Below are positions 1 through 34,775 of a stretch of 34,775 bases of DNA, piece after piece (the first letter of the stretch is position 1; each line of letters opens with the position of its first letter). The stretch is taken from positions 1 through 34,775 of the forward strand of contig JAFWBV010000012.1 in NCBI GenBank assembly GCA_017506895.1. Reading direction: 5' to 3'. This DNA comes from Candidatus Saccharimonadota bacterium. GTDB lineage: Bacteria > Patescibacteriota > Saccharimonadia > Saccharimonadales > Saccharimonadaceae. The notes beneath the pieces are model-generated. The model saw only the letters and a list, made by a program, of their open reading frames with translations. It had not been told where the DNA came from and searched no databases. The position numbers and the translations under genes were made by a program.

Positions 1-267
1 ATTTGTCTCTTGTCCAACCGTTGCGTTTAAAGTATAGCCAGTCGAAGAGTTCGTAGATACACCAACCCTTATTATATTACTATCAGCCACATTACCAGGA
101 GCTAAATTCGGGATTATCAGCTCAGGAGAAGATAAATTCAAACTAATCATCGAATTAAAAGTAAAACTAACTCTTTTTTCAGTAGAAAAAGATAAAGCAG
201 ATGTTTTCCCTACCAATAGTAAACCCAATACCAAGACAGGCAACAAAACATAAAATGCTCTCTTCAT
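1..267 (-). CDS. Secreted protein, N-terminal part (3' end beyond window)
   Basis: An open frame of 89 codons begins with ATG at 267 and runs off the left edge without a stop. The N-terminus (MKRAFYVLLPVLVLGLLLVG) is a clear signal peptide: two basic residues, a long hydrophobic core and a probable cleavage near KTSA. The mature part is rich in Ser, Thr and Asn and contains a TGYTLNATVG stretch, of a kind seen in beta-sandwich surface or pilin-like proteins. No domain can be named from this fragment. There is no Shine-Dalgarno site. Instead an extended -10 box ends 6 nt before the ATG, suggesting a leaderless mRNA. The gene follows a terminator for the next gene upstream, so it is its own transcription unit. 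Secretion is well supported; function is unknown. Confidence 0.75.
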   Translation of the reverse strand, partial: MKRAFYVLLPVLVLGLLLVGKTSALSFSTEKRVSFTFNSMISLNLSSPELIIPNLAPGNVADSNIIRVGVSTNSSTGYTLNATVGQETN

Positions 268-273
268 AAACCC

Positions 274-282
274 ATTATAGCA
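274..282 (-). promoter_or_regulatory. Extended -10 promoter, predicted leaderless start
   Basis: On the minus strand TGCTATAAT occupies these bases and is followed by exactly 6 nt (GGGTTT) and then ATG at 267. Transcription would start at or next to the A of the ATG. No good -35 box lies at 17 bp. The same arrangement precedes prfB and murD. Confidence 0.6.
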
Positions 283-301
283 TAAATATTTTGAAAACAA
301 G

Positions 302-328
302 AAAAATCCCCGACCATTTGGTCGGGGA
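302..328 (-). terminator. Rho-independent terminator of the small membrane-protein gene
   Basis: A perfect 9-bp stem (307-315 with 320-328) closes a 4-nt loop. On the minus strand it is followed by a run of five T (the A run at 302-306). It sits 8 bp past the stop codon of the 336-782 gene. Confidence 0.9.
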
Positions 329-335
329 AAAGACA

Positions 336-782
336 TTACCGTCTCTTGTTGTGGTTGTGACGGCTTTTCTTCCGTCTTTCCGCCTTAATCTCCTCGATCT
401 CGGAAGACAACCACTTGTATTTAACTCTAGATGCAACGCTTATTGTGAACATAATGATAATGCCCATCACCAAAGCAACAGTGAATCCAAACCCGAATGG
501 AGCCAGAAGACTCCACACAGCGGAATCGCCGTCTGCCAGATGATTGTCCGAAAACTGGACAATCCCCCAAAAGGACTCAAGCATTACCATGAGTCCGGCG
601 ATAACCCCCATTGTAATGGAGATGAGATCTTTGATGCCGTCGGTAAAGTTACACCGAATCGACAGGTGTTTAAGATCATACCGCTTCCAACCGATAATGG
701 CTGCCATTATCAGCATTGCCGGCAGAACAAGCATCCAACTGTTAAATCCTAAAACTAAAACTCCACGATAATTACTTATCAT
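336..782 (-). CDS. Small membrane protein of unknown function, 3 predicted TM segments
   Basis: 148 residues. Three hydrophobic stretches are visible at about residues 8-32, 53-75 and 91-117, followed by a strongly basic cytoplasmic-looking tail (EIKAERRKKSRHNHNKRR). Acidic and polar residues (SDNHLADGDSAV) lie in the loop between TM2 and TM3. I do not recognise a family. The start at 782 is supported by a G-rich Shine-Dalgarno-like stretch (GGGGGG) about 9 nt upstream. The gene has its own consensus promoter at 865-893, a leader of roughly 75 nt with a 7-bp inverted repeat, and its own terminator, so it is a well-expressed monocistronic unit. The basic tail could bind nucleic acid or the inner membrane face, but that is speculation. 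Confidence 0.75.
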   Translation of the reverse strand: MISNYRGVLVLGFNSWMLVLPAMLIMAAIIGWKRYDLKHLSIRCNFTDGIKDLISITMGVIAGLMVMLESFWGIVQFSDNHLADGDSAVWSLLAPFGFGFTVALVMGIIIMFTISVASRVKYKWLSSEIEEIKAERRKKSRHNHNKRR

Positions 783-823
783 TTCTTTTTACCCCCCTTG
801 TAGGTATATAAGTTTTATGTGCC

Positions 824-857
824 AGATGTTCTCCGCTTTCCCCCCAGAAAAACATCT
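824..857 (-). promoter_or_regulatory. Inverted repeat in the 5' leader of the small membrane-protein gene
   Basis: AGATGTT (824-830) and AACATCT (851-857) form a perfect 7-bp stem around a 20-nt purine-rich loop (in minus-strand sense) that contains a G6 tract. It lies just downstream of the predicted start of transcription. Confidence 0.4.
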
Positions 858-864
858 TGACCTA

Positions 865-893
865 ATTATATCACACTTATGTTAAAATGTCAA
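865..893 (-). promoter_or_regulatory. Perfect-consensus promoter (TTGACA-17-TATAAT)
   Basis: On the minus strand TTGACA (888-893) and TATAAT (865-870) are separated by 17 bp, with TGTGA directly before the -10 (extended -10). It drives the 336-782 gene. The rest of the 783-1022 gap has no convincing gene or RNA. Confidence 0.85.
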
Positions 894-1022
894 TATCAAC
901 ACCTTAAAAACCACAGTCTACACCAAAAAACATCAATTCGCTCCCCCTATAGACTATCCATCGGATTACAGAAAAGCATCTCTGTGAACTATTTATATAT
1001 CTCCAAAAAACTTCCCAGTAAA

Positions 1023-1751
1023 TTATTCATCCACCTCTGGAGAGACTTCATCATAATCTAAGCCATAATTAGCATATTGGAGTCTCATATAGGCATCATC
1101 TAGCTCTTTCGCCATAGTTTTTAGGGGGTCCTCATTTGCTACTGGCATCACCATAAATTTCAAAGGTTTATTTAGACCACCACAGATTTCCATCGAATCG
1201 CTATAAGCCAATTCTTCTGGTATCGTTATTTCCCTAATACCACCCAAATTCATACCATTTATGCCAATATTCCATCCTTCAATCATCCCTAGCGATGCAT
1301 CGAGAATTTTAGAGAAAGCCTTCGGATCATTATTATCATCAAAGGATGAATCAAAAATCGACTCATCGGCGCACCAACCCACATAATAAGCCAAATAATT
1401 GGTGTCTTCTTCGGTCAATTGTCGTCCAGAGCCCTTTTCTAAATCTCTAGTTTTAAGACCATTTTCATTCGCCGATGTTTCATTATAAGCTTTAATTTCG
1501 CCCTTATGAGCTATAAATTTTGCAAAATCTCCCGCCGTAGCCTCGCTAAATTCCTTCACTTTTTCATTATAGGCTTCTTGATATTGCGCTACCTTTGCTG
1601 GGTCAACTTTATTTTCATTCGAATCGCCAGATTTGCCCCCATTTAATACTATCGCAGCATAGCTCGCAATGATTGAACCCAGCATAATCACTGCGATTAT
1701 AATAATGAATACTCTTTGTTTCGGACTGGTTCTCAGTTCTTTTTGGTCCAT
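1023..1751 (-). CDS. Membrane-anchored FKBP-type peptidyl-prolyl cis-trans isomerase
   Basis: 242 residues. A basic N-terminus is followed by one membrane segment (about residues 14-36), then a charged linker and an FKBP-like domain (about 98-206). FKBP features are the chain-opening GLKTRDLEKGSG, the YYVGW strand, the IFDSSFDD segment, the MIEGWNIGINGMNLGGIREI core with its VxGW-like motif, the IPEELAYSD strand and the final LKFMVMPV strand. Known role of the family: catalysing X-Pro isomerisation during folding; this one should act outside the membrane on exported proteins, for example the large adhesin nearby. The start has GTGGAG 8 nt upstream. An extended -10 box (1782-1790) lies just past the L15 terminator, so the gene is transcribed separately. 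The 36-residue acidic tail after the domain is unexplained. Confidence 0.85.
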   Translation of the reverse strand: MDQKELRTSPKQRVFIIIIAVIMLGSIIASYAAIVLNGGKSGDSNENKVDPAKVAQYQEAYNEKVKEFSEATAGDFAKFIAHKGEIKAYNETSANENGLKTRDLEKGSGRQLTEEDTNYLAYYVGWCADESIFDSSFDDNNDPKAFSKILDASLGMIEGWNIGINGMNLGGIREITIPEELAYSDSMEICGGLNKPLKFMVMPVANEDPLKTMAKELDDAYMRLQYANYGLDYDEVSPEVDE

Positions 1752-1781
1752 ACAGATTACTCCACTTAATTTGTTCTATCT

Positions 1782-1790
1782 ATTATAGCA
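1782..1790 (-). promoter_or_regulatory. Extended -10 promoter of the FKBP gene
   Basis: TGCTATAAT on the minus strand, about 30 bp before the ATG at 1751. It lies directly downstream of the T-run of the L15 terminator. No clear -35 box is seen. Confidence 0.6.
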
Positions 1791-1817
1791 CAAAAATAAC
1801 CCCCTAAGGGGTTATTT
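1791..1817 (-). terminator. Terminator after rplO (L15)
   Basis: A perfect 9-bp stem AATAACCCC / GGGGTTATT (1795-1803 and 1808-1816) with a 4-nt loop. It has a T-run on the minus strand and also on the plus strand, so it could act both ways. It closes the L6-L18-S5-L15 unit; secY, the usual next gene, is absent here. Confidence 0.9.
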
Positions 1818-1824
1818 TTTTGAT

Positions 1825-2286
1825 TTAAGCTTTTTTCTCAGGTTTCTTTAAGATTGCAACTTTTTTAAACGAACCGCCTGCTTTCTTAATCGCTTCGACA
1901 GCCGACTTTGAAGCAAATTGCGTTTCTAGCTCAATCTTTGACTTAAGCTCACCACGGGTAATCACTTTTACCTTCACAAAAGGCGAAGATATCAATGAAG
2001 CATCCGCCATCACATTATTATCAACCTTGCCAGAAAGCTCATTTAGTCTATCAGTATAGACCACTTCAGCCTTTGGATGGAAAGATTTAAATCCTTTTAG
2101 CTTAGGCACTGCCTGCATAATGGCGCGCTGACCGCCCATAAATCCTGTTGGCATCTTTGAATGACCAGTACGAGACTTTTGACCCTTAGTGCCACGTCCA
2201 GCAGTTTTACCTTGTCCAGCTGAAATACCACGACCTTTACGAGATGGACGCGTGTTCTTGGTAACGTTCAAATCATTATATTTCAT
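1825..2286 (-). CDS. rplO: 50S ribosomal protein L15 (uL15)
   Basis: 153 residues, close to the usual 145-150. The N-terminal glycine- and arginine-rich region that threads into 23S rRNA is plain (RKGRGISAGQGKTAGRGTKG), followed by MGGQ and the globular C-terminal half ending KKVAILKKPEKKA. It is the last gene of the split spc operon; its start codon shares one base with the stop codon of rpsE, so the two are translationally coupled. In most bacteria rpmD (L30) lies between rpsE and rplO, and there is no room for it here, as is typical of CPR bacteria. A terminator follows directly instead of secY. Confidence 0.97.
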   Translation of the reverse strand: MKYNDLNVTKNTRPSRKGRGISAGQGKTAGRGTKGQKSRTGHSKMPTGFMGGQRAIMQAVPKLKGFKSFHPKAEVVYTDRLNELSGKVDNNVMADASLISSPFVKVKVITRGELKSKIELETQFASKSAVEAIKKAGGSFKKVAILKKPEKKA

Positions 2287-3140
2287 TATTTATCCTTTCC
2301 GGCAGAAGTCTTCTTGGCCGTCGTCTTTTTAGCCGTAGTAGCCTTTTTAGTGGCTGCAGGCTTCTTTGTGCTAGCTTTTTTGGTTTCAACTTTCTTGGTT
2401 TCAACTTTCTTGGTTTCAACCTTCTTAGTCTCAACTTTTTTAGCTGCAGGCTTCTTTGCTTCAACCTTCTTAGTATTAGGCTCCTTGACCTCAGTCTTTT
2501 TTACAGATTCAGTCTTCCGAATCTTAGCCTTACCTTCATTGTTAACCCACTCATTTCTAGGTGTTTGTTGTTTCAAACCTTCAATCACTGCATAAGCAAT
2601 GTTGACCTTATTGGTCGAACCAAGCGATTTAGAAATCAAATTCTTTACACCAGTAAGGCCCATAATTGAACGCACTGTACCACCGGCGATAATACCAGTA
2701 CCAGGAGCTGCTGGTTTCATTAAAACATCAGCGCCAGTAATTTTAGTACGAGTTTCATGACAAATAGTCTCACGATCCATATTAAATGTAATCATCGACT
2801 TTTTTGCTTTGCGTTCAGCCTTTGAAACAGCCGTCGTCACATCGTTGCCTTTAGCAACACCAATACCAACTTTGTTTTTGTGATTACCAATTGCGACCAA
2901 TGCTTTAAAACGCATTCTGCGTCCACCAGCCACTGTTCTGGATACACGATCGACTGCAATGGTAATCGAATCATATTCTTTTTTGCCCGCATCTGCACGC
3001 ACGCGATCACGACGATTCCTGCGATCCATACGCTTACCAGAAATATCACGAGTTTGCTTGGTCGCAGCAACCTTATCTTCCATCTTTAGGGTGCCGGATT
3101 TATTGATTACTCTTGGGGCTTTTTTATCAGTTTCAGCCAT
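2286..3140 (-). CDS. rpsE: 30S ribosomal protein S5 (uS5) with long lysine-rich C-terminal tail
   Basis: 284 residues against about 165 for most S5 proteins. The core occupies residues 45-195: the double-stranded RNA-binding part (GGRRMRFKALVAIGNHKNKVG), then PGTGIIAGGTVRSIMGLTGVKN typical of the S5 C-terminal domain. Residues 196-284 are an added low-complexity tail made of pentapeptide units ending in KK, including four exact VETKK copies (residues 236-255; bases 2376-2435). The tail resembles histone H1-like or AlgP-like basic tails, and its function is unknown. A 2-nt gap separates the gene from rplR; it overlaps rplO by one base. The core assignment is certain; whether the tail remains on mature S5 cannot be told. 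Confidence 0.97.
   Translation of the reverse strand: MAETDKKAPRVINKSGTLKMEDKVAATKQTRDISGKRMDRRNRRDRVRADAGKKEYDSITIAVDRVSRTVAGGRRMRFKALVAIGNHKNKVGIGVAKGNDVTTAVSKAERKAKKSMITFNMDRETICHETRTKITGADVLMKPAAPGTGIIAGGTVRSIMGLTGVKNLISKSLGSTNKVNIAYAVIEGLKQQTPRNEWVNNEGKAKIRKTESVKKTEVKEPNTKKVEAKKPAAKKVETKKVETKKVETKKVETKKASTKKPAATKKATTAKKTTAKKTSAGKDK
2376..2435 (-). repeat. 15-bp tandem repeat, 4 units, encoding VETKK in S5
   Basis: Four consecutive 15-bp units encode VETKK, with few synonymous differences. Less exact units (VEAKK, PAAKK, ASTKK) flank them. The near identity at DNA level suggests recent slippage-type expansion, so copy number may vary between strains. Confidence 0.85.
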
Positions 3141-3142
3141 AA

Positions 3143-3472
3143 TTAAAACTCCAATCCTTCTTTGCGAGCTGCTTCAGCTAGCGCCGACATGCGCCCAGCA
3201 TATAATTTAGAACCACGGTCAAAGACTACTTTGGAAATCTTTGCAGCCTTCGCCTTTTTAGCAATTTCTGCACCAATCTTAGCAGCTTTTTCCGTCTTAG
3301 TACCAGTCACCTTACCACCAACTGTAGTTGCATAGCAAAGTGTAGCCTTCTTATCATCATCAATAATCTGTGCAGTAATATGTTGGTTACTGAAATGCAC
3401 AGATAATCTTGGGCGTTCAGCGGTACCATGTATTTTTGCGCGAGTTCTTTTCGCTCTATATTCCTTTAGCAT
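3143..3472 (-). CDS. rplR: 50S ribosomal protein L18 (uL18)
   Basis: 109 residues. The 5S rRNA-binding protein is recognised by RPRLSVHFSNQHITAQIIDD near the N-terminus, the A-K-rich helix (EKAAKIGAEIAKKAKAAKIS) and the conserved VVFDRGSKLYAGRMSALAEAARKEGLEF ending. The basic N-terminal arm is short (LKEYRAKRTRAKIHG). It shares one base with the stop codon of rplF and is 2 nt from rpsE, all in the same minus-strand unit. Confidence 0.97.
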   Translation of the reverse strand: MLKEYRAKRTRAKIHGTAERPRLSVHFSNQHITAQIIDDDKKATLCYATTVGGKVTGTKTEKAAKIGAEIAKKAKAAKISKVVFDRGSKLYAGRMSALAEAARKEGLEF

Positions 3473-4008
3473 TATTTCTTACCCGCCTTTCCTGCCTTAC
3501 GAAGAATTACTTCATCGACATATTTAATACCTTTACCCTTGTAAGGTTCAGGCTTCTTTAGTGCACGGATTTCTGCGGCAACCTGACCAACTTTTTGTTT
3601 GTCAATGCCAGAAACAGTGATTTCCATTTTATTGGTGGCAAGTTGGACGCCTTCTGGAGCCTTGTATTTCACTGGGTGCGAAAAACCAAGCGCCATTTCA
3701 ATTTCTTGTCCACCACCTGATAGACGGAAACCGACACCGTTTATTTCTAGTTTTTTCTCATAGCCTTTAGTGACACCGATAACGGCGTTGTTAATCAATG
3801 CACGTTGAAGGCCGTGCCAAGCACGAGACTTTGGCTCATCATCTTCGCGAGTGACGGTCAAAGTAGTACCATCGACAGAAACCTTGGTCTTAGGTTGTAC
3901 TGGAACAACGAGTGAACCCTTCGGTCCCGCAACAGTAATTTCGCTGTCGCCGACCGTGATTGTCACTCCCGCCGGAATCTCGATGGGTTGTTTTCCGATA
4001 CGACTCAT
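3472..4008 (-). CDS. rplF: 50S ribosomal protein L6 (uL6)
   Basis: 178 residues, the usual length. It shows the two L6 repeats: SRIGKQPIEIPAGVTITV at the start, RAWHGLQRALINNAVIGVTKGYEKKLEINGVGFR in the middle, and the rRNA-binding signature EPYKGKGIKYVDE near the C-terminus. In a standard spc operon it follows rpsH (S8) directly; here S8 is about 18.5 kb away, and L6 is instead first in a four-gene unit. A Shine-Dalgarno site (AAAGGGAG) precedes the ATG, and a promoter lies at 4044-4072 immediately after the CpsB phosphatase gene. Confidence 0.97.
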   Translation of the reverse strand: MSRIGKQPIEIPAGVTITVGDSEITVAGPKGSLVVPVQPKTKVSVDGTTLTVTREDDEPKSRAWHGLQRALINNAVIGVTKGYEKKLEINGVGFRLSGGGQEIEMALGFSHPVKYKAPEGVQLATNKMEITVSGIDKQKVGQVAAEIRALKKPEPYKGKGIKYVDEVILRKAGKAGKK

Positions 4009-4043
4009 TTGTCTCCCTTTGTTAAATTATTATTATCAAAATC

Positions 4044-4072
4044 ATTATATCATAATTGTTTAGATAAGTAAA
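4044..4072 (-). promoter_or_regulatory. Promoter of the L6-L18-S5-L15 unit
   Basis: TTTACT (4067-4072), 17 bp, TATAAT (4044-4049) on the minus strand, with TGA before the -10 (extended -10). It starts a leader of roughly 30 nt before rplF. The -35 box lies only a few bases from the stop codon of the upstream phosphatase gene; no strong terminator separates them (only a 5-bp weak stem). Confidence 0.75.
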
Positions 4073-4076
4073 CCTT

Positions 4077-4796
4077 TTAACCACCGATAATTTTAGCAGG
4101 ATTTCCCACTAGCAGCTTTTTTAGTTCGGCCTCATTATAATACTTCAAATATTTTTTTATGGCCAATGAATGTTGCTTTTTCATTTTCTCCACATCACCC
4201 GGGTGATGGATATCACTCCCAAAAGTAAAGATTAGTTTCTCTTTTGCAAGTTTCCTTATTGCTTTCTTGGCATTTCTACCGTATTTTCCGAGTATACTAT
4301 ACAGATTACACTGAAATAACACCCCATTTCTGTATAATTCTCTCGCAATCTCAAAATCTTTCTCAATAATCGCATACCTTTCAGGATGCGCCAAAACCAC
4401 TTTATAACCACAATTCATCAAATCCATCAAAATATCCTCGTAATTTGCATATTCTTCATTCAGCGGTATTTCCACTAATAAATATTTACTTTCAGCTAAA
4501 GTTGCAATTTTACCCGCTTTTAGCAAATCCTTAATTCGTCGATCGATGTATATCTCATTACCAAGATATATTTTCACATTTATCGCTTCCGTTTCCAAAG
4601 CTTTTTTAAGTTCCATCAGCTTTCGCATATTGTCGTAGCGAGACGATTCATAATTTGACTCGGCAATAAAATGCGGTGTAGCCACTATATCGGTTACACC
4701 CATTTCAGTTAAAACTCGCACAATCTCAACGCTTTCAGTCAGTGTTCTTGCGCCATCATCCACACCCGGCAAAATATGTGAATGTATATCAATCAT
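4077..4796 (-). CDS. CpsB/CapC-type tyrosine-protein phosphatase (PHP fold)
   Basis: 239 residues. Metal-binding PHP residues are visible: D3, H5 and H7 in MIDIHSHILPGVDDGA, E81 (GNEIY), H42 (ATPHF), H137 (LAHPERY), and D195 and H197 (FGSDIHHPGD). This is the pattern of the manganese-dependent CpsB/YwqE phosphatases that remove phosphate from the tyrosine tail of capsule BY-kinases. It starts 2 nt after the stop of the Wzz/BY-kinase gene, its expected substrate, as in streptococcal capsule loci. It is the last gene of the polysaccharide cluster; rplF follows after about 70 bp. Family assignment is strong; the substrate is inferred from context. Confidence 0.93.
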   Translation of the reverse strand: MIDIHSHILPGVDDGARTLTESVEIVRVLTEMGVTDIVATPHFIAESNYESSRYDNMRKLMELKKALETEAINVKIYLGNEIYIDRRIKDLLKAGKIATLAESKYLLVEIPLNEEYANYEDILMDLMNCGYKVVLAHPERYAIIEKDFEIARELYRNGVLFQCNLYSILGKYGRNAKKAIRKLAKEKLIFTFGSDIHHPGDVEKMKKQHSLAIKKYLKYYNEAELKKLLVGNPAKIIGG

Positions 4797-4798
4797 TT

Positions 4799-6160
4799 TT
4801 ATTTAGAATCACCGTAATAATAATAGTTACTATAATACTTTGTTGACTTACGATTCACCATATTAAATACTATACCAGCTACCCGTGAACCAACTTTATC
4901 AAGCGCATCTTTTGCTGCCAATAATTCATTTCTTGCAGTTGAACCTTCCTTTACTACAATCAAAGTTTCATCAACTAAGCTTGAAAGGATCACTGAATCA
5001 GTCAAGCCACCAACCGGAGCGCCATCAAAAATGACTATATCATAATGATCACTCAAAATCTTGACTAAACGTTTATTCTTTTGAGACGCCAAAAGTTCAC
5101 TTGGATTTGGTGGATAAGTTCCACAAGTAATTAAATCTAAATTTTTAATTTTTGTAGCGTGCACATAAGAGCCCAGTTTTCTTAAGTCGCTCGCCAAAAG
5201 ATTCGATAACCCTTCAGTATTTGGGATACCAAATACTCTATGGAGACGTCCTTTTCTTAAATCACAATCAACTAAAAGAACCCGCTTATCAGCTTGCGCG
5301 AATGAAATAGCTAGATTAGAAGACACAAAGCTTTTCCCTTCTGCTGCATTCGAACTCGTCACCAAGATAGTCTCTAACTCTTTATCAATTGACGTAAATT
5401 GAAGATTGGTACGCAAACTTTTAATATTCTCGCTCACGACCGCCTTTGGCGAACTTTCTACAATCAACTCATTTCCAAGCCTCTTTGATTTTACGTTACC
5501 TTTAACAATTGAACCAGTTACCGGAAGGCCAATCATCTTTTCAATATCATCATTGTCTTTGAGAGTATCATCAAGATAGTATCTAAGAAAAGCAAAGCCA
5601 GCTACCGCGACAATCGCTATCACTACGCCCAAAACCAAATCACGCATCAAGGTGTCATTAGCTGGACTTTCCGGAGCCACTGCCACTGACAACTGTTTAA
5701 CGTTTTCAATCTTGTAAATATCCGTTACTTGTTTTGCAAATACCGTCGCAATCTCATTCGCAATTTGTGCCGCCAATCTCGGGTTTAGATTTTTTGCAGA
5801 AATACTCAAAATCGCAGTATCATCAACTGGCTTAATAGTAAGCGATTTACTCAATTCTTTTGGAGTAAAATGCAAGCCCAAGTTCTCGATCACCTGGTTT
5901 AAAACCAACTCACTTTTTGCAATCTCACTATAAGTCGTAGCTAATTTTTGACTAGCATTAATATCATTTAGCGAAACCGCATTCCCTTCTATACTATCAG
6001 ACTTTGCAATAACTACAGTGGTATGAGCTTGATAAATCGGTTTCTTAAAAAATTTATCATAAACAAAAACACCAACCACGATAGCAACAATTGCAATAAT
6101 AAACAATACAATATAGCGTTTTAAATAGTTAAAAAAATCTTTTATATTTATTTCTTCCAT
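4799..6160 (-). CDS. Fused Wzz chain-length regulator and BY-type tyrosine kinase
   Basis: 453 residues. Residues 1-200 are a Wzz-type co-polymerase: TM1 at about 17-35, an extracytoplasmic part, a proline-containing stretch (PESPAND) before TM2 at about 175-193. Residues 235-435 are a BY-kinase: Walker A SNAAEGKS (270-277), Walker A' LLVDCD (295-300) and Walker B IVIFD (375-379). The C-terminus has a tyrosine cluster (Y442, Y443, Y446-Y449), the autophosphorylation site in this family. In Gram-positive capsule loci these two halves are usually separate proteins (CpsC and CpsD); the one-chain form is usual in Proteobacteria (Wzc). The Walker A motif is unusual in having AAEGKS rather than PGAGKS. 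A promoter lies 18 bp upstream of the start. Confidence 0.93.
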   Translation of the reverse strand: MEEINIKDFFNYLKRYIVLFIIAIVAIVVGVFVYDKFFKKPIYQAHTTVVIAKSDSIEGNAVSLNDINASQKLATTYSEIAKSELVLNQVIENLGLHFTPKELSKSLTIKPVDDTAILSISAKNLNPRLAAQIANEIATVFAKQVTDIYKIENVKQLSVAVAPESPANDTLMRDLVLGVVIAIVAVAGFAFLRYYLDDTLKDNDDIEKMIGLPVTGSIVKGNVKSKRLGNELIVESSPKAVVSENIKSLRTNLQFTSIDKELETILVTSSNAAEGKSFVSSNLAISFAQADKRVLLVDCDLRKGRLHRVFGIPNTEGLSNLLASDLRKLGSYVHATKIKNLDLITCGTYPPNPSELLASQKNKRLVKILSDHYDIVIFDGAPVGGLTDSVILSSLVDETLIVVKEGSTARNELLAAKDALDKVGSRVAGIVFNMVNRKSTKYYSNYYYYGDSK

Positions 6161-6178
6161 TAATAACTCCTACATCCC

Positions 6179-6187
6179 ATTATAACA
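6179..6187 (-). promoter_or_regulatory. Internal promoter before the Wzz/BY-kinase gene
   Basis: Extended -10 TGTTATAAT on the minus strand lies in the 71-bp gap after the LCP gene, followed by an AGGAG ribosome-binding site before the ATG at 6160. It would let the kinase/phosphatase pair be expressed apart from the rest of the cluster. Confidence 0.55.
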
Positions 6188-6231
6188 TAAGCGGGTAGAT
6201 TGTAAATGCTTTTATGTTTGCAATTTATCAT

Positions 6232-7755
6232 TTATTCAGCCTGCGTTTCTTCCACTACTTCATCTACCACTTCTTCGACCTCGACTTTCAAATATTCATT
6301 AATTTTATTAACAGCGTTCACCACAGAATCTTCATATGGAATCATGACATATAAAGGCAAATTTGCACCCATACTATATGTTGGCTCCATTGTGCCACGA
6401 CCATCCACCGAAATTGATTCAACTTCCCAATTTACTGGATTAATAATTTGTGAACGTACAAATTCGATAATATCGTCTCGGCCAAGAGATGTTTCAAACG
6501 AGTCTGCCGCTATATTTAATATTTCTGGCACTTTTAGAAGATAATTTTTAGAACCTGAAAACTTCTCAATAATAGCCCTGATTACTTCTTGCTGGTTATA
6601 CCCACGATGCCGATCTCCAAGCGTATATGATTTTCGTTCACGCGCAAACCTTAAAGCACAATTACCGTCGACGTGTTGCTTACCTTCTACAAAATGACAT
6701 CTTTCACCTGAAGCACTCAGTGTCAAGTCCATATCTGAATTAATATCAATTCCACCTAGTGCGTCGACCACCCTTACAACGGTATCAAAACTCACTTTTA
6801 TAGTATGATCAATATTAATACCGAGAAAATCTTCAATAGTTGTTTTACTTTTTTCAATTCCATAAACGCCCGCATGGGTTAACTTGTCTTTTAACCCAGT
6901 AGTCCCATGGAGCTGCACATATGTATCACGTGGAATCGAAACCAATAAAACCTTGCCTTGTTTTTGATTTACGACCACTACAATGTTTACGTCTGAACGT
7001 CCCACAGACTTCAACCCATTTCTAGAATCACTACCTGATAAATATATTATAAAAGGCTCCAAAGTAATATCTTTATCCGAAATTTCAACCTCGTCTCCGT
7101 CAATCGTAATCTTAAAAGAATAAACCACATGCAAATCTTCAATTGAGTAATTTTCGTTTTCACTGTCATCGCTCATCACATCCGACCAGCTATTGTCCAA
7201 CACAATTGCATCCGTCAAACCATTTCTTAAAACTTCAAGCATTGTACCGACATCATCATAATGGTCAATTTTGATTGTGGCAAGTTTTTCAAGAAGCTGT
7301 TCTGCTTTACCCACTTCAGGATCAGTTTTCAAGAAACCCACGCTTTTATGATTTAATTGTCCTAAATCTTTTATTTCATCATTGATTGCTAATACATCAT
7401 AAAGCTTTGTTTCCGGTTCTTTTACGGTTATTTTGTTTAAGAAACCATTAAAAGCATCAGTATATTTTAAAGCAAAAATACCACCAACTACACAGACTAT
7501 CGCCACAATCGAACACAAAATTTGCGCCCATATTTTAGAACGACGAAATACTAATAGAATTATAATGTTTAAAACTAAAAGAACTGCCAATATTAAACTA
7601 ATAACTACGATAATCCATTTTTCGACAATCTCCATTCTAATTAAAGAAATAATTAAAAGCAGCGAAACCATTAACTGAATAGCCACCAACAACAATTTAA
7701 CACCAAACCACAGATTTTTTTTGAAACTTTTTTTACTTTGGCTTCGTTCTTTCAC
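6232..7755 (-). CDS. LytR-CpsA-Psr (LCP) family glycopolymer ligase
   Basis: 507 residues. Three N-terminal membrane segments (about 17-39, 46-70, 77-96) precede an extracellular accessory region (about 112-230) and the LCP catalytic domain (about 235-400). LCP hallmarks: SGSDSR (240-245), GRSDVNIVV, the SIPRDTYV motif (273-280), LGINIDHTIKVSF, VDALGGID, and the arginine-rich ALRFARERK and GDRHRGYNQQ stretches that bind the lipid pyrophosphate. Enzymes of this family move undecaprenyl-linked polymer onto the cell wall, which fits its place in a capsule-type cluster. The 3-TM plus accessory-domain layout resembles streptococcal CpsA. It starts with GTG behind a strong AAGGAG site. The acidic tail (EVEEVVDEVVEETQAE) has no assigned role. 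Confidence 0.93.
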   Translation of the reverse strand: MKERSQSKKSFKKNLWFGVKLLLVAIQLMVSLLLIISLIRMEIVEKWIIVVISLILAVLLVLNIIILLVFRRSKIWAQILCSIVAIVCVVGGIFALKYTDAFNGFLNKITVKEPETKLYDVLAINDEIKDLGQLNHKSVGFLKTDPEVGKAEQLLEKLATIKIDHYDDVGTMLEVLRNGLTDAIVLDNSWSDVMSDDSENENYSIEDLHVVYSFKITIDGDEVEISDKDITLEPFIIYLSGSDSRNGLKSVGRSDVNIVVVVNQKQGKVLLVSIPRDTYVQLHGTTGLKDKLTHAGVYGIEKSKTTIEDFLGINIDHTIKVSFDTVVRVVDALGGIDINSDMDLTLSASGERCHFVEGKQHVDGNCALRFARERKSYTLGDRHRGYNQQEVIRAIIEKFSGSKNYLLKVPEILNIAADSFETSLGRDDIIEFVRSQIINPVNWEVESISVDGRGTMEPTYSMGANLPLYVMIPYEDSVVNAVNKINEYLKVEVEEVVDEVVEETQAE

Positions 7756-7773
7756 TTTTACTCCTTTTTATCA

Positions 7774-8958
7774 TTAATCGCGCGCAAATAAATCTCGTGT
7801 ATAAATTTTTTCCTTAACATCTTCAATCTCAGGCATCATTCGGTTTGCTACAATAATCGAACAATCATTTTTGAATCTCTTTAGGTCATTAGTCACTTCA
7901 ACACCATTAAACTCTTTGTCTTTAAGCGTTGGCTCATAAATCAAAACTTTCTTTTTCTTTTCAATTAAAATTTTGATAATATCATGGACTGCCGCATCAC
8001 GAAAATTGTCTGAATCAGTTTTCATTGTAAGGCGATATATACCAATCAACTTCGGATTTTCGGCAATTATTTCATCCGCAATGAACTGCTTGCGTGTAAT
8101 ATTTGCCTGCACAATTGCCTTAATCAAATCTTGTGGCACACCCTTATAGTTCGCCAACAATTGCTTAGTATCTTTAGGTAAACAATAACCACCGTATCCA
8201 AACGAAGGGTTATTGTAATGTGTACCAATACGCGGGTCCAATGAAATGCCATTGATAATACTCTTCGGATTAATTCCCTTCACCTTTGCATATGTATCCA
8301 ACTCATTAAAATAAGCAACGCGCAGTGCCAAATAAGTATTAGCAAACAATTTAACCGCCTCAGCTTCTTTACTGTCCATAGTCAGAACTTGCACATTGTC
8401 AGCTAAAGCTGCGTCTCGCAATAATTCTGCAAATCTAACCGCTTCTTCTGAATAAGAACCTACAATGATTCGTGATGGATATAGATTATCATATAACGCT
8501 TTACCTTCACGCAAAAATTCTGGCGAAAAGAAAATATTATTTATGTTGTATTTTAGCCTTACCGCATCGACGTAACCTACCGGAATCGTAGATTTAATCA
8601 CCATAGTAGTTTTTGGATTCCCAAGCGATATCACTTTTTCAATAATATCTTCCACTGAACTAGTATTAAAAAAATGTTTATCAGAGTCATAATCTGTCGG
8701 AGTCGCAATAATCACATAATCTGCATCACGAAATGCTTCTTCCCAGTCGAGAGTCGCCTTTAGATTTAGTTTTCTCTCGCCATTAGCCGCTTCATTAAAA
8801 TATTTTTCAATATATTCATCTTGAATTGGCGAGACAAATTTATTCACCATTTTAACTTTTTCTGGGATAATGTCTAACGCGACTACTTCATTGTTTTGAG
8901 CCAAAAGCGTTGCAAGTGATAGTCCAACGTAACCAGTTCCAGCTACTGCTATTTTCAT
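7774..8958 (-). CDS. ugd: UDP-glucose 6-dehydrogenase
   Basis: 394 residues, matching short bacterial Ugd. The NAD-binding GTGYVG motif is at residues 7-12, followed by ATPTDYD and the SPEFLREGKALYDN substrate loop. The catalytic cysteine is C259 in GYGGYCLPKDTKQL. It oxidises UDP-glucose to UDP-glucuronate with two NAD+, supplying the substrate of the adjacent epimerase. UDP-mannosamine dehydrogenases share the fold, but the downstream glucuronate epimerase and the overall length favour Ugd. The gene has its own near-consensus promoter (8994-9022) and a GGAG ribosome-binding site, so it may be expressed independently of the glycosyltransferase part of the cluster. Confidence 0.93.
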   Translation of the reverse strand: MKIAVAGTGYVGLSLATLLAQNNEVVALDIIPEKVKMVNKFVSPIQDEYIEKYFNEAANGERKLNLKATLDWEEAFRDADYVIIATPTDYDSDKHFFNTSSVEDIIEKVISLGNPKTTMVIKSTIPVGYVDAVRLKYNINNIFFSPEFLREGKALYDNLYPSRIIVGSYSEEAVRFAELLRDAALADNVQVLTMDSKEAEAVKLFANTYLALRVAYFNELDTYAKVKGINPKSIINGISLDPRIGTHYNNPSFGYGGYCLPKDTKQLLANYKGVPQDLIKAIVQANITRKQFIADEIIAENPKLIGIYRLTMKTDSDNFRDAAVHDIIKILIEKKKKVLIYEPTLKDKEFNGVEVTNDLKRFKNDCSIIVANRMMPEIEDVKEKIYTRDLFARD

Positions 8959-8993
8959 TCAAAAAACTCCAAATTATTATGATAATTATATAT

Positions 8994-9022
8994 ATTATAT
9001 ATGTAATACTTTAAAACGTCAA
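8994..9022 (-). promoter_or_regulatory. Promoter of ugd
   Basis: TTGACG (9017-9022), 17 bp, TATAAT (8994-8999) on the minus strand in the 78-bp gap between the epimerase and ugd. An alternating TA stretch follows the -10. Confidence 0.75.
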
Positions 9023-9036
9023 TTAAACATAAAGAT

Positions 9037-10092
9037 TTAGCTATAAAACTCTTTATACCATTCAGCAAATTTACGTAAACCTTCGCGAAGCGAAGTATGT
9101 GGTTTAAAACCAAAATCTCTTTCTAACGCGCTAGTATCTGCATAAGTTACCGGCACATCGCCTGGCTGCATAGGCGCTAATTCCTTATGCGCCTCAAAAT
9201 CATAATCTTCTGGCAAGACCTTGGCGCGAATCAACTCTTCTTGCAAAATCTGAACAAAGTCTAATAAGTTTTCTGGATTTGAATTGCCAATATTATAAAC
9301 TTTATATGGCGCAATTGGTAAGCCATCTTCACCGTTTTGTTTTTCTGGCGCTTTCGCCATTACACGCATTACACCTTCTACGATATCATCAATATAAGTA
9401 AAGTCGCGTTTACATTTGCCAAAGTTAAAAATTTGAATCTTTTCGCCTTTGATTAACTTATTAGTAAAGCCAAAATAGGCCATGTCGGGCCGACCGGCCG
9501 GACCATAAACAGTAAAGAATCGTAATCCAGTAGAGGGGATGTTGTATAGTTTGGAGTACGCATGTGCAAGTAGCTCATTTGATTTCTTGGTCGCAGCATA
9601 TAAACTCACGGGGTTGTCGACTTTGTCATCTACTGCAAACGGGACTTTTTTATTACCACCATAAACTGATGACGATGATGCATAAACTAGATGCTCCGGC
9701 TGATAATGTCGACAAGCTTCGAGAATGTTATAAAAGCCAATAAGGTTTGACTCAATATAGGCATCTGGATGATCAATGGAATATCTTACGCCAGCTTGCG
9801 CCGCTAGGTTTACTACGATGTCTGGATGATATTCTTCAAAAAGCTTATTAACGGCTTCTTTGTCTGCTAAATTACCTCTAACAAAAATAAAGTTCTGATA
9901 CTGCTCTAAATCTTTTAGGCGATATTCTTTTAGTTTCACGTCATAATAATCGTTCACGCTATCGAAGCCAATTACCTTCGCTCGCGGGTTTTCCCCACAA
10001 ACTCGCTTCGCGAGATTTGCACCAATAAACCCAGCTGCGCCGGTAATCAAAATAGTTTTTTCATCAAAATCAATCATATTACTCATACTCAT
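9037..10092 (-). CDS. UDP-glucuronate 4-epimerase (extended SDR)
   Basis: 351 residues. NAD-binding GAAGFIG is at 18-24, the catalytic Y165-x3-K169 in SLYAATKK, SSSSVYGG before it, and the family motif LRFFTVYGPAGRPDMA plus FGKCKRDFTYIDDIVEG. These features match GAE/CapI-type enzymes that interconvert UDP-glucuronate and UDP-galacturonate. The neighbouring ugd supplies the substrate, so the polymer probably contains galacturonic or glucuronic acid. The start is uncertain: ATG codons at 10092, 10086 and 10077 are all possible, and none has a strong ribosome-binding site. A TATAAA box ends 7 nt before the first ATG, so this may be another leaderless start. Confidence 0.9.
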   Translation of the reverse strand: MSMSNMIDFDEKTILITGAAGFIGANLAKRVCGENPRAKVIGFDSVNDYYDVKLKEYRLKDLEQYQNFIFVRGNLADKEAVNKLFEEYHPDIVVNLAAQAGVRYSIDHPDAYIESNLIGFYNILEACRHYQPEHLVYASSSSVYGGNKKVPFAVDDKVDNPVSLYAATKKSNELLAHAYSKLYNIPSTGLRFFTVYGPAGRPDMAYFGFTNKLIKGEKIQIFNFGKCKRDFTYIDDIVEGVMRVMAKAPEKQNGEDGLPIAPYKVYNIGNSNPENLLDFVQILQEELIRAKVLPEDYDFEAHKELAPMQPGDVPVTYADTSALERDFGFKPHTSLREGLRKFAEWYKEFYS

Positions 10093-10173
10093 ATCTTACT
10101 TTATAGCGCTGACTTTTTCAACCCTTACCCCACAATATTAAGTTTATATCGAGACCTGATACAAAAATACCAA

Positions 10174-11631
10174 TTATTTTTTGCGCTTCATAAATCTCGA
10201 TATGATTTTTCTAAATTCAGACATTAATTTTTTACATGTTTCGAATTCAAAAATAAGCGAATTCAATAACACAATTATTAAATATACAATAATGCCCGCA
10301 ATAGCACCAAACCGCAAGCCACAAAACAAGAAGGCAGCTAGGTTTATTATGAAATATATATAATCTTTTAAATTAAGTGCATATTTCCTTAAATCTATCT
10401 CACCTATAATAAACCAGATAAAGTTCGTTATCAATGTTGCCACAGCGATAGCAATCATATTTTTAAATAGCAAATATCCTATAGTGTTTAGTAATACAGA
10501 GACTCCTATAACGCACAGCATTATTTTAAAATATTTTTTCTGCTGCTTGTTCGATTTATATAGATTAACATGTACAGTTTTTACCATTATAGCAACATAT
10601 TGTGCAGATACAAGAAAGAACAATACACTAACCGAGTCTAAGTATTTATTTAGCCATAATTCTATCACAAATTTCGCCGGAAAGGCAAACACCACTATTG
10701 CGGCTGCCAATAATAATGAATATCTTTTTACTCTTACTACTCTTTCTTTTGATTTTTGTTTGCAAAAATAATTATACATTGTAGTAGAAATTGGAGTAAT
10801 GAAAATATTTAAATAATTTTCTACACCAACCGCAAAAGAATAATATGCAAAGTTAACCATACCGAGCAGATTTTTAACAAAAAGCCTATCAATTGACGTA
10901 AAAATCACATTGCAAAAATTTCCAGTCATCAAAAATATACCAGAGCCTATATTCTCTTTTAGATAGTTTTTTTCAAATTTTATTTTTCGTTTCGGTTTGC
11001 CAAGAATTTTTCTTAATTCACATTCAATGAATACCCAATACAAGAAATATACTACTACGTAAGCAATAATATAAAATAAGTAATTGTCTGTTTTTATAAT
11101 TAATAAAAGAATTAGGTTAACAATAAAAGTCATTATCGTATGGATATTGGTATATCTAGAATACTTTTTAAATTCTCCGACGGCAACATAAAGATTCCGT
11201 ACGTAATTAGACACACCTACCGGCAAAACAACCAAAGAACACAGCAGTAATATTTGATTCCCAACAATGAGCGAAGCGCCCATCATCAGAAAACACATTA
11301 CGATCTGAAATATCTTAAATGTATCAAATTCTGTTTTCGCCGCTTTACTATCTATTGTATCAATGGTTTTCCCTCCTACTCGTAAATACATACCATCAGA
11401 ATACCCTAAATGCAAAATACCTAAATATGTTACATACAAGGTAAATAGCTTTATATTGGCATATGTATCAACGGAAAGAATTTTTGGCAGAATAAAGGCC
11501 GTAAAAAGACTGATAATAAGATTGACGACGTTTGCTATAAAAACATACACAATACCTTTTTTGATACTAGTTCCGGAAGTCTTTTTAGCGTCTTTAATAG
11601 TTGCACGCGATGCCTCCTTTTTATTATTCAT
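10174..11631 (-). CDS. Wzx-type polysaccharide flippase
   Basis: About 485 residues with 12-14 hydrophobic segments spread along the chain, as in the oligosaccharide-lipid flippase (MATE-like, polysaccharide_synt) family. Recognisable parts are the basic N-terminus followed by GIVYVFIANVVNLIISLFTA and the ILPKILSVDTYANIKLF loop typical of Wzx proteins. It should move the undecaprenyl-linked repeat unit across the membrane. I chose ATG 11631 over the longer GTG start at 11646, because that GTG lies inside the ribosome-binding site AAAGGTGAG. The gene overlaps the upstream glycosyltransferase gene by 8 nt. The region is visibly AT-richer than ugd or the epimerase, as is usual for the variable centre of capsule loci. 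Confidence 0.88.
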   Translation of the reverse strand: MNNKKEASRATIKDAKKTSGTSIKKGIVYVFIANVVNLIISLFTAFILPKILSVDTYANIKLFTLYVTYLGILHLGYSDGMYLRVGGKTIDTIDSKAAKTEFDTFKIFQIVMCFLMMGASLIVGNQILLLCSLVVLPVGVSNYVRNLYVAVGEFKKYSRYTNIHTIMTFIVNLILLLIIKTDNYLFYIIAYVVVYFLYWVFIECELRKILGKPKRKIKFEKNYLKENIGSGIFLMTGNFCNVIFTSIDRLFVKNLLGMVNFAYYSFAVGVENYLNIFITPISTTMYNYFCKQKSKERVVRVKRYSLLLAAAIVVFAFPAKFVIELWLNKYLDSVSVLFFLVSAQYVAIMVKTVHVNLYKSNKQQKKYFKIMLCVIGVSVLLNTIGYLLFKNMIAIAVATLITNFIWFIIGEIDLRKYALNLKDYIYFIINLAAFLFCGLRFGAIAGIIVYLIIVLLNSLIFEFETCKKLMSEFRKIISRFMKRKK

Positions 11632-12541
11632 TTTTTGCACTCTCACCTTTCTCTATTCTATCTAGCCAATTATAAAAACTATAGTAATCGACTATTTTTT
11701 TATCTATTTCTTTATAAGGAGCTTTCATAAATTCAGCAAGCCCCTTAAAATCATCTATTCCAACTACAAAAATGTTTTGCTTGTCGTAAAAATCATAATT
11801 CACTATATCTTTATAATCTGTTATCAACTTCTTTTTGTAGAACAATGCTTCAAGCGGTCTCAAAGTTAGTCCGCATAACTGGCTAGGAACAATATCTACT
11901 ATACATTTAGAGCTAGCTATATAGTTTAAATAGTCTATATAATCGATTCTATCCTCTTTAGAGTTCACAATATTAAAAAAACATTTTAAGTTAGCAGTTT
12001 CTGCTATTTTTTTTATTCTAGAAAGAATTTCTCCTCTGTCTTTGTCTTTTCCTATAAAAACTAGATCAAATTTATGCTTATCATTATTTAGACTTGGCAA
12101 TTTATAGTAAAATTGAGAATTATATTTTAATTTATATTTTTTTGCATCAAAACGACTATAAGTCCAGATTTCATCAAATAATCTACTATCAATATTGGTT
12201 TTATTAAGCTCCACCAAATTCCAACGCCAGAGAACGATTTTAGCTTTAGTGTTATTTCTAACAAAATGCACTATTTTGTTATAATCTCTGATATGGCTAT
12301 CAAACATTATGACGAGTCTGCATTCTTTCCTAGTTATATGTTTTTTCCAACCACCGTAAAAAATAGGGTCAACATTAACAATATTCAGTTTAACGATTAT
12401 TTTTCTGGCAATACGTAATATTAGTTTATCAGAATAAAACGTGAATACATTATCTAGCCAATCAAGAAACAAATGGCTATTACTAATTATTACAACTTCT
12501 TTCGGCTTTCTCTTACCCATAACGAAACGCGACCATTGCAT
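11624..12541 (-). CDS. Putative glycosyltransferase (GT-B-like)
   Basis: 305 residues, soluble. The N-terminal half has alternating strands and helices (KEVVIISNSHLF, VIMFDSHIRDYNKIV, KIVLWRWNLVE), and the segment FDEIWTYSRFDAKKYKLKY resembles the linker of GT-B enzymes. The second half (DLVFIGKDKDRGEIL, then CGLTLRPLEALFYKKKLITDY) carries the pattern of a nucleotide-sugar site: a loop followed by a glutamate in an EALFY helix. Its place among sugar polymer genes supports a glycosyltransferase role. Donor and acceptor are unknown. The start at 12541 has no strong ribosome-binding site; M8 at 12520 is an alternative. Confidence 0.7.
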   Translation of the reverse strand: MQWSRFVMGKRKPKEVVIISNSHLFLDWLDNVFTFYSDKLILRIARKIIVKLNIVNVDPIFYGGWKKHITRKECRLVIMFDSHIRDYNKIVHFVRNNTKAKIVLWRWNLVELNKTNIDSRLFDEIWTYSRFDAKKYKLKYNSQFYYKLPSLNNDKHKFDLVFIGKDKDRGEILSRIKKIAETANLKCFFNIVNSKEDRIDYIDYLNYIASSKCIVDIVPSQLCGLTLRPLEALFYKKKLITDYKDIVNYDFYDKQNIFVVGIDDFKGLAEFMKAPYKEIDKKIVDYYSFYNWLDRIEKGESAKNE

Positions 12542-12548
12542 CTTAACA

Positions 12549-13058
12549 TTAAGTGTTTTTTAAAACGAAGTCTTTTTTATCACTAGCGGCCAAGTTTTTA
12601 CTATAAATCACTTTGTTTTTTACCTTTCTATAGTATTCGTCTATACTCTCTATGACCTTCGCCGGCACACCAACCGCAACGCTTTCAGAAGGTATATCTT
12701 TAGTGACAACTGCTCCACACCCAATTATTACATTGTCGCCGATAGTAACTCCTGGCATTATAATAGTATTTAGCCCGACATGGACATTAGAACCAATTTT
12801 AACTCTTCCAAATTTATCAGCATTCCTTAGTTTACCATTGTTTCTCAATACCCATAAACCACCATCGTGTGTTGTGATTTTTACGCCCATAGCCAATCTA
12901 ACATTATCACCTATCTCAACTAAATATGGTTCGCTACCAAAGCTCACATTGGAATATATCTCACAATTATTACCAATTTTTACACCCATCTCGCGTACCA
13001 GTTTTTCTCTTTTTTTAAAACCGCAGAATTTATATTCTAACTTTTTAATTATATTCAT
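12549..13058 (-). CDS. Left-handed beta-helix (hexapeptide repeat) acyltransferase
   Basis: 169 residues. Hexapeptide repeats are clear in VKIGNNCEIYSNVSFGSEP, VEIGDNVRLAMGV, VKIGSNVHVGLNTIIMPGV and TIGDNVIIGCGAVVTKDIP, ending AVGVPAKVI. The TTHDGG segment supplies the probable catalytic histidine. This is the WbbJ/VatD type of maltose-, serine- or sugar-O-acetyltransferases; in this cluster it probably O-acetylates a sugar of the repeat unit. An extended -10 box (13080-13088) and a GGAG site precede its start. Family assignment is strong; the acceptor is unknown. Confidence 0.9.
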   Translation of the reverse strand: MNIIKKLEYKFCGFKKREKLVREMGVKIGNNCEIYSNVSFGSEPYLVEIGDNVRLAMGVKITTHDGGLWVLRNNGKLRNADKFGRVKIGSNVHVGLNTIIMPGVTIGDNVIIGCGAVVTKDIPSESVAVGVPAKVIESIDEYYRKVKNKVIYSKNLAASDKKDFVLKNT

Positions 13059-13079
13059 ATCTTCTCCATTATGCTATAT

Positions 13080-13088
13080 ATTATACCA
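13080..13088 (-). promoter_or_regulatory. Possible internal promoter before the acyltransferase gene
   Basis: TGGTATAAT on the minus strand directly after the stop codon of the polymerase gene, about 22 bp before the ATG at 13058. The region is very AT-rich, so chance occurrence is possible. Confidence 0.4.
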
Positions 13089-14123
13089 TCAAGTATTTAC
13101 AAAAATTATACTGTAATCAGAAAACATATTAGTCACTAATATATAACAGATGCACATTACTATAATTAGGATTGATGATAATAATCTATTTTTGGCGTTA
13201 AGCTCTTGGATTGAGTTAGGAATTATGAAACAGAAAGAATCACGAGTATAGGCAGCTATCCTACTAAACGCATTATTCTGTACAGCAAAAAACTGCATTA
13301 TTATTGTAAATAAAGATATTTTGACAATGCTTTCTTTTTCTTTGTCTCGTGAATACCTTTTTAAAATTAAATACACAATAAACAATATTATATAAAACAA
13401 TAATAGTTTAATCCCCCCTCCAGAAAATACTTTGTCAGCATATCGATCATAAAAATCGTTCATTAATAAATTGGATATCTGTGAACTAAACATTAAACAC
13501 AAGATAGTAATAACCGTTAGAAATACATTCTTATATTTAGATCGCGGTATATTCACAATCGGATAAACCAATAGCAAAACTAAGGCGGTCTTGTGGAATA
13601 GTGAGGCTACAATTATAGCCAATAAGTATTTGAAGAATTTTTTATTATCAACTAAATAAAAACAAGCCAAAAATATTGATATAGCAATAGCCTGACGTAA
13701 GACATAAAACTCTATATGAAAAGTACCTATCGTAATAAACATTACGATACTTAATAAATAGTTCTTAGAATAACGTCTTATAAAAAGGAATGGACCGATA
13801 AGAGTAATAAGTGAAACTATACATAGCATAATGTGCGAATCGTTAGTAACCAATCTAATCCCATATAGGAGAATCTTAAATAATACTTCCCACCTATTTT
13901 CAAACAGTTTTTCGATATGATTAATATCGATATTATTAAAGAAATTCTCGTATGTGATCATATCAGAATATGGCTTTCTTATGCATAAAAATATCAATAA
14001 TAAAACAAACGAAATAATTAGAAATATTTCATTTCGCCACTTTAGACGCGGAATTGTGGCAAGAATAATCCACACAAAAATAATCATAACTATAAGCAAT
14101 ATGACATATTCTGATGAATTCAT
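13089..14123 (-). CDS. EpsG/Wzy-like polysaccharide polymerase
   Basis: 344 residues, almost wholly hydrophobic, with about 10 predicted membrane segments. The opening layout (hydrophobic segment, RLKWRNEIFLIISFVLLLIFLCIRKPYSDMITYENFF) matches the EpsG family, in which a short loop with an arginine and a D-x2-Y element follows TM2. FVLRQAIAISIFLACF and the HKTALVLLLVYP motif are also typical of EpsG-like proteins. Its job would be to join lipid-linked repeat units outside the membrane. Polymerases diverge greatly, so the call rests on topology, these motifs and position. The gene overlaps the upstream GT4 gene by 4 nt (ATGA), showing translational coupling. Confidence 0.8.
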   Translation of the reverse strand: MNSSEYVILLIVMIIFVWIILATIPRLKWRNEIFLIISFVLLLIFLCIRKPYSDMITYENFFNNIDINHIEKLFENRWEVLFKILLYGIRLVTNDSHIMLCIVSLITLIGPFLFIRRYSKNYLLSIVMFITIGTFHIEFYVLRQAIAISIFLACFYLVDNKKFFKYLLAIIVASLFHKTALVLLLVYPIVNIPRSKYKNVFLTVITILCLMFSSQISNLLMNDFYDRYADKVFSGGGIKLLLFYIILFIVYLILKRYSRDKEKESIVKISLFTIIMQFFAVQNNAFSRIAAYTRDSFCFIIPNSIQELNAKNRLLSSILIIVMCICYILVTNMFSDYSIIFVNT

Positions 14124-15238
14124 TTACTTTTTTCCTTCGTTTGATAAGCGTTTTTTTCTACAAAATCTAGCCATTCGTTATAGATTTTTTCTGGATTCAA
14201 TTTTTTTCTTAATTTAATGGCATTGTTAGAAATCTTATTACTAAACTTAGCGTCTTCAATTATTAGACTCAATCCTTGTACCATCTCGTCAACGGCGTTC
14301 TTTTTAACTAGTATTCCATTCTCCATATTATTGATTAGCTCCCTAGCTCCACCACCATCACAATCCGTGACCACACATGGTATACCAATACACATAGCTT
14401 CAATTAAAGAGTTCGACATCCCCTCATAATTAGAAGCCATCAAAAAACATGCAGCATTCGATATGCGCTCAGGGACATCTTTTACATATCCCATAAAAGA
14501 GACTTTATCCGTAAGATTATATTCTGCTACCAATTTTTTTAAACTCTCTTCTTCGCATCCTTGCCCATAAATCTCCAAAGAATAATCTGGATGTTTTTTT
14601 TGAAACTTATAAAATGATTCAATAATCATTGGGTAGTTTTTTTGTTTTCTGAGTCTACCCACAGCCACTATTCTGTTTTCAACTTTAACTCTTTTTGAAA
14701 CAATTATATCTGTATTAATTGCATTTGGAATTACAATTCTATTTCTTATATTTCTATAATAATTAGAAATATCTTTTGTCTGTATCACCAATCCATCACA
14801 TCTTTTAACCGCAAATTTCATTAAAAACCTATTAATCATATTATAGGTTGTAGGGTCATTTCTATCCGAAATAATTATCTTCCCTTTGATATATCTTCTT
14901 AATCTTGTCAGGAGAAACGCGTTTAGCGGTAACATTGTTACGTAACAAGGTACGCTAGTATTATTTTTTACATATTTCTTTAGGCCTATCCACTCAATCA
15001 TAATATTTTTAATTCTGTTAGCCCGTTTCTTCTCATCTAACAAATTAATTCTATTAATGCCTTTAGTCAATTCATATGTATCATTTTTATTAGATAGCGT
15101 CACTACATCTACGTCAAAGTTTTTATTATAAAAATAATTAGCTAAATTACATGTTACTCTTTCAGAACCTCCACCAGAAAGGCTACTAATGAAAAAAGTA
15201 ATCCTATTCCTTCTGGCAACTTGATTATTCTTTATCAT
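14120..15238 (-). CDS. GT4-family glycosyltransferase
   Basis: 372 residues. The GT-B N-terminal domain opens with RITFFISSLSGGGSERV, the glycine-rich acceptor loop of GT4 enzymes. The C-terminal domain carries VAVGRLRKQKN, VSFMGYVKDVP and the E-x7-E nucleotide-sugar motif (E272 and E280 in SNYEGMSNSLIEAM), then GIPCVVTDCDGGGAREL. This is a retaining transferase adding a sugar to the lipid-linked repeat. It overlaps the polymerase gene by 4 nt and lies 4 nt after the ATP-grasp gene. The specific sugar is unknown. Confidence 0.9.
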   Translation of the reverse strand: MIKNNQVARRNRITFFISSLSGGGSERVTCNLANYFYNKNFDVDVVTLSNKNDTYELTKGINRINLLDEKKRANRIKNIMIEWIGLKKYVKNNTSVPCYVTMLPLNAFLLTRLRRYIKGKIIISDRNDPTTYNMINRFLMKFAVKRCDGLVIQTKDISNYYRNIRNRIVIPNAINTDIIVSKRVKVENRIVAVGRLRKQKNYPMIIESFYKFQKKHPDYSLEIYGQGCEEESLKKLVAEYNLTDKVSFMGYVKDVPERISNAACFLMASNYEGMSNSLIEAMCIGIPCVVTDCDGGGARELINNMENGILVKKNAVDEMVQGLSLIIEDAKFSNKISNNAIKLRKKLNPEKIYNEWLDFVEKNAYQTKEKSK

Positions 15239-15242
15239 ATAC

Positions 15243-16154
15243 TCATCTCCACCCTATTTTAAATCTTTTCCCAATTACAAAATCAAAACTATCCGGCTTA
15301 AAAACCATATATCCACCAGCATTAAAAAATGTTAGCTCTCCAAAAATAATCTTACCGTTTACGTTATAAAAATCCACCCTAACATGCGGAAAGCTTTTCG
15401 AAAGTTTTTCCGCTAACACAATCATTTCATCGATATTATTACATAATTCCTGTTTTGCAATAGAGATATCGCAGTAATCCACCCCAACACCTTTTAACCA
15501 TTTCTTATCACGGCTATAAAAACTCATTTCTCCATTATTATGATTTTTAGCATAACCAGACCTCTTGTAAAAATATTCAACTTTACCATTAAAACAAAAG
15601 AATTTATAATCATCTAAATCTTTGTTTTCTTGCTCTAAATATTCTTCGACTATTACACGATGCTGAAGAAAGTCATAAGGCCATTCCCTACTGACAGATT
15701 TACCTGGCTTCATTCTTAACCATTTTTTTATTGTCTCTTCAATTCTTTTTTCATCATAGTTTCTATTATTCTTATCAACGATAAGTACAGCATTACTTCC
15801 ACCACCAATCGTGTCTTTAACTACGAATCTGTCGGGAAGTTTATGTAAGTCAACATCTTCCGGCTTTTCATATACAGCGTACAGTCGATTCAGTATTTTT
15901 GAATAACCCCTTTTTTCAAGATAATTCCTTACTTCGTACTTATCAACACATTGCTTCATCACAGGGTCACGATATTCTAGCTTATATTTTTGTAGTTTTT
16001 CTGTAAACCGTTGCGGATTTTTAAGATTAAGTTTTCGTCCTGTCTTGATACGATATTGAATTTTTACCATCGTTTTATCTGGTACCCAACTTAATAAACT
16101 CAAAATCCTCAATCTAAGTTCTCGACTTTTTAGTATTTTTTTATAATCCACCAT
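15243..16154 (-). CDS. TupA-like ATP-grasp protein of polysaccharide biosynthesis
   Basis: 303 residues. The opening LNLKNPQRFTEKLQKYKLEYRDPVMKQCVDKYEVRNYL is the signature of TupA-like ATP-grasp proteins, often annotated as glycosyltransferase in capsule loci. The ATP-binding loop is VVKDTIGGGSNAVLIVDK. Acid residues that would bind Mg-ATP are in VIVEEYLEQ, YKFFCFNGKVE, VRVDFYNVNGK and FGELTFFNAGG. TupA is known for joining glutamate units in teichuronopeptides; the related proteins of capsule clusters are thought to form amide links, for example between an amino acid and a uronic acid. That would suit a polymer made with UDP-GlcA or UDP-GalA. Overlap of 1 nt with the upstream gene. Family strong; reaction inferred. 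Confidence 0.85.
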   Translation of the reverse strand: MVDYKKILKSRELRLRILSLLSWVPDKTMVKIQYRIKTGRKLNLKNPQRFTEKLQKYKLEYRDPVMKQCVDKYEVRNYLEKRGYSKILNRLYAVYEKPEDVDLHKLPDRFVVKDTIGGGSNAVLIVDKNNRNYDEKRIEETIKKWLRMKPGKSVSREWPYDFLQHRVIVEEYLEQENKDLDDYKFFCFNGKVEYFYKRSGYAKNHNNGEMSFYSRDKKWLKGVGVDYCDISIAKQELCNNIDEMIVLAEKLSKSFPHVRVDFYNVNGKIIFGELTFFNAGGYMVFKPDSFDFVIGKRFKIGWR

Positions 16155-17320
16155 TACTCCACCCCCATCACTTCAAGCATCCGCTCATCAATAATCTCAA
16201 TCGTGAATTTTTCCAAACACATTTGATACGATTTATCACCCATCTTCTGTAAATCAGACCTATGCTCTATCATGTAAATTATTTTATCGGCAAGATCTTT
16301 AGCGCGCTTAGCTTTTACGAAATAGCCATTTTCTCCTTCTGCAATAGTTTCACGGCAACCCGGCGTATTAGTTGTAAGAATTGGCCTCCCCATCGCCATC
16401 GCTTCGAGCAATGTACGAGGAATCCCTTCACGATAATACGTTGGCAATACAAATACGCTACACTCGCCAACATATTTTTCGACATGATTTGTTTCGGGAA
16501 TATATTTAATTACTCCTTCATCTATAAAAGGCTTTAATTCCTCCATATTAATTGCGTTTTTGTTCTTATCAATTGCGCCAATGTAGGCAAATTCTGCATC
16601 TGGGTATTTTTCCTTAACAATTTTCGCGGCTTTAAAATATTCCATTACGCCCTTTTCTTTTATAACGCGCGAAACCATCAAAAAACTAACTTTATCCTTA
16701 GGTAAGTTGTTACGAGAAAACTTCTTTAAGTTCACACCCGAGCCATTCACGAGCTCACATTGACTGCGTTTAACTAATTCTCTAGCCACAAATTCATTTA
16801 TATCGTCACGGTTTTGAAAGATTACTTTTTTGTTATACTTCAAAGCATATTTATATAAATGACTACCAACGAATCTTAAAATATGCATCTTCAATGTATC
16901 AGAAGAAAAAATCATACCCAGCCCACAAATCAATGAATAAATCTCTTTTACTCCGGCACGATTTGCGGCAATGGAGCCAAAAATTACTGGCTTAATTGTA
17001 AATGAAAAGACTTTGTCTGGTGCTTCTTCCTTTATAATTTTTTTGAGATTACGGTAATACGAAAACGCACCAAATACTGATAAAGAATTCTTATTTAAAT
17101 TCACTAAACGCACTTTTATGCCATTTTGCTTAAAAAAACTCTTGTCCACATTTTCCGGAACCACTACGACAACTTCATAACCTTTTTTCTTGATATCACA
17201 AAGCAAATCACCGCGAAAATTCACCACTGCTTTAGTTTTAGGGCCAACCATCAAAAACTTCTTTGCTTTTGCCGCAAGATTAGCATTATCTATAGTTTCT
17301 CTCGCATTATTTTTTGGCAT
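16154..17320 (-). CDS. GT4-family glycosyltransferase, first gene of the polysaccharide operon
   Basis: 388 residues. GT-B fold: KKFLMVGPKTKAVVNFRGDL at residues 20-39, VFSFTIKPVIFGSIAANRAGV typical of the PglA/WcaA-like group, SFLMVSRVIKEKGVMEY at the start of the C-terminal domain, and the E-x7-E motif (E298, E306 in REGIPRTLLEAM) followed by GRPILTTNTPGCRE. PglA-like enzymes add the second sugar to an undecaprenyl-diphospho-sugar, so this may be the first committed transferase here. The operon promoter is at 17354-17382, and a GTGGAG ribosome-binding site and a small hairpin precede the ATG. Exact substrate unknown. Confidence 0.9.
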   Translation of the reverse strand: MPKNNARETIDNANLAAKAKKFLMVGPKTKAVVNFRGDLLCDIKKKGYEVVVVVPENVDKSFFKQNGIKVRLVNLNKNSLSVFGAFSYYRNLKKIIKEEAPDKVFSFTIKPVIFGSIAANRAGVKEIYSLICGLGMIFSSDTLKMHILRFVGSHLYKYALKYNKKVIFQNRDDINEFVARELVKRSQCELVNGSGVNLKKFSRNNLPKDKVSFLMVSRVIKEKGVMEYFKAAKIVKEKYPDAEFAYIGAIDKNKNAINMEELKPFIDEGVIKYIPETNHVEKYVGECSVFVLPTYYREGIPRTLLEAMAMGRPILTTNTPGCRETIAEGENGYFVKAKRAKDLADKIIYMIEHRSDLQKMGDKSYQMCLEKFTIEIIDERMLEVMGVE

Positions 17321-17330
17321 ATTACTCCAC

Positions 17331-17344
17331 GGTATAAAAATACC
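17331..17344 (-). promoter_or_regulatory. Small hairpin in the leader of the polysaccharide operon
   Basis: GGTAT-TTTT-ATACC, a perfect 5-bp stem, just upstream of the GTGGAG ribosome-binding site of the first glycosyltransferase gene. Confidence 0.4.
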
Positions 17345-17353
17345 ACTATATAT

Positions 17354-17382
17354 AATATATATGTTATCCCCCCAAAAGTCAA
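17354..17382 (-). promoter_or_regulatory. Promoter of the polysaccharide operon
   Basis: TTGACT (17377-17382), 17 bp, TATATT (17354-17359) on the minus strand. The spacer contains a G6 tract. A longer imperfect stem at 17403-17435 (6-bp and 4-bp parts) between the adhesin stop and this promoter may act as a weak terminator. Confidence 0.7.
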
Positions 17383-17452
17383 TTATGCTTATACCAAAAT
17401 TCAGCCGGCAACGACCCCACTAATCGTCACCGACTAAAATTTTATTTAGTAT

Positions 17453-20400
17453 TTACTTCTTACGCCTGATTGCCGCAGTTACTAGAATTGGCACTCCGAT
17501 CAAAGTCATCATCACCACAGCTAAGCCTGCCGCCAATGTGTTTTCGCAAGTCACATTACCACCACCACGCACACCAGTAAATCTACCTGTCTCCGGTGCT
17601 GGTGGAATGATATCACCACCACATCCACCTTCCGCACATGGATCGTCTAATTCATGATAATTTATGAATAATGTTCCATATTCGTCGTTATACATTTCTA
17701 ATTGTTCATATTCATCCGATTCCAAAATCTCTTCTGCAGTATAAACAATCACTTCTGCATACTCATCCGCATACGGCAATCCTTCCCACACAAAACCCCA
17801 GATATCTCCAGTCACATAATCTTCATCTTCTTCGTCGATGATATAAGCATCATTCATCGTCAAATCAATCGTATCGATTATCTCGCCGTTTGCAAGTAGG
17901 TTAATCGTCAGTTTTTCTGGACGTTCGCCATCCTTATCATGTGCATCTTCCCAGATTTTATCCACGTAATACATAATTCTGTCTACTTCATATTCGTTCG
18001 TAATTTCAAATACAATCTCATCGTCCTTTTCAACCTTCTTTTCTACATCATTATCACCTGAGACAGTTAATTCAAAGTTCTCTACATCGGCATTACCTTC
18101 TGTCACTGTATAATTACCAGTTGGAATTCTGCCTTCTACTTTACAGGTAATTAACTCGTCAGAAATTGCACAATCATCGCCTGCCACTAGAACTATCGTG
18201 CCATTCTCGCCAAAGTCTTCTGGACCTTTAACAGTAAACTCCAAATCAGCTAATACTTCTGCCTTTAAGCCCTTCACAGTCTTTTCAATGGTTAATGATT
18301 TCGCTAAGCTGCGTTTGTTCACTACTGTCATAGTTAACGTTTCTGCGTCCCATACATATTTATCACTGCCGCTCTTTGTAAACTCACAAGTCTTAGTATA
18401 CGTATTCACTAGAGTAGTCGCATCAGTATTAGCTAGCACACTACTACAAATCACTGAAACCGTCGCCGAACCTTCCACCAAATCATAACCATCCAAAGTA
18501 GCTTTTTCACTAATCGTATACTTAAGATTATCTTCTTTATTAGTAGACGAGATGTAGACATTCTTTAATGTCATACCTTCGGCATCCGTCTGTCGATCAA
18601 CAGAACCTTCAGCCGCAAACGTCACACCAGCCATCGGTTTGTAATCTTCATCAACTTTCTTAATATAGAATTTAGTTGCACCTTCGTAGACAATCTCATC
18701 TTTCGCTTTCTTCCAAGTATTAGTGACCGTATTCCCTTCTTCCATCTTGGTCCAACTACCAGTAATTGCACCGTCGTTCGAACGAATAACAATTACACTC
18801 TCACCTTGACCAAATGCCGTTTCGCCAATCATTGATTCACGTACTGAATATTCAATCGGTTCACCATCTTCATTTGCATAAAGATTAGTAAACGTATAAG
18901 TCCACTCATTATTTTGGCCAGCCATAATTTCAGCTCTATCAATTACGTCGCCGTTTGCTAATAGTTCCACCGAGACTGAACCAGGACGCACTAGTTCATT
19001 ACCTTCACCCGCCCAAACCTTTTGTGCAACAATATCATCATGCATTGCAGGCTCATGGGTATTTGTGAAAGTAAACACTCCGTCTTTCATTACGCCATTA
19101 TCAGAACTATATTCATCGCCAAGATTCTCTTCTATAGCCGTATATTCAATTTCTTCAGCATCTTCATTCATGAGTGGCAATTCAGTCCATTCATGTTCCC
19201 AATCATCACCTTCTAATTCAACCGGTTCACCATAAGCTTTTCCATCTGCAAGTAGTGTAATAGCCAAAGTATCTGGACGAAGACCATCACGATCATCATC
19301 ATCGTTCCAAATTTTCTTAACTTTATAAGAAGCAGTATTAACCGAATTATAAGTATTCTTAAACTTAAACTCTGCAGTTTCACCCACACCAACTGCCACC
19401 TTTACTCTCTTACTTGTTGGTTCGCTAGTATAAGTAAAGTTAGTAATATCTGCGTCTTTTTCAGTAACCGTGTACTCACCAACTGGAATTAAGACATTAT
19501 CGCCGTCAATTATACAAGTCAGCTTGCTGCCAGAAATTGTACATTCTCTGTCACCATTTCCGATAGTCGTTTCGGTAAATCCATCCGGACCAGTAATGGT
19601 AAACTTAATTTGGCTCTTTTCTCCAAAGGCTTTTGCAGAAATGCCTTCAAAAGTCTTCTCGATTTTTAATTCATCCGCAAGTGCTTGGTTTGTCACAAGC
19701 AAAGTCGAATTATTTTTTTGCCAAACATAGCCATCCACCGCAGTTCTTACTGCAAACCCAAAGCTCTTTGTGTAAGTATTAGTTAAACTCTTTTCATCGA
19801 CAGAAAGCTCCAAATTAGTAGTAGCCGTCAAAACTTCCGTACCCGTAACTATATCATAGAATTCTGGCGCACTAGTTTCTGTAATATTAAAGGTATAACT
19901 ATTTTCTGGTTTTTCAGTAGCTCCCGAAAATTCCACTTTTGCTGTACCTTCGTTCCCAGTCGTATAAGTTTTATTGCCAACTGTAAAAGTAACTCCAGCA
20001 AGCGGCGCGTTATCTTGATCAACCTTTTTAATATTGAATTCTCCCACGCCAGTATAAACTGTCTCGGCTGGTGTCCAAGTGTTAGTGATTTCGACACCGT
20101 TTTTGGTAGCAACCCATTTACCTTCCAATGCATTGTCCTTATAAACATATAAAGTATTATCGCCATTTAATGCACTACCGGCAATATCCTTTTCTTTTAC
20201 CGAATAGTGTATTTCTTCACCGTTCTCATACATATAATCTTCAAATTCACCCGTCCATTCTGCATAGTTTTCGCCTCTCAAAGTCACAGTCTTCACAGTA
20301 TCATTCTTATCGTTCGACACTTCCACGGTCACAAAACCAGGCGTTGATGATGGCAAAGTTCCAGCCGACGTATCCCATTTTTTCTTAATGGTTAATTGTG

Positions 20401-22321
20401 TTTTTGCTGGCGTATGTGCATTAGTAATTACATTCCCTATACCAACCGTGCTAGAGTAACTATTGTCGTTAAAATCTCTACAGTTCAAAGTTGTTCCGCT
20501 ACTAGTACACGTCGCCTCGCCTAAAGTGTATCTTATCGCCGAACCATTTCGATTCTTTGGCAAACCGTTAAATTCAAAACTTTGATTTGTTGCACCGGTT
20601 ACCTTCTCATGAGCGACATAATTATCGCCATCTTTCACCACTACATACAAATTAGTATAATTCTTGCGCAAACCATCACGATCATTATCATCTTGCCATA
20701 CTTTAGATGCACTCAAATCTACAGTCTCATAAGTGTTCTTAATTACCACATCGATATGATCAGCATGATTTTCACTAATTGTAAACTGATTACCGGTATA
20801 AGTAGTTGTATAATGTTCAAACGCAATCGGGTTATTGCTACCAGCAGTTTCCCCAAGTTCCGTCAAAGTATAATCGCCAATTGGGAAAGGCTCCATGATG
20901 CGATGTGTTTTACCTGCTTCCACCGAATAATATGTTTCCTTTAGCCCCTGTGGGTGTTCGATCTTAAAATCAAACATACACTCACCTTCTGCACACTGTT
21001 GCCCTTCAATTTCCTTCTTTACGTTCACGAAAAATGGCTTCACGTATGGTACAGGGAAATAGCCAGTTACATTATCTCCATAAGTTATAGATGCTGATTT
21101 ATTCAATCTATGAAAACCTTCCGCAGTTTCATGTACACTATCTTCTAGCATAGCTTCGTTTGCTGATACCCGGTAAGTTGTAGACGCCTCGTACATATTA
21201 GTAGTACTATTAAACGTAAACACCGGATCCCAGTCTAGATCCACAGCATGAGTTGCATTATCTACATAAACACCCTCACCCATTACATCGTGCACATGTG
21301 AATTACCCACTAGAGAACTAATCTCACCAGCAATATCATCAAAAATATCTTCCAAATCATCACCACTTGAAGTATGACTCTTGCCTTGAGTAGCCATACT
21401 ATTCAATACGCTATTTCCAAGCGTACCAGCGTTATAAGCAATCGTATGTAGTGTCGCCCCGGTTGCCTTAAAGAAATTCGCCTCAGCAATTGCTGAATTA
21501 CCGTGGTCATAATAAGCATTATATCGTCTACCATCAATCCAAACATCATCATAGTCATCCCACATTTCGCGACCATCTGGTTCCCAAGTATACCTACTGC
21601 CATCGCCTACCCTTTCGTTATAATCAAATTTATCTGCCGAAGACATTACCTTAAATTGTCTAGAACCAGTGCCAATCATAGTGTGGCCTGTTTCAAAATC
21701 GCTACCACTTACGTTTTTAATATCATAGCTATAGCTTGGCACACCATCTGAAAGCAGAACTATACTTTTGTGCGTTGCTGTAGAACCAGCCAGAAGCTGC
21801 GCTGCTGCATGAATTGCCCCCTGAGTAAAAGTGCCACCACCGTTAGCAGCAATTCCCGAAGTCCCGTTAATCGCATTATTAACTACGCTAAACGAATCTG
21901 AAAAGCCATTCGTCTTATTTCTCACATCGGTCCCAAAAGAAAGCACCGCCACTCGGTTTACTCTATTTCCTTCAGGCAATAGCTCTTCAGCCAAAGATGT
22001 CGCCGCTGCCTTTGCGTTTGAAAGCATCGTACTGCTCATGCTGTTCGAACGATCAATTATAACGACCGTATCGGAAGTCACAGTTACTGCTGGCGCCTCA
22101 ATTTTTAGCGTCACTTCCCATTCATTTGCATAGCCCGGCACCGCTCGCGCAGTCTTGTGTAGTCTAACGCCATCTTCCAAAACCGTTGGGCCGTTTGGGT
22201 CATTTTTTACCGTAGCACTATCGCCCTCAATTGCCAAAACTGGCACGATACTGCCGCCAATATTTGAGCCCACCAGTAGAAATGCAAAAACTGCACACAC
22301 TATTTTTTTAAGTTTTTTCAC
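17453..22321 (-). CDS. Giant surface adhesin: vWA domain, Cna-B-like repeats, sortase-like anchor
   Basis: 1622 residues. Signal peptide 1-30. A vWA domain at about 84-335 has the MIDAS residues D90-x-S92-x-S94 (IIDRSNSMSS), T164 (GGGTFTQG) and D192 (LLSDG). After it come beta-sandwich domains of four kinds in regular order: a D-type domain (about 430-530), then A-B-C-D (535-990), A-B-C-D again (998-1445) and a last A (1451-1556). A and B are Cna-B-like (KVWQDDNDRDG, KIWNDDDDRDG, KIWEDAHDKDG), C is SpaA-like (NIKKVDQDNAPLAGVTF, YIKKVDEDYKPMAGVTF), D opens IEKTFEG or IEKTVKG and ends YTVTE. The Lys near each start and Glu near each end suggest isopeptide bonds. The C-terminus has APETG (1575-1579), a TM segment (1595-1618) and RRKK, a variant sortase signal. 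GTG start behind AAGGAG. Probable pilus-tip-like or host-binding adhesin. Confidence 0.9.
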   Translation of the reverse strand: MKKLKKIVCAVFAFLLVGSNIGGSIVPVLAIEGDSATVKNDPNGPTVLEDGVRLHKTARAVPGYANEWEVTLKIEAPAVTVTSDTVVIIDRSNSMSSTMLSNAKAAATSLAEELLPEGNRVNRVAVLSFGTDVRNKTNGFSDSFSVVNNAINGTSGIAANGGGTFTQGAIHAAAQLLAGSTATHKSIVLLSDGVPSYSYDIKNVSGSDFETGHTMIGTGSRQFKVMSSADKFDYNERVGDGSRYTWEPDGREMWDDYDDVWIDGRRYNAYYDHGNSAIAEANFFKATGATLHTIAYNAGTLGNSVLNSMATQGKSHTSSGDDLEDIFDDIAGEISSLVGNSHVHDVMGEGVYVDNATHAVDLDWDPVFTFNSTTNMYEASTTYRVSANEAMLEDSVHETAEGFHRLNKSASITYGDNVTGYFPVPYVKPFFVNVKKEIEGQQCAEGECMFDFKIEHPQGLKETYYSVEAGKTHRIMEPFPIGDYTLTELGETAGSNNPIAFEHYTTTYTGNQFTISENHADHIDVVIKNTYETVDLSASKVWQDDNDRDGLRKNYTNLYVVVKDGDNYVAHEKVTGATNQSFEFNGLPKNRNGSAIRYTLGEATCTSSGTTLNCRDFNDNSYSSTVGIGNVITNAHTPAKTQLTIKKKWDTSAGTLPSSTPGFVTVEVSNDKNDTVKTVTLRGENYAEWTGEFEDYMYENGEEIHYSVKEKDIAGSALNGDNTLYVYKDNALEGKWVATKNGVEITNTWTPAETVYTGVGEFNIKKVDQDNAPLAGVTFTVGNKTYTTGNEGTAKVEFSGATEKPENSYTFNITETSAPEFYDIVTGTEVLTATTNLELSVDEKSLTNTYTKSFGFAVRTAVDGYVWQKNNSTLLVTNQALADELKIEKTFEGISAKAFGEKSQIKFTITGPDGFTETTIGNGDRECTISGSKLTCIIDGDNVLIPVGEYTVTEKDADITNFTYTSEPTSKRVKVAVGVGETAEFKFKNTYNSVNTASYKVKKIWNDDDDRDGLRPDTLAITLLADGKAYGEPVELEGDDWEHEWTELPLMNEDAEEIEYTAIEENLGDEYSSDNGVMKDGVFTFTNTHEPAMHDDIVAQKVWAGEGNELVRPGSVSVELLANGDVIDRAEIMAGQNNEWTYTFTNLYANEDGEPIEYSVRESMIGETAFGQGESVIVIRSNDGAITGSWTKMEEGNTVTNTWKKAKDEIVYEGATKFYIKKVDEDYKPMAGVTFAAEGSVDRQTDAEGMTLKNVYISSTNKEDNLKYTISEKATLDGYDLVEGSATVSVICSSVLANTDATTLVNTYTKTCEFTKSGSDKYVWDAETLTMTVVNKRSLAKSLTIEKTVKGLKAEVLADLEFTVKGPEDFGENGTIVLVAGDDCAISDELITCKVEGRIPTGNYTVTEGNADVENFELTVSGDNDVEKKVEKDDEIVFEITNEYEVDRIMYYVDKIWEDAHDKDGERPEKLTINLLANGEIIDTIDLTMNDAYIIDEEDEDYVTGDIWGFVWEGLPYADEYAEVIVYTAEEILESDEYEQLEMYNDEYGTLFINYHELDDPCAEGGCGGDIIPPAPETGRFTGVRGGGNVTCENTLAAGLAVVMMTLIGVPILVTAAIRRKK

Positions 22322-22350
22322 CTTTTACTCCTTCACTTTTATTTGCCGCC

Positions 22351-22379
22351 ATTATATCACGGCTGTCAAACAGGGGCAA
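22351..22379 (-). promoter_or_regulatory. Proximal promoter (P2) of the adhesin gene
   Basis: TTGCCC (22374-22379), 17 bp, TATAAT (22351-22356) on the minus strand, with TGA before the -10. The leader would be about 22-25 nt and contains the GAAGGAG site. Confidence 0.75.
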
Positions 22380-22400
22380 CGATAAGCACTTTCCAAAAAA

Positions 22401-22427
22401 CACAAAAAAATAACCCCGAAGGGTTAT
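22401..22427 (-). terminator. Terminator after rpsH, between ribosomal operon and adhesin
   Basis: ATAACCC (22410-22416) and GGGTTAT (22421-22427) form a perfect 7-bp stem with a tetraloop (TTCG in minus-strand sense), followed by a run of T on the minus strand. It ends the L3-to-S8 transcript. Confidence 0.88.
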
Positions 22428-22433
22428 CTTTTT

Positions 22434-22462
22434 ATTATATCACAGATATAATATTTTGTCAA
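22434..22462 (-). promoter_or_regulatory. Perfect-consensus promoter (P1) just upstream of the terminator
   Basis: TTGACA (22457-22462), 17 bp ending TGTGA, TATAAT (22434-22439) on the minus strand. The predicted start of transcription is at the very base of the terminator stem, so its RNA would begin with that hairpin. Whether it is productive cannot be told from sequence. Confidence 0.65.
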
Positions 22463-22474
22463 ATATATATCTGT
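22442..22474 (-). repeat. Inverted repeat directly after the S8 stop codon
   Basis: ACAGATATA (22442-22450) pairs with TATATCTGT (22466-22474), and inside it TATTT (452-456) pairs with AAATA (461-465) around TGTC, with one unpaired A. The 14-bp stem overlaps the -35 box of P1; it could protect the rpsH mRNA 3' end or be an operator. Confidence 0.5.
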
Positions 22475-22875
22475 TACCAAACTTTCACCAAGATTTCACC
22501 ACCAAGACGATTTTTCTTTGCTTCACGTCCGGTCATCAAACCTTTTGAAGTCGATACGATCACCATACCACGTCCAGATTTAATCGTTGGTAACTCATCC
22601 GCGGATGAATATACTCTACGACCTGGCTTTGATACTTTGGTAATCTCGTTAATCTTAGCATTAGCACCCGGCTCGTTAATAACAACATGAAGCATACCAC
22701 GTGGAGTTCCATCCACCACTTCAAAATTTGCTACATAACCGTTTTTTGCTAATACTTCAACTAAACCAACTTTTAATTTGGAAGTCGGCACTAATATTTC
22801 GTTCTTGCCAACTATCACAGCATTACGAATTCGCGTGATAAGATCGGCAATTTGATCAGTAGATTGTATTGACAT
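22474..22875 (-). CDS. rpsH: 30S ribosomal protein S8 (uS8)
   Basis: 133 residues, the normal length. Start TDQIADLITRIRNA is the classic S8 N-terminus; the C-terminal signature GMVIVSTSKGLMTGREAKKNRLGGEILVKVW contains the conserved STSKG rRNA-binding loop. It is the last gene of the L3-to-S8 unit; an inverted repeat and a terminator follow where rplF would normally come. In E. coli S8 represses the spc operon by binding at the L5 gene; whether that applies here is unknown. Confidence 0.97.
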   Translation of the reverse strand: MSIQSTDQIADLITRIRNAVIVGKNEILVPTSKLKVGLVEVLAKNGYVANFEVVDGTPRGMLHVVINEPGANAKINEITKVSKPGRRVYSSADELPTIKSGRGMVIVSTSKGLMTGREAKKNRLGGEILVKVW

Positions 22876-22888
22876 ATTTCTCCTTTTC

Positions 22889-23158
22889 TTACCAGCTACT
22901 CTTAGTTACACCAGGAATTTCGCCCTTGGAAGCTTTTTCCCGGAAATTAATACGCGATAGACCAAATCGACGCATATAACCACGTGGACGACCGTCCAAC
23001 ATATCGCGGTTTTTTAGTCTCGTTGGCGAAGAATTGCGTGGCAACTTTTGTAAACCTTCTAGGTCACCAGCCATTTTCAACGCTGCGCGTTTATCTTTGT
23101 ACTTGTTATACATCTTTCGTCGTTTTTCATCACGGAGAACTGCAGATTTCTTAGCCAT
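22889..23158 (-). CDS. rpsN: 30S ribosomal protein S14 (uS14), zinc-free type
   Basis: 89 residues from the ATG at 23158 ([20 protein letters not shown]); the longer frame starting at 23179 would lie inside rplE and lacks a ribosome-binding site. The C-terminal [40 protein letters not shown] is diagnostic of S14. No CxxC zinc motifs are present, so it is the long C-minus form. It lies between rplE and rpsH as in the standard spc operon. Confidence 0.96.
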
Positions 23159-23159
23159 A

Positions 23160-23792
23160 TTACTTTGTCTCCTTTTCAAACGGCATTCCGAATAGTTCTA
23201 ACAATTTTAGACTTCCTTCCTTTGAGCCATTTTTAATTATAAATGTCACTTCGAGACCATGTAGAACCGACGCATCCTCAAAGGTAATCTCTGGAAATAC
23301 GGTTTGTTCTTTTAGCCCTAAGTTATAATTACCCTGTACATCAAATGCTGTTTTAGATACACCATGAAAATCACGCACATGTGGTAAGGCAATGTTTATC
23401 AAACGATCAACAAATTCATACATTTTATCATTGCGAAGAGTAGTGAGATAGCCTACTGGCGCACCCATTCCTTTTCGAATCTTAAATGTTGCAATTGATT
23501 TCTTTGCAAGTCTAGAAGTAGCCGCTTGGCCAGTAATCTTAGCAAGAGTTAGCGCAACTGTTTCAGTAAAACGCTTATCTTCACGTTTCTTACCGACGCC
23601 ACAAGATACTACTACCTTTTTTAATTCTGGAACTTGATTAATATTTTTAAGACCAAGTTCCTTTTGAAGTTTCGCCTTCAGCTCATTGTTATATAGGGCT
23701 TTCAGGCGTGGTTGTGCTTTTGCATCAGCTACAGCTGTCTTTTTGACAGTTTTTGTGGCTTTTGCCTCGGCAGCCGTTTTCTTTTCCGCCAT
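23160..23792 (-). CDS. rplE: 50S ribosomal protein L5 (uL5) with N-terminal extension
   Basis: 210 residues against about 180 for most L5. The first 28 residues ([20 protein letters not shown]...) are an Ala-Lys-rich extension; the L5 core begins at [20 protein letters not shown]. Conserved parts include [48 protein letters not shown] and [17 protein letters not shown]5 binds 5S rRNA and helix 84 of 23S rRNA. The start shares one base with the stop codon of rplX. Confidence 0.97.
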
Positions 23793-24097
23793 TATTTAGC
23801 TCCTTTCTTGGCTCGACTCTTAGTTTGACTCTTTGATTTGTCAACTTTTTTCACATCTGACTTCACGTATTTTGAAGCCTCGACCAACTTCAAATTCGAT
23901 ATATCGATACCTAAATGTATAGATTTTTTGCCACCGGTCGGGTTGATATACGACTTTCTAATGTGGCGTTCAACTACACCGATACCTTCAAGACATGCCT
24001 TATGTGAACCACGTTCAATTTTTACAATTTTAGCCGTTTTACCTTTATTCTCACCGGCAATGACTTTGACTTTGTCACCAATCTTCAAACTTTTCAT
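23792..24097 (-). CDS. rplX: 50S ribosomal protein L24 (uL24)
   Basis: 101 residues. A KOW motif opens the protein (KIGDKVKVIAGENKGKTAKI), followed by VVERHIRKSYINPTGGKKSIHLGIDISNLKLV, the L24 core. A basic tail (KKVDKSKSQTKSRAKKGAK) is added at the C-terminus. L24 helps start assembly of the large subunit. One-base overlaps join it to rplN and rplE. Confidence 0.96.
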   Translation of the reverse strand: MKSLKIGDKVKVIAGENKGKTAKIVKIERGSHKACLEGIGVVERHIRKSYINPTGGKKSIHLGIDISNLKLVEASKYVKSDVKKVDKSKSQTKSRAKKGAK

Positions 24098-24465
24098 TAG
24101 AGTACCTCCGGTGCTAGGCTAATAATCTTAGAAAAGCCAAGATCACGAAGCTCTCTAGGAATCGGACCAAAGACACGCGTGCCTTTAGGTGTTTTATCTT
24201 CGTTTACCAGTACGGCAGCATTTTCGTCGAATCTAATGGTAGAACCATCTGGACGACGAATCGGAGCTACAGTTCTCACGATTACTGCACGAACTACGGC
24301 TTTCTTCTTAATATTACCAGTTGGCGATGCATCCTTAACTGAGCAAGTCACAATATCGCCGACTTTTGCATAGCGAGCTCTAGTGCCACCAAGCACACGA
24401 ATCACTCCGAGTTCCTTAGCGCCAGAGTTATCTGCTACTTTTAATCTAGTTTCCTGTTGTATCAT
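24097..24465 (-). CDS. rplN: 50S ribosomal protein L14 (uL14)
   Basis: 122 residues, exactly the usual length. The N-terminal [26 protein letters not shown] and the middle VVRAVIVRT...[19 protein letters not shown] are strongly conserved L14 signatures. It binds at the subunit interface near the sarcin-ricin loop. It overlaps rpsQ and rplX by one base each. Confidence 0.98.
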
Positions 24466-24824
24466 TACGCTTCCTCCCCTTCTTTTGTTGATTCAGTAAC
24501 TTTTTCTGCTTCAGCAATTTTATCAGCGCCAATTTTTTCAGGAAGTTCAACATTATTGACATCATCCTTAAGCTCTACTCTACCATGAGAACGCTCAAGT
24601 ATCTTAACTAAAGTGTATGCCTTAGTCTTGGATAGTGGGCGAGTCATCGCAATTTGTACTCTGTCACCTTCATGAGCTTCATTTTTCTCATCGTGCGCAG
24701 TATACTTACGAGTTTTCGTGTACTGTTTGCGGTAAAGTGGATGAGTCTCTCTACTTACGATAGAGACAGTAATGGTCTTATCGCGCTTTGCACTAGTCAC
24801 AGTGCCAATCAAAGTGTGTGCCAT
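24465..24824 (-). CDS. rpsQ: 30S ribosomal protein S17 (uS17) with C-terminal extension
   Basis: 119 residues against 80-90 for most S17. The core ([72 protein letters not shown]) is complete by residue 76. The last 40 residues are acidic and do not match L29. The start is 1 nt past the stop of rplP; rpmC (L29), which normally sits between them, is missing. Confidence 0.96.
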
Positions 24825-24825
24825 C

Positions 24826-25245
24826 TTAAAACTCCTCTTTCTTAATAATTTTACATTTCACTGGTAACTTGTGTGAAGCAAGACGAAGAGCTTCCTTTGC
24901 TTGCTCATCAGTTACATCAGCGATCTCAAACATTACAGTACCAGCCTTAACTTTAGCTACATAAAACTGTGGTTCACCTTTACCAGAACCCATTTTTACA
25001 TCGAGTGGTTTCTTAGTTACAGGTGTATGTGGGAAAATTCGAATCCAAATCTTACCACCACGTTTAATATAACGTGTAATAGCTTGACGAGCTGCCTCAA
25101 TTTGCTTTGAAGTGATACGCTCGTTATCAAGTGACATTAGTCCATAGTCACCAAACGCTACAGTATTGCAACGAGTAGCTACGCCTTCATTTTTGCCTTT
25201 GCGCACCTTACGGTGAGCAGTTTTTCTTGGAAGTAAAATCGCCAT
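24826..25245 (-). CDS. rplP: 50S ribosomal protein L16 (uL16)
   Basis: 139 residues. Signatures: [51 protein letters not shown], and [25 protein letters not shown]16 sits near the A-site tRNA in the large subunit. Gaps to rpsC and rpsQ are 1 nt. Confidence 0.98.
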
Positions 25246-25246
25246 A

Positions 25247-25873
25247 TTATTTCTCCCCCTTATAAATCCAGACTTTTACTCCAACGATGCCAGCAATGGT
25301 TGGTGCATGATGACAATGGAAATCAATATCTGCCCTCAATGTATGTAGTGGCACTGAACCTTCAATGAACTTCTCACGACGGCTCATTTCAGCGCCATTA
25401 AGTCGACCCGCTACTTCAATACGAACACCTTTAGCACCAGCATTCATCGTAGATTGAAGAGCCATTTTTACTGCACGACGGAAATTCATACGCTTGCCAA
25501 GTTGGAAACCAATGTTTTCTGCAACCAATTTTGCATTAAGCTCTGGCTTCTTAACTTCTTCGACATTAATACGAATTGGACCATCAATAATTTTCTCAAG
25601 CTCTTTCTTGAGTTCATTGATACCGGCACCCTGCTTACCAATCACGCTACCAGCCTTAGCTGTCAAGATGGTAATCGTGGTAAGATTTGCAGAACGCTCG
25701 ATTTTGATTCGCGCAATCGTTGGACGAGATTTATATCTGTTCTCAATAAATTCGCGAATTTTGACGTCTTCCACTAGCCAGTTACGAAAATCGCTCTTCC
25801 TGGTAAACCATTTTGAAGACCAATCTTTGCTGACCTGGAGACGGTAAGAGATGGGATTAACCTTCTGACCCAT
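25247..25873 (-). CDS. rpsC: 30S ribosomal protein S3 (uS3)
   Basis: 208 residues. MGQKVNPISYRL at the start and the KH domain with G-K-Q-G in SVIGKQGAGINELKKEL mark S3; the C-terminal domain contains GVRIEVAGRLNGAEMSRREKFIEGSVPLHTLRADIDFH. It lines the mRNA entry channel. Spacing to both neighbours is 1 nt. Confidence 0.98.
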   Translation of the reverse strand: MGQKVNPISYRLQVSKDWSSKWFTRKSDFRNWLVEDVKIREFIENRYKSRPTIARIKIERSANLTTITILTAKAGSVIGKQGAGINELKKELEKIIDGPIRINVEEVKKPELNAKLVAENIGFQLGKRMNFRRAVKMALQSTMNAGAKGVRIEVAGRLNGAEMSRREKFIEGSVPLHTLRADIDFHCHHAPTIAGIVGVKVWIYKGEK

Positions 25874-25874
25874 A

Positions 25875-26333
25875 TTACTTTTTCTCCTTCTTCGCTTCTG
25901 CTTTAGCTGGCTTAGTAGTGGTTTTCACCTCTGACTTTTCGGATTTTTCATCCGCGCCTGCTTTAGCATCTTTTTTAACTTTTTCTTCGCCTGCGACCTC
26001 GACGAATATATTACTACTAATCTTCTCATAAGGAAGCGCACGACCGCGTGAAGCTGGTTTATAACGGCGCATCCTAGTACCACTAGTTACAAAAATTCTA
26101 GCAATTCTAATACTCTTAGGATCAATTGAAACCTTTGAGTTGTTTAGCAAATTAGCATTTGCTGATTCGACAGCTTTGAGTACTGCCCTTGCAGCACGTC
26201 GTGGAGTATTTTCCAAAATCACTACTGCATCGGCTACATATCGATCTCTAACTAGAGAAGCTACGATACTAGTCTTTCTTGGCTGCGAATCGATACCTTT
26301 TTCATATGCATGTGCAAAATATGTTTCCGCCAT
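25875..26333 (-). CDS. rplV: 50S ribosomal protein L22 (uL22) with lysine-rich tail
   Basis: 152 residues against about 110. The core runs from RKTSIVASLVRDRYVADAVVILENTPRRAARAVLKAVESA to the extended hairpin tip RIFVTSGTRMRRYKPASRGRA, which lines the peptide exit tunnel, and ends near residue 114. The remaining 38 residues are K-, E- and A-rich (KKDAKAGADEKSEKSEVKT...). It lies 2 nt after rpsS. Confidence 0.96.
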   Translation of the reverse strand: MAETYFAHAYEKGIDSQPRKTSIVASLVRDRYVADAVVILENTPRRAARAVLKAVESANANLLNNSKVSIDPKSIRIARIFVTSGTRMRRYKPASRGRALPYEKISSNIFVEVAGEEKVKKDAKAGADEKSEKSEVKTTTKPAKAEAKKEKK

Positions 26334-26335
26334 AA

Positions 26336-26629
26336 TTAGTTACTCCCTTTCGCAGCTGCAGCTTCAGCAGCTTTTTTACCACCATGACGTTTAAACTTAC
26401 GAGTTGGCGCAAATTCACCAAGCTTATGACCAACCATGTTTTCTGAAATAAACACTGGGACATGAACTTTACCGTTATGCACAGCAATTGTTCTTCCTAC
26501 CATTTCAGGAGAAATTGTAGATTGTCTTGCCCAAGTCTTTACGATGGTACGATCTTCACTGGAAAGTGCGGCAATCTTCTTTGCGAGTTTATAGTCCACA
26601 AATGGACCCTTTTTAAGACTCCTAGACAT
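26336..26629 (-). CDS. rpsS: 30S ribosomal protein S19 (uS19)
   Basis: 97 residues. [18 protein letters not shown] at the N-terminus and [33 protein letters not shown] are diagnostic. A short Ala-rich tail follows. S19 contacts S13 and 16S rRNA in the head. Its start shares one base with the rplB stop. Confidence 0.98.
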
Positions 26630-27465
26630 TACTTCCTCTTTCCTTCGTGGCGACTGCGCACGATCATCTTATTAGTTTTCTTATTGTGACGAGTTCGGTA
26701 ACCCAAAGTGAGCTGACCCCACGGAGTACGCGGAGCTTTACCAGAACCGTGACGGCCACCATCACCACCACCGTGTGGGTGATCCGTAGCATTCATTACA
26801 ACACCACGCACAGTTGGACGAATGCCTTTGCGGCGACGTCGACCAGCTGCACCGATTTTCACATTCTGATGCTGAACGTTTGAAACAGTACCAATTGAAG
26901 CTTCACAGTTTACCAAAACTTTGCGAACTTCTCCAGATGGCATCTTCAAAGTTGCATAGCCATCTTCCTTTGCCATCAACTGTGCACTAGCTCCTGCCGC
27001 ACGCACCATTTGTGCTCCACGACCTGGAGTTAATTCTACAGCATAGACAAAAGTACCAACTGGAATATTTTCAAGTGGCATTCTGCTGGATTCTTCGACT
27101 TCTATTTCTTTACCAGTTTTAAAAGTTGAACCTTTAGACATCTTGGTGTCAGCTAATACATAATAATATGTACCATTTTCATCCTTAACTCTTGCGATAC
27201 GAGCCGAACGATTTGGATCATATTCAATTTCTTCAACCGTAAAAGTCAAGTTTTCTGGTAATTTGTAAGTCAAAATGCGATAATGACGTTTTACGCCACC
27301 ACCACGATGTCGTACGGTAATACGACCTTGATTATTTTTACCCGCTTGTTGCTTCTTGGCAAGAGTCAAAGACTTCATAGGCTTTTTGGTCGTAATTTGA
27401 TCAAAATCCTGTGTTGTTTTTTGACGCTGCGCCGGAGTGATTGGGCGGTATGCCTTAATAGCCAT
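26629..27465 (-). CDS. rplB: 50S ribosomal protein L2 (uL2)
   Basis: 278 residues, the usual length. The peptidyl-transferase-proximal motif [22 protein letters not shown] is present, with [13 protein letters not shown], and the [30 protein letters not shown] core. The invariant histidine is in DHPHGGG. It overlaps rplW and rpsS by one base each. Confidence 0.98.
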
Positions 27466-27872
27466 TATTTATTCTCCTTCCCTGCATTCTTGTCTGCCTT
27501 TTTAGCTGGTTTATCAGCTTTTTTGGCTTCCTTTGCGCTGGTTTTTTCATCTTCAGGCTCATCAAATACTCTGATTGAATCACCTTGCTTTAATCTTACA
27601 TAAGCAAACTTCTTGTCTGGGCGTGTTGTAATGCCAGGATAAGCGTGCTTACCTTTACTAAATTTGGTTTTCTTTCCGTTACGAATTAACGTCCTAACAT
27701 CAGTTACGGTTACGTTGAATTCTTTTTCTACCATCTTGGCAATTTCTTGCTTACTCATTGATTTTTTCACTGGGAAAACATAGATCCGATTGGTCTGTTC
27801 TAGATAACTTTTCTCAGTTGCACGTGGTTCAATGAGATGAAGTTCAATATTGGTATTGTCATTCTTTGCCAT
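27465..27872 (-). CDS. rplW: 50S ribosomal protein L23 (uL23) with lysine-rich tail
   Basis: 135 residues against about 95-100. The core (LIEPRATEKSYLEQTNRIYVFPVKKSMSKQEIAKMVEKEFNVTVTDVRTL, then KKTKFSKGKHAYPG) is complete by about residue 102. The rest is an acidic then lysine-rich tail (KADKPAKKADKNAGKENK). L23 sits at the tunnel exit, where trigger factor and SRP dock, so the tail may be exposed. One nt separates it from rplD. Confidence 0.96.
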   Translation of the reverse strand: MAKNDNTNIELHLIEPRATEKSYLEQTNRIYVFPVKKSMSKQEIAKMVEKEFNVTVTDVRTLIRNGKKTKFSKGKHAYPGITTRPDKKFAYVRLKQGDSIRVFDEPEDEKTSAKEAKKADKPAKKADKNAGKENK

Positions 27873-27873
27873 T

Positions 27874-28473
27874 TTACTTCTCCTCTCCCATCAACCATTT
27901 TTCAGTTACCTTTAGTGCAGCTTCAGAAAAGACAATCGCGTCTGCATTCATAATGTCAAAGACATTTAAATATGTAGCACGCACTAGCTTTACATTTGGC
28001 AAATTATTAGTTGAGCGCAAAACTTCAGGAGTTTTTTCTGCTGCCACAGCTAATACATTTTTACCTTCAAGCTTCATATCTTTTAAGACTTTTGCTGCGT
28101 CTTTAGTCTTGCCAGTTAATTTTACATCAGCAGGTAAAATCAACACGGCCTTGTCGGCATTTTTCATCGATAATGCTTGACGCACAGCTAATAGTTTAGA
28201 TGATTTAGCAATTTTCTTAGTGAAATTTTCGTTGCCAGTGCGACCAAATGCCACACCACCATGACGCCAGATTGGGTTACGAGTTGAGCCAAAACGAGCT
28301 CTACCGGTACCTTTCTGTCTCCATGGCTTCTTACCACCACCACGTACTTCACCACGCTTCAAAGTTTTTGCGTGTGATGAACGTGAATTAGCAAGATACG
28401 CATCATAAGCGAGTTTTACGAGTTCATGATTTTCTACGGTCAAACCAAAAACATTTTTATTTAGTGTAGCCAT
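27874..28473 (-). CDS. rplD: 50S ribosomal protein L4 (uL4)
   Basis: 199 residues. The basic loop that reaches into the tunnel is clear: RSSHAKTLKRGEVRGGGKKPWRQKGTGRARFGSTRNPIWRHGGVAFG. The globular end contains VLILPADVKLTGKTKDAAKVLKDM. It begins 1 nt after the stop of rplC; its start lies in TAATATG behind an AGGAG site. In E. coli L4 also represses its own operon. Confidence 0.98.
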   Translation of the reverse strand: MATLNKNVFGLTVENHELVKLAYDAYLANSRSSHAKTLKRGEVRGGGKKPWRQKGTGRARFGSTRNPIWRHGGVAFGRTGNENFTKKIAKSSKLLAVRQALSMKNADKAVLILPADVKLTGKTKDAAKVLKDMKLEGKNVLAVAAEKTPEVLRSTNNLPNVKLVRATYLNVFDIMNADAIVFSEAALKVTEKWLMGEEK

Positions 28474-28474
28474 A

Positions 28475-29095
28475 TTACTCCTTTCCCTCCACGCTTACAA
28501 TTCCTTTGTTTGGACCAGGCACAGCGCCCTTAAGTCCAATCAAATTCTTCTCAACGTCAATGTAAGAAACCACCAAATTCTTCACTGTTACTGTATCATG
28601 CCCCATTCGACCAGGCATTTTCTTGCCTTTAAAAATCTTCTGTGGGTACATCGAACCAATCGAACCCACACGGCGGATATTACCCTTAAAACCGTGCGTA
28701 TTACGTGATTCATTAAAATTGTGTCGTTTAACTGTACCAGCAAAACCTTTTCCTTTGCTCGTACCTGTAACCGATACCTTATCTCCTAATTTAAAACTTT
28801 CGACCGTAAGAGTGTCTCCAAGTTTCATACCTTCCGGAACCGTGTCAAGACGAAATTCCTTCAAGACTTTAGGATTAATATTTTCACCAGCCTTTTTAAC
28901 GTGGCCGGAAACCGACTTGCTCAGATTCTTACCCTGACCGTAGCCCACTTGCACAGCATTATAACCATCGGTGTCGACAGTTTTTATCTGAGTCACCGTG
29001 CACGGACCGGCTTGCAGGATCGTTACTGGCGTAACTTCACCCGATTCACCGATAATCTGGGTCATACCAATTTTGGTGCCGAGAATGACTTGCAT
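28475..29095 (-). CDS. rplC: 50S ribosomal protein L3 (uL3), first gene of the operon
   Basis: 206 residues from ATG 29095 (MQVILGTKIGMTQI), which has AAAGGA upstream; a longer frame reaching 29155 has no support and lies in the structured leader. Typical L3 elements: GTSKGKGFAGTVKRHNF, HGFKGNIRRVGSIGSMYPQKIFKGKKMPGRMGHD. L3 lies near the peptidyl-transferase centre. In the standard S10 operon rpsJ (S10) comes first; here it is absent and L3 heads the operon behind a promoter and a leader of about 190 nt. Confidence 0.97.
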   Translation of the reverse strand: MQVILGTKIGMTQIIGESGEVTPVTILQAGPCTVTQIKTVDTDGYNAVQVGYGQGKNLSKSVSGHVKKAGENINPKVLKEFRLDTVPEGMKLGDTLTVESFKLGDKVSVTGTSKGKGFAGTVKRHNFNESRNTHGFKGNIRRVGSIGSMYPQKIFKGKKMPGRMGHDTVTVKNLVVSYIDVEKNLIGLKGAVPGPNKGIVSVEGKE

Positions 29096-29125
29096 CCTAT
29101 TCCTTTCGTTTAATATTATTTTAGA

Positions 29126-29152
29126 GTTTTGCCTCTGTACAACAGGCAAAAC
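29126..29152 (-). promoter_or_regulatory. L3 leader hairpin 2
   Basis: Perfect 9-bp stem (29126-29134 with 29144-29152) around the 9-nt loop GTTGTACAG (minus-strand sense), 31 nt before the rplC start. It is homologous in loop and 3' flank (CTCTAA) to hairpin 1. Confidence 0.65.
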
Positions 29153-29159
29153 CACTTCT

Positions 29160-29174
29160 CCTACCTATAGTAGG
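29160..29174 (-). promoter_or_regulatory. L3 leader, small central hairpin
   Basis: CCTAC-TATAG-GTAGG, a 5-bp perfect stem between the two larger homologous hairpins. Confidence 0.4.
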
Positions 29175-29185
29175 ATTTTATTAGA

Positions 29186-29216
29186 GCATTTTACTTCTGT
29201 ACACCAAGCAAAATAC
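29186..29216 (-). promoter_or_regulatory. L3 leader hairpin 1
   Basis: An 11-bp stem with two G-U pairs (29186-29196 with 29206-29216) around loop GGTGTACAG (minus-strand sense). Loop and flank match hairpin 2. Confidence 0.65.
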
Positions 29217-29226
29217 ACTATTAAAA

Positions 29227-29259
29227 CTAGACTTTTAGGCTGGTTTCCATGCTTGACAT
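29227..29259 (-). CDS. Predicted 10-residue leader peptide in the L3 operon leader
   Basis: ATG at 29259 to TAG at 29227-29229 encodes MSSMETSLKV. An excellent Shine-Dalgarno site AAGGAGAGG (29268-29276) lies 8 nt upstream. CTAGAC at 29279-29284 (minus-strand sense), near the predicted mRNA 5' end, is complementary to GTCTAG formed by the last sense codon and stop of this ORF, so a stem would enclose the ORF and its ribosome-binding site. Translation would open that stem. This looks like a leader peptide or translated attenuation device; no match to a known one is claimed. Confidence 0.5.
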   Translation of the reverse strand: MSSMETSLKV

Positions 29260-29295
29260 TCTTTGGACCTCTCCTTATGTCTAGATAACTACCTA

Positions 29296-29324
29296 ATTAT
29301 ATCACAACTGTTTTCTCTTGCCAA
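29296..29324 (-). promoter_or_regulatory. Main ribosomal operon promoter
   Basis: TTGGCA (29319-29324), 17 bp ending TGTGA, TATAAT (29296-29301) on the minus strand. Predicted start near 29288, giving a leader of about 190 nt before rplC. Confidence 0.85.
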
Positions 29325-29330
29325 CCCCTA

Positions 29331-29360
29331 AAATAAAAAATTCCCAGCCTAAGCTGGGAA
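29331..29360 (-). terminator. Terminator of the 29365-29817 gene
   Basis: TTCCCAGC / GCTGGGAA, perfect 8-bp stem at 29341-29360 with a 4-nt loop, followed on the minus strand by a T-rich run. It lies 4 nt past the stop codon. Confidence 0.9.
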
Positions 29361-29364
29361 AAGT

Positions 29365-29817
29365 TTAATGATTGCAGGACCTTGGCATAACTGAAAACTT
29401 ATGCCCTTCACACTCTACTTCGTAAAAATGTGAGTTGTCATCTACGAGCTGAATTATGAAACTTAGTCCGTATTTCTTCGTCTTAATGATGAAGAAATTA
29501 TCGATCTGTGCGTTAGTCGAGCCAAACTTGATAGCGGCAATTCCACGCGTTTCATTGAGCAGGAATCGTTCCGGCCAAATATCCGGGTCTTCACCAAGCA
29601 AAACCTTATTGATCGTTTTGTGCTGAAAGAATTTAGCCGTAAGGCTATCAGACTCATAATCGGACAGGTCGAGAAATTTATTAACATCTCCATCTATGAC
29701 TGCAATAATCCGAATCGGACCTTCGATCAACATAACGTCGTCGATACCTACATTAATAAAATTCATCAGAGCACTTTTTGCTCTAACACCGTAAAATGGA
29801 TTATTATTTTTTTCCAT
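29365..29817 (-). CDS. Unknown soluble protein, 150 residues
   Basis: Start at 29817 is preceded by AGGAGGG. No signal peptide or membrane segment is visible. Alternating hydrophobic strands (VMLIEGPIRIIAVIDGDV, FFIIKTKKYGLSFIIQLVDDN, HFYEVECEGHKFSVMP) suggest a mostly beta fold. I do not recognise a family. It has its own promoter (29866-29894), a short hairpin in the leader and its own terminator, so it is a separate well-expressed unit between prfB and the ribosomal operon. A housekeeping or lineage-specific role is possible; nothing in the sequence decides it. Confidence 0.75.
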   Translation of the reverse strand: MEKNNNPFYGVRAKSALMNFINVGIDDVMLIEGPIRIIAVIDGDVNKFLDLSDYESDSLTAKFFQHKTINKVLLGEDPDIWPERFLLNETRGIAAIKFGSTNAQIDNFFIIKTKKYGLSFIIQLVDDNSHFYEVECEGHKFSVMPRSCNH

Positions 29818-29865
29818 TTTTTTTGCCCTCCTAAAAATACTTGGGTCTCACAACCCACTCTTTTC

Positions 29866-29894
29866 GTTATATCACAAATATCTATTTTAGTCAA
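29866..29894 (-). promoter_or_regulatory. Promoter of the 150-residue unknown gene
   Basis: TTGACT (29889-29894), 17 bp ending TGTGA, TATAAC (29866-29871) on the minus strand. A 5-bp stem TGGGT / ACCCA follows in the leader. Confidence 0.75.
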
Positions 29895-29903
29895 TGTTAA
29901 TGG

Positions 29904-30974
29904 TTATTTTTCCAGATACGCGTCAATAAATTCATCAATTTTCCCATCCAGCACCGCATCTGGATCAGTAGACTCATATCCCGTACGAGTATCTTTCACA
30001 AGTTTGTACGGCTGCAAGACATAATTTCGGATTTGTTGTCCCCAACCAGCAGATTCGCCAGCTCTAAGCTCTCCAATCGTCGCCGCATGTTGCTCTAGTT
30101 TCATTTGCGCCAACTTACCACGCAAAATTTCCATTGCCTTCTCTTTGTTTTGATGCTGGCTTCGTTCATTTTGAATCGCCACCACAGTATTGGTCGGCAA
30201 GTGTGTAATCCGCACAGCCGAATCGGTCGTATTAACTCCCTGCCCGCCATGACCACCGCTATGATAGACATCAATTCTTAAATCTTTTTCATCGATTTGG
30301 ACATCAGTATCCGCTTTAATTACGGGCAATATTTCAACTAGCGCAAAAGAAGTTTGGCGCAAATTTTGTGCATTAAACGGTGACAATCTAACCAACCGAT
30401 GCACACCATGTTCAGATTTCAAAAAACCAAAAACATTAGCACCAGATATTTCATAAACTACGGTTTTTATTCCCGCTTCTTCGCCCGTCACTCGCTCTAG
30501 ACAGCCATATTTCCAGCCTTTTTTCTCAAAAAACCTTAGATACATTCGTTCTAGCATTCCAGCCCAGTCCATCGCTTCGGTCCCACCAGCCCCAGAAGTA
30601 ATTCGCATAATTGCATCGTTTTTATCATACGGACCTTGAAATCTCAAAACTTTTTTAAGTTCATCGAGCTGCATCTCCATCGCACCAATTTGCTCATTAA
30701 ACTCATCCTGCATGCTGTCATCAGAAATCTCAATCAATTCGCCTAAATCATCAATCTGTGTTTTTAATAACAAATATGGCTCAGTTTCTCCCTGCATTTT
30801 TGCCAATTCTTGATTTAATTCAGTCGCGTGCTTCACATCACGCCAAATTTCCGGCTCTGCAACCTGTTTTTCTAAATCAGCAATTTGCTTCAGTTTTTCA
30901 TCAATTTCCAGCTTTTCGTATAATTTCACAAAAGTATCTCTAAGAGAGTCCAGCCGTCTTTGTAATTCTTGCAT
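29904..30974 (-). CDS. prfB: Peptide chain release factor 2
   Basis: 356 residues. The stop-codon-reading SPF tripeptide is at 198-200 (LVRLSPFNAQ), and the catalytic GGQ at 243-245 (SGGHGGQGVN). RITSGAGGTEAMDWAGML and the helical N-terminal domain are typical of RF2, which reads UAA and UGA. It is encoded in one continuous frame, so there is no programmed frameshift as in E. coli prfB. The presence of RF2 argues against UGA recoding in this organism. No ribosome-binding site precedes the ATG; the extended -10 ends 6 nt before it, predicting a leaderless mRNA. Confidence 0.96.
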   Translation of the reverse strand: MQELQRRLDSLRDTFVKLYEKLEIDEKLKQIADLEKQVAEPEIWRDVKHATELNQELAKMQGETEPYLLLKTQIDDLGELIEISDDSMQDEFNEQIGAMEMQLDELKKVLRFQGPYDKNDAIMRITSGAGGTEAMDWAGMLERMYLRFFEKKGWKYGCLERVTGEEAGIKTVVYEISGANVFGFLKSEHGVHRLVRLSPFNAQNLRQTSFALVEILPVIKADTDVQIDEKDLRIDVYHSGGHGGQGVNTTDSAVRITHLPTNTVVAIQNERSQHQNKEKAMEILRGKLAQMKLEQHAATIGELRAGESAGWGQQIRNYVLQPYKLVKDTRTGYESTDPDAVLDGKIDEFIDAYLEK

Positions 30975-30980
30975 GTAAAA

Positions 30981-30989
30981 ATTATAACA
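30981..30989 (-). promoter_or_regulatory. Extended -10 promoter of prfB, predicted leaderless start
   Basis: TGTTATAAT on the minus strand, then exactly 6 nt (TTTTAC), then ATG at 30974. It lies just after the T-rich end of the upstream terminator. Confidence 0.65.
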
Positions 30990-31012
30990 TAGAAAAGCCC
31001 CATTACGGGGCT
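30990..31012 (-). terminator. Terminator of the 83-residue gene
   Basis: AGCCCC / GGGGCT, 6-bp stem with a 5-nt loop (30996-31012), followed on the minus strand by TTTTCT. It is 4 nt past the stop codon of the 31017-31268 gene. Confidence 0.8.
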
Positions 31013-31016
31013 ATTT

Positions 31017-31268
31017 CTATTGTGTGAGGTGCCAGGAAAGATCGCGCGAATTGAATTCGAGCGTCATTTGTTCCCGACCAACCAGAATGTCGAAGATATG
31101 AAGTGCCACTCCGCCCGCAAAACGAATTTGCGTTCGAAGAAGCTCTGTGACCTCGGTTTCTGATTCACCGCGTCGCCTAAAAGTAAGAGGCTGACATGGT
31201 GTCATCTCGTAACCGAACAGAGCCATTACCTCGACTTGTTCTTGATTGTTTTTGTTAAAGTTTTTCAT
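31017..31268 (-). CDS. Small unknown protein, 83 residues, with structured leader
   Basis: ATG 31268 has AAGGAG 5 nt upstream. The sequence is soluble: a polar start, then PCQPLTFRRRGESETEVTELL, then VALHIFDILVGREQMTLEFNSRDLSWHLTQ. The run of a basic strand followed by hydrophobic strands and a final W-x-L faintly recalls the DUF6504-type small proteins, but this is a weak resemblance and not an assignment. The gene has a promoter about 140 bp upstream, a folded leader and a tight terminator, making a short monocistronic unit upstream of prfB. Confidence 0.6.
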   Translation of the reverse strand: MKNFNKNNQEQVEVMALFGYEMTPCQPLTFRRRGESETEVTELLRTQIRFAGGVALHIFDILVGREQMTLEFNSRDLSWHLTQ

Positions 31269-31296
31269 AAAGACTCCTTAAATTAGATTTAATAGA

Positions 31297-31347
31297 GTCA
31301 TTTATGTGAGCCTAATTTATTGGCTCATAGTTACGGCTGTAAATGAC
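31297..31347 (-). promoter_or_regulatory. Structured leader: possible three-way junction
   Basis: Outer stem GTCATTTA (31297-31304) with TAAATGAC (31340-31347), 8 bp perfect. Inside it TGAGCC (31307-31312) pairs with GGCTCA (31322-31327). A third small stem (TTAC / GTAA, about 31331-31341) partly competes with the outer stem. It lies about 30 nt before the start of the 83-residue ORF. The remaining part of the 31269-31522 gap holds the two divergent promoters and no recognisable gene. Confidence 0.5.
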
Positions 31348-31409
31348 AAACACCCGCAACCTTAAACTTTTCTCATTGCCAGTGACCGAAGTATGACATG
31401 AGTAATTTA

Positions 31410-31418
31410 ATTATAACA
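31410..31418 (-). promoter_or_regulatory. Promoter of the 83-residue gene
   Basis: Extended -10 TGTTATAAT on the minus strand; no good -35 at 17 bp. It would give a leader of about 135 nt including the folded element. Confidence 0.5.
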
Positions 31419-31479
31419 CACCTGTATGCTCAAATCCCATAAACTGACAGCCCCGACCACTTTTATCGGCGTCAGCGGG

Positions 31480-31508
31480 TTGTTTTTCCGCTCATAATAT
31501 AGTAATAT
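31480..31508 (+). promoter_or_regulatory. Candidate promoter of dusB
   Basis: TTGTTT (31480-31485), 17 bp, TAATAT (31503-31508). The leader would be only about 8 nt; no Shine-Dalgarno site is seen before the ATG at 31523. Confidence 0.45.
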
Positions 31509-31522
31509 CGTCCCATAATCTT

Positions 31523-32560
31523 ATGAATATATGGCAAAAATTACCTAAACCTTTTCTCATTCTGGCGCCCATGGAAGGCGTTACGGATATTATTTTTCGT
31601 CAAGTCATCGCTCGTGCTGGTCGTCCAGATTTATTTTATACAGAATTCACCAACGTATCTAGCTATGCTTCCGAAAAAGGCCGCGCAAATGCTCTAGAAA
31701 GATTCCAAATCGCTCCTACCGATTCCCCTATTATTGCCCAAATATGGGGCAAAAATCCTGAACATTTTTCGGAAGTTTCATCCGCGCTTTCATCGCTAGG
31801 GTTTTCTGGAATTGATCTTAATTTTGGTTGTCCAGACAAGCATGTCAATCAAGCCGGCGGCGGCGCTGCCATGATTAAAACTCCCGAGCTAGCCGCAGAA
31901 TGTTTTAGAAACACCGTCAAATCTACCACTCTTCCCGTATCTATCAAAACCCGTCTCGGTTGGAGCAAAGTCGAAGAATACCAAACCTGGCTTCCCACAC
32001 TTTTACAAGAACACCCCACAGCCCTAACTGTTCATCTTCGTACCAAAAAAGAAATGAGCAAAGTCCCCGCCCATCACGAACTTATACCCGACATCATTAA
32101 GCTACGTGACAAAATCAGCTCAGAGACTAAACTCATCATAAACGGTGACATTAGAGATCGTGCTCACGCTATGGAACTCTATGCAAAATACCCAGAAATT
32201 GACGGTTTTATGATTGGCCGTGGCGTATTCGCTAATCCCTACTGTTTCACCGACCACACTCCTTCGCGCGAAGAACTCTTAGAGCTTCTAAAAATGCACC
32301 TAGACTTATACGAAGAACACATGAATGGCTATTTGAGAAACATTTGCGACAACGGGAGCAAGCTAGCGAGCGAGCCCTGTGACGACAGGCGCGAGCGAAG
32401 CGGTTTCGAAAATAGCCATTCAGGTGCTCCATCATATGAACCCCTAAAACATTTTTTCAAAATCTACATTAATAATTTTCCTGGCGCCAAAGAAATCCGA
32501 GCCGAGCTAATGGAAACCCACTCTGTCGCCGAAGCTCGAAACATTATCGACAAGCTCTAA
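31523..32560 (+). CDS. dusB: tRNA-dihydrouridine synthase, with in-frame inserted element
   Basis: 345 residues. FMN-binding barrel of the Dus family: APMEGVTD (15-22), the catalytic cysteine C103 in NFGCPDKHV, K142 in VSIKTRLGW, H171 in TVHLRTKKE, NGD (207-209) and the phosphate loop IGRGVFANPY (231-240). It reduces uridine in the D-arm of tRNA using NADPH. The C-terminal helical domain (ELLELLKMHLDLYEEH ... YEPLKHFFKIYINNFPGAKEIRAELME) is interrupted at residues 267-300 by a Cys-, Ser- and Arg-containing stretch encoded by a palindromic element (see separate entry). The frame stays open, and the domain continues after the insert. DusB rather than DusA or DusC is the best guess. Confidence 0.93.
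   Translation: MNIWQKLPKPFLILAPMEGVTDIIFRQVIARAGRPDLFYTEFTNVSSYASEKGRANALERFQIAPTDSPIIAQIWGKNPEHFSEVSSALSSLGFSGIDLNFGCPDKHVNQAGGGAAMIKTPELAAECFRNTVKSTTLPVSIKTRLGWSKVEEYQTWLPTLLQEHPTALTVHLRTKKEMSKVPAHHELIPDIIKLRDKISSETKLIINGDIRDRAHAMELYAKYPEIDGFMIGRGVFANPYCFTDHTPSREELLELLKMHLDLYEEHMNGYLRNICDNGSKLASEPCDDRRERSGFENSHSGAPSYEPLKHFFKIYINNFPGAKEIRAELMETHSVAEARNIIDKL
32323..32421 (+). mobile_element. In-frame palindromic insert in dusB
   Basis: 19-bp terminal inverted repeats (32323-32341 and 32403-32421) match at 17 of 19 positions, including 12 contiguous outer bases. The whole is 99 bp, a multiple of three, so the frame is kept. The interior is GC-richer than the gene, with GCGAGC repeats and a short stem CTGT-GACG-ACAG. 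It inserts 33 codons into a C-terminal linker. It resembles in form the Rickettsia palindromic elements; identity with any known family is not claimed. Confidence 0.6.
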
Positions 32561-32564
32561 ACAC

Positions 32565-32593
32565 TTGATTATTTATAAAAAATATGGTAATTT
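32565..32593 (+). promoter_or_regulatory. Candidate promoter of the 273-residue unknown gene
   Basis: TTGATT (32565-32570), 17 bp ending TATGG, TAATTT (32588-32593), directly after the dusB stop codon. Only moderately like consensus. Confidence 0.4.
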
Positions 32594-32596
32594 TGC

Positions 32597-32631
32597 ATGC
32601 ATAAATCGATTAATTCTCATTAATCGTGCAT
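32597..32631 (+). promoter_or_regulatory. Leader hairpin before the 273-residue unknown gene
   Basis: CGATTAAT-TCTC-ATTAATCG (32607-32626), an 8-bp perfect stem, extended outwards by ATGCA / TGCAT (32597-32601 and 32627-32631) with a 5-nt bulge on one side. Followed by TTTT, so it could also be a weak terminator for dusB. Confidence 0.5.
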
Positions 32632-32663
32632 TTTAAAAACTAGACTTTAAGGAGGTGATGGAA

Positions 32664-33485
32664 ATGTACTTTTGTAAACGAGCAAAAGACGTAAAATGGG
32701 ATGCCTTGCAGCTCGATCACAAGACCTACGAACTCACTCAAGATTTAAATCATCCACGTGTGATTGACACCATTAGAAAAAGCTTACATTTTGGCGATCA
32801 GCGCTGTGAAAGGAACTTAAGAAAACATATTGCAGAAAAACTCTCTAAAAATGGCAAAAAAGTAGCAATCTGGGGAGAGGACGTCAATCGTATTATTAGA
32901 GTCATTCAAAATGCCCTAGCCGATGCCGGCTTCATCAGAATCGACCTGCCGATTATCTATGATGGTGTATATGATTACACCATGCATAGACTCGTAAACT
33001 TCTTCAATTGGAACTCAGACAATCTCGAAATCTTCTTGTGCTACCTAAAAAACCGACACAACAATAACTATAATGATGTCGTTATGGATTATTGCATCAA
33101 TACAGTCGGATTTGCCGGATACGAAATCGATAACACCTGGGAAAAAGAGTTTGGTCACATCTTTTTCCAAACTACTCTAGAAGAAGGTTTGCAAACTCTC
33201 CAGCGTCTCGAAAGAATTATCAGAATCTACTATACGGAAAGCCTTAAAACTCGAAAAGGTTACGAAACATTCAACCGAAACACATCAGAAAATATCTTCG
33301 AATGTTTTACTAATTTTTTGACACCATCCCAAAAACAATTTATGGAATGGTGGCTCCACCATCAAGAGACTGGATACATCATCCTTTCGAGCCAAGACAT
33401 CGACACGCGAAACAGTTGTATCATCAGCTTTTTAGCCAATGCAAAACCAATTTTGAGCCAAGTCAGATCATTATTAAAAGTCTAG
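32664..33485 (+). CDS. Unknown soluble protein, 273 residues
   Basis: The ATG at 32664 is chosen because AAGGAGG (32649-32655) lies 8 nt upstream; the match to the 16S 3' end extends to AAGGAGGTGAT. Upstream in-frame GTG and ATG codons lie inside that site. No signal peptide or membrane segment. The sequence has many aromatic and charged residues (NFFNWNSDNLEIFLCYLKNRHNNNYND; FMEWWLHHQETGYIIL) and looks mainly alpha-helical. I recognise no family. The gene is its own unit: candidate promoter after dusB, a leader hairpin and a strong terminator. The full-length anti-Shine-Dalgarno match implies high translation, unlike the leaderless murD next to it. Confidence 0.75.
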   Translation: MYFCKRAKDVKWDALQLDHKTYELTQDLNHPRVIDTIRKSLHFGDQRCERNLRKHIAEKLSKNGKKVAIWGEDVNRIIRVIQNALADAGFIRIDLPIIYDGVYDYTMHRLVNFFNWNSDNLEIFLCYLKNRHNNNYNDVVMDYCINTVGFAGYEIDNTWEKEFGHIFFQTTLEEGLQTLQRLERIIRIYYTESLKTRKGYETFNRNTSENIFECFTNFLTPSQKQFMEWWLHHQETGYIILSSQDIDTRNSCIISFLANAKPILSQVRSLLKV

Positions 33486-33491
33486 TTATTG

Positions 33492-33518
33492 TCCCCGATT
33501 CCACAATCGGGGATATTT
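33492..33518 (+). terminator. Terminator after the 273-residue gene
   Basis: TCCCCGATT / AATCGGGGA, 9-bp perfect stem (33492-33500 and 33505-33513) with a CCAC loop, followed by TATTTT. Confidence 0.9.
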
Positions 33519-33545
33519 TCTACCCAATAAACACTCCAAAAAACG

Positions 33546-33554
33546 TGCTATAAT
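33546..33554 (+). promoter_or_regulatory. Extended -10 promoter of murD, predicted leaderless start
   Basis: TGCTATAAT, then exactly 6 nt (ATAATC), then ATG at 33561. No ribosome-binding site and no good -35 box. Confidence 0.65.
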
Positions 33555-33560
33555 ATAATC

Positions 33561-34775
33561 ATGAAAATTGCATTACTCGGCTATGGTAAAGAAGGTAAAT
33601 CCATAGAAAATTATTTCAAAAAACACTATCAAGATTTAAAATGTGATATACTTGAAAACTTTACACCAGCAGAAATTAAAACCAAAAATTTCAGTTCATA
33701 TGATTATGTATTTCGTAGCCCATCGGTACCACCGCTGCATCTAGAAAATGAATCTTCCGTCACTAAGTATTTTTTTAACAACTGCCCTTGTGATATTATC
33801 GGTGTCACCGCCACGAAAGGCAAAGGTACCACTTGTTCGTTTATCAAATCACTATTAGATGCCGATTCTAAAGATGCCTATCTTGTTGGTAATATTGGTG
33901 TACCCGCTATAGATATTCTCGATGACCTTAATCAAAACTCCGTTGTAGTTTACGAAATGTCTAGCTTCCAGCTCTGGGATCTTCAAAAATCACCACATAT
34001 TGCTGTAGTTGGAACTATCGAACCAGACCACCTAAACGTTCATGATGGTTATGATGATTACGTAAATGCCAAGACTAATATCTGCTGCCATCAGACCGCC
34101 GACGATTATGTTATTTTCTATCAAGACAATCCAGAATCTGTCAAAATCGCTAGTCACAGCTCAGCTCAAAAAATCGGATATCCATTTGAAATTCCGGATG
34201 AAATCAAGCATGCTGTTAACATTCCTGGAGAACACAATTTAAACAATGCTATAGCAGCCATCGCCGCAGTTGCGAGCTATCAAAATATCTCACCAGACGA
34301 ATATTTAAGAGACAAAAAAGATATCATTATAAAAGGTCTGACCAATTTTAAAGGGCTACCACACCGTCTCGAATTCTTACGCGAATTAAATAATGTCAAA
34401 TACTATGACGATAATTTTTCAACCAATCCGTCATCTACCAGAGTAGCTATTAACGCTTTTCCAAATACCAATCTCGTGGTTATTGTTGGTGGACGCGATA
34501 AAACTGACAATCAAGACTTACCCGAAATCTACGAAATTTTACAAGCAAGCCAGATTAAAACTATTATTTTGATGGGTGAATCTGGCCACGAATTAGCCAA
34601 AAAATATCACGATGATCGCTTTATCGTAGTAGAATCGCTAAAAGAAGCTATCAACACCGCCAAAAAAACAGCTGAAGTCATTGCCCCGTCTATTGTCTTA
34701 ATGTCACCATCTGCAGCATCATTTGACATGTTCAAAAACGTCTACGACCGTGGTGACCAGTATCAACTTTTAATA
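33561..34775 (+). CDS. murD: UDP-N-acetylmuramoyl-L-alanine--D-glutamate ligase (3' end beyond window)
   Basis: 405 codons are visible with no stop before the edge; MurD is usually 430-450 long, and the visible end (SPSAASFDMFKNVYDRGDQ) is the well-known motif close to the C-terminus, so only a few residues are missing. An N-terminal Rossmann-like GYGKEG, the ATP loop GVTATKGKGTT (81-91), EMSSFQLWDL, EPDHLNVHDGYDDYVNAK and HRLEF (268-272) define the Mur ligase order of domains. It adds D-glutamate to UDP-MurNAc-L-Ala in the cytoplasm during peptidoglycan synthesis. It probably starts a cell-wall gene cluster that continues past the window. The mRNA is predicted to be leaderless. Confidence 0.95.
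   Translation, partial: MKIALLGYGKEGKSIENYFKKHYQDLKCDILENFTPAEIKTKNFSSYDYVFRSPSVPPLHLENESSVTKYFFNNCPCDIIGVTATKGKGTTCSFIKSLLDADSKDAYLVGNIGVPAIDILDDLNQNSVVVYEMSSFQLWDLQKSPHIAVVGTIEPDHLNVHDGYDDYVNAKTNICCHQTADDYVIFYQDNPESVKIASHSSAQKIGYPFEIPDEIKHAVNIPGEHNLNNAIAAIAAVASYQNISPDEYLRDKKDIIIKGLTNFKGLPHRLEFLRELNNVKYYDDNFSTNPSSTRVAINAFPNTNLVVIVGGRDKTDNQDLPEIYEILQASQIKTIILMGESGHELAKKYHDDRFIVVESLKEAINTAKKTAEVIAPSIVLMSPSAASFDMFKNVYDRGDQYQLLI

Follow-up and report, generated by a model that had tools for sequence, protein, structure and literature searches.

Insert in the dusB-like gene

The window, which is the whole stretch of 34,775 nucleotides analysed here, carries on its forward strand a dusB-like gene at positions 31523 to 32560, encoding a tRNA-dihydrouridine synthase of the Dus family. 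The open reading frame of 345 amino acids remains open across an insert that preserves the reading frame, and the protein matches the Dus-family profile PF01207 clearly (E 1.6e-47). The score against the DusB equivalog model was 143.5 bits, which is below the cut-off of 293.3. This indicates that the assignment to dusB made in an earlier note on this sequence holds at the level of the Dus family, while the narrower assignment to DusB falls below its threshold.

The whole insert in dusB spans positions 32315 to 32429. It contains an inverted repeat (32315–32341 and 32403–32429) with 27 nucleotides per arm, 85% complementarity and a spacer of 61 nucleotides. Within this repeat, the 19-bp ends at 32323–32341 and 32403–32421 are paired at 17 of 19 positions, where the exception is a 2×2 G.A internal loop. 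The energy of the RNA fold of the insert is −48.5 kcal/mol, compared to a mean of −30.5 kcal/mol for shuffled sequences (z = −5.9), and the insert is the sole long GC-rich coding palindrome of such a kind in the window. The inverted repeat, the stable fold and the uninterrupted frame together indicate that the 99-bp frame-keeping insert with inverted ends, as described in the earlier note, is real.

The left arm of the insert, GAACACATGAATGGCTATTT, lies at 32315–32334 and is locus-specific. It is followed at 32335–32409 by the element core (GAGAAAC...GTTTCGA), which is the repeated part, and whose boundaries were taken from near-identical cores at different loci. Folding places the 5' side of an inner terminal stem with the G.A internal loop (GAGAAAC) at 32335–32341 and its 3' side (GTTTCGA) at 32403–32409. 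Between the two sides, folding and a covariance model give hairpin A, TTGCGACAACGGGAGCAA, at 32344–32361 and hairpin B, GCGAGCGAGCCCTGTGACGACAGGCGCGAGCGAAGC, at 32366–32401, where short GC stems are parted by tandem G.A mismatches. The right arm, AAATAGCCATTCAGGTGCTC, lies at 32410–32429; all of these features are on the forward strand.

In the predicted Dus protein of the window, the sequence across the insert includes DNGSKLASEPCDD. Residues 270–301 have a pLDDT of <50 in the AlphaFold model, where the insert is predicted to be a disordered loop between the C-terminal helices 249–267 and 306–309.

At 4077–22321 of the window, surface polysaccharide genes that occupy about 18 kb, together with an adhesin-like open reading frame of 1622 amino acids (17453–22321), split a normally compact ribosomal operon between the rplF-like gene (3472–4008) and the rpsH-like gene (22474–22875); the names of the genes in this region (3472–22875) were given by inspection of the open reading frames.

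Repeated core and its distribution in the genus

The core is GC-rich and has a length of about 75–80 nucleotides; in its fold, a short terminal stem bears two G.A-rich hairpins. In the window genome, nine copies were found by DNA search, namely the window copy and eight more, and about 16 were found using a covariance model for which 20 copies had been aligned. The eight further copies lie in obgE (two in one gene), ychF, pcrA/uvrD, mnmA, ileS and argS, and one lies beside pnp, where the copy in argS is truncated; the host genes were named by NCBIfam, and pnp by inspection. The core shows covariation, with 6 of the 13 predicted pairs changed on both sides.

Matches to the covariance model were found in 109 of the 118 genomes of the genus, with up to 38 matches per genome; the number is 38 in G108 and zero in G033. 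The genus is a Ca. Nanosyncoccus-like group of Saccharibacteria from the ruminant gut, which includes Candidatus Nanosyncoccus alces and many MAGs; since nearly all the genomes are MAGs, one genome stands for one species. Outside the genus, only two weak matches (E about 1e-5) were obtained among about 285 genomes (287 drawn across the phylum). The further copies in the window genome and in the genus agree with the inserted palindromic element that had been suspected from the window alone.

The copies lie in open frames, mostly within conserved genes, in 73 of 82 cases, and they occur in all six reading phases and in both orientations. The 82–87 copies evaluated here are partly from the same genes in several species, so that their independence is incomplete. 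The bias towards open frames is as expected if selection removes frame-breaking inserts. A repeated palindromic element is thus present in frame within several unrelated conserved genes, which corresponds to a protein-coding palindromic element in the broad sense. At one locus on a contig of 4333 b (L016, G009:C1), ychF lies at the left, a different gene lies at the right, and the element lies at the join; this is either a misassembly at the repeat or a recombination between two copies.

Among the named dusB orthologues, 26 of 78 are occupied and 52 of 78 are without any insert at the site, and the occupied orthologues exceed the empty ones in length by 30–34 amino acids. The 33 residues in question are therefore missing from most homologues, in line with the earlier proposal of an insertion into an otherwise normal enzyme. 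Of the 27 genus loci that were parsed, only those of G003, G006 and G062 have an insert of the window type at the same position; in G013 and G024, which are divergent genomes, the linkers are longer and their sequence is different.

The stable fold and the covariation in the core would be accounted for if the insert had a function in DusB, at the level of RNA or protein, and were kept by selection, for instance as a regulatory hairpin or an added domain. However, such a function is very improbable, because most orthologues have no insert, the same core occurs in many unrelated genes in both orientations and six reading phases, the insert is predicted to be disordered, and a search of four loci against Rfam (E ≤ 1) gave no match except an unrelated tRNA.

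On a tree of Dus proteins from which the insert had been left out, the occupied states require about 13 changes, at least four of which are forced by well-supported branches. Therefore, inserts have been gained or lost many times at this spot in dusB. The orientation of the core can also change, since reading of the sequences of the sister species with loci L195 and L215 gave the same core at the same dusB site in opposite orientation. In two dusB inserts (L215 and L194), the loop of hairpin B contains a second small hairpin, and two longer model matches of 117 nucleotides (G122:C7:38237-38353 and G117:C9:13747-13863) may be of the same nested type.

Inserts with an AT-rich core that is apparently unrelated and follows the same plan were found at the dusB site in L202, L205, L209, L217 and L231. 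At the ileS site, cores that likewise look unrelated to that of the window and follow the same plan were observed in L343, L345, L351, L353–L355 and L359; apart from the one AT-rich family, the unrelated cores are GC-rich. A single insertion process seems to serve several families of core. The inserts with other cores at these two sites have host-specific arms and a GA/CCGA-like junction.

Outer arms and occupied and empty sites

The copies that were folded have a common plan, which consists of a long outer stem, a 2×2 G.A loop, a short stem, hairpin A and hairpin B. The ends of the core show little variation between copies. The sequence of the outer stem is unlike at every locus, and its arms are self-complementary. 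For 87 copies, the score for pairing with the own flank had a median of 16 compared to 6 when the flanks were exchanged between copies, where the 99th percentile of the null was 10. The arms have a median length of 24 nucleotides and range from about 15 to 30 nucleotides. Near-identical cores can carry unrelated arms: the cores of L138 and L139 are identical at 81 of 81 nucleotides and those of L006 and L007 at 80 of 81, and in both pairs the identity ends near the start of the unrelated, self-paired arms. In such near-identical cores at different sites, the two arms of a copy are complementary to each other for about 20–29 nucleotides. In the arms of 82 copies, a weak target signature was found, being A-rich at −15 to −18 and T-rich at −6 to −11 outside the core, so that the distance between the two stretches is roughly one helical turn. 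In 200 kb of the window genome, hairpins of any kind with arms of 13–14 nucleotides or more were too few to set it apart from two genomes of other genera.

The origin of the arms can be read from a rarA-like gene that is occupied in the genome of L191 and empty in the window genome. The Dus protein of L191 is 97% identical to that of the window, and the flanks of the rarA site are 96% and 92% identical. The empty site reads GAAGGTATTGCTATCAATT-TTTCTATTAC, and the occupied site reads GAAGGTATTGCTATCAATT-core-AATTTGATAGCAATACCTTC-ATTAC. The left arm is identical to the empty site, and the right arm repeats it in inverted form with one additional T; the insert has 93 nucleotides (31 amino acids) and is in frame. 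A TTC that is also present at the empty site gives a possible overlap of 3 nucleotides at the point of return, where the copied sequence may run back into the host. No palindrome was found at the empty site. The comparison, which concerns two closely related genomes, fits the pattern of a template-switch hairpin, in which an inverted copy of adjacent DNA is followed by a return to the original template.

The comparisons of occupied and empty sites indicate that one of the two arms belongs to the host and that the second is a new inverted copy of it, so that the inverted ends are not the termini of an element. The 19-bp ends, which had been taken as part of the element, turn out to be mostly host flank and its inverted copy; a search with these ends would find nothing because they differ at every site. 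If the element were a conventional MITE or a Rickettsia-type palindromic element, its own inverted ends would be recognised by a transposase in trans. The size, the in-frame insertion, and the conserved core with short terminal complementarity (e.g., TTCGGGG/CCCCGAA) are consistent with this explanation. However, the outer arms are site-specific and match the local host, the rarA pair, as the one site studied in detail, has no direct target duplication and so lacks this mark of a MITE, and a search for Y1_Tnp found no such transposase in 39 of 40 genus genomes. Arms owned by the element are strongly disfavoured by these sequence comparisons, and the explanation as a whole is unlikely.

Short palindromes are also present at sites without a core, namely L236 in dusB, L316 and L328 in ileS, and, in the window genome (G000), the site of L387. 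These palindromes look like scars of lost elements or target dyads. A short palindrome without a core was also noted at L364, near 11535–11624 in the window genome. Pre-existing dyads would be the targets if a hairpin- or cruciform-seeking recombinase put the core in their centre and quasi-palindrome correction later perfected the arms, and the YPAL elements have been reported to insert at or beside dyads (PMC2229807). Such a process is doubtful as the main source of the arms, because the empty rarA site is free of a dyad and one entire arm is new, coding DNA is not expected to hold many perfect 20-bp palindromes, and the core-less palindromes can equally be read as scars of lost cores. Insertion into existing dyads, or decay, apparently also occurs, as the core-less palindromic sites suggest.

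The side from which the arm is copied was evaluated at further loci by host-arm scores, which rest on variable linkers. In mnmA, the left arm was scored as host in six of seven inserts and the right arm in none, and the left arm contains a conserved KDVFLR-type motif. At the dusB site, where the test used a frame-aware removal of the inserts, the right arm was scored as host in 10 of 19 informative inserts and the left arm in 3, with 6 ties; the three inserts with a left host arm count against the insertion mode proposed below. The source side therefore varies by site, since the mnmA inserts score left and the dusB inserts mostly right. In ileS, the arms are longer than the linker of the host, for which reason the score names neither side.

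For the window copy alone, the host-arm score was +1.2, and neither side was called. In the sister pair of L208 (occupied) and L262 (empty), which has a support of 100/99, the right arm is host sequence. Taken with the dusB scores, this suggests that the right arm of the window copy is most likely original host dusB sequence and that the left arm most likely arose anew by inverted copying of the right flank. The left arm of the window has one mismatch, CACATG, compared to the perfect left arm of L191, CACCTG; this difference would be one recent change in the copied arm of the window.

Insertion mode and comparison with known systems

The sequence comparison gives the core and an inverted flank as one insert, a variable source side, an inversion of the core and paired arms. 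We consider, with a probability of about 60%, that the element is a genus-specific non-autonomous mobile hairpin that is inserted with fold-back (template-switch) copying of 15–30 nucleotides of the flank. A strand with the core would join the target in the course of replication or repair, and the terminal stem of the core would fold back and prime synthesis on the adjacent strand. After 15–30 nucleotides of flank had been copied, a short match would let synthesis resume on the original template, and the outcome would be a single in-frame insert of the core and the inverted flank. Later fold-back copying between the arms would keep them complementary and could flip the core, and selection would purge out-of-frame and stop-containing inserts, such that those in tolerated disordered loops remain. 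Template switching is known to create hairpins, homogenise their arms and invert the spacer (PMC8794818, PMC8604942); the polymerase step at the present sites is one that we infer from sequence.

Since template switching alone leaves the route of the core to a new site unexplained, an unseen enzyme may act in addition. The weak target preference and the fairly constant core ends give a hint of a recombinase, and an enzyme with a taste for certain targets would be compatible with the weak A-tract/T-tract preference of the arms.

Reverse transcriptase genes (RVT_1) are present in 24 of 40 genus genomes. The reverse transcriptases of the genus are common and have about 370–490 amino acids. In a target-primed retro-insertion, reverse transcription of the core RNA would start at a nick, and the resulting cDNA would self-prime and copy the flank, which yields exactly the observed order of host, core and inverted flank. 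However, no RVT_1 match was found in seven copy-rich genomes, namely the window genome (G000), G003, G004, G018, G025, G026 and G060, each of which has 13–23 copies, and the presence of a reverse transcriptase showed no link to the copy number when the lists were compared by hand. Retro-insertion is accordingly improbable.

Returning to fold-back copying, a broader mode of transposition can be put forward only tentatively, where a structured hairpin core needs no dedicated transposase for its spread, fold-back synthesis at the target gives each copy a host-derived outer stem, and the process is shared by several unrelated cores.

The element is present in most species of the genus, and the loops of dusB, mnmA, ileS and obgE are hit repeatedly. 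The insertion of small bacterial elements usually leaves a direct target duplication or none, and, to our knowledge, the ends of the small bacterial elements described so far belong to the elements themselves. Each insertion described here carries an inverted copy of one flank, and therefore the scar records how the strand was copied. In this CPR lineage with reduced genomes, fold-back synthesis would thus have left a dense natural record, which is also a record of in-frame selfish DNA that reshapes essential proteins. The expectation that no such family had been described in CPR bacteria is borne out in the open-access literature, where none was found for Saccharibacteria or CPR, although this is not proof of absence; nor was a description found there of inverted flank duplication as an insertion mode. 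The element is of a known kind, a protein-coding palindromic element in the broad sense, and its insertion mode is possibly new.

REP/REPIN sequences are short GC-rich palindromes with many copies, which are mostly intergenic and are mobilised by a RAYT (Y1) transposase. The present element resembles them in being short, GC-rich, palindromic and present in many copies; in contrast, it lies mostly in genes, and Y1 transposases are missing in 39 of 40 genomes.

The Rickettsia palindromic elements (RPE), as well as the Wolbachia palindromic elements, are palindromic repeats of about 100 nucleotides that are tolerated in frame in conserved bacterial genes and form several families (PMC2229807, PMC10969869). 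The earlier comparison with the coding palindromic elements of Rickettsia is upheld for this CPR bacterium, as the element is palindromic and in frame, several conserved genes are hit, and orthologues of relatives are empty. However, the ends of RPE are 12 bp terminal repeats of the element, for which the target duplication is unknown (PMC2229807), and these ends lose identity over time (PMC6649704), whereas the outer stem of the Saccharibacteria element is host-derived and site-specific. In the strict sense of an RPE, terminal inverted repeats encoded by the element form the outer stem; the present copies do not have such repeats.

Locus-specific perfect inverted repeats of up to 142 bp per arm are present in the coding genes of nematomorph mitochondria, and template switching has been proposed for their upkeep (PMC6649704). 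These coding palindromes share the site-specific arms with the present element, although they are mitochondrial and have no reported shared mobile core, whereas the Saccharibacteria element has a transposed core. The same difference applies to template-switch hairpins, which are sporadic mutations without a transposed core, although in these, too, one event makes the stem by an inverted copy of the neighbouring sequence, the arms change in concert, and the loops invert (PMC8794818, PMC8604942). The byps of Magnusiomyces mitochondria, in the account given in PMC6649704, are mobile translational bypassing palindromic elements that interrupt protein genes. The palindromic interruption of protein genes is common to both; however, the byps are untranslated, whereas the Saccharibacteria copies keep the frame and are free of stops in the 73 of 82 cases given above.
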